Source of the DNA: Nymphaea colorata
Lineage: Eukaryota > Streptophyta > Magnoliopsida > Nymphaeales > Nymphaeaceae
Length of the DNA stretch: 64,000 bases
Assembly (NCBI RefSeq): GCF_008831285.2
Contig: NC_045142.1
Location: 18,539,354-18,603,353 of the forward strand
Direction: 5' to 3'
The stretch's first letter is position 1; every line of letters starts with the position of its first letter. Under the pieces are notes generated by a model. That model saw only the letters and a list, made by a program, of their open reading frames with translations. It did no database searches and was not told where the DNA came from. A program made the position numbers and the translations under genes. Of the stretch, positions 1 to 64,000 are shown one piece after another.

Positions 1-2668
1 GTTGATCAGACCATAATACTTGACATAAAAATATATATGTGCATTTTTTTTACATAAATTTAGATGTTTGCGTATTTACTTTTTGGGTAAATTTGTATTT
101 ATAATCAATTAACTTGGATGGACTAGTTTAGAGAGTTCGTGTTTTAGGTCTTAAAAGATTTATGACTGACAATTGCTTGTCCCCTGATATAAAATCCTCA
201 AGATTTGAGAACCATCAACATAAACTCAGACCTTCCCCTCTCTGATATTAAATTCGATCATTTCTCAATGCAATAAGGTAAAACACGGGTATAGATCTTA
301 AGTCTGACCCAAGATCCTTAGTTTGATTAACTATAGATTTTACCATAGATCTTTTGTCATGTCAGCAAAAACATGTCGTGTCGTGTCAAGACTATATCAG
401 ATCCATGGATTTCAAATCTGGAGTAATCAAACAATCCCTTAGGATGTGTTTGTTAAGGAGGAGTGTTATCCATCTCAGATCCACATATTTGAAGTCTCCT
501 AGTCGGATCTGATAATAGATGCTTTTAGGGGGACTATGGATTTCATATCCACGTTCTCTCGCTGTCAAGATCCACTATTCATTCAGATAGTGGGTCCCAC
601 AAAAGAAGGAACTCAGATCCCCTTGGATCTCAAGTCTATCAGTAAACAAACAAACCATTAAGTTTTTCAGATATGTAAGTCATCCTTACCTCAATCATAA
701 TTTCCCTTTCTGATTTTGAATCCATCAGAAAACAAACGCACCTTAGTGTGTGTTTGATAGCCTCACATATCAGATCCGTTGCTGATCTCAAAATCCGCCT
801 TAGGTGAAATCAACTGCTGAAACAACCAATAGGTTTCACAACTGCAGATTTGAGATCCACATTACTTTATAAAAACCATGGATTTGTGATCCGGAAAAGA
901 GGAAGGGACTACATATCCATGGTTTTAAGATCAAAACAGATCCATGGTAGCCCCCAATCTCAAGCCCGAAGCTATTAAATAGAGCCTTGGCTTTTCAGAT
1001 ATGTAAGATATACTACCTCAATTCCGGTCGTCCCTTGTAAGCCACTTGATTGATAGGACAGAACACCTGGTTTCAGTACATGGTGTTATTTTCTACGGAC
1101 TCGACAGCGAGGAGTGGACGCGTTGAACACATAGACTGTGCAAATTCTGTTCGGAGCAAACCGCTCTGTTCTATATGTCCATTGTTTGTGTGAAGACAAA
1201 GGTGAAAGGACCCATTGATTAGCAGTGTTCATGTTCCGCATAATCATACGACCTCTTAGCGTTAAGCTTGTCGGTGCCCTTCCTCAGCTGTTCTTAGACT
1301 TGGAATCTAGATTATGCATCCCAAGTATTGACCTTTAGACCATCAAGCGGCCGATTTGATTCGAGTCGACCGCAAAACAATTCGATTTCATAGCCGACTC
1401 AAGAGTGCCGCATATGGGTTCTTTAAATAATTTTTAAATATTTTAAATTTTCCTTACTTTTTATTGTTTTAATTTTTTTTCATGTAGTTTTTAAGTGATG
1501 TTTTATTTCTCTACTGATTTCGAACCGACGAACCAGTGCATTGACCAATTCGCTTAATTGGCAGCCTCACCGACTCGGCTCCTGAATCAATTGTTTTTAT
1601 AACAATGCTGTGGACATCTTTTCAACTTAGAGAATTGAATTTGGTTTTATTTCACAACAAAAAATCTTAGACATGTAGAACAAGCAGTGAGGTTTTCAAT
1701 GCATACCTACAAATATCATTTTTGGGTTTTAAAACAGCAAAGTTTTGTATGGATATAAACTAGCAAAGTTGTTTCTGACAGGAAATGGGAAAATTTTGAT
1801 AAATTTTTAAAACACTTGATCTTTCGACGAGAAAGGTGGCAAAGTCATTATTTTTCATTATATATATATGTATTAAGGATGAGTTGTAACCAAATGGGAT
1901 TCTCTAGACGGTTTTGTTTTCACTATTTCAGACTATTTGAAAGAATAACTGAAACAGACATCAAAGAGATCTTGAGAAACTCTTGGCTTGTCGGCTGATG
2001 CTGGCGGGAGATGTCCCATGCATAATAAAATCTGTACAAGAAGTCCGACGCCTGTTGGATTGGTGGATTTATGATGAGAGAATCTGAAAAGGTTGCCAAT
2101 TCAGTGAAACAGAGCTTATTTTTTTATTTCATTACTGATATTGACCATATTGAACAGTGATGTCATTTTCATATGGAAGTAATTTTGGACTTGCTGGCGT
2201 TGATTGAAGAACAAATCTCTTCCGCAAAGCAGTATCAGTATGAAACTCCATCTGAGAAGGCAAATACCATCTTGATTGGTCTAAATTATTGAAGAACATT
2301 AGTAGAAAACTGCATCAAAGGGCAGACATGCCATCTTGGCTGTCAACACTATTTCTGCTAGTGTTCAATGTAATCAGGGCCTCTGTAAACATTTAACAGT
2401 AGTGAGTTTATTTCTGGAGAACCCGTTGACGTCCTTGTTTTCTTTAGACCAAGTTCTATGAAAAGACATTTTTATGCTCGAGTAACTCGAGCCATCTTAA
2501 ACTCAGCCAGGCAAAGTTCGAGCTGGTCGGCTCAAGCTGAGTTGAGAGTCTTCAGACCTAACGACTGCAGCCAGCCCAATGGAATTGAACTTGATTCGGT
2601 ACACCCTTTATGATGAGAAATAATGGATATACAGTTATCACCTCTGGAAATATATATATTCACATGAC
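1..2668. other. Non-coding flank downstream of the lipase
   Basis: I find no coding gene here; short open frames such as the one at 1816-1998 start at non-ATG codons and resemble nothing. Roughly 400-960 is built of repeated motifs around 'cagatccatgg' and 'tttgagatccac', with paired ends resembling 'TTAGGATGTGTTTG' (near 440) and its inverse near 640-745. It looks like one or more decayed MITE-type insertions, but I cannot define target duplications. The last few hundred bases before 2668 would contain the 3' untranslated region of the lipase, which reads towards this side. Confidence 0.4.
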
Positions 2669-2872
2669 CTTAGATTGTGAGGTGAGGTACTTGGGAGAAC
2701 TGAAACTAGACCTTAGAATGTGAGGTGAGGTACTGGGGAGAACTGAAACTACCTTAGAATGTGAGGTGAGGTACTGAGGAGAACTGAAACTAGACCTTAG
2801 AATGTGAGGTGAGGTAACTGAAACTAGACCTTAGAATGTGAGGTGAGGTACTGGGGAGAACTGAGACTACCA
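2669..2872. repeat. Five-copy ~35-43 bp tandem repeat overlapping the lipase stop
   Basis: Five imperfect copies of a unit beginning 'ccttaga(a/t)tgtgaggtgagg' start near 2670, 2711, 2752, 2795 and 2830. The fourth is internally shortened. The repeat covers the end of the last lipase coding exon: on the minus strand the last ~15 codons and the TAG stop (2826-2824) are repeat sequence, and the stop lies at a junction between copies. Confidence 0.85.
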
Positions 2873-5800
2873 TTATCTGCATGGCTGTTCTTCAAAGTCA
2901 GAGAAGAAGAATCCCTTGTCAAGACAAAGTTGGAACTCCCAATGCCAACTTTCTTGATTATGCTGCTGTCAGTAACAATCTTGCAAGAACCCCATGTCTC
3001 TGCTTGTAACTCAACACCCAAATAGTTTAGATGGTCAGAAATGCTGTTCCCAGAGACAGACCTGTAAACCACGTGGATGAAGCATGATAACCAACCAGTG
3101 AAACATACACAACCCTGCATGCTAAGGGAAGGGAGAAAAAAATCTACCTGCTGCAACTTGGGTCCTCACCAGAGCTGTCGCATACTTGCTCAATTCTGTA
3201 TACCAAGCTTCCCACACCAAGAGTATAAAGCCATACCTACAATTTTGTATAAGTATACATCTTACAGAGGAATCTCCATGCAAAGAAAATGATCTTTTAA
3301 GTTTACCATAATCATGTTTGGCTACCGAACTAAGTGGATGTTTTTTGCCAATTTAACCTGTCTCTGCATTTTTGTTACCTAACTCCGTGGACGTTTTTTT
3401 GCCAATTTAACCTGTCTACACATTTTGTGCATTGGTTACTGCAGCAAACCTAAATGTGGAAAATAGAAGTTTGAGAGTTGATAATTGTGACCCATTGCAG
3501 CAATTAGGAGGGTTCACAACAAGTTGTACCCTATCATTCTACACCAGATTAAGCTGTATGATTTTTCTTCCAATCAGTGTAGATACAGAAAATCCGACCC
3601 ATGTCACATAGGTGCGGGGTGCGGTAATTTCCAGAAAATTTTTTATACGGTAATTTTCAGAAGAAGTTCAGAAAAATGAGAAAAATGTAACAGGCAGAAA
3701 CACCTGACGCCTGACAGCAAGCAGGCGTTCAGCAAAAAATATGAATTGATGCTCATAGCTATCTTAGCTCATTTTTAACTTTGACAAACTGAGGATGCTG
3801 AAAGCCTGCAGTATGTGATCCAAGACAAATTTATATGTTTCTAACAGTGATGCAAGTATGCAAGTCCCTGCCTACTCCCACCCTACCAAGCATTTTCTGG
3901 TGTCTCTTTCGAACTTAACCTCTTTGATGTGCTAATCATGGTCCAGTTGCTGGAAGACGATACTTGGACCAGAGATTTCTTCAGTGAAGAAACTTAGTAC
4001 TCATTACTATTCATAAAAACTCTTGGTCCTTTAGAGATCCAAGTTCAGGTAATCCAAGTCCCTATTATTATAAAAAGAGCATGTAACGTGTCCATATGGG
4101 CAAATACTTAGAAAAAAAGAAACAGGCTCTGAAATGCTCAATGGGGAAAAGGGTAAGAGCAGGGTTCATAAATAAGTCAAGCTCAAGTAACTCTCCTCCG
4201 TTCAATTGGGCTCAGTCTGTGACAATATATGTATTATTTTTCAACTATGTCACTAGTTAGAACTTGGGAGTTCTGCAATAGTGATTTTTTTTTTTCCTTT
4301 GAGGAGTTTCAGTCCTATTGTATTGCTCTGGGGCATTAATCATTCAAAGAAAAATTATTTTCAGTGTTCTAGCTTGATCTCTGTCCAAGCTCAATCTCAC
4401 TACCCAAGCTCAATAATTTAAACTCAAGTCAAGCCCAATGAAAACCAATGAGTTTGCAATTAGGAAATTACCTCACGAGGAAAATGATGGTATGTCTTCT
4501 GAGGGAAGTAGGTATAATATGGAGGCAAATGAGGCACCATATCATGTTCATTAGTGATACGGAAAGTAGCTGGCACATGTTCACTGAAGTAGGAAGCAAA
4601 CACTGAATTCCCAACACGTGGTTGACCAAATGTGATGAGTTGAGTAATGTTTGCTCCATAGTTGACCTGGAACATGTTTATAAATTTGACGTCAACATGC
4701 ATCCCAATGTATATTTGACCAACAATACTGTTTAAAACTGTTGGTTAAAATCATTAGACCAATAGAACAAGCTGTCTAGTCACCAAGAACAAACAATTAA
4801 TTTCTATGACAGTTTGTCACAGTTACTGACATTCTCCCACTTTGGCAAGCGAGAGAGGAAGAGAGAGAGTATGATAAATTGAAAGAAATCTGCACACAAA
4901 TGAAATGTGAAATCTCAATTAAGTCTGTGCATATATATATATTTATTACATACACACACAAAAACATCCATAAATACATTATATATATACATATACACAC
5001 ACCCCTCGCGATACTTGGCAAAGGACCAGAACTGTAAGCATAAGAATACACCAAGATTTGGCATTTTAACAACATAGAATATCATTGTTTCAGCTGTAAA
5101 GCCTGTAATATATAACTTCTAACACATGGACAACCTAATATACACATTTATGCACATCACATCAATGTGCTACCAATGCTACTTATGGGGAGACAGATGG
5201 AATTTTCTCAAATACATAAAAAATTGGAGCAACCAAAATTTTATAGGAAAAGCACACTAGCGATGCTAAGAATTTTCAGTGACATCATGATATCACATGA
5301 AAAGCACAAAAAGTAAAACCTTCAAGAAAAAAGGACAGCAGTAAACAATCATTTTACAGAGTCAGACTCCAAATGAGACACGACTCGCAAGGAAATTTGC
5401 AATTGACATTGTACTTAGATACCAGCAAAATGCCATAAGCAGCCATCATCATCACCAACATAAGATGAGAAGACACTCCTAGAACATCAGTGTGGATGAG
5501 ATAGAAAAATATGAGGTTGGGCCCATCAAAAACTGGATGGCTTGAAATCCAAAGCATGCTTGTATATTGATCATTGAGACAATCAGACTGGGCCAACCTG
5601 TAATGTTAAGTTGGTGTGTATTTAGTGCATGCATGGATGGTTAAGAAAAATAAAAAATCACTAACTGTTTGCAGTTAATCATAAAGTTCATGTCAGCTTA
5701 CTTTAAGGTCAAGTGCACAAAAGGATGCCATAGCTCCTCCCATGGAATGTCCAGTAACCAGAACACCAATTCTTCCGTATAATTCCCAAGCTCTCTGAAC

Positions 5801-8800
5801 AGCATTAACAACTCCAGGACGAATGCTTGTGTTGTGGTACGCAGAATAGAAGCCATGGTGCACCTGGGAAAGAGAAAAAGTTATTCCAAATAAAATTTCT
5901 GGCGGAAAACCACTCTAATAGTTCTTTACACAACTAACCATTGCATCATGCATGCCAGGATAGTTCAGGTCCAGTTGTTTCCAGAACAGATCCTCAATCC
6001 AATTCTGTAAGCTGCATTTGATTATCATTGTACAAAGTAAGAGACAGAAGCTTCAAGACAGAGAGACGTAGAGTAGAGACATGCAACTTCAGTAAATGAG
6101 CTTCATTCTACTTAACAGAGAGTAGATTCTTGCTGGATAAAGAGAGGTGACAGTGTGGCATAAAGATACTTGAAATTGAGAATAAAGTTAATAAACATAT
6201 TGGCACCCCTAGCTTTTCTTAGCACAAGTTTCTATATTACAGATCAACCCCTCAATTTTGTTGGCTTTATTGGGTTTCAGGTAGCTCTAACGCACTGTTT
6301 GGTTGGAGGGCAAGAGAGGGATGGAAAGGAAAGGAAAGGAAAGGAAAGGGAGGGAAAGACAATGGGAAAAGAAAGGAAAAAGGTGATTATAAAGCTTGTT
6401 TGGATAGAAAGGAAAGGAAAGGAAAGGGAGGGAAAGACAATGGGAAAAGAAAGGAAAAAGGTGATTATAAAGCTTGTTTGGATAGAAAGGAAAGGAAAGG
6501 AAAGGGAGGGAAAGACAATGGGAAAAGAAAGGAAAAAGGTGATTATAAAGCTTGTTTGGATAGAAAGGAAAGGAAAGACTAAAATCATGTTTGTTTGGAC
6601 TATATAAAGGAAAGAAAAGATATAATTTATAATACTTTACAATAATACCCCTAACATTCAAAATGTTTAAAAAATTGAGAGGTTTCGCTTCTAGTGGAGC
6701 CCCGGTCTTGTGTTCAACGAGAGTCCATGCTCCATACCCTTGAGAGAGTGCCAATGGGTTGGGTTTGACCCAAACTCAACTCATACTGAGCTTGAATTCA
6801 CCGAGCTTTGGTAAAAAGGGGTTCGGTTTGAACGTAACTTGGAAGAAACTCTTGAATCTCTTGTTTGGTTCGGTTTTTATGAGATGGCACCAAGATGTCA
6901 ATGTTGTTAAAACCTAACCTCGAGTCGAATTGGACACCAAAGAGGGAGAGAGAGAGATTGAAAACATCAAAAATTAATACTAACCATCAAAAAATAATCA
7001 CTATAGGGGCATTAATTAGCGCTGGTTTATCAAAAATTTGTTTCTTAGGAAAAATATTTTTAATTTGATTTCCTGATTCAATAAAAAAGGAACCACACTT
7101 ACACTCGACATTTCATTCTATAGTAATAAATCTAGTAAAAATTTAGATCAATCAAACAAAATGTTGGTAAAAATAATAATTGTCTAAAGACAAAAATCAT
7201 ATAGCAAAATAAAAAATAACATTCATGTCTTACATAACTCCAGCTCTGCTAAGCATCCAAAGTAAAACATTCTTTCGCTTAGAAAAAGGACAAGCAAAAA
7301 ATGTTTCCATCCTTTTTTCATTATCAGTAAGATGAAGATATGCTTTGATTTATAACTCTTCTTCAAGACCAATGACTTCAAATGCTGGAAATATGTCTTC
7401 TTTAGAATATTAATTTGAATGTCTCGGCTCTTGTTCGACATTACTTTTTTCAATTGCAGTAGCAACTCTTTTCAAAGGCATCTTTCATTACTTCAATCTC
7501 TTTTAAATCATCTTCATTTAAACGTTGGGCTCAACTTGGACTTCATACTCATCTCCTAGGTTGATAAATGGTTTTAATACTGCTTGATTTTGAGAAATCA
7601 TTTCATCAATAAGCTGGATTTTATCGCCAGTACTGTCACACGCTGAAGTCATTTGGTTGCACTTTTCTTTCGCTGTCATCGATCCTTCCCATGTTGCTCC
7701 ATCATTACCAAATAAATTTACTAAATTCTCATAGTTTGGAACAGGTGTCATCATCCACTTTTTTGCCATTGGATTTGCCTATAAATAACACAAAAAAGAT
7801 ACAACGGTAAAGAAACTCATATTTAACATAAAAATGTGATTATAAAAAAAAATTAAATCGCTACAAATAAAATTAGGTACCTCTATTGGTGGCTTTCATA
7901 CTTCGGGTTCAGCAGTCCACATATTTGTCCTTCAATCAATGCTAAATCCACTCAAACCACTTTTAAAGATGTCATAACAACTACTGAAATTAGACTTCAA
8001 CGTTTTCATTCAATTTTTTATGTGATCTTTGGTGAGCATTTTACCCAAGTTATCGTTTAGTTCTGTCACAACATTATCATACGCAGTTGTAGTAAAAGTG
8101 ACATTGACTCTATTGCTTATTATTTGTTGAAGCAGTAATGCATCAATCAGCGCATCATCCATAAATTGGCTTCATTGTATCTTATCACTCTTTCCTCCAT
8201 CTGTATATATTTGATTCTTGTTCATTGTTATTAGCTAAATGCAAAGAAAACTAGTTTAGGAAAGACATACATAATGAAAAGAAAAAACAACGTGTAATAA
8301 TAAAAGATCAAGTAATTAAATTCAATGAACGTCTACAATGACAAATAATATAAAGAGAAAAAAATCAACATGTCTCATATACAAAGTTATTCAATTTATT
8401 GAAGTTTGAAGTTGATAGTTCTACCACATAGTCGAAGAGATGCTTTGCCGTGTGAATTCTCCAAACCTATACTCTTCATCTACATCAACTTGAACAGAAT
8501 AATTTTCACTAGGTTGATTCATAAGTTCTGCATCAACATCTTCAATAATGTTAGCATCTAGATCGACACCCGTGAAAAAGTTGTGCAATGTACAACATAC
8601 TAAAATGATCTCCGACTGTGTACTGTAGGAATAAACTGGTTCTGTCGAATTAGCTATAATTGAGAATCTTTTTTTCAAGACACCAAATGATCTTTCAATA
8701 ACATTTCGCAAAGAAGCATGCCGAAGATTAAACAACTCTTTTGCATTTTCCAGGCCACGCTTGGAGTATTCTTTCAAGTGATGTGTCACACCCCTAAAGG

Positions 8801-11800
8801 GTGTGATAAGTCCACCTTTTAATGGAAAACCAGCATCAACAAGATAATATTTACCTAAAAAAATGAACACAATCACATGTTAAGTTCATATTTCATAAAA
8901 ATTATTAAATTATACATGCTTTTAATTACAATTACCTTCAGGAATTTTTAGTTTGTCTTTTTTCGTTAATGCATTTTTTATGATTCTAGAATCAGAAGTA
9001 GTTCCTTCCGAACCTCCTAATAAATAGGTAAATTTCATATCGAAAGAACATGCAGCCAACACATTTTGAGTTGGCCAGTCTTTTCTACCATGGTATCTTG
9101 GTGCATCCTCTGAAGATACTTTAACACTAACGTGTGTTCCATCAATTGCACCAACACAATTCTGAAACGCAATTCAATGTTAATGCAATATTGGCATATT
9201 ATAAAACAAAAAAACTAAATTAATTGATTTATTACCTGAAAGTATGGATAAAATCTATTATTGTATAAGATTTCATTTGGCACAGTTGATCCGTCAGACT
9301 CTTGAATGAATCTGTCTTCTAATAGAATAATTGAAATTACTACATTGTGAAAATATCGAGAAATTGTCTTTGTTGAATGATAGAACCAAAATTGAACCGA
9401 TCGATGTTTATATGTGTGAGACAACATCATGAGAAAGAGAAAAACTTGCTCTTCTACTTTACAATGTCTTGTATTACATAGTCCACCATCATGTTGAAGA
9501 ATATCACATAACTCTTTGAAAGTTGATGTTCCCATGCATGTTATATTGCGGCATTGTACATCATCATCTAATTATATATAATTTGATCTCTAATTTTTTG
9601 TCTTTCTTCATAAGATAGTCCAATTGATCGATGCACAAGTTGATGTCGACGTTGTCTTCGACGTATGAAATAATAAAAGATATAACATAAAAACAGAACA
9701 ACTTGTTGTTGTTGGTGTCGTCTCATGTCTTCTAATATGAAATAGGGTAAACAAATAAGTCGGTTATTTCAAACACTCTTTTTCCCATCACTCTTTTTGT
9801 AGAATATGGACCAAGGCCTTTCTAGTTTTTGTGGATTTCCTTCTTAACAAAGTTCCAAATTCTAACATCATCCTTCCCCTTTCTTTCAGCTCGTTCCTCC
9901 CCAGATGGTAAATATTCGACGCAGAGAATCCTGTTGAAGAAGCATTTTCACTTGCTTCCTACCCAACAGCCACCACCAAACTGATCGACCATCTAAGAGC
10001 ATCAGACTTTTTGTGGTACGTGGAGTCGGCTGTTAATTTAATATGTTATATTACACATTTTCCTTTTAAGTTCATGGGAATGCGGTTCTATATCATGTAC
10101 CTGTAGTGCACGCTAGATTATAATGGTTGGTCTAGAACCAATAGTAGATTCACGATAGTCGTTCGTCCTCTCTCAAACTTGGTCGATGAAGAGGTTGCAG
10201 AATCCCTTGTGAATGGATTCAAATTTGAGCCAACCTCCAGCTAGAGCTTCTAAGACTTGATTCAAGCTTGAGCTGGCCTAGCTCTGCTCATGTCCACCCC
10301 ACAACATACACCTTGGGTTTGTGCTGCCCATTTTACTCCTCGAAATTGGGCCAAATCAACTGAACCTCAAAATTGGGCCAAACCAACCATCAGATTTGTA
10401 AGTTGATTCCCACCTACTTGAGTCCTGCTCAAATTAGGAAGTGTTGCCTTCTATCTAATGTCGGGAATCGCTTGTCTTGATTGTCATCCTAGTGCACATA
10501 AAACTTAAAAATGATCTGATAGCTATTGTCTTTTTTATGTTGAATCACGATTACATGTACCAAACCTTTCCCTTCACCCTCCTTCTTGGTAGGTAAACAT
10601 GTTTGCATTGATGGTCTTTCTAATATGTGCATTTTGTGATTGCGAATGATGATTTTCTTCCGATTTATGTGTTCTTTTGCACTACGTTCTTTGTGAGTGT
10701 TTGAAATAAGTTGTTCTGTTTTTATGTTATATCTTTTATTATTTCATACATCAAAGACAACGTCGACAACAACTTGTGCATCGACCAATTGGACTATCTT
10801 ATGAAGAAAGACAAAAAATTAGAGATCAAATTATATATAAATTAGATGATGATGTACAATGTCGCAATATAACATGCATCGGAACATCAGCTTTCAAAAA
10901 GTTATGTGATATTCTTCAACATGACAGTGGACTATGTAGTACAAGACATTATAAAGTAGGAGAGCAAGTTTCTCTCTTTCTCATGATATTGTCTCACACA
11001 TATAAACATCAATCGGTTCAATTTTGGTTCTATCGTTCAACAAAGGCAATTTCTCGATATTTTCACAAAGTAATGAGTTCAATTATTCTATTAGAAGACA
11101 AATTCATTCAACAATCTGACGGATCAACTGTGCCAAATGAAATCTTATACAATAATAGATTTTATCCATACTTTCAAGTAATAAATCAATTAATTTAGTT
11201 TTTATGCTTTATAATATGTCAATATTGCATTAACACTGAATTGCATTTCAGAATTGTGTTGGTGCAATTGATGGAAGACATGTTCATGTTAAAGTATCTT
11301 CAGATGATGCACCGACGTATTGTGGTAGAAAAGACTGGCCAACTCAAAATGTGTTGGTTGCATGTTCTTTTAATATAAAATTTACCTATTTATTAGCAGG
11401 TTGGGAAGGAACTGCTTCTGATTCGAGAATCATAAAAAATACATTAACGAAAAAAGACAAACTTAAAAATTCCTGAAGGTAATTGTAATTAAAAGCATGT
11501 ATAATTTAATAATTTTTATGAAACATGAACTTAACATGTGATTGTGTTCATTTTTTTAGGTAAATATTATCTTGTCGATGCTGGTTTTCCTTTAAAAGGT
11601 GGACTTATCACACCCTTTAGGGGTGTGACACATCACTTGAAAGAATACTCCAAGCGAGGCCCGCAAAATGCAAAAGAGTTGTTTAATTTTCAGCATGCTT
11701 CTTTGCGAAATGTCATTGAAAGATCATTTGGTGTCTTGAAAAAAAGATTCCCAATTATAGCTAGTTCGACAGAACCAGTTTATTCGTGCACTACACAGTC

Positions 11801-14800
11801 TAAGATCATTTTAGCATGTTGTATATTGCACAACTTTCTCATGGGTGTCGATACAGATGCTAGCATTATTGAAGATGTTGATGCAGAACTTATGAATCAA
11901 CCTAGTGAAAATTATTCTGTTCAAGTTGATCTAGATGAAGTGTATAAGGTTGGAGAATTCACACGGCAAAGCATCTCTTCGACTATGTGGCAGAACTATC
12001 AACTTCAAACTTCAACAAATTGAATGACTGTGTACATTAGACACGTTGTTTTTTTTCTCTTTATATTATTTGTCATTGTAGACGTTCATTGAATTTAATT
12101 ACTTGATCTTTTATTATTACACGTGGTTTTTTCTTTTCATTATGTATGTCTTTCCTAAACTTGTTTTACTTTGCATTTTGCTAATAACAATGAACAAGAA
12201 TCAAATATACAAAGATGGAAGAAAGGCTGATAAGATACAATGGAGTCAATCTATGGATGATGCGCTGATTGATGCATTACTGTTTTAACAAATAACAGAC
12301 AATATAGTGAATGACACTTTTACTACAATTGCATCTGATAATGTTGTGACAGAACTAATCGATAAGTTGGGTAAAATGCTCACCAAAGATCACATAGAAA
12401 ATCAAATGAAAACGTTGAAGTCTAATTTCAGTAGCTGTTATGACATCTTTAAAAGTGGTTTGAGTGGATTTAAAAGTGGTTTGAGTGGATTTGGCATTGA
12501 TTCAAGGACAAATATGTAGACTGTTGAACCCGAAGTATGGAAGCCACTAATAGAGGTAGCTAATTTTATTTGTAGCAATTTAATTATTTTTTATAATCGC
12601 ATTTTTATGTTAAAATATGAGTTTGTTTGTCGTTGTTATCTTTTTTTGTGTTATTTATAGGCAAATCCAATGGCAAAAAAGTGGATGATGACACATGTTC
12701 CAAACTATGAAAAGTTGGTAAATTTATTTGGTAATGATAGAGTAACAGGGGAAGGATCGATGACAGCGAAAGAAAATCGCAGCTGAATGACTTCAGCGTG
12801 TGAGAGTACTGGCGATACAATCCAGCTTATTGATGAAATGATTTCTCAAAATCAAGCAGTATTAAAACCATTTATCAACCTAGGAGACGAGTATGAAATC
12901 CAAGTTGAGTCCAACATAGGTTCACTGTCAAAGCGTAAAAAAGGAGAAGTTTAAATGAAGATTATTTAAAAGAGATTAAAATAATGAAAGATGCCTTTGA
13001 GAGAGTTGCTACTGCAATCGAAAAAAGTAATGTCGTACCAGAGACAAGACATTCAAATAAATATTCTAAAGAAAACATATTTCCAACATTTGAAGTCATT
13101 GGTCTTGAAGAAGAGTTACAAACTGAAGCATATCTTCATCTTACTGATGATGAAAAAAGGATAGAAATATTTTTTGCTTGTCCTTTTTCTAAGCGAAAGA
13201 ATGTTTTACTTAGGATGCTTAGCAGAGCTGGAGTTATGTAAGACATGAATGTTATTTTTTTATTTTGTTATGTGATTCTTTTGTCTTTAGACAATCATTA
13301 TGTTTACCAACTTTTTGTTTGATTGATCTAAATTTTTATTAGATTTATTACTATAGAATGAAATGTCGAGTGTAAGTGTGGTTCCTCTTTTATTGAATAA
13401 GGAAATCAAATTAAAAATATTTTTCCTAATAAATTTTGATAAACCATCGCTAATTAATGCCCATATAGTGATTACTTTTTGATGGTCAATATTAATTTTT
13501 GATGTTTTCAATCTCTCTCTCTCTTTGGTGTCCAATTCGACTCGAGGATAGGTTTTAACAACGTTGACATCTTGGTGCCATCCCAAATGAGAGATTGAAG
13601 AGTTTCTTCTAAGTACGTTCAAACCAAACCCCTTTTGACCAAAGCTCGATGAATTCGAGCTCAGTATGAGTCGAGTTTGGATCAAACCCAACCTGTTGGC
13701 ACTCTGTCAAGGGTATGGAGCATGGACTCTTGTTGAACACAAGACCGGGGCTCTATTAGAAGGGAAACCTCTCAATTTTTTAAACATTTTGAATGTTAGG
13801 GGTATTATTGTAAAGTATTATAAATTATATCCTTTCTTTTCCTTTATATAGTCCAAACAAACATGATTTTATCATTTCCTTTCCTTTCCTTTCTATCCAA
13901 ACAAGTTTTATAATCACCTCTTTTCTTTCTTTTCCTTTTCATTTCATTTCTTTCTCTCTCCTTCCTTTCCTTTCCTTTCAATCCCTCCCTTTCCCTCTAA
14001 CCAAACAGGGCGTTACCCTATGCTTCCCTTTCCTTTCCCTTCCTTTGCAACCAAACAATCTCTTTAATTTTCTTTCTTTTCCCTTCTTTCGAATTAATCA
14101 ACCAAACAAAGGATTGATTGTTCAATCCCTCCCTTTCCCTCCAACCAAACAGGGCGTAAGTTTGCATTGATCTTTTTGTGTTGTGACTGCTCTCTCAAAC
14201 AGTGAACTCCTTGTAACATCGGTAAACCAAAGGGTTGGACTGGTTTGCCATGTTGATGTATTACGCAACCACATATCCACTAACTATTTTAACATATTCA
14301 TTTTCCTATTTTTAGGATCCCATTATCACGAAAGTGAGATAATAATTTAGTCTATTAGATCCATGACCACACCCAATAATGCATTAAAAAAAAAGGCATG
14401 TCTATTAAGAATTACATGTTTAAAAACATTTAAATCATTCATGAGAATAAATGAACATGAGGATGAAACTCTTATCAAGCTATTAAGCCATGAAAACAAA
14501 AATAAAACAGGACCTCTTATGGGTAGGGTAGATTAATGCAATTAGTCCCTTCATTCCTCAAACAGAACCAAATAAATAAAATGTGACAAAACATAAATTT
14601 TCAGTTTCCTTTTTTGTATCATTGTCACAAATATCTTCTTTGGGTTTTCAACAGCAATTCAGCAAGTTTCTTCTCCAGTACAATGTGGCAGAGTTGAAAA
14701 TCTTGGCAGATTTTTAAGAAGTCAAAAAAAGAGAGCTTATAAAATAGAATGTGAAAATAAAATTTTGATAACTAAAAATTTTAAAAAGTGAAAAAATGCA

Positions 14801-17800
14801 AAAAAAAAAAGAACAATTTTGCATGAAACGCAAAAAAAATGTGTTTTCACATTTTTTTCGATTTGGGTTTTTTTCAAAATGTCATGTTTTTTTCCTTTTC
14901 TCTAGCTGACTTGTTTCTAATGGTTTTTTCACTCTTTTTTTTGAAAAACATGTTTTCTGTGACAATGTAATCTGTATACACTGTCTCTCTACATACAGTA
15001 AAAAAGCTTAGTGAGATATAATGCCTATAAACTCATATAGTATCCAACATTTACTAATATCTTATAAACTTTGTAAGTCCAGAAATTATTAAAGATAGCA
15101 CTTATTTATTACAGAGAATGCATTACTTTCTTGTTTCTTGCCCCTTTAAGTGCTCAAATATCAGCTAGAAATGCATAGATGCTTAAGAACTGGCCATGCA
15201 CCAGCCCGTGCTTAGTTCACTTCAACAAATGGTTAGGCAAGAACTTGTGGAAAACTAAGAAATGCAGAAGGTCTAACAATATAAAGAATACCTATGTTCC
15301 TGTGTTCCCCTGAAAGCTATCACAATAGCATTGAGATCTGGAGCAACACCTACATAGGCCTGTTGTAAAATAATAGTAAAAAACCACCAAGAACGGAAAT
15401 AAGAATAATGATAATAACTGTAGTAGTATAAGTGTGTAGAATATATACACAAAGAGCATGCTATACATAGCCTTATTGTCTTGATCGCTAGGGAAAAGAG
15501 TGCCTAACAGCATGATCACAAGCACTTGTATTGACTTCACTTGTATAGCCATTGAAATCTACAAGTGGACATGCAGAAGGGATCCACTAGTTTTTCCTCT
15601 CATCAATAACAGCACTGATCAGTTACTGACTTAGCTTCAGCAACATGTTGCTATCAACTGTCACTTGAACCAGCCTCTATGCTAGTTCTGACCTTTCTGA
15701 CTGTGCAAGCCCAGTCTAAGATTGGTCGACAAAGGGGAGAGAAGGGGGGCGTGTTTCCAATGCATGTCCACTTGTTTCTCTTCTCATCAATGGTGGCATC
15801 GATCAACCAATCAGCTGAAGCAAACTGTTGCATATTCAACTGGCACTTGGTGCAAGTCCAGCCTAAGGCTGGCCAATAAGGGAGAAAGAGATAGAGAGAG
15901 AAACAGAGAGAGGCTTGCTTGCAATGCGCAAGCACACATCTGTGCACACTGCACACACATGCACATAAAGCTTCTTTAATTTTTTTATACTGGCGTTACT
16001 GCCCTTCTCAAAACATGGGAATAATCTATCTGCTAACAAGCTGATATGGCACATCAATTGCTAAAGGGGGAATGTCCTCAAGCTCCTATTTACAATATCC
16101 TCCATATCCTGCCTTTACAAGGATTTACAATCCTCAGGAGATATGTGTAAGTGTATGTCAAATCAGCAGCACTGTAGAAGAAGGTACCTGTAGGCAGTGC
16201 TGCACGTCCACGATGAGTTCTATCATTTCAAATCCCTGTGGAGAAAATTTAAGGTCTACCCGTTTCAGTAATTCGCGAAGGTTACACAAGCTTCTTCCAG
16301 CAAAAAAGTAGAAAAACAAAGCCTTAATTTGTGGTTCAAACTTTAAACATAACAAAGCAACAAGTAGGCACACCTCGGTCATGTCTTTGCATCTTGAGCA
16401 GGTCCAAGTAAAAAGCTCAGTTGAATCTGATATGTAGACCTAGAAAAAGGACAAAGAATGAACTTGTGAATGGACAGATGTATCACAAGAAAGACACTGC
16501 AAACAGAAGAAAGTGACTGCTAAATGTTATCCTTAAGTGGAGGTTTACAGTTAGACACTAGAAGCATGATATTTTAACAAAATAAATATGGCACACAAGG
16601 CAATTTTGTAAACTTGTATAACTGAAGCAAGCAGATTCAAGGTTTCAAACTGCGACTACAGCTCCAAAAGAAAACCATCACCAGCCACACAAGTGACAGA
16701 GACATTTTAATGCTAAACTTACTGCAGAGGCATATTCCACCAGTATTCTTGCAAGTGTGTGGTTATAACCAGTGGAATGATCTTCATAGTCGCACTTAAC
16801 AGCAAGCTCTGAAAGCATGGGAAAACAAAAAAGCGATGATTGATCAATGTTTATAACATGGAGGGAGTGGAATGAACATCATAGTCACACTTAACAGCAA
16901 GCTCTGAAGGCAGGGGAAAACAAACGAAGAGATGATTGATCAATCTTCAACACAGAAGGAAGACATCTGATTGAGCCCAAAAAAATACGGAAAGATTTTA
17001 TGTGACACTCCAGGTAAATTTATAAGATAAACTCACATGTCCAACTCCTCAAAAAAAAAATGCAAAAGCAACCAGCATGCAGACATAGCACAAACGTGCC
17101 AGCAAATTGCTGAATTTGGACCACATACACCAAAAGCTTCCACTAATTAATGATTATCCTTTTCAGAAGATTAGGCGAACAACTACAGTATCTAGGATCA
17201 CTATTTAAAACAGACACGAACATGCACATAATGAGAGAGAGAGTACAAAACCAAAAAAACGACTTTCTCCTTGACTACATTTTGATTAGGTAAAACTGAA
17301 TTTTTACAACATCAAATGCAACAAATAAAGATAGAACAGAGTCACCAAGTTACCAGTTACCACCTACATCAGCTGTGGTACACCTGCCAGAAACACTGCC
17401 TTAAAATTAAACTATGTCACACGGACACGGCAAAATGGGCCACGTACCGGTGTCGACACTCCGACACCTGGATACCGACACTTGGACACGGCAGGATACG
17501 TTTTGGATCGGGTCTGGGTCAGACCCGATCCAAACCACTTTACTAACCCGACATTCTTTGTTTTGTTTGAGACTTTCTTTCTTATGACTTATAAGATTGG
17601 TCATGAACAATGTTTTGTTTGAGAATCTGAGACTTTCTTTCTTGTGACTTATGAGATTGTAAGAGTGAATTATTAATTTAATGTTTTTTTATTTTATTAT
17701 CCTTTTTATTTTTTTAGAATATAAAATTCACCGTATCCACGTATCCTAAAATTTTGAAAATTGCCGTATCCAAGTACCCGTACCCGTACCCATAGGATAC

Positions 17801-20800
17801 CCGTACCCGTATCCGTGTGACATAGAAATTAAACCATTATCGGCAATAATAAAAAGAAGAGAATAAATACAATTAAAGTGAAAATACATTTAAAAATGTG
17901 ACTGAATTTATATATTACTCCTAAACTACTGGAAAAGATTTTGAGTACTTAGAATGTCCCAAAGTTCTAGCACAAGAAAGAAGGAAGAAAAAAGACTAAC
18001 CAGGTTCTGAAGACTCTTGGTACTATGTAGAAATGAAAGGTCTGGCTGGGAAGGTATGATGATAGACGTATAGAACCATCAGTGGAAAAACATATGATCC
18101 TGCATAACTGATGGTATATGACTGTTTTGCCTTTAGTTTGATGCATTTTGAGTCGCGGTATGCATTAAGTGGCTACCATGTTTGAAAATCCTTTAATGTC
18201 TAAGGTGATTTTCCTTCTGGCAGTCAGACAAATAACTACAAATCAGAATTAGCTACACATCCAGAACAATAACACGTACTTTGAGAAAAGAGAGAATGTA
18301 AAGATGACTAAGGATGTTGACACTGAAGCAGGAGTATGGATTGAATAACCTTCAGCATCCAAAGTTGATCTGATTATGGAAGGTGTTTCATTCCATTAGA
18401 GTGATACCAACTTAACTGAGCACAAAAAGAGAACAAATCTGTGGATACTGACCTGTGTATTTAGATGCATAAGGGATTTGTTACCACCTAACTTTATGTT
18501 TCTTTGACATACACATGCACAAAAGCAGGCCCAAAATTAGCATCATTTGGTTCTCTATATTCCAAGGAAATTTGCACAGAAGCAACAATCATGCAGCAAT
18601 CCAGACTGCTGCATGCTAGGAATACGCATTATGATTTTGTACAAGGAAGCAAATCGTTAGAAGAAAGTGAGGCTCAAGAATAAATACCTCTTCCTCCTGA
18701 TAGAAAAGGTAAGCAAACAAGCATTGCCACAATAATGTGCCGAGAGAATGCCATGCCCTGCAAATTGGCACAAGTTATTTCCAAATAAGATTATACTGAA
18801 ACTTAAATAAGAAAAAAGCAAGGATTCCACAATTTAGCAGGTTTTGGGACTGACATGCTCAACAATATGCGGCTCTTACTGCTAAAGGTGCTGCAGGAAG
18901 TAAGCCTGGGCACCAGGCCGGGTCGCCACTGGGTACCCGGTACCCGGCCCGACACGGGCCCGGGCCCGGGCCTTGAAAAATTTATTAACAGGCCCGATTT
19001 TATCGGACCTGATCCGGCCCGATACTTAACGGGTCGGGCCCGGGCTTGATCCAGTGATCGCCGACGGCCCGACAGCCCGGTAACTTAAAACAATTTGTTT
19101 CAATGTTTTATAGTTCATTTTTCATTCATTCTCCCCGTGGACTCTGCAAACGATTCATCGTCCCCGTCGTTCAGCTCCGCGAGAGTCGGTGAACGCTTCA
19201 TCATCCCCGTCGGCGAACGCCTCCTCCGGTCCTCCCCTTCGCCTGGGGGTCTTTCACGGTGTCAAAGAGACGGATGATGTTCTGAAGATTGGGCGGCAGC
19301 TGTTCCACCGATTGGACTTAGACGGGAGTCAGAGGGGGGATGGGTTTTGGCCTTTTGGGGACTTCTTCGATGATGATGATGGGAAGCAGTATGAAGTTAT
19401 GGAGATGAATCTCGCGGTGAATCTGATGGGTTTTTTGAGGTAGAGTTTACGGGTGATGCTTGGGTGGAATGATCGGAAAGAAGAGCAAATCGACATGCTT
19501 TTTCTTCTTCTTCCTCGCGGCGTTTTCTCTTGTGTAGATTGAATCAGGAGTGAGGTAATGGGTATTTTAAATACATAAATAGATGGTTTCGAGAAGGGGC
19601 TCGAGGGAGAGGATTTGGATGAAGAAGAAAGTGGCAGAGAGGGAAGTCTGCTTCAAAACATCCGTGAGCATCCATTGATGTTTTCCCTCATCCATGATTC
19701 GGAGGAAACATATAGCAGAGAACGACGCCCCTGGTGAGAGGGAAGTCTGCTTCAAACCTGTCTTGCACAACAACCTCGCGCTGCAACCAGTCATTAGATT
19801 GACAAGGGAACGTATGGCCAACGAGAACCAATGGAGTGTTCGCGGGGGAGGAAAGAATGGCGGAAAAAAGGGGGAAAAGGCTGAGATAGACCCTTCACCG
19901 CCTTCACGGCAGCAGGAGGAGGCCAAGCCCTTGAGCGGCCCGGCCCATCAATAATCGGGCTGGGCCGGACGTCGGGCTTAAGATTATGCCCGAGGCTCGG
20001 TACTTCATTGGCCCGGCCCGGCCCGATTAGAATCGGGCCGGGTTTTAGGCTGGCCCGATAGCATTAACGGGTTTTATTTTTATCACTTTTTTCGGGCCGG
20101 GCTGGCCCGGCCCGGCCCAGCCCGTTGCCCAGTCCTTGCAGGAAGTATGCAACGAGTATCAAATGCTTGACAAATCACTTAAGATGTGAAGTGTACAATA
20201 TTTGGGAAGAATAAGGGGAACAGACTAGCCAGATTTAGAAAGAATAAGAGACAAGTACCAAAATTAGTCACAACTCACAAATATGAAATATCCTTCTTGG
20301 GTTTTTATCGGTGACTGAGGCCGTTTGGGTATTAACCGAAACTTTTGTGGTACCAAAATGAAAAATGAACAAAATAATAGAAAATTTTGTGAAATTGCAA
20401 CTTTTCAACTAACTTTCTTACAAAAACATTGGTGAAATTTAAAATAGTTATGAAACGTTAAAATATAACCACAAAACATGTTGGAATACATTAACATTTT
20501 TACTTTTGCTGATATTTTTTCATTCCGGTAATGTTTTCAAAATTCAAAGTATCACAAATTCACAATATAGTCCATTCTTTCCACCTTTTTTTTTTGCGCT
20601 CTCACCATGGTGTTTTGAAAATATCACCTATGTGACTATGAACCACTAAATGCGAAATACTTGACCATACACTTAAAAAAAAAAAAAAGCTTCGAATACA
20701 AAAGGTAAAGCGTTCCTTCTACTTGAAAGCTTCCACTACCCAAAAGCTTATAAGACATCACGCTCATAAATGTTGGAATACTCCAAATTTCCGATGTGAT

Positions 20801-21161
20801 GTTGAAGATAAAGGTTCGAAAAAGTTTTTACTGATTAGCATGGTACGTGACAGTTAACAAGATTAACTCTACGATGTCGTTCAACAAATCAGCAAGGTGC
20901 GTGATAATTAACAGGACGAACTCCATTATGTGAGCACAATAAACAAATATTTTAACCGATTAATCGCGTCAACCACCACTCTTCTTTCCACCAAACCCTC
21001 AACCAGCAGGAGCGAACTACACCAAATTAAACAACACAAACGCGCCAATAAACAAACGGCCTGATCGCTATTACCACAAAACAAAAGAGAGAGCGAGACA
21101 GAGAGAGAGAGAATCCTTAGCTTCCACCGTCGAATGATCGAGGGGAATGAGAGAACGTACC
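2824..21161 (-). CDS. Secreted class-3 triacylglycerol lipase, ten coding exons
   Basis: Exons in transcription order: 18757-18688 (ATG at 18754), 16808-16723, 16439-16374, 16235-16188, 15359-15292, 6011-5939, 5863-5702, 4666-4472, 3236-3148, 3061-2824. All introns are GT-AG and the phases join without error into about 363 aa. Residues 1-22 form a signal peptide. The lipase_3 core shows an FRGT oxyanion-loop motif, the nucleophile elbow GHSMGG (Ser176), Asp232 in NEHDMVPHLPP, and His295 in SDHLNYLG, giving a plausible Ser-Asp-His triad. Family knowledge predicts an extracellular or endomembrane lipid ester hydrolase; the exact substrate cannot be read. A 5'UTR exon ending at 21161 (donor GTACGT at 21160) joins an acceptor just before the ATG (TTTGCAG, 18758). 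Intron 5 is 9.3 kb and hosts the Harbinger palindrome. The C-terminal ~15 residues come from a tandem repeat. Length matches plant homologues. Confidence 0.93.
3326..3425. repeat. 54 bp two-copy tandem repeat in lipase intron 8
   Basis: The phrase 'gccaatttaacctgtct' occurs at 3347 and 3401, with similar upstream sequence, so the unit is 54 bp. It is intronic and has no coding content. Confidence 0.7.
3598..3665 (+). mobile_element. Solo end of a CTATGTCACA-type MITE
   Basis: The sequence 'catgtcacataggtgcgggg' matches the terminal repeat of the family seen at 17412, 31228, 53276 and 61254. I cannot find the matching second end, so it is probably a truncated relic. It lies in lipase intron 8. 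Confidence 0.45.
6325..6568. repeat. 78 bp x 3 purine-rich tandem repeat
   Basis: 'gacaatgggaaaag' recurs at exact 78-base spacing (first bases near 6358, 6436, 6514) within GGAAA-rich sequence at the outer end of the left Harbinger arm. Since 78 is divisible by three, open frames persist on both strands, giving repetitive Lys/Glu/Gly or Phe/Pro/Ser proteins that are artefacts. The right arm has only one comparable unit. Confidence 0.85.
7230..8225 (-). pseudogene. Harbinger ORF1 (Myb/SANT-like), left arm, broken
   Basis: It starts at ATG 8225 (MNKNQIY..) and contains the MDDALIDALL helix of the Myb/SANT-like domain found in Harbinger accessory proteins, which help bring the transposase to the element ends. 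Compared with the inverted copy at 12190 it has TGG changed to TGA early in exon 1, a second TGA in place of CAA, and a one-base gain in the C-terminal part ('tttgaaaag' against 'tttgagag'). The exon at about 7518-7769 (MAKKWMMTPVPNYENLVNLFG..) stays open. It is not functional as written. Confidence 0.75.
8421..9726 (-). pseudogene. PIF/Harbinger DDE transposase, left arm, frameshifted in exon 1
   Basis: Exons are 9726-9236, 9161-8936 and 8854-8421, reading from ATG at 9726 (MRRHQQQQ, then an Arg-rich stretch RRRQRR). It encodes a DDE_Tnp_4-type nuclease. The first Asp is in GAIDGRHVHV, the second in GWEGTASDSR, and the catalytic Glu in RNVIERSFGVLKKRF. Exon 1 has lost one A in 'atatataa(a)ttagatg' near 9577, which creates an immediate TAG, so the full protein cannot be made. 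Exon 2 (226 bases) is intact, unlike the right-arm copy. The last exon stops at TAG where the other copy has CAG, shortening the tail by about nine residues. The same-strand lipase transcript runs through it. Confidence 0.82.
9727..10707. other. Unique spacer at the centre of the Harbinger palindrome
   Basis: About 1 kb separates the arms. I see no coding frame and no copy of the CGCCCTGTTTGG end, so there is no trace of two inner termini. It would form the loop if the inverted arms pair in RNA. 'tttggg(t/c)caaa'-type motifs recur around 10345-10395 without clear structure. Confidence 0.5.
10710..12023 (+). pseudogene. PIF/Harbinger DDE transposase, right arm, truncated and frameshifted
   Basis: Exons are ~10710-11177, 11252-11478 and 11560-12023. 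Homology to the left arm starts abruptly at 'aagttgttctg' near 10711, so the ATG and first eight or so codons are absent. Exon 1 is otherwise open (VHRPIGLSYEERQKIRDQ..). The DDE motifs GAIDGRHVHV, GWEGTASDSR and RNVIERSFGVL are present. Exon 2 is 227 bases against 226 in the left arm: an extra A in 'cttaaaaattcc' (near 11462-11469) shifts the frame to TGA just before the donor. The last exon is open to the stop at 12023. Confidence 0.82.
12190..13241 (+). pseudogene. Harbinger ORF1 (Myb/SANT-like), right arm, broken
   Basis: ATG at 12190, MNKNQIYKDGRKADKIQW.., then the Myb/SANT-like MDDALIDALL helix. A TAA at 12286 replaces a CAA of the other copy. A second stop (TGA for CAA) lies near 12784. 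The C-terminal exon (from about 12984) is open to 13241 and more complete than in the left arm. A 21 bp direct duplication ('tttaaaagtggtttgagtgga') at 12451-12492 is unique to this copy. Several stops could have arisen by C-to-T change, as expected of a methylated, silenced transposon. Confidence 0.75.
13985..14156. repeat. Doubled right terminus of the Harbinger element
   Basis: Two copies of the end motif 'ccaaacagggcg' occur: one ending at 14012 followed by TTA, and one ending at 14156 followed by TAA. Only the outer one matches the TAA at the left end. The ~144 bp between them is pyrimidine-rich Harbinger-like subterminal sequence, suggesting a second, truncated element end or an end duplication. 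Confidence 0.6.
14616..14973. mobile_element. MITE with CATTGTCACA-type inverted ends
   Basis: The left end 'atcattgtcacaaatatc' and the right end 'tgtgacaatgta' are inverted copies enclosing AT-rich sequence full of 'tgcaaaaaa' and 'acatgtttt' runs. A related element is at 30190. It lies in lipase intron 5, just inside exon 5. Superfamily and target duplication are not resolved. Confidence 0.5.
15560..15910. repeat. Diverged ~220 bp tandem duplication in lipase intron 5
   Basis: The block from 'ctcatcaata' (15599) to 'cccagtctaag' (15720) is repeated, with divergence, from 'ctcatcaatgg' (15784) to 'ccagcctaagg' (15869). The two ORFs that overlap it are not conserved and are not credible genes. 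Confidence 0.45.
16770..16945 (-). repeat. 95 bp tandem duplication of the lipase exon 2 acceptor
   Basis: The 5' end of coding exon 2 with its intron acceptor is repeated upstream in transcription order: 'catagtcgcacttaacagc' at 16785 recurs as 'catagtcacacttaacagc' at 16880. The extra copy keeps an AG acceptor (exon would start at 16903) but no donor. Reading through it meets TAA after about 17 codons. Confidence 0.8.
17412..17825. mobile_element. 414 bp CTATGTCACA-family MITE with 8 bp target duplication
   Basis: The left end CTATGTCACACGGACACGG and right end CCGTATCCGTGTGACATAG are inverted repeats. AAATTAAA flanks both sides (17404-17411 and 17826-17833), an exact 8 bp target duplication as hAT elements make. 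Subterminal 'acccgtacccgta' runs are typical of the family. It sits in lipase intron 1. Confidence 0.85.
18903..20136. mobile_element. GC-rich Mutator-like element with internal cargo (Pack-MULE-like)
   Basis: An 11 bp direct repeat TGCAGGAAGTA flanks it (18892-18902 and 20137-20147). Ends are imperfect inverted repeats (AGCCTGGGCACCAGGCCGGG; inverted right end AGGACTGGGCAACGGGCTGGG) within ~180 bp of GGCCCGGGCC-rich subterminal sequence on each side. Long GC-rich TIRs plus a 9-11 bp duplication fit Mutator. The interior 19085-19940 has different composition and open frames, but no transposase. It lies in the 5'UTR intron of the lipase. Confidence 0.7.
19189..19443 (+). CDS. Open frame inside the Mutator-like element, possible captured exon
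   Basis: An 84-codon frame encodes a Ser/Pro-rich start then a charged stretch, GRQLFHRLDLDGSQRGDG, and an acidic FFDDDDGKQYEVMEMNL segment. The sequence around the stop (TTTTTTGAG then GTAGAG) could be a splice donor, so it may be the first exon of a captured host gene rather than a whole gene. I do not recognise the family. The opening ATG assignment is uncertain. The region is richer in GC than the introns around it, which supports coding ancestry. Confidence 0.3.
   Translation: MNASSSPSANASSGPPLRLGVFHGVKETDDVLKIGRQLFHRLDLDGSQRGDGFWPFGDFFDDDDGKQYEVMEMNLAVNLMGFLR
20255..20640. mobile_element. Probable AT-rich MITE
   Basis: 'tagtcacaactcacaaat' near 20264 and 'atcacctatgtgactatg' near 20622 are partly inverted copies and resemble the ends of the element at 30190. 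The interior is AT-rich and non-coding. It is in the lipase 5'UTR intron. The second end is diverged, so support is modest. Confidence 0.35.
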
Positions 21162-22011
21162 GCAAGGATCCCGACCGTTTGGATCAGGAAAAAAATATTC
21201 CGGTGGACTGTTTCCAATAAATGTTCAAGAAGCGCCGATTCTCGTCCAATGGTCCTCGACGCTTTTCTACCGGCCGCCGGGCATTGGCCTCCCGGCGACT
21301 CTAATGGCGCCGGGTCATCCTCCCCCTAGGTCGTCCTCCCTCGGAAGAGCCGAGGCGAGGAGGACAGGGGGCTCGAGCACCGTCGGGTAGATAGGTGCGG
21401 TTCATAAGGATCTGTGCCTTCCGGTGAAATAGTTAGTTAGCAACCACCGTTCCAAAGAACCGAGGGGCCCATTTCCCGTCTGTCTATAGGGATGGGTACG
21501 GTACTCTCAATAACTCTGTCCATATCCCACCATTTAGTTTATCTGTTTGAGTAAGATTAGGGTCGAGTTAGAACTTTTTAATTAGTTCGATAAGTTTTTT
21601 CAATCGAACTGTGTCAGATGTCACCAGCACATTTTATTTTGTTCTTTCTCTTTTTTTCTTCTTTTATATATATATATATGGGCTCAACTATAAACTTTTT
21701 TGTCCATTGCCATGACTTTGTTATAACATCTTCATAAAGTCTTCGTATGTGTCATTGATGGCACTCTTATAAACTCTTTATTTATCATTAATGACATCTT
21801 TAAAAACTCTTTCCACGTCACTAAGAATTTATGAGATATTAAAATATAAAATATTAAAGATTTCAAATACATATGGACAACACAATTAATACTCAATGCA
21901 TATAAAGTTGACGGTCCAACCCATTTATCGCCAGCAAAAGCCGACTTTGTAGAGCCTTGGGTCTACTCGGCCCGACCCGATGTCCAACCTTAAAATCAAA
22001 TACCAATTTTA
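21162..22011. other. Lipase upstream region
   Basis: 21162-21480 is relatively GC-rich with many CG dinucleotides and should hold the rest of the lipase 5' untranslated exon and its minus-strand promoter. The transcription start cannot be placed. A short TA run is at 21665-21680. No other gene is seen. Confidence 0.4.
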
Positions 22012-22464
22012 GGGCCTGTTTGGTTGGAAGGAAAGGAAGGGAAATTGAGGGATTGAGCAATTTCTCTTGTATTTGGTTGGCTAATTAGAAATGAGGGAAA
22101 GGAGAGAAAAAAAGAAAGTCTGTTTGGATGGGAGGGAAGGAAAAGGAAAGGAAATGATTGTATAGTGTAAATTAAATCTCTCCCAAATCAGACGGATTGA
22201 GAGGGAAATGAAAAGGAGTAAGTACAAAAGTGTTGACTGCCCACAATACCCCTCCACGTTTTTTTTCTGCCTGCCTCCCAACCTTTTGACTATTGAGGGT
22301 ATTATTATAAATTGTATCGTTTCCTTTCCATTTCATTCACTTTTATCCAAACAAGCTTTTATAATCACCTCTTTCCATTCTATTCCCTTCCCTTCCCTTT
22401 CCATTCCTTTCCCTCCCTTTGCCTCCATCCCTTTCCCTCCATTTCCCTCCAACCAAACAGGGAG
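22012..22464. mobile_element. 453 bp Harbinger-type MITE
   Basis: The left end GGGCCTGTTTGGTTGG and right end CCAACCAAACAGGGAG are inverted repeats flanked by TTA on both sides (22009-22011 and 22465-22467). The subterminal GGAAGGAAAGG and CCCTTTCC tracts match the ends of the large palindrome at 6291, so it is probably a non-autonomous member of the same family. It has no coding capacity. Confidence 0.85.
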
Positions 22465-24790
22465 TTAAATTTTATAAATTAAGATTTTTTAAAAATTATA
22501 TACATGTCAATTTAAAAATTTTGAAAGTGTAAGCCGCCCTTTCTCTCCGTCCTTGATTCTTGAATAGCAACACTTAGAGATTTGGAAACGGGGGTACTCC
22601 ATCACAATGCCAAGGACAACTGGTGATTTGGATCGAACCCAGTTCTATCATATTAGATCTAAGTGGATTACGTGTAATCATGGAATCTGGATCTAAGTCC
22701 CTGTTCAAACTCTATTTTTTAAATTCACATTTGGATTCAACTGGCAGATTCAGTGATGTGTTATCGCTCGATTCTTCATCCGATCTGAATCGGTTATCCA
22801 GGTCGAATTGGAACATAAAACTGCATATCAACTTTGAATCCGGCTTGTTTCGGCTCAATCAGATTCGTTTTAAGCATTTTAAATTTGAAATCGACTCTAT
22901 TCTTTGAAGCCGAACGTAGACTCAACTAGCATGCTTCGGTATTATGGAATCAGGTCGAATCGGATCTAACTCGAATTGAGTTATCAAATTGAAACCCGGC
23001 AGTAATCAAATTAAATTTGATCTTACCATTTATTCAGACACACGAAATCGAAACCTGCCCCACAGTAATATAGAAATTTTCACTAAACAGGATTAAGGAA
23101 GTGTTTTGGGTGACACTCTGAAAAAACCTGGTTTTGTGAAAAAACCTGATTAAAAACTAAGTTTTGTAAACTTCGCTTAGATGACAAGTGAAAATTTTAG
23201 TTTGGAGGTAAAAGTTAGTCTTACTTAAAAAACATGACAAAAGAGATGGGGTTTTCAGGCTTTCATGAAATGAAAACTTGGTTTGGCAAAACCTGGTTCT
23301 AATAAAAACCCACATCCAAATGTTCTTGAAATGGTGTTTTGGAACAAAGCCAGGTTTCATGTATGTTGTCAGCCAAACGCCTCCCAAATCTTAATGAAAT
23401 AATAGAAAGACAGTTGGGTTCTTAATTTCAAAATTTAGCATATTTTGAGCATCACTGTTTATCCCCAAGAAATTATGACAAACCAATAAATGAAATTACC
23501 AGCGTTACGTTTAGATGACACCCCGAAAAGGCATGTATGGATGACGGTCAAAACAGTGGTGTAGCGATATTTGCCCACACTAGCCTCACAAAATTAATTT
23601 AATATAAATGTTAATGTTTTGATATATTTGATTGCTATACAAGTAAGTGACTTAAAGAAATTAAAGGTATTGAATGAGTGCCCCAACAAAAAAAAAAAAA
23701 AAAAAAAAACTGACTCACTAGTGGGTCAAAACCTCTTTAGACAAAACATTGTCTTCAAAAGAGAGTGAATAACCTAACCCCTTCCTGAAATCTTCCACAA
23801 AATACATTGTTTCTAGTTCTTGCGAAACATACAAACAAAGTTTTGAAAACTGGTTAGAAAACCAACTTTTGATAAAATTTTATTTGTAAGAACTAAGTTT
23901 TTTAGGGGTTTCATCCATATGCTACCGTAGTGATCGCCATAGAACAATCAAACATTGATTTGAATGTGTTGATTTCCATTCCCCATGTTAGATACCACCC
24001 TATTGTTTATGTTTTTTTCAAACATGAAAAGAAAGAGCAAGTAACAATTAAAATTGAGATGCAAGATAGCCATTGTCAAATAAGTAGGACAAAGTTACTT
24101 TATATATTTTGGTATAAATTTAAATCTTATTGCGCATAATTAATTACATCCTTTTTTTTAGATGGAAGAAACAAAGATGGAACTATTGAGATAGTCATTT
24201 CTTTATCTAACATACATGCTTCTTTCATTTGAACCAGCCATTGGACCTCTTGGTAGTCTGCTTATTTCATAACAAGGCTTGTATCGAAATTGTTTGATTC
24301 CTATTGATGTCATTATTTGAGAGTTGAGTTCAAGAAGGTGTTGTAGACAAGTAAAAGAAGTATTTTCTCATAATGTTCATAGGAGAGTCAAAACTATCAC
24401 CTAACCCCTCATCTATCTAAAGTAGATGACCTATTTATGTGCCTCGAAGTGTAGTTCGGACCTGGTTAAATTTACATTTTTTTTGCAGTACAAAGAATTA
24501 ATAGTATGAAGATTTTGAACATAATTAGCTGCTTACCTACCATTGTGTCAACCTCTTCACAAAAATAAATCATGAAGAGTTATTCAATCCACCTAAAATA
24601 AATATACTTGGTGGTTGTCCATCCCCCTCCCCCTTCTCTCTCTCCCTCCGTGCAGGTGCAGCGATTGAAGAAGGTGTAAACGGCAAAATTTAAACAAAAA
24701 AAGAAAAATCCTTACCACCTAAAAAATATAAGTACGAGTCTCAAACTCATGAAACTCGGATGCGTATAAAGCGTAGCGGAAAAAAAAAAA
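22465..24790. other. Intergenic, no gene recognised
   Basis: AT-rich intergenic sequence. Between about 23100 and 23390 'aaaacctggttt' motifs appear in both orientations and may be a decayed inverted-repeat element. A 24-base poly-A run starts near 23686. The short open frames here (22623-22907, 23930-24139) have no recognisable domain. Confidence 0.45.
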
Positions 24791-24794
24791 AAGG

Positions 24795-24880
24795 AAAAAT
24801 GAGAGATTGTGTAAGGAAAGGAAAGGGCAAAATCGGTGGCTGCCCACAATACCCTTCACGTATTTTTCTTCAACCAACAA
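24795..24880. mobile_element. Fragment of the Harbinger-type MITE
   Basis: 'ctgcccacaatacccttcacg' and the preceding GGAAAGG tract match 22235-22260 of the 453 bp MITE. I see no complete ends. A CT-rich stretch follows to about 25240; it contains a possible donor (GAAG|GTACGT near 24935) but no credible protein. Confidence 0.4.
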
Positions 24881-25287
24881 AACGAAGAGGAAAGCCGAGG
24901 CCTCCTCCACCGCTGGACACCCGTTTCCTGAGAAGGTACGTTCTTCAGCTTCTTTTCTTCTTCTTCTTCTTGCTGCTGCTGCTCCTCCCCGTCCTCCCTG
25001 GTTTCCTTCTGTTTTTTTTTCTTCTTCTATGTTTTCGTTTTCTTTTCTTTTTTTTCTCTTTGTGGCGACGGAGACCGGGCCTCCTCCCTGTCCTCCCTGG
25101 TTTCCTTCCGTTTCGTCTTCTTCTTTTCTTTGTTTTGAATCTCTTCCCTAGCCTACCACCGTCACCTCCTCCTGCGCCATTTCTCCTCCCATCCGTGACA
25201 AGGTCTTTCTCTCTTTCTCCCTTTCTCTCTCTTATTCGTTGTTTTATGATGGCATGTTATATGAGTGGACATAACCTTATGGTTGAT

Positions 25288-25886
25288 GGGGGCTTCACCA
25301 TGTGCGACTCTATCTTCAATGTGTTCAAGAAATAAAATATAAACTGTGTTTTCCATAGTGTGGAATACCCTTTGATTTGAGATAATAATCATGTTATTTA
25401 AACTGAAGGCAGTGTTTAGTCAATGTGAATAAATGTGTGCTTAGTGGGGGGAAGTCAGGCCGCCTAGAGTTGCAGCTTATGGATGTAAAACACCACTAGG
25501 ATCAGATTTTCCTTGGTTGCCGTACCACCATTAGCATACTGGAATGCTTGTCAAGGAAACTACTTAAGTCTCTGGTGTTTGTTACTGGGGGCTTCACCAT
25601 GTGCGACTCTATCTTCAATGTGTTCAAGAAATAAAATATAAACTATGTTTTCCATAGTGTGGAATACCCTTTGATTTGAGATAATAATCATGTTATTTAA
25701 AGTGAAGGCAGTGGTTAGTCAATGTGAATAAATGTGTGCTTAGTGGGGGGAAGTCAGGCCGCCTAGAGTTGCAGCTTATGGATGTAAAACACCACTAGGA
25801 TCAGATTTTCCTTGGTTGCCGTACCACCATTAGCATACTGAAATGCTTGTCAAGGAAACTACTTAAGTCTCTGGTGTTTGTTACTG
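25288..25886. repeat. 299 bp tandem duplication
   Basis: 'ggcttcaccatgtgcgactc' occurs at 25291 and 25590. The following 299 bases repeat with only a few differences, for example 'aactgtgtt' against 'aactatgtt'. Both copies hold 'cttagtggggggaagtcagg'. It has no coding content and no recognised element ends. Confidence 0.85.
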
Positions 25887-26748
25887 TGAACCAGATGACC
25901 TGTTTTCTGTGTGTTTCGTCAACAACGTCCGTGGTTTTTTTCCTTTTGTTGGTCCAGTCTGAGTACTTATATGCTTCTAGTTTTATCTTACCTATCTTTG
26001 TCGATGTTGCTCTCGTCTTGCTTCAAGTACTGCAGCAGTAAGAGATTCAAGTACTTATTCCAAATTCAGCAGAACTGAAGGACTGATCAGTACTATCGTC
26101 ACTTGTTAATCGTTCTCCAATTTCTGGTTAGCTTTTCTTCACCATGAGATGGAGAAGAAAAGCTCCATTAGAAAAAGAGAGGGAGAGTAAGCAGACCAGA
26201 ACCTAGACCCAAAAATTATTAATTTGTTATGTTTCCATGTACTGATAGATTTAATTGAGATGTCCGCAACTAGTATTTCACATAGATGAGTTGGATTAAA
26301 ATATGGGATCCTGCAACTGTTGGTTGTCCTGAACCTGATCTGCATTTAACCACACACTGGTGGTTGTGTGGCTGTGAATTGTGTTGAGGGGGAGTTGGGT
26401 CAGGTCTGCCATTTACCATATCTAATTTATTTGGATCTTCCTTAACCAGACTCAAATTCAGGTTCAGACTTGAAATGATGAATCTGAAGTAAAGGGTCTG
26501 GTTTTCCGGCCCACAAAATCTGATCCGTGTAACAAAAAAAAAAACGAGATTTTTTAATCATGAAACATAAAGTTCGCATGCTTATGGTTAGTTTAATTTA
26601 AAAAACCACATGTGATTTGATAGTGCAGATGCACACACCACACACATATACACCCCAACGAGGATATGCAACTTTTCTAGGCAGATGCTTTTTCGCCAAG
26701 GTCTCTTGGGCAGATGAGCAAGGTGGGATGGGCATTATCGTGTTTTTT

Positions 26749-27020
26749 CTGAAACCTCTCATTCTTTTATTAAACATTTTGACCGTTAGGGGTATTATTG
26801 TAAAATATTATAAATTCTATCCTTTCCTTTCCTTTATGTAGTCCAAACAAACATGATTTTTAGTCTTTCATTTCCTTTCTATCCAAACAAACTTTTTAAT
26901 CAACTCTTTCCTTTCCTTTCCATTCCATTCATTTCTCTTTCCTTTCTCTTCCCTTCCCTTTCCTTTCCCTCCCTTTCCCTCCCTTCCTTTCCTTCCCTTT
27001 CCCTCCAAACAAACAAAGCG
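26749..27020. mobile_element. Truncated Harbinger end
   Basis: This segment matches the outer right arm of the palindrome (13764-14156) in order: 'gaaacctctca', 'gttaggggtattattgtaaa', 'gtccaaacaaacatgatttt', then CCTTTCC tracts ending CAAAGCG followed by TAA (27021-27023). The left end is missing, so this is a fragment. Confidence 0.65.
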
Positions 27021-27029
27021 TAAAGTCGT

Positions 27030-29416
27030 GTTTCACTTCCTTGTTGTCATCATCATTTCTCTTCGCATTCTCGCGAGCTCTAGCATCTCGATTGCTCGCT
27101 TTAGTTTTCCCCCTCTACCGCCGTCATTCGAGCGCAGTGGCAGCTTCAAGGTATGAATCCGCTGCCCTCCTCTTCCTGCTTCCGTTTCTTATTTTCCTAC
27201 TTCCTCCCTTTTTTACTGCTGTATTCTTTCCTTTCTATTTTCTCACGTGTTCTTCTCGTTTCTCTTCCATGGCCAGTCGGCAGCCGAGGAGGGATGAATA
27301 GGGAGAGAGGCGATGGCGCCATGTCTCCTTCTGACGAGAGAGAAAGGCAGCCGAGATTGCGACCTTCTCTGTGTTGCAATGCAGAACTCTGGAATACTTG
27401 TTCAGTCTAATATCTGATTTTTTTCCCTATTGGGAATAGAATTTTGGGATGGTAATGCTTCAAGGCGCGAGGCCGGTGCGAGTTAGGCATGAGCGTGTCA
27501 AGGCGTGCTACGCGTTCGGGCATGGGTTTTCTTTTTAACTAAAGAAGTGTTGATTGTTTTTCTCATCGTTATTCGGTCCTGCAAGCCGCAACCCCGTTCT
27601 CTCTCTCAACGGCCGAACAAGGTTTCTGAACGCAGCAGGATTTGTCTTGCCAGCGTCGCTTTCCTTCTCCCTCTCTCTCTCTCTCAAAATTAAGAGTCAG
27701 CCGCCAGCAATGGCTGGTTGGCGACAATAGCTGCGACATGGAGGAGACCACACTACCGTTCAGCTTCTCCATGGCTCTCTCTCTTTTCCCCTCACTGCCC
27801 ACACCCATCTCTCTCTCATCTTTCTTCCCTATTTTTAATGGAGTTCAGTCATGCTGTTGGTTTTCTTAGCTGCTGTAAAACCTCTGGATGTGGATTTTAT
27901 AAGTGTTCAGTCTTTTCTTGGTTCTGTTAAGCAATTGTAAAACAAGAAATAAGTGGGAATTTGCCCTTTTTGATTTTTTTTTTCCATACAGTAGTTCTGA
28001 TTCTTCTGACAGATGCAATGTATTTTCTAGTTTTTGAGGTGCTAGATTTCAGATTTCCACTTTCATTTTCTGCCAAGAAAAGGCCTATCTTATAGTGTTA
28101 TATGCGGTTTCCATCTCTTATTAAACTATGGATACATTTGTTATTGTTTATCCAATAGAACATGCATTTTTCCCATATTGTATATCATACTTTTGTATTT
28201 TCAAATTCAAACAATGGCTCTGATCATGATTAAACTTGATTACTAATGTTTTTTCTTCTTCAGCAGATCCATCTGATTTCAAAATATAATTTAGCAAATA
28301 AGCAATGGTAAACATATCTATACTTCTATAGTTTAAGATATGGCAGTGTGCGTCTATGTTAACATGATCTGGTATAAGTTTGATATCCGTCTACCCAAGT
28401 TTTCCTAGGACCAAGCAAAATATAAGCACAGGGATTCACATGTGTGTGTGTGTGTTTCGTTTGGTGATTTATGAGCTTATGCCATTGTTCCCAAGCTCAT
28501 TTTCCTTTAAATGTATGATATCTTGCCAATTAGAGAGCACGTTCTGAGTACCTTAGCTACCAGAAATTACAAAAAAAGCTGCATAGATCTGCTCTTGAAA
28601 GTCGGTAAGATTTTCTTTGTTTGTCATGCAACTCAAATGATCTTACCAATGCTACTAGCCCTCAAGTTTCATCATAGTTGGGTACTTGTTTATGCATTTG
28701 TTAAGCAACTGAAAGGAAGTGATGCAATAATGTGTTTGCATTCCTATTTTCCTGAACAATGACTGCCATAATATGACTGAAATATTAAAAGCATGTAGAT
28801 CTGCAATTTCATAACCAGTTTACAAATGTTGGCTTGTCAAGAACATACTAAACCAGTAAATGTCCTTCAAAATTCAGCAACATCATGCTTTCTTAACCAG
28901 TTTACAAATGTTTGGCTTGTCAAGAACACACTAAACCAGTAAATGTTCTTGAAAATTCAGCAGCATTGCACTTTTGTGTTGTATAATTTGCTGCATTTGC
29001 CCTCTTCTGTTCAGATGAATGAAGAGAATCTCTTGTTTCATTGTGGTAATGATTTGCCTATATAACAATTTGAGTTGTATTCCTGGATTTTTTGGCTATT
29101 TTACCTTGACAGAATTAAGTGTAAAAGAGAAATAGGTAGCTCTTTTTTTAACTTTGTTATGAAAAGTTCAAGGAACACGATGTTTTGTGAACACATGAGT
29201 TGAATCCACATCTGATATTGAATATTACTACTTTCCTTTGTTTATTATATTCAAATATCTATTTGACAGAAAATCTGAAACCAAGTATGCAAATATTAGT
29301 CATTGAAAGTCCAATTTGTGCCATGCTAATGGCCGTCATTGAAATATTTTAATCCAAGTTTATGCTCTTTCCGTGTAGCCAGTCTTTTTCATCCTTTACT
29401 ATCTTGCTGTGAAGAC
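27030..29416 (+). other. Probable RRP41 upstream and 5' untranslated region
   Basis: 27030-27150 is a CG-containing, pyrimidine-rich block that ends in a good donor (TCAAG|GTATG near 27151). An acceptor (CCGTGTAG|C, about 29379) precedes the RRP41 ATG, so a 5'UTR intron is possible. No complete coding frame is present. A diverged 82 bp tandem duplication ('aaccagtttacaaatgtt' at 28813 and 28895) and a GT run near 28440 are the only repeats seen. Confidence 0.35.
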
Positions 29417-32363
29417 ATGGAATATGTTAGTCCAGAGGGTCTGCGTTTGGATGGTCGGCGTGCAATGGAGGTAAATCTCTCTCTCTCTCTCTCTCTCTCT
29501 TCCCCTTCTCTCATATTCTGCTTTGGAATGAGTTTCAGATGAGGCAGCTTCGTGCAGAGATGGGTGTTGTAGCAAAGGCAGATGGGTATCACCTTTATAA
29601 TTATATCTAATTTGTTTTAGTTATGAATATTTTTTAATTTCATTTACCTTGTGTTGGAAAGGTTACTGTCTATTGCTTGTAGGGATTGATTCTGTCTCGT
29701 CCCTGCAACTGAGGGCTATCCTCAACAGATATTTTTAGTCAATAACCTTCAAATGCTTTTTGTTTCCCTCTTTCCAGCTCTGCTGCTTTTGAGATGGGAA
29801 ACACAAAAGTAATAGCAGCTGTTTATGGGCCAAGAGAGGTTGGGATCTTTTCAAATGTTTTTCATTTTGTTAAATTGGTTTTGTTGGTATCATTTCTTGC
29901 TATATGGTTATTGCATTTCATTCTAAATAAGATTCTAAATATGTTTATTTTCCTTTCGAATTTGGTTTCATCTGTCTACCTAATTCAGCTAATTTTGCCA
30001 CAATCTATTTTTTACATGAACCACCTTTTGCACGAATAATTTTGGTATTCTGATATTCAAAATCCACACAACTTTCATACAGAACTTGGCAAACTATTTT
30101 TTTGCGAGATAAACATGATTTGTATGCCTGTTCTTTGCAAATGGACTATTCCCGAACACACTCATTCATGTGATGGTTATCAAGATTTAATCACAGACGA
30201 TAGTCACAAATAACATGTTTTTTCGAAAAAAACATGTTAAATGCAAAAAATAAGTCAGCCAAAGAGCGAAAAAATATTTTCTTGGAAAAACCTCAAAAAT
30301 GAAAAAAAAAAACTATAACATGTTTTTTTAACATCTTTTCATTTTGGATGCTTTTCATTTTTTTTTGCATTTTGACGCATTTTTATATATTTTTTTGCAT
30401 TTTTTGCATTCCTTTTACATTGTTCACTACCACATTTTTAAATTTTCACATTTTACTTTTAAGATATTTGTTTTAATTGTTTTAAAATTTGCCGAGATTT
30501 TTTGAGAAAAGCAATCCGTATTATACCCGAGAAAAACCTTGCAGTTTAAAACCGGTAAACGATATTTGTGACTATGATTTTAATTAGTTTGGTATTTGCA
30601 ACCACATTTGAGCTTTCAGCTTATGTTGAGCTTTGTTTGCTTGGGAAATAATTTTTTGCTTTTCTCTGTTTTTTTACATAGTTGTGCAACATTGAACTAA
30701 ACAAGTGCTGATAAATTGAGTGAATCTTTTCTCTGTTTAGGTTCAAAATAAAAGCCAGCAAGTCAATGACCAGGCATTGGTGAGTTTCTGCTTGTGTCTA
30801 TAGTCCCTTCATTTTTTTTCATGTTCACATGTTTGCATCATTTTCCTCATCTTCCTCTTCCCTTTTGCATACAGGTTCGCTGTGAGTACAGCATGGCTAA
30901 TTTTAGCACTGGTGATCGCAACAGGAGACCAAAAGGGGACAGGTTTTATTCATTATGAATCATTTCTAGCTTTTTCTTCTGACATGGTTCTTGCAACTAG
31001 TCACTTTCAAGTGTTAGTTTTCTTTATCTGGAGGGCAGAGCTGTTCTATGATGCTGATGTTGAAATTACTGCATAATTATCATTTGCTTCTATGTTTTGT
31101 TGGTAACAAAGCCACTACTTATTTTGGATGACACAACCACCTGATGCCTTTTTTATCATGACAGGTGTGTGTGTGTGTGTTTTTTTTTGGGAGATATATC
31201 TTCTCTATGCATGATCTTGGACTAGGTGCTATGTCACATGGGTGCGAGGTGCGGGTGCCAGTGGGGCACCTCCAAAAAAAAACTTGGGTGAAGGGGTGCC
31301 GCAAGGGTGTATGTAGTTATGTACACATTTAGTTTATAGATATAAGTATATGTATTCATAATATATATAATTATATGGTTGTTTTTTAGCTTAATCGGGC
31401 CTTTTTTCTTACTTTTAATACTGTAAATAAAGAAAGAGAGGGAGAGAGAGAAGAAAAAAAAAGGGAAATTTTTTTTAAAGGTGAATAAGAGAAGGTGCGG
31501 GTTGCATGTCGGAGCCGCACTCATGTCCAATGCACCTAATCTATGTTCATGTCCTATAACTACTATGTAGAACTTTGGTTGCTGTTTCATACACATGCAA
31601 GTACTGTGACCTAGAATGGGATGAAGTTTTGATAAAGTAATTTGTGATGGATGATCTTGTTGCAGAAGTTGCCTTTTCTTTGATGTAATGCTGCATGAAA
31701 ACATGCTATTAGGCCTTGTTGACTGTCCTTTATTTCATAGAATTGCTAAGTGTGTCAGCTTACAGTATGAGTAATCAACGATACTTTTTTAAAAAATTTC
31801 TAGTCCATTATAGGTATTGGAGTCGACTGATACCGAAAGTCCACATCTTTTTTCTGTTCCTTTCTTGCTCATTTAAATTTATATGCTTTTGGGGCCTTCA
31901 CATTATTCTGTGATCATACTCTTATATTGGGCTCTAGAAATAAATATATTTTTATCCTTAGTGTGTTTGGAAATCCCTCCAAGTTCTATCAGATTTTTGT
32001 AAACGGTTGAACTTGTGAGCTAAATTTTTAGCTTTTTTATCTATGAATTCTAGTGAACTTGATGATCCCTTGTACATTTCTAATCTGTTCTAAAGATGAA
32101 CTTCTTGTTGTGGCAGGCGTTCAACAGAAATTTCTTTGGTCATCCGTCAGACTATGGAAGAATGCATACTAACACATTTAATGCCTCGTTCTCAGGTTGG
32201 GCACTACCCTGATTTGAGTGAGCTGCCTTTTTTTAAGCTTCAATGTTATGATATTCTTGTTTTGAATCTTGTATTGTTGCAGATTGACATATTTGTACAA
32301 GTTCTTCAAGCTGATGGAGGTAATGTACCATGTCATTAGCATTTAATATTTGTGTTTGTGAGT

Positions 32364-32402
<39 letters not shown>

Positions 32403-34720
32403 GCATGCACAACTTCTATGTTGTTAAGATGTTGTTGTCTTTTAGGAACCAGGTCTGCATGTATCAATGCTGCAACATTGGCACTCGCAGATGCAGGGAT
32501 CCCAATGCGTGATTTAGTTACTTCATGCAGCGCTGGGTATCTTAACAGCACTCCTTTGCTTGGTAACCATATTTTGTTTCTGTCTGAAATATGCCTCATT
32601 TTGAATTCCCTATGTGGTGTATCTGTTTATATCTTGTTATGCTTGTTGTTTTCCTGTCAACAGACTTGAACTATATCGAGGATAGTGCTGGAGGCCCTGA
32701 TGTGACCGTTGGAGTACTAGCGAAGCTTGAGAAAGTCACACTTCTCCAGGTTCCCTGATGGAATGTGTTCTCTTCTAACATATTATTATTTTGAGATGTT
32801 ACTATTGTCAGAAATGTTGACATTTCTTTTTCAATGCAGAAAAAGAGAAATTAGAGAAAAATGAAAAAATAGGAAAAAACTGCAATAGTTTGAAAAAAAA
32901 AGAGCCACAGTGAAGCTATCACATTTTAATTATGTTTTCTCATTTTTTTCAGAAAAAATGTTGCTTAATATATTTTATCATTTCAATGTTTCTTTTAATG
33001 TCGTAATAATTATTTTGAATTTTGATTGATATGTTTGTAAGAAAGTTAGTGGGAAACTCAAATTTCAAAATAAACTTCCCAATTAATACCTCGCTGATAA
33101 AAGCCCGACAATGATATTTGTTAGATTGGTTTGCTGATGTGATTTTGCAGTTAAGGGTTAGCTCTACTGGACTGCTGTTGTCTGTCTAGAATTTATTGCT
33201 TTGAAAAGGTTAGTCATGACAGTGTGTACTGATTCCACTAGGAGGATGTAAAGCCTTCCATAGAAACTAGTTGATGCCATAATCAAAGAATAAACTTGTT
33301 GCTGTAAGCATTCATCTCTGCTGTATGTTCATAAGCTTGGTCTGTCTACTGTCAAGGACTCAAGAGTCGAGAGTTATGAATATGCAAGTTGGTCTAACTT
33401 CTGACCTGGAACCGACACATATCATTGGATGGTATTGATTGGGTTAGTCAGGTCTCTTAGAATTCGAAGTTGACCTGAAGTTTGATCGAAGTTATAAATT
33501 TACAGTAACTTGCTTCACACTTTTTTCCCTTGCTAAAATCAATATTACCTGTTCTGCTGGATGTGGTTTCACATTCTTTCTGGTTAAATCTGGATCTCAG
33601 CCTCTAAGGTGGGATCCAAGCCACACATGGATCTGCACCCTATTCTCAAGGAAGGAACGTAGTACTGGATGGAGGATGATGAAGTTCATACCGTACCTGT
33701 CTCCTTTCTATTTAGAGCCAAATTGGTGAAAAGTTTCCATGTCATTTATTTAGTGGTTTATATGGAAAATTATATGAATTGCAGTGTACTAGCAAAAAAA
33801 AAAATGTAGAGTTCTTGAGTTGATAAGATTTACCAAAGCGGGAAAATGGGTTTGGGTGGAAGGTGCAATTTTCTAGAATAACTCAAGTATGTTGGCTATG
33901 TTAAGGAGAAACCCATGAATGCCTGCAAGTCCACCAGAGAACAATTCTCTTGCCTGCACATGAGGTGATCTAAGAAAAGGTTTCAGGAAACTCGTGTCAG
34001 AAATCTGTGCCTAGGTCAAGCAATATATGAGCTTCTACCTATAACATGCTACTCGAAATAATCATGTATCTTCATGATAGAGAACCTTTTTGGAAGAAAA
34101 AAGTTTGTCATCATCTTGTAGAAAAAAAGGGTGGGAAGAATCTTTATCTAGATACCATTACTTTCTTTGCAGGATTTGAACTAGAAGGTCCATATTCTGA
34201 TTTGATTTCCAGAATTATTTATTCAGAGCATACAGCTAGTTCATGGCGACTGGTTGATTAGTCATGTCTTATTCTTGCATGTCATATGAGCAGGGGTAAA
34301 ATAAAGGGTGAAAGTAAGGTGATTATACCAGACATGCAAATCCACGATCAATTTTTGATTTGCTTGTGTTCTTCAGCTATGCATGCATTTTCTAGATTCT
34401 GGTAAAATACATTTGTGCTTGCTTTTGGTGTCTGCTTCGTGCTTCATTTGTATGTGTGTAGAACATTTGGATATTCTTATGCTGGTTTTTGTTTGTCTCA
34501 GATGGACTCGAAATTACCTATGGACATATTCGAGGATGTCATGGAACTAGCAATTGCTGGCTGCAAGGCTGTGGCTAAGTATATAAGGGAAGTACGTGAT
34601 GTTGGCCAGATTTCTGTTATGGACAATTTTCCTATGCATATAAATTTAATGTTTTCTGAATCTTCTGAAATTTAGCAGTTGTGACTGAGTTATTGTTTTT
34701 GTTGTTGGAGTTGGGGTGTG

Positions 34721-34754
<34 letters not shown>

Positions 34755-36894
34755 ACTGAGTTATTGTTTTTGTTGTTGGAGTTGGGGTGTGCTATATATA
34801 TATATATTAACTGTCTGCCGGTTCAGCCTGTTTTGTGTGGTTTCTTGGAGTCCAACCATATATAGTTGTCCAAATCTATATGCATCTGCTAGACAATATA
34901 AAGAACAAATGTGAAATCGGGATTTTATACAGGATCAGAATTAATAACTTTATATTATTATTATTATTTTTGGTTGGGTGGGGGGGAGGGGAGGGATTGG
35001 GTCTCATAATCACATCCACACATCAAATTCCAATGTTTTTTTCGAATCATGTAAAATTTGGCATTTTGGCATCGCAGAGGTCGAACCTTTGAAAAGCATC
35101 TCACACTGAACAGCCATCTGTATAACATAATTTAAATACAAATACTTACTTAGTTGGCTGCAATTGCCCTTTGTGTTGTTATTCCTAGTAGCAGTTGGGG
35201 TTTGTTTAAGGTGCTCCTTCGCTCTGGTTAATGTAAGTTCCTCCTTTGTTTTCAAAAAGAAAATTTTTCCTATAAACTAGATGTGTTTTGCACAAGCAAA
35301 ATATGATAGAGTCGTCTTTCAGGTTGTGTATATAAAGGAATGGAGAAAATTCTTGTATAAATGAATATATCTGTTTGGCGATACAGTTCCTCACTGGAAA
35401 AATATCATAACTGGAAGATGAATATCGAACTTTCATATCCACACATCAAATTCCAATGTTTTTTTCGAATCATGTAAAATTTGGCATTTTGGCATCGCAG
35501 AGGTCGAACCTTTGAAAAGCATCTCACACTGAACAGCCATCTGTATAACATAATTTAAATACAAATACTTACTTAGTTGGCTGCAATTGCCCTTTGTGTT
35601 GTTATTCCTAGTAGCAGTTGGTGTTTGTTTAAGGTGCTCCTTCGCTCTGGTTAATGTAAGTTCCTCCTTTGTTTTCAAAAAGAAAATTTTTCCTATAAAC
35701 TAGATGTGTTTTGCACAAGCAAAATATGATAGAGTCGTCTTTCAGGTTGTGTATATAAAGGAATGGAGAAAATTCTTGTATAAATGAATATATCTGTTTG
35801 GCGATACAGTTCCTCACTGGAAAAATATCATAACTGGAAGATGAATATCGAACTTTCATATCCACACATCAAATTCCAATGTTTTTTTCGAATCATGTAA
35901 AATTTGGCATTTTGGCATCGCAGAGGTCGAACCTTTGAAAAGCATCTCACACTGAACAGCCATCTGTATAACATAATTTAAATACAAATACTTACTTAGT
36001 TGGCTGCAATTGCCCTTTGTGTTGTTATTCCTAGTAGCAGTTGGGGTTTGTTTAAGGTGCTCCTTCGCTCTGGTTAATGTAAGTTCCTCCTTTGTTTTCA
36101 AAAAGAAAATTTTTCCTATAAACTAGATGTGTTTTGCACAAGCAAAATATGATAGAGTCGTCTTTCAGGTTGTGTATATAAAGGAATGGAGAAAATTCTT
36201 GTATAAATGAATATATCTGTTTGGCGATACAGTTCCTCACTGGAAAAATATCATAACTGGAAGATGAATATCGAACTTTCATCTGACTGGAGCTTTGGTT
36301 TGCAAATTATGGACAACAAACTAAGATGAGTGCACCTGGTTGTTTTTTCCTTTGATGGTGTTGATGATTCTTCATGCTTTTACTTTTAGAAAGTAAAACC
36401 TGAAAGGGGAAGGAAAGTAAATTCGTTGTGTCCAACAGCATGCTCCTGAGCATGCATTTGATCGATCATGTAGCAAGGGATGACCATAGAATAAGTAAGA
36501 TTAGTCATTAGCATACACCACAGTTAGTATACAGTAAAACAAGTATTTATCATATAATGTGCTATATGTCCGAAATAATTTCAAAAGATTTATGGTTAAC
36601 ATGTTCTGAAGTACCATAAATTTCTGAAACAGAAAATAATTTGTGCTTAGGTGCACGATATCTTGCTGGCTTATGTACTATTTTCATGCATACACCTTAT
36701 TGTCACTCTGCAAATTTCCCTTTCTATGTTTTGATTGCAGGATTTCATGCTGTGTGCAATGTCTTGTCTGTGGAAGTAAATATATGCTTGTGACCTTGTG
36801 ATACTGCTCTATTCATGCTATGCATCTTGGTGCTTTTGAACAATAGGTGCTGCTGGAGAACACTAAACAGTTGGAACTAAGGAGGGGCATATAG
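29417..36894 (+). CDS. RRP41: Exosome core subunit RRP41, 11 exons
   Basis: Exons: 29417-29470, 29539-29585, 29778-29838, 30741-30779, 30875-30942, 32117-32195, 32283-32319, 32446-32562, 32664-32749, 34502-34591, 36847-36894. Every intron is GT-AG and phases join to a 241-aa protein, the family's usual length. It belongs to the RNase PH fold. The start MEYVSPEGLRLDGRR, the block ADGSAAFEMGNTKVIAAVYGP, the RNA-binding segment LQADGGTRSACINAATLAL and the active-site segment DLNYIEDSAGG (Asp168 and Asp174) are all clear. RRP41 pairs with RRP45 in the six-subunit ring that degrades and trims RNA 3'-to-5' in nucleus and cytoplasm. Plant RRP41 is reported to keep phosphorolytic residues lost in animals and fungi; activity here is inferred. 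Introns 3, 5, 9 and 10 carry MITEs or repeats, but exons are undamaged. Confidence 0.96.
30190..30580. mobile_element. MITE with ATAGTCACAAATA-type ends in RRP41 intron 3
   Basis: 'gatagtcacaaataacatg' (from 30199) and the inverted 'gatatttgtgactatgatt' (to 30579) bracket AT-rich sequence with 'cttttcattttttttttgca' motifs. The ends resemble those at 14616. Target duplication is unclear. Confidence 0.55.
31228..31545. mobile_element. CTATGTCACA-family MITE in RRP41 intron 5
   Basis: The left end 'ctatgtcacatgggtgcgag' is a good family match. The right end is decayed ('ggagccgcactcatgtccaa'). Subterminal 'ggtgcgggtgcc' matches the GC-rich subtermini of the other copies. I could not define a target duplication. 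Confidence 0.55.
32365..32401. repeat. GA microsatellite in RRP41 intron 7
   Basis: About 18 GA units lie between exons 7 and 8. The mirror-image frame 32363-32599 is a shadow. Confidence 0.9.
32800..33130. mobile_element. Possible decayed MITE in RRP41 intron 9
   Basis: 'ttactattgtcagaaatg' and the inverted 'cccgacaatgatatttgtt' enclose AT-rich sequence similar in texture to the MITEs at 14616 and 30190. The match is weak. Confidence 0.3.
34722..34808. repeat. Duplicated TA microsatellite
   Basis: The phrase 'gagttattgtttttgttgttgg' followed by 'gtgctatatata' occurs twice (from about 34687 and 34757) with TA runs of different length, a tandem duplication of about 70 bp in RRP41 intron 10. 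Confidence 0.8.
35014..36282. repeat. 423 bp x 3 nearly identical tandem triplication in RRP41 intron 10
   Basis: Copies are 35014-35436, 35437-35859 and 35860-36282. They appear identical apart from one G/T difference ('gttggggttt' in copies 1 and 3, 'gttggtgttt' in copy 2). Each copy has a GTAAGT donor-like site (35233 in copy 1) and a TTTCAG|GT acceptor-like site (35322). Because 423 is divisible by three, the same minus-strand frames recur in every copy; they are repeat artefacts. Confidence 0.95.
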
Positions 36895-38880
36895 GTGATA
36901 ACTGAAGGCACATTCCATTCCAAACAGTAATGGAAGTGTAACAAGCTTGCTTCATGGGTTTTTTACATCCGTTTTGGAATCAGCAGCCTGCCAGTAAAGA
37001 GTAGAACAACGAGAATGTGCATCCATCTGTAAAAGTACAACATTTTCTCATGTTAAATTCTTTTAGGTTGTTAGCTTCTCATGTTTGACGTACTTCATTG
37101 TAAGCTAGATTGTTTTTGGCATTATTTATGATATTATAGTATGCCAGATGGATGGTTTTAACTATTTTCACTCCTTATTGTAGATGGCCTGCTCAATACG
37201 TCTCCAAAGCAAAGTTTTTATTATCTTAAAAAAGGGGCATCGCATATTTTATGGACAATTACTTCTGATTCTCGTCTTCAATGTCCATCATTTAAATCCA
37301 CTGGATGGAACATGACTGAAAGATACAGAGAAAAAAAGAAGAATGAAAAAATTCGTTTCCAAAATCGGATTGATTGAACTCATTCCTGATATATGTACAT
37401 AGAACGCGAGAGAGAGAGAGAGAGAGATTTTGCTCTACAGCTATCGTTTTTTTTTTCCATTTTAAGTCATTGCTTTACAAATTTAATCGAATCTATGGTT
37501 GTAAAATGACCAAAATATTTGGTTTAAAATGGAAATTTTGTACTTTTTATGTATAACATGGGCTTGATAAGAGTATTACAGCTCAAAGGGTCCTTAGATC
37601 TGGCGGTCTAATGATTGGTCTATCTAATAGGTCATCCAGTGGTGGAATTTATATCTGGGTTTTGAGTAGTTGATGGTCATGTGCCCCTGCCCCAACCTTA
37701 TAACCATGTTTGCTAATAATGAATCTGAGGTCGGAACATACAATATGGATTTGATACCTGCGCTACTGATATCCCCTGTTTGTTTAGACGGTAAGTCTGA
37801 TGAACTGTGGATTTCATATTAACATTGGATCTCGGAGGCTAACAAAACCACTTACACGTGGTTTGGACACGGGCCATCTCGCTTTCTTTGCCGGATTTCT
37901 GCTGTTTCCCGAGGAATTCAACCACTAGAACGTGATGTACTTGACAGTTTAAAACTGTATGTTAAAAAAATGAACAAATTAATAATGAAGATCATATTTT
38001 TACGATACTTTTGGGTGAACATTAGGAGAGTCCCACTACCTCAAGTTCCGAGATTGTATGGTGTGGCACCCCCACCACATTAACTAGTATACGGATGTCA
38101 CCTCATTTGCAGAGAAGAGGGGTTGACCATGTCACTCGAACCAGCAACTGGCCGCCTACCACATAGAGTTAAACTTTATCTTAATGACGTTATCTATTTT
38201 TATTTTTTGGTATATTTGCAAGTTTATGAGATCTGGCCACAATTGCTTTGCCTAAAACTGGCTAAACAGCCTTACTGAATTACTTATGTAGTTTTCTATA
38301 TTTTTAATATTCAGTTGTGAATCTTGATTAGCATTTTATTTTGTTGGTGGGATCCAAGTGCTTGGATGTTTTTTACTGATTTGATGAACGTTTGGTTTTG
38401 AAAGACAATAAATTTGATTAAAAGTTTAAATTTGCTTTGTATTTTTTTTATTTGAACATTAATTTAATTTTTCCCTGAGGGACGCAACATATGTGGTCTA
38501 GCTAGTGGGCTAGTAACAGTCCGGTCATAAGTTTGATTCATGTGAGTGCTACTCCTCTGAACTATGAGTGACAAACACTACTTCCAAATTAAGGGAAGTA
38601 ACCGTAAGTTTATCTGGTCCTTATGCAGCTCCAAACCCTAGAGGCAGGGGGAAAGACGAAGGCTTCAACGCTTCTCGTAGGTGGTGGGGTCTTCCCAGTC
38701 ACCCGAACATTAATTTAATTCTAACTCAAAGTAAACAACATTTGACCAAGGTGGCCCTTGGGAATACTTTTCCTTCCCAAACGAGATTGTTCTCGTTGCT
38801 CTTTGGGTTTTTTTTCCAAATCCTTTGCCAAAATTCATGCCGATTGAAAAACCTCAAGTTGGGGACAAAAGAGAGGTATA
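36895..38880. other. RRP41 downstream intergenic region
   Basis: This begins with the RRP41 3' untranslated sequence. A GA run lies at 37408-37426. Around 37780-37870 'cctgtttgtttagacgg' and nearby 'ggatttcatatt' motifs look like a decayed MITE. No gene is recognised; the 105-codon frame at 38568-38885 has no family features. Confidence 0.45.
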
Positions 38881-39900
38881 TTTAAGCTGGCAAGGAACTC
38901 AATGATAGACTCTCCATTCCCCTCCATGATTTCTTTTACTATGCAGCTGATTGTGTCTTGTACTAGGTGGCGATGGAATAGGGATCTTATCAAACATATG
39001 CTCTGGTCCCTAATAATCCCCTAATAATCCGTCCAGAATTTGGCTATAGCATAATCCGTCCAGAATTGGCTATAGCACCGTTGCCTATCTTCCAGTCGAC
39101 ATTTGCATTGATCCTGCTCCAAGCCTGCAATGCCTTTGGCCATGCGTTAGACACCTTTCCCCCCCTAGCATTGCTGTTAATGAATCTAATCTTTTCTACT
39201 CATAGTACCGACCTTTAACATGGTCTGCCCAAGGGAAAGACTGCTGGTCAACGCGAAACCCTAAAAAGACCAAGTTGGCTAGATTGGTTTCCTTGAGGTC
39301 TCTGAGTTCTATGTCTTTCTCTAATTTTGAGAGACATAGCATAGACCATTTAATACGACAATAGCTTTTGTTGTCTGCAATATCGCCCCATAAGAAGTTG
39401 GCTGCCACTTATAGGTTGTAGCAGGGATTTTAACCACTAGGCTCCAGTAATGAGACAACAGAGATAGAACATGTTTGATTAAGCTGAGTCTACTTGCAAA
39501 AGAAAGGTATCTTTGTTTCCAAAGAGTTAGCTTCTGGGATGAGTGAAGAATCAAGTTCCAGAATTGTTCCTCTGCCACATCATTCGTTTGGAGCGGAATG
39601 CCGAGGTACACAAAAGGTAGCTGACCTTGACGCCAGCCTAATTCCTGCCTATCCGAGTGCCTACTCGGTTGTCCAAGTTGAATGGAGGAATTGAGCTTTT
39701 GGAAGTGTTCATGGCTAGATCCGAGCAACTAAAGAATTCGTCAAGACACACTTTTAAGTTCAGAAGTTTTTTAGCCTTCCTTCTATGAAGAATATGATGC
39801 CTTTTGCAATAAAGTAGAGAAGGGGGGAGTGGTCCCTGCCCCTGTGGAGGGGATCCTGATTTGTTTGTTATTTAATTGAGCTTGATAACCAAGCCAAGGT
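38880..39900 (-). mobile_element. L1-type LINE relic, C-terminal reverse transcriptase
   Basis: The minus-strand frame 39728-39321 contains LPFVYLGIPL, then LTLWKQRYLSFASRLSLIKHVLS, the conserved region following the catalytic palm in plant L1-like reverse transcriptases. Further downstream, in shifted frames, come NFLWGDIADNK..IKWSMLC and WKIGNGAIA, the post-RT region. Upstream (39750-39900) a decayed counterpart of the catalytic palm precedes FFIEGRLKN. Several frameshifts, plus a short direct duplication ('ccgtccagaattggctatag', near 39030 and 39057), show it is dead. Neither the 5' end nor a poly-A tail is identifiable. Confidence 0.75.
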
Positions 39901-40332
39901 CCTTTTCCATTGAGTCCATCTTAGGTTATACTGTATGTTTCAGGAAGGTGGGACCTATGAAAGTGCTGAATATGGCTACTCTTTTGAGGTTTTCGGTTTC
40001 TCAGCATGTGGCTCAAATATATGATTATTTTATTAGTGGTGAAAGATATAAACCATAGACACCATCATTCCTGATCTTCTTAAACATCTTGACAGTCTCG
40101 TTGGAATAACTTAGAGTGATGATATTGGTAACAAGATGCAGTCGTTTCAAAAGCCTATGAAACATTATCATGATTGCCACGATCGTCTTTGAAGATTATT
40201 GTAATGATGACCCAGTATCACCTTCTCTTCTCTGTTCTTTTACAACTTGCATCTTGATCCTCTCTTTTGTCATGATGGAAATGCATCAGATTGTTCTATC
40301 CAATCCTGAGTGATTGTTCTATTGTTTTTCAG

Positions 40333-41654
40333 GCTCTCTTGACAGTACTTGATAGCCCACTCAATAAAGCTGGAAGGTTACATAGTCTTTATGTGCAAAC
40401 AGAAAGGAATGTTCTCATACAAATCAGTCCGCAAATACGTATTCCAAGAACGTTTAAGCGATTTAACAATCTCATGTGTAAGTTGACTGTGTGTGACATT
40501 TTAAATGATCTTAGTGCTTTAACATGCTTTTTCAGCTAATATATCCCTTTTGGTTACAAATTGTTGCAGTATAGCTGTTGCAAAAACTCAGTGTACGTGC
40601 TAGTAATGGATCTAATAAAGTCTTGCGTACAGTAAAAAATCCCGTAACTAATTATTTGCCTGCTAATTGCCGGCGAATAGGTGCATGTTTTGCCTTTTTA
40701 GTTGTTGATCTTAACGATTTGTAATTTCCTACTTTATGATATTTATGTTTTGGGTATCTCATTTATAGGTCTATCACGTAGTGCACCACGAGTAGTCAAT
40801 CTGCGTGATTATGTAAATGCTGCAAGTGACGATGAGCACCTTGTTTTTGTGGTATGCTTTTATTATAAGACGCCTCTTTCAGAATTAGCAATATCTAGAT
40901 TTTCAAGCATTTGCTGTTATTGTGCAGACGTTAGGATATTTTATCTTAGCCAGATTTTTGTCATGAACGCAGGTTGGTGCTATGGCCCATGGAAAAATCA
41001 ATGTGGATATATTGATGATTTTATTTCAGGTAAACTTTTTTGTTGCTATCTTATGCAACATTTACTTTTCGAAAGTTTTTACTTTAAATCCATGACATTG
41101 CTTGGACATGGATACATAACACCTGGTTGGTACAAGATGGGAATTTTCTGAGACTAGGATGCTCAGAGATATAGAACCAGCTTGTGAAAATTGAAATTTA
41201 GGGTGTTTTTCACAGCTTTTGCAAGTGTAGCTATAGAGATTTGAATTTTGACCTACTTGCTGCTTTGTAAGAACCAAAAACTGGTATACTCAAATCTACA
41301 ACATGGGTAGTGTTTAATGAAGGTTTGATATTTAATGGTTGATCATGTTAATTCAGGGCTCATAAATTCATGTTTTTCAACCTCTTCTGCAAGAATTTCA
41401 TGATAATGCTCTAATGGCAGAGGAATAAACTTTTGCATCATCCTTTCTAATGTATGGATAGGAATTCACACTTAGCCCTCTCATGATTTGTATAAAGGGT
41501 TGTTTGCCCCCACGATTTTTTGTTTGTTTGTGTTTGTTTACTTCAATACTTCTTGCTACATTTTTTTCTTTCAGTTTCAGAGTTTCCACTTAGTGCTGCA
41601 TGCTGCATTGGTCGCATATGTAATGCGGTGGAGCAGAAATGGAAGATCTTGTAG
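40333..41654 (+). pseudogene. EMG1: Truncated EMG1/NEP1 (18S rRNA methyltransferase) pseudogene
   Basis: Five exon-like blocks keep introns and splice sites: 40333-40477 ([16 protein letters not shown].., [12 protein letters not shown]), 40570-40680 (LLQKLSVRASNGSNKVLR..), 40769-40851 (RVVNLRDYVNAASDDEHLVFV), 40973-41029 (VGAMAHGKINVD..) and 41575-41654 (SEFPLSAACCIGRICNAVEQ.., stop). They match the C-terminal two thirds of the SPOUT-fold methyltransferase that modifies a pseudouridine in 18S rRNA and helps assemble the small ribosomal subunit. Two lesions are visible: an in-frame TAG at 40572-40574 where the family has Gln, and one missing base near 41003-41008, making exon 4 57 instead of 58 bases. 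N-terminal exons are absent; LINE sequence lies upstream. Retained introns indicate a DNA-level partial duplication, not a retrocopy. A functional copy is expected elsewhere. Confidence 0.85.
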
Positions 41655-43453
41655 TTCATCACATGCAATTCGAGCTTTGGGACCACGCTTTTGAGCCAAA
41701 TACTGCATGCTTAATTAGTTGAGAAAACGGTTTGAATGCATCGGTGATCTGCATTTGAATTACCGCAACATTTCTCCATGAGTTGTGTTTCTATCTATTT
41801 TATTTGATCTCTAATCTCATGGCTCATGGAGATTCCCCATTTCTGTTCTTTTATGTGGTTCCCCAATAGCATATGAAAAATAGTTCTGGGGGGCGCATTT
41901 TCTTGAGACAAGTAGATTTCTGTATTGCAAAATTAACATCTGGATTACGGTAGACTAGGATTGTAAATGGTTCGATTTGGGATAAATCCAAATATACTTG
42001 AAACCAGACATAGTTGGACTTAGTACGATCGAAAACGCTAAAGTTCCAAATCATATATTAACTTATTAACCGCTGCCGTGACTGGAGGAGTTTGTCATAC
42101 AAGTCTGCGCCTTGAGCTTTGCCGTGGTTTATGTTTAACAAAGCGATTCATCATATTGTTTTGTCAGCAGGCACGACGTTTATAACTCGTAGGTTGCATT
42201 TGGTAGCTTTTTAATCTTAAATCCTAGGCTGCATTAAAAGATGTGTTTTTCAAAATCATCAGTTTAAATGAAGTGAGGATAGATCCACGGTACATGTTGA
42301 AGTTACAGATTCAAGTCGGTCCAATTATAGATTCAAAGGGTTGATTTTAAATTTTAAATTCATGAATTTGAGATCCCTTGGTGAAACAAACATGCCCTTA
42401 ATTGAAGGCACAGGCACAGATTTATAATTTCCTTGTACCATGTTAGCAACCACGGAACAATACAATTATTTCATTAATTGTTTTTAATATATAAAACACA
42501 AACTGTGACCATCAACTACGAGCGAAGTATTAGTCAACATAATTTTAAATGTACTCAAGACTGGTGGTTGTGTTAAAAAATTACTGAACATATTCGCTGT
42601 TTCTAGATCTTTAGGAAGAGCAATAATTCCACCAATTTAGAGGCAACATGCACTTTTAAAGATTGCCACAGCAAGCACATAGTAGTGCCGCAAATATGGC
42701 CCAACAAACTGAGCAATGCATGCTCAGGCTTGGTTCATTAGCGTATTTATTTGCTTGAACTTGGGTCACGCTAAAAACTGTATGTGTGTGCACATGCGCG
42801 TACGGATGTTCCTTTTATCTTGTGACAAAAAAATGGAAAATCCTTAAAGAGGAAAACCCTGGGGAGCCTCAGGGCGTTTCATAAAGAAACCATGGAAAAC
42901 TCGGCACCATAATGCAATGCTGAGAATTGATCCAGAAAGAAGAAACCCCCTTAATGATGAACATAGCCTGTGCAGCCAACAAGATCGCCAGTCTGGTCTG
43001 GTGATCATGAGATCATATAAGCATAATCTGAGCAAAAAACATCTGGTCTGCTAATGAGTTCGCATAAGCTCATAAATGAAACTGACTGACGAATAAATTA
43101 ATTTAATCAATAAAATACAGATCAGTTGGCAGCATGTAACAACAAACTGTTGGGCTTAGTCACTCAGACACATATACCTGAGCTAAACTGCTTGTTATGA
43201 CTACAGGCCTTAATTGAGCTGAAGCCCAAACACACACTCTTCATACTCCGACTTGGAAGTCCTACAGCCAGCCCACGTCCAGTTCATTAGCTTGCAGAAC
43301 CAAGTTGAGACGAGGTGAACCAATTTCAGCCATGAACTTGCTCTGTGGAATTGAAGCTCTGATTAGAAGTCCAAACCATCCTCAAACATTCAAGGTTAGA
43401 CCTCATACATACATCCTTGGACAGGATAGTATGATCCCCTAACAGGTTTCCTC
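41655..43453. other. Intergenic between the EMG1 relic and APC7
   Basis: No gene is seen. About 42190-42400 contains 'gttgcatttggtagc' and 'gagatcccttggtgaaacaaa' motifs reminiscent of the region at 400-960 and may be a decayed MITE. The left-hand part should contain the tail of the EMG1 relic, the right-hand part the APC7 3' untranslated region. Confidence 0.4.
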
Positions 43454-45499
43454 TCATAGAAGTTCCCCTTCTTCTGGATCTTCAGCATCTTCAACTTCAT
43501 TATCTTCATCATCATCAGGGGCATCAGGATCCAACCCCTAACAAAACAGATTTGATTAGCAGACACAAGTTACTTGACAACAACATCAAGTAGCAGGGAC
43601 GTGGTATAAACCTTCATTTGTTTCTCCATACGTAGCAGACCTTTTTTCGCAGCCTCATTATGTTGGTTTATCCTGACATAGAAATTCAACCAAAAGTAAC
43701 AAACAACTCTAAAGGAGAGAAAGCATTACATTATATATATACAAATAAGGCAGACAAACAATGTCCTACGCAGTGTTGCAATTGTATAGAAGAAATTTTC
43801 AAGTGTTTGACGTTAGGTCAGTAATAAGTACTTACTACAATCTCACTGATTCAATAAATAAAATCAAACAGGATGATCAAACATTTTCCACCAAGACCCC
43901 CGAATCTGTTCCAGGAGGGTAGTATCAAACCTAATTTTCTTATTTGCAAGCTCGAAGATCCTCTTTCTATGAGACAAGGAGAGTACCTTAATGCTTCTTC
44001 ATAATGGGATAATGCTTCTGTCAGCATATTACTTGCAGCAAATACTTGTGCCAGCTTGGTGTGGAGAGAATCATCTGCCCAGTTTTTGAGGTACCTTTGA
44101 AGGAGAGAGATAGCATCTGCATTTCGTCCCTCAATGACATGGAGATCAGCTAAGGATAAGACAGCTCCAAGGTAACCAGACTCCAACCGAAGTGCTGATT
44201 CATAAAACTTCCTTGCCTTGAACAAAACAGCAATAGCTGAATTACGTGGAAGGACTACAGGACTAGAATTCCAGTAAAATGCCTAATATATGTGAATCTT
44301 AACTAAAACAGACTATCAAGTAAGGAGATGCAGGGAAAGGTATATGATCATGAAACAGATGGGAAATTCTTGTAGCACAATGCATCACCAACAAGTGAGA
44401 AGTTGCTTCCAGTTCCTAAAGTTAGAAACTGTTCCCAAAGCAGCAAATAATGGTCCTAAATGCAATTTACAGCCTAACTAGAGACACATGTATGAGTACT
44501 TTCACAAATCACAAGTAAAAAAAGTTTCTGATACCAAATGAGGAAGCAAACATCAAGCAGGGTAACCCACTGAAAACCCTATCCAGCCACAATCTCGCCA
44601 AGCTATTTTAGGCTAGGAACAACTAAGGTTAGTCCCAGTGCAACCCTTTCCAGGGTGGATATATACCAGATACAGAATTAGGTTGGTCTGTCCTAAATTG
44701 GGCCAAGGCCCAGCCTGCAACAAGCAGGCGATGTACATAATACATACATTACAGAGACACTTACATACAAGTGCATTAATTTCAATTATCTGACCTTTTT
44801 CAAGTTTGATGGTATAGGATGACAGCTCCAAAGAACAAGTTGGTTTTTTCTTCTTCTGAAAATAATGCTTCTCAACTTGAAAAATAGTTGTCATCCACCT
44901 CTTCATGAAGTCGTTTTCACATGTGGCAACTTGTGAGCAATTTGAATTGATTGACTAATCCATGATGGTGCTTATAATGCTCATATTTCTCAATACCCAC
45001 TATCATTATCCCAAATGTAAGACCTAGCATTTTCAAGCTTTTCTGTGAATCCAATCACATAGATGAACTTAGAATGTCTACTGTTTAAAAATGCTAAAAT
45101 CAAAACATATCATGATTTTTCAACGTACAGGACAGATCCACAAGGCGAAAAAAGTTAAGACCAGTAATTTTTAAAACCTTACATACTTCAATCTACACAT
45201 CAAAGCCAAAAAAATTTGATGTATAGAACAGATTTCCACCAGCTGAAATATTCCTCTATGTTATGATTCCAACAAAGTAGAAAGTTGAAATCCCAAATCT
45301 GCATTCTGCATTGACATAGTGATACAAACAATTCAAACATGTTTATGAAGAATATGAGTCAATTGGTTGCTCCTACCAATCCTTGACAATGCAACGACAT
45401 GCAGATATTGGAGGTAAAAATTAGAACTACAGTTCGTTTAAATCAGAAAAAGACAAACACTTGACAGATGTGTCCAAAGTTGCATTTTCAGTACACATA

Positions 45500-45536
<37 letters not shown>

Positions 45537-48500
45537 CATAAAGTTTACCTTTTCTCTTCCACCAGAATGACTTGCATGTACATCACCAACCAATGTCAAA
45601 GCCTTGGCAGATTGAGGCATGGCCTTCATTGCCTCCCGAGCAGCATAAAGTGCATCCTTTGTCTTGGAAAGTGTCAAATAAGATTGAACCAACCCTGGAA
45701 AGATTTAGCACCATCTAAGTTTCGAGATAAAGGTAACTACTCTAGCATGACACATCAAAATTTTTACAGGGAGAATGCGGTAAACATGCCTTGATAGGAG
45801 CGAAGATCAGGTCTCAACTCTTGTGCTGCTCTGAAAGCTCCAGCTGCTTCTTCTCGTTTGTTCAATGACAAACATAAATTACCCTAGAATGAATTCATAA
45901 GTTTAGATGTAAGTAAATTCATGTTCAGGTAAGATTCAGACAAAGAAACAAGGCATGCTAGACCTTCATAATGTACCCAGGTACATTTCTGTCATCAATC
46001 CGGAGGCTCTGATTGGAAATGGTAGACATATAAAAACAAATCAGCAACAATATTTAGCAAAAGTCAAACATCTGAGGCAGCAATCTACATTAATGCTAAC
46101 CTTCTCTGCATAAGATAAAGCTCGACCTTTATCATCTTTCCTATCCCATAGCACTGACAAAGTGACGAAGACCTCTGCCCTTGCTGGATCAACATTTAGC
46201 AATTCATGCAACAACCTGTTTAGCTTGGAGTTATCTGATTTTGTCTTTAAAAGCATTGCGTACTCATCCATGTATGTAACAACATATGGATCAACCGCAC
46301 GAGCCTGCACATATCCTTAACATTTAAAACAATTCATATATATCTGCAGAAATGCTAGTAAATGAAGAATGATGGATGACACCTTCTCAAAACCCATTAT
46401 TGCTTCATCACTTCTTCCCATGAGAGCTTCAACCTTCATAGGAAATTGGTATAATGTCAATGACACAATGTGCCAAAAACTATTACAAAGGTGTGAACAA
46501 CAAAGAAGAGAGACATCCTTTTCTATGACGAAACTCATGTGAACAGCAGAAAAACAGCTAGCTAGGAAAGGAAAAAAGGATAACTACCATGATAATAGAC
46601 TGGATACATTTTTAAGTTATGCTCTGAGTGATAATTTTCATGGATCACCGCAGAACATTATAGAACTTTTAGCATGGAATCAATAATGTTATGCAACAAC
46701 ATGGTAGATGAAAACCAGCATGACAAGATCAAGCAACAACACAGGGTAACATTTCCCAAAACATAAAGAGGTGATACTGTAGATAGATAATCCTACAAAT
46801 GCCTGTTGACCAACCTTTGCTATTTCCAGCAAGATGTGTGCATTACAAGGAAAGCGCTGTAACAGATCACAAAAATGTTCCAGACCACCTGTGAAGCCAT
46901 TATTAAAAGGTCATCATACAATTCAGTAAAGATGCCCAACAGCTTTGAACGTCGGAGCAAAGATCTAAACCAAAAGACGTCAAAATAATTAGCACAGCTA
47001 GCATAAGCATGCATACAGGAAAATGTTATTTAAAGTTTGCTTCAGTCTTAGAAGAAATTATCCGATCAGGAAATTAAAGAGACAGGAACAAACTCAACCA
47101 ACACCAGAAATAGACCTGCAGGTGCAATTATACTAAATACTCCAAAGACCACTGAATGTGCAGCAATCCCATCTAACATTACATCAAAAACAATAACTGT
47201 GGTGCTTCGCTTACATGTTTGTCACAAGTTGACCAATCAACTGTGGAACTTAGTATAATAGAACACAATAACTCATGGCAACTACTATTGAGTTACCTAA
47301 TCAATATGTTTGAAATTTTGAATTGCCCACAGGTTGTAATACAAAACGCAACTTTTTAGACTGCTCATTGTACTTTATCTCTTTGAAAAATCACTTTCAA
47401 TGTGGTGCCTTGTACGTCATCTATAGATGAATTCTACTTATCTCAATTAGGTTCCAGCAAGTTATGTTCTTTTATATGGGAATAGTTATTTCAAACATCC
47501 CCTCTCTACTCCACCTCAACCTATTTTAAAATTATGTTCATTATTTAAAAACCTTATGAAACTTCAAATTTCTTTCTCAACAGTAAGATGAGTGTAGAAA
47601 CACACACCAAGATGGAGAGAAAGAGAAGGAACACACAATATACGTGGAAAACCTCAAAGAGAGGTGAAAAACCACGGAGAAGCTCTAACCTAGGTGCACA
47701 ACCGCAACCCTAGGAGAGAGAAAATGTTATTCCACTTAATCAACAATTACACCATAAGTGGGATTAAATAAGAGGGAAAAACGCCTAGGGTACCGAGCCA
47801 CTCTCGGTACCCGTGCCCATGGGACCGGGTCTGGATCCAGACCCGGTTCCCTACACATGATATGTTAACACTCCCCCTCAAGCTTGGCATACATGTCAAA
47901 CATGCCTAGCTTGCTTACATTTTTCTCGAATTGAGATGTACATAAGGCTTTGGTTAGAACATCTGCAATTTGATCTTCAGACTTCATATAAGGTAGGATC
48001 AACTCCTTTGAATCTATGCGTTCCCGTATGAAGTGGCGATCAATCTCCACATGTTTAGTTCTGTCATGCAAAACGGGATTATTCGCAAGATTAATTGCAG
48101 ACTTGTTGTCGCAGTACATCCTCATCTTCTCTTCTGTTTCAACACCAATATCTGCTAGGAGAATCTTTAACCATAACATTTCTGTAACTCCCATAGCCAC
48201 AGCCCTGTATTCAGCCTCAGCACTGGATCTAGAGCAAACTTCCTGCCTCTTACTTCTCCATACAACCAGGTTACCTCCCAGAAAGATGCAGTACCCTGTG
48301 GTAGACCTCCTAGTATCAGTACATCCGGCCCAATCTACGTCAGAGTATCCTTCAATATTAAGTTGGTCTTGCTGAGTATAGAGTAATCCTTTTCCTGGGT
48401 CATTCTTTATGTACCCCAACACTCTTTCTGCACTCTTCTAGTGACAATCAGTAGGAGCATGCATAAACTGACTCAACACATTCACAACATAAGTAATATC

Positions 48501-51500
48501 AGGGCGAGTAAGAATAAGATAGATAAGCTTACCAACCAGCCTCTGATCCGCCCTTTTCCTTCCTCATCTAGGATGTTGCCAGTTTTGATGCTCATCTTTG
48601 TACCAGACTCCATTGGAGTTTGAAAGGGTATGCATCCAAGTTTGCCTGTCTCCTTTAGAAGATCCAGAGTGTATTTCCTTTGGCTCATAACCAGCCCTGT
48701 CTCTGACCGAGCAATCTCTATCCCCAGAAAGTACCTTAGTTTACCCAAATCTTTAAGATCAAATTCAGCAGCTAACCTCTCCTTCATCTTCTTTTTCTCT
48801 TCTTCATCGTCACCTGTGACTATCATATCATCAACATACACAAGAAGAAGACTCACCAGGCCATCTCTCTGCTTAATGAATAGGGTGTGATCACCATTTC
48901 CCTGTTTGTATCCATTTGTCTTCATCACTATCCTCAGTCTTTCAAACCATGCTCTAGGAGACTGCTTTAATCCATACAAGGCTTTCTTAAGATGACAACA
49001 TTTTCCGCTTTGAACATATCCAGGAGGCATACTCATATAGACCTCTTCTTCTAGATTGCCATTCAAGAATGCATTCTTAACATCAAGTTGATCCATGCTC
49101 CACCCCTTTTTCACGGCAAGTGCTAATATGACCCTCACAGTTTTTAGTTTGGCAACAGGGGCAAAGGTTTCAAGATAATCAATACCATATTTCTGGCTGA
49201 ACCCCTTTGCAACAAGCCGAGCCTTATACCTTTCCACAGTACCATCTGATTTGTACTTCACATTGAACACCCACTTTGAACCAACTAAATGAGTCCCTTT
49301 GGGAATATCCACAACTTCCCAAGTGTCATTCTTTGCCAAGGCATTCATCTCCTCTGTCATGGCCTGTAGCCATTTAGGATCCTCTCTAGCATCTTCCACA
49401 CACCTGGGAATAACAGACTTAGACAAGGATGTTATAAAGCATTTGTAATTCTTACTCAATTTCGCATACGAGACAAATCTCTGAATAGGATGAGAAGTGC
49501 AAGACCTGGTGCCCTTGCGCAGGGCTATAGGAAGCTCTTCATTGATTAGACTTGGGTCATCCGGGGAGCTCACAGGATTGGGATTGGTTACATCAACATT
49601 TTCAATCACATCTGTCTTCTTCCTTCTGTACACCTGGCCAAACAAATGATCACGGGCTGTAGGCTGATTATCAACAAGACCCTCGTCCATGTGACGGTCT
49701 CTATCATCTCTGACTGTGTCTGCCACACTGTCACTGGCCTTGTAATCCAAGAAATCCGTAAACTGAATCAACTGATTTGAGGAATACTCTTCACTACTGT
49801 GTCCTAGATACTCCCCCTGAAGAGGATTCACATGAAAGTATGCCTCATGTTCATGGAAGGTGACGTCCCGGGAAACATAGACTTTAGAGGTGGTAGGATC
49901 AACACATTTGTATCCCTTCTGAGTGGAGGAATACCCCAGGAAGACAGCCTTGACAGACCGAGGATCAAGTTTCTTGAGGGTGGGACTATGGTCATGAACA
50001 AAACAGACACACCCGAACACCCGAGGAGTAAGAGGCCAGGGATTCTGAGTAGGCCAAAGCATAGAGTACGGGGAATGGCCCTGCAACACACGGGTAGGCA
50101 TACGGTTGATAAGGTGGGCACTAGTGAGAAGCGCATCACCCCAGTAGCGCTTGGGAACCTGTCGATGGAACAGAAGAGCCCGGGTAACATCAAGCAAATG
50201 GCGATTCTTCCGTTCAGCCACGCCATTTTGGGGAGGTGTGTAACTACATGACGTTTCATGGATAATACCCTTGCTCTTCAAGAAATCATCTAGGGATTGA
50301 GAGACATACTCTCTAGCATTATCGGTGCGAAAAGCTTGGACAGACGTCTGAAACTGAGTCTCAACAAAGGCCACAAAATTTTTGACAATAACGGGAACTT
50401 CACTACGTTCTTTCAACAGATACACGAACGTACAACGGGAGTAATCATCAATAAGGGTCATAAAGTAATGAAAACCACGACAAGTGGGTACTCCCGAAGG
50501 ACCCCACACATCAGAATGAACCAAAGCAAATGGACGAGTGGTTTTATTGAATGAAATAGGGTACGAGGCCCTAACATGTTTAGCCAACTGACACACTTCA
50601 CAGGTGAAGGAGTCCATGGAAACATAATGAAACAAACTAGGAAACAACTTCTTAATCAATGGAAACGAAAGATGACCAAGCCGCTCGTGCCATCGCATAA
50701 TAGTAGATCTGTCTTCCATGCCTGACAACTGTCCACTAGTGGCTGAAATAAGAGCGGACGCAACCTGCACAGGCAGTCTGTAGAGCCCATCAATAGTCGA
50801 ACCAATCCCAATCTTCTGCCCCGTCACCAAGTCTTGTAGAAAACACCGATCAGCAGAAAAGATCAGATTACAGTTGAGCTCTTTAGTAATACTGCTGACA
50901 GATAACAAATTCACAGGAATATTGGGAACATGAAGAGCATTATGAAGACAGTATTTATTTAACAAGGACAAACTCCCTTTTCCAGCCACAGAGATAGAAG
51001 AACCATCAGCCATAGATACACGTTGCTGCCCCGAAGACAATTTGTATTCTTGGAACATCTTAGGGTCCCCTGTCATATGATGCGTAGCACCACCGTCAAC
51101 AATCCAATCACCATGTGAGGAATTACCTTGGTCACTAGTGGCCACGAGAGCTTGGGCTAACTTAGCCCCCTCAGACATGGAAGTATCCTCCTGAGTAGTA
51201 GACAGCCGGCTGATATACGCTTGCAGTTCTTTGATTTGATCGGAGGAAAGCTTAGATTTGGCAACATTTGAAGGACTACTCTGACTAGGCTCAGGCACAG
51301 AAGGACTCCGGCGGCTAGAAGGAGGACGACCCCGGACAAGCCGCCTCTCAGGATGAAGATCCCAACAAAAATCAACAGAATGTCCAGATTTGTTGCAATG
51401 GCTACACCGCCGAACAGGACGCTGTCCAATCCCAGAAGCACGACTAACAAAGGCTGAAGGAGAACTCCCCTGACTGGTGTCAATATGCATCACCTGTCGA

Positions 51501-54500
51501 CGCTGCTCCTCAGATTCCACATGGGCATACACCTCTTCAATTCCGGGGACCTCGTCACAATTGAGAATTTGGCTCCTAATGGATTCAAATTCATCGCGTA
51601 AGCCTCCGAGGAAAAGAAACGTCCGATCCATCCATTCTTTGTCCCAATACAAGGCATGATCAGACCCACAGTGCCAGTCATCATTCACATGGTAGTCAAG
51701 TTCCTCCCACTTAGTCTTTAGGGCTGCAAAGAAAGCGGCTACAAACAAGTCACCCTGTTTAAGAGAGTATATGCTACGTTTGATTTGGTACGTACGCAAT
51801 ACTCTCTTCTTACGGCCATACATCCGTGCAAGCACAGTCCACATGTCGTAGGCAGTCGATTTACGCAAGATCAAAGGCTGAATATCTGCAGAAACAGAAC
51901 TAATAATCCATACTTTAACCTGACTATCTTCCAACGTCCAAGTAGCCCATCGCGGATCGGTTTTTGAAGGTGCAGGTTTCTCCCCAGTAATGTAGGGCAG
52001 GCGACCACGACTGGTTATCCCAATTTCTAGGGCAGCCGACCAAGAGAGATAGTTATCCTTGTTCAACCGGATGGAGGTGACTTGAACAGGCAAGATCTCG
52101 CTCTTGGTATTGCTGCCCGAGTCTAGGGCATCATCGATCTTGAGGGACATCTCCTCGGCCATCACAATCACCAAGGGGAAAGAATACCCAGCACCAGAGA
52201 CGACAAACCAGAAGCAGCGGCCGGCGCTGGACTGCGGCGGTGCGGGAGAGAGCGACGGCAGTGGGCAGCGGTGGCGCGGGACGGCGGCGGTGCTGAAGTG
52301 GGCGACGGTGGCGCTGAAGTGGGCGACAGCGGCGCTGGACAGCGGCAACGCAGCAGAGAACAACCGCGCTGGACAATGGCGGCGTAGCTGGCAGCGCTGG
52401 ACGGTGGCGGCGCAGCTGGCAGCGCTGGACGGCGGCGGCGCAGCAGAGAGCGACGGCGCAGCAGCGGCAGAGAAAAAAAACGGCGGAAACAGCAGCGGCA
52501 AAAAACCCGGCGGAAACACGACTATCACACCAACGATCTCTCACGCGTTGGCTCTGATACCATGTAGAAACACACACCAAGATGGAGAGAAAGAGAAGGA
52601 ACACACAATATACGTGGAAAACCTCAAAGAGAGGTGAAAAACCACGGAGAAGCTCTAACCTAGGTGCACAACCGCAACCCTAGGAGAGAGAAAATGTTAT
52701 TCCACTTAATCAACAATTACACCATAAGTGGGATTAAATAAGAGGGAAAAACGCCTAGGGTACCGAGCCACTCTCGGTACCCGTGCACATGGGATCGGGT
52801 CTGGATCCAGACCCGGTTCCCTACACATGATATGTTAACAATGAGAAAGTCATAGACATTACAACCAGTTCAAAGAGATGGATTATTTTTAAGTATAACC
52901 AACTCAGGTCTGGTTCATCTAGATAACCAAGAGCATGTTGTGGAAGAACTTTGCCACAATCAATGATAATCAGTAACAAATCCTAAACAAGTTTGAATTA
53001 ATTGCCTTGTTTCTGAATTAGCTTTTGCTATGATATGCCACACAAACATGGTTGAATAGAATGATGGATATAAATGTGGCACCCCATTGTCTCACCTTGT
53101 GTGTGCAACAGAAACACACATAAATTTAATGCAATAACAACCTATACTAAAAAAACCGAGGTCATGCATTCTAATTGGATTTCAATAAAAGCTGACAATA
53201 GCAACCGCTAGATACCCAACAACATTAACTATGGTTTTCCATCTTCAACAGAAAAAGATGCTAATAAATTCTGTGCTAAGTCACACGGATACGTGGGTTT
53301 AGCCCACGTATCCGTATCGATACGCTGATACGGGAATTCGGACACGGATACGACATAGATGCGTTTTGGATCGGGTTTGAATCAAACGCGATCTGAACCC
53401 AAAAAAACACCGATTTTAAAACCGATTGAGCTTTTCTCCCTTTAACCCGTCGAGGTCTTCCACTGCCGAAGCGGGAGGTGTTCTCAGATACAGGAAGCGG
53501 GCGGCAAGATTATATCCTATTTTATTGTTTTAGATATTTTTGATACAGGACTAAAGTTGGCCATCTTTCCCTCCCCCTCAATATACAAACTGATATATAT
53601 ACGAAGACATTTTTTTCTGAAAGAAGTTAACGCAATCATCATACAGACAAGATCTACTAAATAAATGAACACATAAACAAAGACAAAAGAGACAAAAGAG
53701 AAAACGAGTCCAGCCTCTTCTTTGTTGGTTCATCGGTTTAAGGCGAGACAAAAGAGAATCGTTGAGATTGTATCAAAATTTTCATTTCTAGGGAAAAAAC
53801 GAGTCCTTAAACCATAAGCTTTGAGCTAACTCACACGGATACGTGTGATAAACAATGTTTTGTTTGTTTTTTTTTAAATTTATAATTTTTTGAGAATATT
53901 ATATTTGCCGTATCCGCGTATCCGAAAATTGTGAAACTTGCCGTATCCGCACCCGTATAGCACCCGCACCTGTGTGACATAGATTCTGTTACATTAAAAC
54001 TACAACTAGCAGCAGTGAAGAAATATTATCCATAAACCTGCATGGCTCTATCTGATTTAGATGGGATAGGACTTGCCAATACAATTGGTGAAAAAAATGG
54101 ATAAATTCAGACAAAATAACAACTCAGATGAAGAAATGCTTTCAAGTTTATTTCCCGATATGTTTGTCAAGATTGATGGTTGACTCAAGCAGACATGGTT
54201 CAACATCAGACTTAGCAACAGTGTTTGAACTATCTGACAACAAAAGAAAAAAAAAAATCAAAACTGACCTTGATACCTAAGGGCAAGTATTTGAAAAGAA
54301 CTATAAACATGTTAAATCCTTATCAACATAACTAAAAGCTAGTAGTTCAACCATACACACTAAAAACTTGCAAGTAACAATCCTGAAAGAATGAAAAATA
54401 TCATGATGAAGTTACCAAGGATACCTTTATAGTCATTTGAGGCAATGCAACATTGGGCCTCTACATAATGCTGCAAAAGGTTTCCAAAATGAAAAGACGA

Positions 54501-57500
54501 TGTTCAAAAAGAATATTTTCATATGAACAAAACAAATACAAAAAAATGCTAATATTCAGCAGCCCAAAAGGACAAGGATGAATTGCATTTCACACATTAT
54601 GAATGATTCATCAATAACTCTCAATAGCGCCATAAAAAATATAAAACTTAAACACCGGCTAAAGAAGTGAAATTAACATGTAAATGAGAAAAAACTTGAT
54701 GGCTCCTTCTCATGACATAAATTCTAGTTGAACCAAGAAAATACTCAAAACGAAGCAATAAGGGCATGCCAAGTTTAGTTGCAGGTTAAGAAACCACATG
54801 CTACTGAAGCCCTATAGATTCGCCAACTTATGTTCCAAAACAAAAGAAAGATGTGAACAGGTTCTGCCAACACACACCTAGGTGGAAATATTCAATCTTG
54901 GGGAACCATCACAAGTATGGCCAGCCTATATTTGAAGAGAATGCCGCATCATCCAGCAGATCATAGAAGAAGGCAACTCAGAGGCTAGAAGGAGGTGACT
55001 CCCGCAGATAGCTGACTCCTTTTCAATAGAAAGGAATAGCCAAGCCCACCCAGCTGGCTGGTGAATCTCGGAGATCTTATTGGCTAGAAAACAGAGACTT
55101 GACTGTTATAATCAAGAGTTCTGATATGGCATTGGTGCTCACAGGAGGTATGCAGAATTACAAGCTACATTTTGTTTGTGTAGCCTCTAACATTTCTGTC
55201 TGTACTTGTTATGTGATATCTATTAATTAAAAGCTTAGGAATCAAAGGCAAGGAAGCATGCCCTAAGACATTTGGAACTTCCCAAGGTTAATCCATGCAT
55301 AATCAAGAGGCAAGCATACAAACACACTCATTTTAGAAGTCTTAAAGTGATGAACGTCTGATTCAACAATTATCCTTCACATGATATTTAATACAACTTT
55401 AAATGGAAGCATAGACCAAAAATCCAAAACCATGTCGACTCACTGAGCATATATATGAGCTCTCCACCAGGAATGTGACCAGAAAATGCATAGCCAGACC
55501 AATTAGAGCATAAATTGAGAGACTATCTATTGTTTTTAAAATGCCAACCACCAGTCGAAAACTAAAACCACATAAGCCACAAAGGCTTCTAAGACACTTG
55601 ACTAGAGTAGCCATCCTCTTTACAACAAATGCACAACTGAAAACAAACAAATACTATATAACATAAACATCAAATACTGATAATCATGAAAAAGAAAAAT
55701 ATAATGTAAACCTCTCTTACAATATATGTACATATGCAGTTCAAGTTATCTTATAACATCCATATAAATGCACACATGGAAGAAGCTAGACAGTCTTACC
55801 CACAACCATCGGCCTGAATCAAAATGGTCAAACGACAGCCTTCCACCTCTATTTGGTGTCTATTGATATCAGAGGAAGATTTAATCAAATGATAAAAAGA
55901 ATTAGCATGTATAATGAATCTTTAAACTCAAACTTTTTATTTAACAAAGAAGAGAATAAGAAATAAAATGACATCCTATCCTCCAATCCACCACATCCCG
56001 GCAAAACTTGAGCAATAGGAGGATGACAAACTGCTTCCTTTTCTTTATTCGGCAGAAAAAAATTGTTCTATCAAATCAAAAGAGGAGGTGTGATAACAAC
56101 TTTTTTGTGACTTGGCAGAAAAAGAAGAGCCCTTATTTATGTCAAATCAAACTGAAGGAGAAGGGACACAACCTTGCAAGTAAACAAGGCAAACCTCAAG
56201 GACAAGCACTGCCGATAAGGGATGGATACAACCAAGCATATTAGGACCTCCTCCCTCTTTGAAATTTGAAGGAAAAGGAGGTAGGAGGCAACACCCATTC
56301 TCTTTTAATTTCGGAAAGATGGACAGAGATGGTGTTAAGTTTCCTGTTATCGACTCTCTCATATCAACTGGAATCAAGAATACTTGTGTAATATGTTCTA
56401 CCTCAATCTCCATCATGCGTTTTCACAAAATTAACAACACTGATTTAATCTCCATGTTTGATATTATTGTTTATTAAATGCTCTATGAACTTATTCTATA
56501 AGGATTTAAAAGTCAATAGCTTGAGCATTTTTGGCTTGTAAAATCCTATTGGAATATGGAGTTCACATTCTTACAATTAGTTCTCTAAAAAAATTACTCA
56601 TGACAGAATATTTAGTTAGAATACATTGCTTGTAGCCTTTTACATATATACATGTATGTGTCTTTATAACACTTAAATGTCTATTGTTTGAAACTTTACC
56701 ATGTTTAACACTGTGTGTGGCTAATTTCAATAATCATGTCATTTTCCATGAAACATAGCTCAGTATAAAAGTAGTGGACTTTTAACTGATAGATGCATTG
56801 AGGAACTAAAATCAAGAATAGTTTCCAGAAATAAGTAGCAAGAAATTCATCTCTGTGAACCATATAGAGAAAAATCATGCCAAGGATTGAAAAAAAAACT
56901 TGCATGAGACAAAAAATTCAAAGTTCATTGATGAGGATATCCAAAATTAACTAGGAGGAAAGCATGAAATTTCTAACAAAAACATGATAAGTACGCTTGA
57001 TGAAGTCATGGACTACTTTCCAACCTGAGGAATTAGTGAAAGAATATCCTTTGCAGAAACACCTAAATCAGCCAACGCTATGATAGCCTCCAAAATATAA
57101 GGGCAATGCCTGCCATAGGCAATATATATTGATCAATGAATGTAAATCCTCTCATTCTAAAAAAATGCAACAGCAAAAAGGACACGGAAAACCCATTTTA
57201 TAAGATTGATAAATTAATTACAAGTTGGTCTAGGACATAGAAAACAATTAAGCATATGTATTGACATGCTAAAAATGCATTACAAGTAGAACTAATCCTT
57301 CCACAAAAGAGTATAAGAGAACATCATCATCTGAACATTTTGCATGCATCCGTAACATAGCCAATATAAAACAACTATCTAGTAGAATTAATACAACAAA
57401 AAAAGAAAAAAAAATAACAAGTTGGTGGAACCAAAAGACTAGAAGATGAGGCGGTCTTGTCGCCACTTACTAGAAGAAAAAAACACACACATGAAGGGAA

Positions 57501-60283
57501 AAGGTGTTGCGCCAATTATCATCTAAAAGGCAAAGAAGCTTAAAAGTTACCATCCTAAAGGAGGATCTTTCAGCTCACAGCAATCAAATTCAGCTCTCCT
57601 TGAAATTCCAGAAATACCCATTCAGAAAACAACCAATTATGTTGTCTCACTTTCCAGACTCTTTCTGGTACTAAAGCATCTAAATTGACCAATTCCTAAC
57701 CGAAATGATTACACCACTCAAAGCTCTGAGGTGATATATGTGTGTATGTATGTATGAATATATATACAGAGAAAGAGTGAGAGTATATACCATAAAAGCT
57801 TAAATTCTTCGGTTTATGGTATCAGATGCTAAACATATACTTGGAAAACATGTCAAGAAACACCATTTTATATTCACCCATCCATCTAAATATGGTTGAC
57901 CTTACAGTATGTTTATTGGGACCGACCATTTACTGGTCAAAAATTACTAGGATACTGCAAAACAATTGATCCAAAAAAAAAAAACTGACCATTTTCCATC
58001 CACCTACCATGCAGAAAATGGCCAAGGTAATACCAGCTATAGGAGCATCACAATCTCAAGTTCTCAATGGCTCGATATAGTGGGGAAAAAACTCTGTTGG
58101 CCATTTTTTCAAACATCCGACAAGAGGAAAATTGCTGGAACTCTGCCATCCATGAATGGCTGCATCATTCAAGCAAATCAGTTACTATCCAGCCAGAAAA
58201 TGTCTATCTGATGGTGGTGACAGTAGTTCCAGCTGACCATAGGACTCAGAGAGAGAGAGGGTACAGTTTCATTCTTGAAAAAGCTGTCCCAATTCATACA
58301 AAATTTATTTTAGAATCTTTTTATTCTCTTTGGTTTTGTATTCAAAACAACAAAAGCTCTTTTTTTCCTTTTTTTTTTTACTTGTGGCTGGGTTTTTATC
58401 TAAAAACCAAATTACAAACTCAGGATTTGTTATCATCAACAGGCCTTCAATGGATTTTAGTTGCATTTTTCCAGTAATATTGCAATATATATTCTGAATA
58501 TCACATTTTGATTTACCTATGAGCAAAGGCACCATAATATGGACACATATGGAAACATATAATATAATAAAAGGAAACAACTTGAACAATCAAATATCAA
58601 TTGAACTAACACCAGATACCACACAAGCCATATATAAACTGAACATACCTCAAACACTCCTTGTATGAAGCAATAGCAGCACGGTTGTGTCTAGTTACCC
58701 GATATAGCTTTCCCATGGTCAAATTCATCCGTAGTGTTCTTGCTTTTGTTGGTATTCCTTCCATCTGTTAAACGAGAAAGTGAAAACATAAATACTTTCC
58801 CCCAAAGCCTAAGAACATCCAGTCACCAGCTAAAACTATAGTTCCTCATGGAGGGAGCCTGGTCATGCCATAGTAGGTGCATTTTTTCTTTATTAGGCCT
58901 TTTATCTACAACAAGTATGTTTCCAAGATTAACATTTATGTCAATCTATGTAGGCATGCCTCCCTAACATTCATGGAACCCATATAAGAAAGCAAAGAAG
59001 TGAGATTCATCTATGTAGGCATGCCTCCCTATATAAATTTCCCTTCACAATTAGCACAGGTTGAGTCAACTGCTTCCAAACAAAATGATCAAAAAAATAT
59101 TGTGTAATACGAATAACACTAATTTAGCCATCCAGCAACATCTGGATGATGGCTGATTTCAATTTTTCATATATATACGTACACACACACAGACATTAGG
59201 GCTTTGGGCACCTGCATTACAATATCTCCAAATATGACATCAATGTCACCCTATGGCATTTCTTGCATCCTAAAAATGAATTTGAGTTCTCCAAACTTAT
59301 AGGATCCACAAAAATGAAAAGGCAATTGTGAAAATCCAATGTGTAGCTTGGATTATAACTTAAAAATCTAAGACCATTTAATAAATGATTTTTCAAACAT
59401 CCAATTTACACATCAGATTCTCATCCCTCTTAGCTTGTAGATTGGGACATTTTGAATTCATCCATACAACTAGATATGCCAACTATAACCTCAAAGAAGC
59501 TACAAAAGCCAGATGACACCCTAGACATCCAACACGAGAGAACATGATTTAAGAATACCACGTATATGCATAAATACACACACATGTACTCTACATGTTC
59601 TACAACAATTAACCTTTGCTTCTTGAAGATTGCACCAAGTGGCATCAAAAACACCTTCTCTGCTATTATCAGTTTATCACATCATACACAAAAGTTTAAA
59701 ATGTCATAACTAAAAAAAAAGATCCCTTTTGGTTTAGTTTCCTTTGAAAAGGTAACCACATGAACAAGCCAACATATTGGAAACAACAGTCTGAAAACAA
59801 AGGACACAAGAGTTAGACACATATCATATACAAAGGGACAGCTGAGCCAATTCACACCTCAGTAAGAGCCGCACGGTTTTCATTCAAACTACAGTGACAA
59901 AGAGCAATCTTGAATTTGATCTGCACAAGAAAGCATAAATATTAGGTCTTCCCACTATGAAAAGAGAAATCACCTTTTGTCCAGTTTGGTGGTAAAATAG
60001 AAAGCCTACCTCATTTTCATTAACTGTTGAAATATTGACAGAGTTTGGAGATGGGGATCGGCTTGCAGATGAGACCATGGTTCTATTGTTTGTCATTACT
60101 TGTTTAGGGTTAGTCTTGCAATGTTGCAAGGCTTGCTTGTATGTATTCTGAAAGCAGGTCCCAAAATCAGAATAACATTCATCAACGATACTGAGGCAAT
60201 AGTGAAACTAGGTCAATGTGCAATAAAGGGTTAATGAGTGAAAGAATAATGGATAAGCATGTTAGGTGCTAACTTCATAAAAA

Positions 60284-60324
<41 letters not shown>

Positions 60325-61509
60325 TGAATCTGCCGGTTGCCGGATGTTGTCGGGTGACAAAATATTTAAAACCGTGGTAAATGCACCATAAAATATTGTT
60401 AAAGCATCATAAGCCATCACTATAACATGCAGCTGGCTGATTTCAATTTTCAATTTCTATATATATCGGATACAAATTTCTCCAATCGTCCAGATGCTCT
60501 AGCCTCCACAGCATGCAGCTCAATGCATTGCGTCGGGCTCCATGTGTGAGAGGCCAGATGGACAGACAGCCGGAGGATTTCAGCTCCTATATATATGTGT
60601 GTGTGTGTGTGTATGTGAGTGTGTGTGTGAGTGTGTGTGTAGGAAATTGAAATGGTGACTAGCATTTCAGAGTCACTCGGCCATCTAATCAGGGCCGTCA
60701 AATTCATCATGATGGACAGTTAAGAGAAAAACAAGGAGAAAAATGTGATGGGCATTTTCGTCATCTAGTATGAATTTACACCTTGTTTCTCCTTGTTTTT
60801 ATCTCAAACATCCATCTAAGATGGATGGCCCTGGTTAGATGGTTGGGTTGAAGAGCTAGTCATCATTCACCCACTATATATATATATTAAACCATAACAG
60901 TGGAAGCAATATAAGAGATCCAGATCCAAATGCATAACCAGTGCCCTCCGAAATTCCTTCTCTTCAAAAAGCGCATCAGCCAAAAGTACCTGTAAGAACA
61001 AGCAGAAATTTAGTTCAGAGAGGAAAGAATAGATCTATATCTAATACAACATGTGTAGAATAAGAGCCTTCTAGCAGTGGTTTTGACACAAATGTTCTTA
61101 CAAAAAGTTACGCTAGTTAGCAATTACTGATTGAATGACTACAAATAGTTAATGGTATATAGGTCAAGGCATCATCTGAAGCAATATTAAATCTTGAAAT
61201 AAATTGATCAAGCAGCCATGCTTAATGATTGAATTGGTTTAATAAGTAAAAGCCTAAGTCACATGGGTGCACCAAATATGGTGACGCACCCACGTCGACT
61301 CGGGTTCGGGTGCGACCCAACTCGGTCAAACCGAATCGGGTGCTGCTGACTATACCCATTCTTCCTTTTTTTTTTCATTTTTTTCCTTCTCCTATCTTTC
61401 CCTCTTCTCTATCTCCTCCCTTGTTTTATTTAATAAAACTTTGAATTTTGTATGAGATTAAGATAACGTTGATAAAAAAAGTTTAGAAATATAGACAAAT
61501 AAAATTACT

Positions 61510-61597
<88 letters not shown>

Positions 61598-63027
61598 TTT
61601 CGCCGCACCCGCACCCCGTACCTATGTGACATAGATAAAAATGTTGATGCCATTGTAGACCAAAGTCTCAAACATCTCCATTGTGTTTGATATTGTAAAG
61701 CCCCAATTGATTTTGGAGAGAAAAATTATCTGAAATCCCTAACATCAATATCATGAAAAAGTATAATCTGTTCAATTGAATAGAAACATGGGATAGAGAA
61801 CCAAATGCAACACAAAATTTTCTCTTTTTTTTTTAGTTCCACAATTATATGTACAGATTCCATCTTAAGCTTGCTGACAATTAAAGGAAAAAAAAAGGAA
61901 TGAAATCAAAGAAACAGAAATGCAGTTACCCACCTTCAAAAATTATATTAATAATCATCTCATTGAACATCATGACCATTAAAGAGAACGAATAATGAGA
62001 AACCCAATTGTTATTTCTTACCACGTGTTCAGCCTTAACATATGGATTCAGTTCAATGTTCATGGCAGATGAAGACACAAGAAAGCATCCCTGTGAAAAT
62101 TAAAGTTGGCAGGTGAAAATAAATTAGAACAATGCAATCTTAATATATACTCATCCCTTTCCTGATTACAGATGCATCACCAACTAAAAGAATTCATTGC
62201 AGAAGAAGTTGCATATGCACAACATCACGAACTCTCATATATGACTAGCTAGTAGCATGATATTATAAGGAAGCGAATTTTAAGTTTCATACTCACGCCC
62301 ATAGTCACATACACCATTGGAAAGTTTATTGATCCACTTGATTATCAAAACAAGATATTCTACATAAATGTGTATTTGAACGAACATTAACAGCAAAAAT
62401 TCCACTGCTCTCGCATATTAAACTACTGTTACTATGACCACCAAAGTACAGCCCAGGCTTGTCTCGAGATGAATATGAAAATTTGTGAATGGAGGCTGAC
62501 GCTCAGGAAAGGACATGAGCATTAGAATTTGGGAGCACACCAGAAACACGCACGTGAAACTACCTGAACCACCATCCGAGGCATTTAATTTTCACTCCAG
62601 ACACCAATATCGAGCCGACAAAATCTCCAAATAAGCCACATCTTTTACGACCCACTTAAGGACTGTCGTCTACATTTTAATTCTCCCTCATATGAATCTC
62701 GAAGTAGAGCTTGCCGTTGGCAAAAAAACAACAAAGAACAAGAGAACCACGAACCCTAGCGCCAGAGAAACAATAAAATGCCTTCGCCCAGTGCACAAAG
62801 AAATCAAGAAAGCCGATACTGCACAACCACTAAACCGCATCCGATCAAATAAACCTAGTCCAAGAAAGCATCCGATGAAAGACCGAAACCACTCCTACTA
62901 ACATTTAAAGAAGGAAAAATAACGATGGGATGAAATAATGATAGCAACAGATCGATACCAGCATCGCAGCGGATTGGTGGAGACCCTGGTCAAGAAGAAA
63001 CATCATCTGTTCCTTCAATCCTTCCAT
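43454..63027 (-). CDS. APC7: Anaphase-promoting complex subunit 7 (TPR protein), 18 exons
   Basis: Exons in order: 63027-62959, 62090-62022, 60989-60939, 60147-60010, 59920-59858, 58764-58649, 57109-57025, 55859-55800, 54470-54425, 46888-46815, 46433-46383, 46304-46101, 46008-45964, 45883-45790, 45694-45549, 44216-43987, 43672-43612, 43537-43454. Phases agree throughout, giving 561 aa, close to plant APC7. It starts [23 protein letters not shown] and contains serial tetratricopeptide repeats from about residue 40 to 530 (for example [67 protein letters not shown]), followed by a strongly acidic tail ([21 protein letters not shown]). APC7 is a scaffold in the TPR lobe of the APC/C ubiquitin ligase that targets cyclins and securin in the nucleus. 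Intron 14 uses a GC donor. Intron 9 is 7.5 kb and hosts a copia element and a MITE; intron 2 hosts another MITE. Confidence 0.96.
45505..45533. repeat. TA microsatellite in APC7 intron 15
   Basis: About 14 TA units lie immediately after exon 15 in transcription order. They cause the IYIYI tails of overlapping frames. Confidence 0.9.
47865..52162 (-). pseudogene. Copia Gag-Pol polyprotein with one frameshift and one stop
   Basis: The likely start is ATG 52162 ([11 protein letters not shown]..); the frame is open further upstream but low in complexity. Reading order: Gag ([15 protein letters not shown]), CCHC knuckle [14 protein letters not shown] (~51370-51410), protease [13 protein letters not shown] (~51075-51110), integrase zinc region [10 protein letters not shown] and core HSDVWGPSG, reverse transcriptase with [11 protein letters not shown] (~48810-48840), then RNase H with YSDVDWAGC and SSAEAEYRA. 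The frame breaks at about 48545, where one base is missing. The original frame then meets TAG at 48440-48438 in place of Trp. The RNase H part is open to a TAA that lies inside the 3' LTR (47867-47865). As written, no intact reverse transcriptase-RNase H fusion can be made. Confidence 0.9.
52165..52545. repeat. GC-rich tandem repeats in the copia leader
   Basis: Between the primer-binding site and the Gag ATG lie repeated GGCGGCGCAGCTGGCAGCGC units (twice near 52405-52455) and a GTGGGCGAC(A/G)(G/C)(C/T)GGCGCTG pair (52297-52340). The sequence is far richer in GC than the rest of the window. Open frames through it are Ala/Arg-rich and probably untranslated. Confidence 0.6.
53276..53982. mobile_element. 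CTATGTCACA-family MITE, 707 bp, in APC7 intron 9
   Basis: The left end is CTAAGTCACACGGATACG, the right end (inverted) CTATGTCACACAGGTGCGG. Flanks ATTCTGTG and ATTCTGTT form a 7-of-8 target duplication. A further end-like sequence 'ctaactcacacggatacg' at 53826 lies inside, so it may be a nested or end-duplicated copy. Confidence 0.75.
60286..60320. repeat. TA microsatellite in APC7 intron 3
   Basis: About 17 TA units, with another short TA run near 60456 and TG/GT runs near 60596-60640. Confidence 0.9.
60652..60875. mobile_element. ~225 bp palindromic MITE in APC7 intron 3
   Basis: 'gtgactagcatttcag', then 'ggccatctaatcagggccgtc', is mirrored at the far end by 'gatggccctggttagatgg', then 'agagctagtcatc', giving TIRs of about 45 bp. 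Inner 'acaaggagaaa' and 'tttctccttgt' extend the palindrome. The exact target duplication is unclear. Confidence 0.65.
61254..61634. mobile_element. CTATGTCACA-family MITE in APC7 intron 2
   Basis: The left end is CTAAGTCACATGGGTGCACC, the right end (inverted) CTATGTCACATAGGTACGGG. GC-rich subtermini carry 'gcacccgcacccc'. The target duplication is decayed (5 of 8). It contains the long TA microsatellite at 61513-61595. Confidence 0.75.
61513..61595. repeat. TA microsatellite, about 41 units
   Basis: This is the longest simple repeat in the window and lies inside a MITE. Such arrays are often collapsed or misassembled. Confidence 0.95.
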
Positions 63028-63099
63028 CTCCCTTCCTCGCCGCGCTCTCTCTCTCTCTGGCGGGAAGAGCGAAATTTGATAAGTTCGGAAAAAGGAGTG

Positions 63100-64000
63100 T
63101 GCTCCAACAAAGATCAAACACGATTGCCTTTTATGCACTGGAAATGTTAAAAAATATCCTGGAAAGCCCATAAATTCCTGAAAAAAGCCGCCGAAGCCCT
63201 TTCATGATGACATACTTTTCGTTAAGCCTCCATTTATTTTTGCACCAGACCAAACAGGGCGTTAAACGTAACGATTGGCTTTTTGGGCAGGTTGGGCTGG
63301 ATAGCCTGGATTCAGACTCGAACCCGAACCTGAATCCCACCCACGTGAAGAGGAAGGCTCGACGATAAGCTCTCCCTCTTCGTCTCTCTCGCTGGTTCGA
63401 GTTCGAACGTGACACAGAGGAACACGAGGTGGAAGAAGGTGCAGCGGCGGTGGAGGTGAAGGGTGGCGGCACTACGGTAATCCCCTTTGGTTTCTCTCTG
63501 TCTTTTATTTATTCTCCTTCTTTCACACCCTCTATCGCAACTCTGCTCTTCTCCCTCTCTATCCTGAGTCCTCTTGCCTTCATCGTCTCTCGTCATCCTC
63601 ACCCTCTGCTCTCTCTCTCGCCAGTGTTCTCTCACCTTCACCATCTCGCACTCTCGCATCTCTCTCTGCACTCTCCCTCAACTAACCCTCAATCACAGAC
63701 TCCTCTGGACCTCTGGTCTCTCGCACTATCTCCCTCCTTCATCTTTACTCCCTCGTCTCTCTCTCTTGCTAGCTCTTTCTCGCTCTGACCGTGTCTCACT
63801 CACTTTTGTATTCCCCTCTCTCCCCTCTCAACCAAGCACTCTCTCACGCACGCTCTCTCTTTCTCTTTTTTTTTTTCTATGTAAGTGTGTCTCCCTCAGC
63901 GGAACCATCCTCCTCTCAACTGACTCCTCTCTTCTCACGTTAGATTTCTCTTTTACTCATTTTCACCCTCTTTGACGTTGTTGAGTTAGAATGAAGATAT
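63100..64000 (+). other. Region upstream of APC7, possible start of a divergent gene
   Basis: 63028-~63090 should be APC7 5' untranslated sequence. 'ccaaacagggcgtta' at about 63252-63266 resembles a Harbinger end followed by TTA, with no partner seen. 63300-63480 is CG-containing and ends with a possible donor (ACTACG|GTAATC, 63476). 63480-63980 is CT-rich, as plant first introns and leaders often are. No identifiable protein is present, and the Ser/Leu-rich frames are composition artefacts. Confidence 0.3.

Follow-up and report, generated by a model that had tools for sequence, protein, structure and literature searches.

Introduction

Among natural inverted transposons that silence their own family, Mu killer is the best known. 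The double Ds of maize (sh-m5933) consists of a copy nested, in opposite orientation, within a second copy from the same family. To our knowledge, the origin of such inverted transposon copies is not well documented.

The available text of PMC3260210 describes nested Ds elements as breaking chromosomes and being selected against, and it records no double Ds in B73. For Mu killer, the portion of PMC3440606 at hand describes two ends that both derive from one side of the element, and it presents the read-through hairpin model as disputed. Nested and composite elements are reported among the Medicago MtPH elements in the accessible part of PMC2213677.

Here, we describe a double element in a lipase intron of Nymphaea colorata, found in a 64,000-nucleotide window (the whole stretch of DNA that was analysed; all positions refer to it). 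On the chromosome, the double element lies at C5:18,545.5-18,553.6 kb. It consists of two broken PIF/Harbinger copies lying head to head. By analogy, we regard it as most likely the Harbinger counterpart of the maize double Ds.

Results

The whole double element is held by a single lipase intron of 9,280 bp (Table 1), which confirms the location given in the original prediction, and the exon piece at 4460-4744 yielded a Lipase_3 match in a Pfam profile search. The giant inverted repeat was likewise recovered by self-alignment, in which 6480-9707 aligned with 10705-13984 over 3,305 columns at 90.6% identity (E value printed as 0.0). The arms are about 3.2-3.3 kb long and 997 bp apart, and they differ by 201 mismatches in 3,103 ungapped sites (6.5%) as well as by 16 indels. 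The present order is A-end, ORF1, transposase, joined 5' regions, transposase, ORF1, A-end, TTA and B-end. A scan against Rfam returned no family at or above its threshold.

Table 1. Features of the double Harbinger element and its host intron, by position in the window
Feature	Position	Strand	Remarks
Lipase intron	15291 down to 6012	-	Donor 15291, acceptor 6012; GT...AG
Outer target triplet TAA, left	6288..6290		Same form in ordinary family members
Left (outer) Harbinger copy	6291..9778	-	A-end, ORF1, transposase, short 5' UTR
Left outer TIR	6291..6310	+	A-end of left, outer copy
Perfect 78-bp tandem repeat	6329..6577		3.2 copies; within left A-end
Left transposase gene remnant	8424..9727	-	Frameshift in exon 1; stop near exon 3 end
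Captured low-copy segment	9783..10318		In right copy's 5' region; relative L040 on C7, 89%
Right copy's own 5' region	10312..10704	+	As in element L039, 90%
Right transposase gene remnant	10710..12022	+	Start codon lost by deletion; exon 2 frameshifted
Right ORF1 remnant, Myb-like domain	12192..13240	+	Broken by stops
Inner TIR	13993..14012	-	A-end of right, putatively inserted copy
TTA, putative target triplet of inner insertion	14013..14015		Native to B-ends
Outer copy's B-end	14016..14156	-	Includes right outer TIR 14137-14156
Outer target triplet TAA, right	14157..14159		

Both arms carry a transposase, as had been proposed: the DDE pieces in transposase exon 3 of the left arm and of the right arm match PF13359 and PF04827 above the Pfam cut-off. 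The proposed Myb-like ORF1 is also present in each. The right-arm piece matches Myb_DNA-bind_3 (PF12776) at 23.6 bits, exactly the cut-off, and the homologue P0085 matches the same profile strongly; the left ORF1 is known through its alignment with the right one, not through Pfam. All of the features that define PIF/Harbinger membership were found, namely TIRs within 14-25 bp, a 3-bp TTA/TAA target duplication, a DDE transposase of the Plant_tran/DDE_Tnp_4 kind and a Myb-like ORF1. Both Harbinger arms are dead.

The stretch between the arms, originally read as a unique spacer, is instead composite: the 5' UTR of the left copy comes first, a captured low-copy segment follows, and the 5' region of the right copy completes it. 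Part of the captured segment is also present in element L039. Its relative L040 contains short open frames only and was not established as a host gene.

The outer TAA duplication is present on both sides, and the outer TIRs are alike at 19 of 20 bases. There is, however, more than the one pair of TIRs that had been claimed, as a third TIR closes the right arm and directly adjoins a TTA. Past this triplet, the sequence matches the B-ends that other elements carry, that of L018 for example at 88.5%. A tandem duplicate of the right A-end was considered for this segment and rejected, the sequence being that of a B-end. The inner copy's own B-end and its second target triplet are missing: a search of 9700-10710 for a TIR facing the right way, with at most 6 mismatches, gave four weak matches, none of them followed by family sequence. 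In four of the 18 loci scanned, an A-end is paired with a B-end and the flanking triplets are identical.

Elsewhere on the same chromosome, at C5:25.09 Mb, a segmental duplicate copies the right half of the double element, carrying the inner TIR, the TTA, the B-end and the lipase flank; the inner TIR is followed directly by TTA in both places. The left arm, the right arm and the duplicate form one group in the tree (support 99 and 100). By this phylogeny, the arms are sister sequences, and they were nearly identical early on. Divergence of the arms under selection before they were joined was considered. The substitutions between them are spread evenly over codon positions, which fits the decay of both copies, but this pattern by itself does not separate nesting from duplication. 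The duplicate is single-armed, having no left arm, and the junction at 9778/9783 is known from one place only; we record both as a counterpoint to the nested origin discussed below.

These data also bear on whether the assembly has merely joined two separate copies. In favour of a join, the locus is known from one assembly and its central junction occurs once. However, the junctions on the right-hand side are found again at a second place, the outer TAA pair agrees, the arms have both substitutions and indels between them, and the genome contains two further head-to-head pairs. An assembly join is therefore highly improbable.

Based on the ends, it is probable that the right copy entered the B-end of the left copy head-to-head and that the facing 5' ends were then deleted. 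We consider nested insertion the most likely origin because the inner A-end adjoins a TTA whose counterpart is uninterrupted in 8 of the 10 other B-ends compared within the Harbinger family (the exceptions are L016, with ATA, and L042, with a gap). A Harbinger element with both ends would have settled in the lipase intron, a sister copy would have entered its right (B) end, head-to-head, at the TTA, and a later deletion would have taken out both facing 5' ends. That these two events took place, and in this order, is likely given the three TIRs, the triplets, the ends, the division of the spacer into a left 5' UTR and a right 5' region, the sister arms and the duplicate. Only one flank of the insertion is visible, because the inner copy has kept neither its B-end nor the second target triplet.

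The original prediction saw the unit as one palindrome, whether it arose or travelled in that form. Template switching or hairpin-end repair during transposition could have made such a palindrome, which would then have entered the intron whole. The inverted pair itself stands, and its arms are sisters. The formation proposed for it is distinctly unlikely at this locus, however: the unit between the A-ends has TAA on its left and TTA on its right and so was not inserted as one piece, the inner TIR adjoins a TTA native to B-ends, and the right edge is a B-end, giving outer ends of A plus B as in an ordinary element.

Palindromes with two A-ends do occur in the family. A list of 40 ORF1 copies from the genome contains three head-to-head pairs within 10 kb, and all pairs that close are head-to-head; the count is taken from this ORF1 list, in which 40 of 138 candidates were scored and three small second matches of already listed copies were dropped. 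In the other two pairs, at L047 and the C4 locus, both ends of the palindrome are A-ends, each flanked by TAA. From their ends, formation as a single palindrome would fit these two loci better than the lipase intron. Same-end palindromes in the family imply that in-place inverted duplication occurs by some route, a counterpoint to nesting here. For the nested element, a transposase could in principle pair the left A-end with the inner A-end and mobilise the intervening DNA, and this would yield same-end palindromes like those at the two other loci.

The lipase pre-mRNA is predicted to fold into a long imperfect hairpin, in which the arms would pair in 48 perfect helices of 21 bp or more, the longest of them 75 bp. 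Every one of the 12 family loci tested is matched by 24-mers common to both arms, with 28 to 282 matches per locus, and no match occurs in 49 kb of control sequence. CHG-type decay affects 27 of 209 in the element versus 3 of 224 in the lipase flank, CHH decay is likewise in excess over that flank, and the CHG-type pattern suggests past transposon methylation. Each of these three observations is consistent with a Mu killer-like role, in which lipase read-through would give a long hairpin whose small RNAs silence the Harbinger family in trans.

Still, we judge this role, proposed by analogy, to be unlikely. The two arms are no more decayed than the single-armed duplicate (CHG 8 and 7 versus 12, of 114), though silencing in trans would hit all three, and faster decay of the two arms was accordingly dropped as a sign of self-silencing. 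Most of the transposase copies scanned in the family are broken anyway, and in Mu killer itself read-through RNA accompanied failure to silence, according to the available part of PMC3440606. At present the locus is most likely a passive relic; a silencing role, if any, would have been stronger while the arms were nearly identical.

A broader scheme would have the Harbinger family repeatedly build its own silencers: head-to-head insertion at the B-end TTA would create an A-end pair, this would give rise to spreading palindromes (C3, C4), and these would produce silencing hairpin RNAs, with the lipase intron as the founding, not yet mobile stage. We offer this scheme as speculative and rather doubtful. 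With or without silencing, the locus displays a CHG-type decay footprint that ends at the element's border, inside a gene.

Discussion

The Medicago MtPH elements are similar in gene organization. In lineage A6, as described in the available part of PMC2213677, the transposase gene precedes ORF1 and is interrupted by two introns, as here, and the TTA/TAA target and subterminal tandem repeats are shared as well. That part of the source describes no head-to-head copy pair, unlike the genome studied here.

The likeness to Mu killer lies in an inverted duplication of the transposase gene beside a host transcription unit. The same-side pair of ends that the accessible text of PMC3440606 gives for Mu killer recurs at L047 and the C4 locus, whereas the lipase intron has A plus B. 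Also unlike Mu killer, the arms here are 6.5% apart, and a silencing role is a candidate by analogy.

One family in one genome thus offers a likely nested intermediate with readable ends together with two same-end palindromes, and this combination makes the formation route and any silencing effect testable.

The double Ds shares with the lipase-intron locus a copy inside a same-family copy in opposite orientation, the insertion here being inferred. Ds belongs to the hAT superfamily, unlike the PIF/Harbinger element described here, whose inner copy is now without its far end and second triplet, so that it no longer presents both TIRs and both triplets. Whereas the available text of PMC3260210 records no double Ds in B73, at least three head-to-head Harbinger pairs are present in this one genome. 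If the silencing role fails, the locus would still document a double-Ds-like self-insertion in Harbinger.

Structure of the double element

We read the locus as a decayed Harbinger double element of the double-Ds type, double Ds being a maize system in which one copy lies inverted within another of the same family. Self-comparison of the window confirmed the giant inverted repeat of the original prediction, with transposase and ORF1 in each arm: 6480-9707 pairs with 10705-13984, and the arms differ at 201 of 3,103 ungapped sites (6.5%) and by 16 indels. Each arm encodes a DDE transposase with two introns, then an ORF1 region, and both are broken. In the left arm (minus strand), exon 1 is frameshifted, exon 3 contains a stop close to its end, and ORF1 has stops. 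A deletion of some 50-57 bp took away the start codon of the right arm (plus strand), whose exon 2 is frameshifted when compared with the left arm; its ORF1 also contains stops. Among the best 120 of 921 proteins, the top-scoring transposase matches were 50-57% identical and came from many plants; the highest identity among the matches listed was to a Nymphaea colorata protein, P0085 (76% over 59% of the query). The predicted location within a lipase intron also held. The left A-end (the terminus on the ORF1 side) contains a perfect 78-bp tandem repeat at 6329-6577 (3.2 copies, 100% matches), which, in arms 6.5% apart, is recent or homogenised. Subterminal 60-bp repeats occur in Medicago MtPH-A6-4, according to PMC2213677.

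Features of the double element and other repeats in the window
Feature	Coordinates	Strand	Remarks
Lipase intron housing the double element	15291 down to 6012	minus	9,280 bp; readable exons either side
Outer terminal inverted repeats (TIRs)	6291-6310; 14137-14156		TAA flanking both sides
Third TIR	13993-14012		TTA directly after
5' UTR of left copy	9708-9778
Low-copy stretch	9783-10318		matches L040 (contig C7) at 89%
Right copy's own 5' region	10312-10704		like element L039
Complete same-family MITE	22010-22468		TTA on both sides
Tandem repeat	25287-25886		2.0 copies of 299 bp, 98%
Solo A-end fragment of the same family	26751-27023
Long tandem repeat	35010-36282		3.0 copies of 423 bp, 99%

Origin of the junctions

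The predicted outer TIR pair and TAA duplication are present, but a third TIR lies inside the pair. The 141 bases past the inner TTA (14016-14156) match B-ends, the termini on the transposase side, at 88.5% for family locus L018 and 73% for MITE M1; a second A-end was ruled out for this stretch by its matches to the B-ends of other elements. We aligned ten other B-ends with those of the window and its paralog, L012. Where these two read TIR then TTA, eight of the ten have TTA, preceded in most of those B-ends by GATTGGAT; the exceptions are L016, which reads ATA, and L042, which is gapped. Insertion into a TTA native to the B-end would be expected to leave just this structure, an A-end joined precisely to that TTA. 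Among 18 TIR-scanned loci, four (L018, L021, L039, L042) have an A-end and a B-end with equal target triplets, and the others are incomplete, degraded or cut.

The spacer between the arms, originally described as unique, instead consists of the left 5' UTR, a low-copy stretch and the right 5' region. L039 holds a different part of the same L040 stretch, and 9783-10318 is probably captured DNA. Different parts of the low-copy stretch lie within the 5' regions of two Harbinger copies (window 9783-10318 and L039 3843-4208), the counterpart on C7 being L040 3730-4460. The left and right 5' regions meet at 9778/9783, and no B-end of the right copy remains, which fits a deletion following head-to-head insertion of the right copy into the left copy's B-end; such a deletion would have joined the two 5' regions and removed the missing end.

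In the 407.8-Mb assembly (783 contigs), L012 (25.09 Mb on the same contig, C5) matches window 10717-16142 at 92%, from the right arm across the inner TIR with its TTA and the B-end into lipase sequence, with no second arm within about 33 kb around it. This recurrence argues that the right-hand junctions are no assembly accident and predate the duplication. L012 and L009 (C5:25.088-25.097 Mb) form a mosaic segmental duplicate, a lipase part followed by an inverted segment that matches window 30200-32932 at 91-96%.

Both arms and the duplicate cluster together, with support of 99 in a tree of 11 sequences (L013, L014, L015 and L021, 4 of the 15 aligned copies, were too short for it) and 100 in a tree of 14. 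Distances are 6.6% left-right, 6.1% right-duplicate and 6.6% left-duplicate; all other copies compared are at least 8.0% away. Right arm and duplicate are united by a branch of about 0.4% (support 90 and 92), which suggests that the divergence between the arms was probably still as low as about 1% at the time of duplication.

Decay and potential for silencing

Arm-arm substitutions are even across codon positions (46/676, 54/679, 41/677), which argues that selection was not acting while either arm decayed. Divergence between window and duplicate is 6.36% for the element and 3.00% for the lipase flank. The element exceeds the flank in CHG (27/209 vs 3/224, P = 1.3e-6) and CHH transitions (99/1749 vs 21/1095, P = 4.5e-7), both P values being rough because every site was counted from both sides. 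CG transitions show no element excess (25/225 vs 8/46 in the flank), and that of transversions is not significant (64/3378 vs 25/1932). Because methylated cytosine deaminates, we infer that this is the trace which methylation of the transposon type, limited to the element, would be expected to leave.

In the predicted hairpin, 48 helices pair perfectly over 21 bp or more, up to a maximum of 75 bp, and there are 636 perfect 24-mers. Those 24-mers found in both arms occur at each of the 12 family loci compared (between 28 and 282 per locus), with no match in a 49 kb control. Being common to family loci, they make a trans silencing effect of the predicted hairpin possible in principle, and it would strike the left arm, right arm and duplicate alike. 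A three-way count gave no excess decay in the two arms over the single-armed duplicate (left, right and duplicate: CHG 8, 7 and 12 of 114; CG 13, 9 and 5 of 109; CHH 21, 28 and 25 of 776) and thus nothing in favour of additional cis silencing. In a transposase exon scan of 13 fetched loci, L015 and L018 had no match, L021 retains only part of exon 1, with no stop, L012 lacks stops and shows a single frame change, and the second copy at L046 is open as far as read; the other copies have stops, most with frame changes too. For Mu killer, the maize silencing locus, PMC3440606 describes antisense RNA started inside the element in silencing plants, and read-through RNA accompanying failure to silence. 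We therefore consider hairpin silencing from the lipase intron improbable.

Head-to-head pairs elsewhere in the family

From a genome search for ORF1, 40 of 138 candidates were scored. Three pairs among these 40 lie less than 10 kb apart, all head-to-head; the next nearest are at 72 kb (tail-to-tail) and 167 kb. Uniform placement, counting the window pair as one, predicts 0.04 neighbours within 12 kb and a probability of about 0.001 for two or more, a chance that local transposition would raise. At L046 (about 5099-5141), two tandem copies have one common triplet, in the order A-end, TTA, B-end.

L047 (contig C3; 1178-7488) has A-ends and TAA at both sides. The two arms differ by 14.5% and cluster together (support 84); by raw distance each is closer to L020 (12.3% and 10.8%), which makes the case for sisterhood weaker here than for the window arms. 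The C4 locus (L048, L050 and L049; C4:159.4-171.0 kb), read in separate parts, is bounded on either side by A-end sequence and TAA, the left TIR being partly lost. Its inner arms are 97.7% alike over 531 bp and its outer arms 88.4% over 1,289 columns, around a 3.4 kb centre; both arms have a common stretch of about 0.85-0.9 kb that matches none of four family sequences compared. Equal flanks alone are weak evidence at either locus, because the usual target triplets number just two, TAA among them. We read both as same-end palindromes, and their different centres, with the tree in the case of L047, indicate origins separate from that of the window pair. Repeated head-to-head pairs within one Harbinger family raise the interest of the window locus.

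Comparison with known systems

In the accessible portions of the open-licence literature, we found neither a head-to-head double element nor a palindrome family of Harbinger. We consider the double element new in detail and its parts ordinary: PMC2213677 reports Harbinger elements of nested and composite build from Medicago, and double Ds is classical (PMC3260210). L047 and the C4 locus resemble Mu killer, as described in PMC3440606, in that their ends come from the same side of the element.
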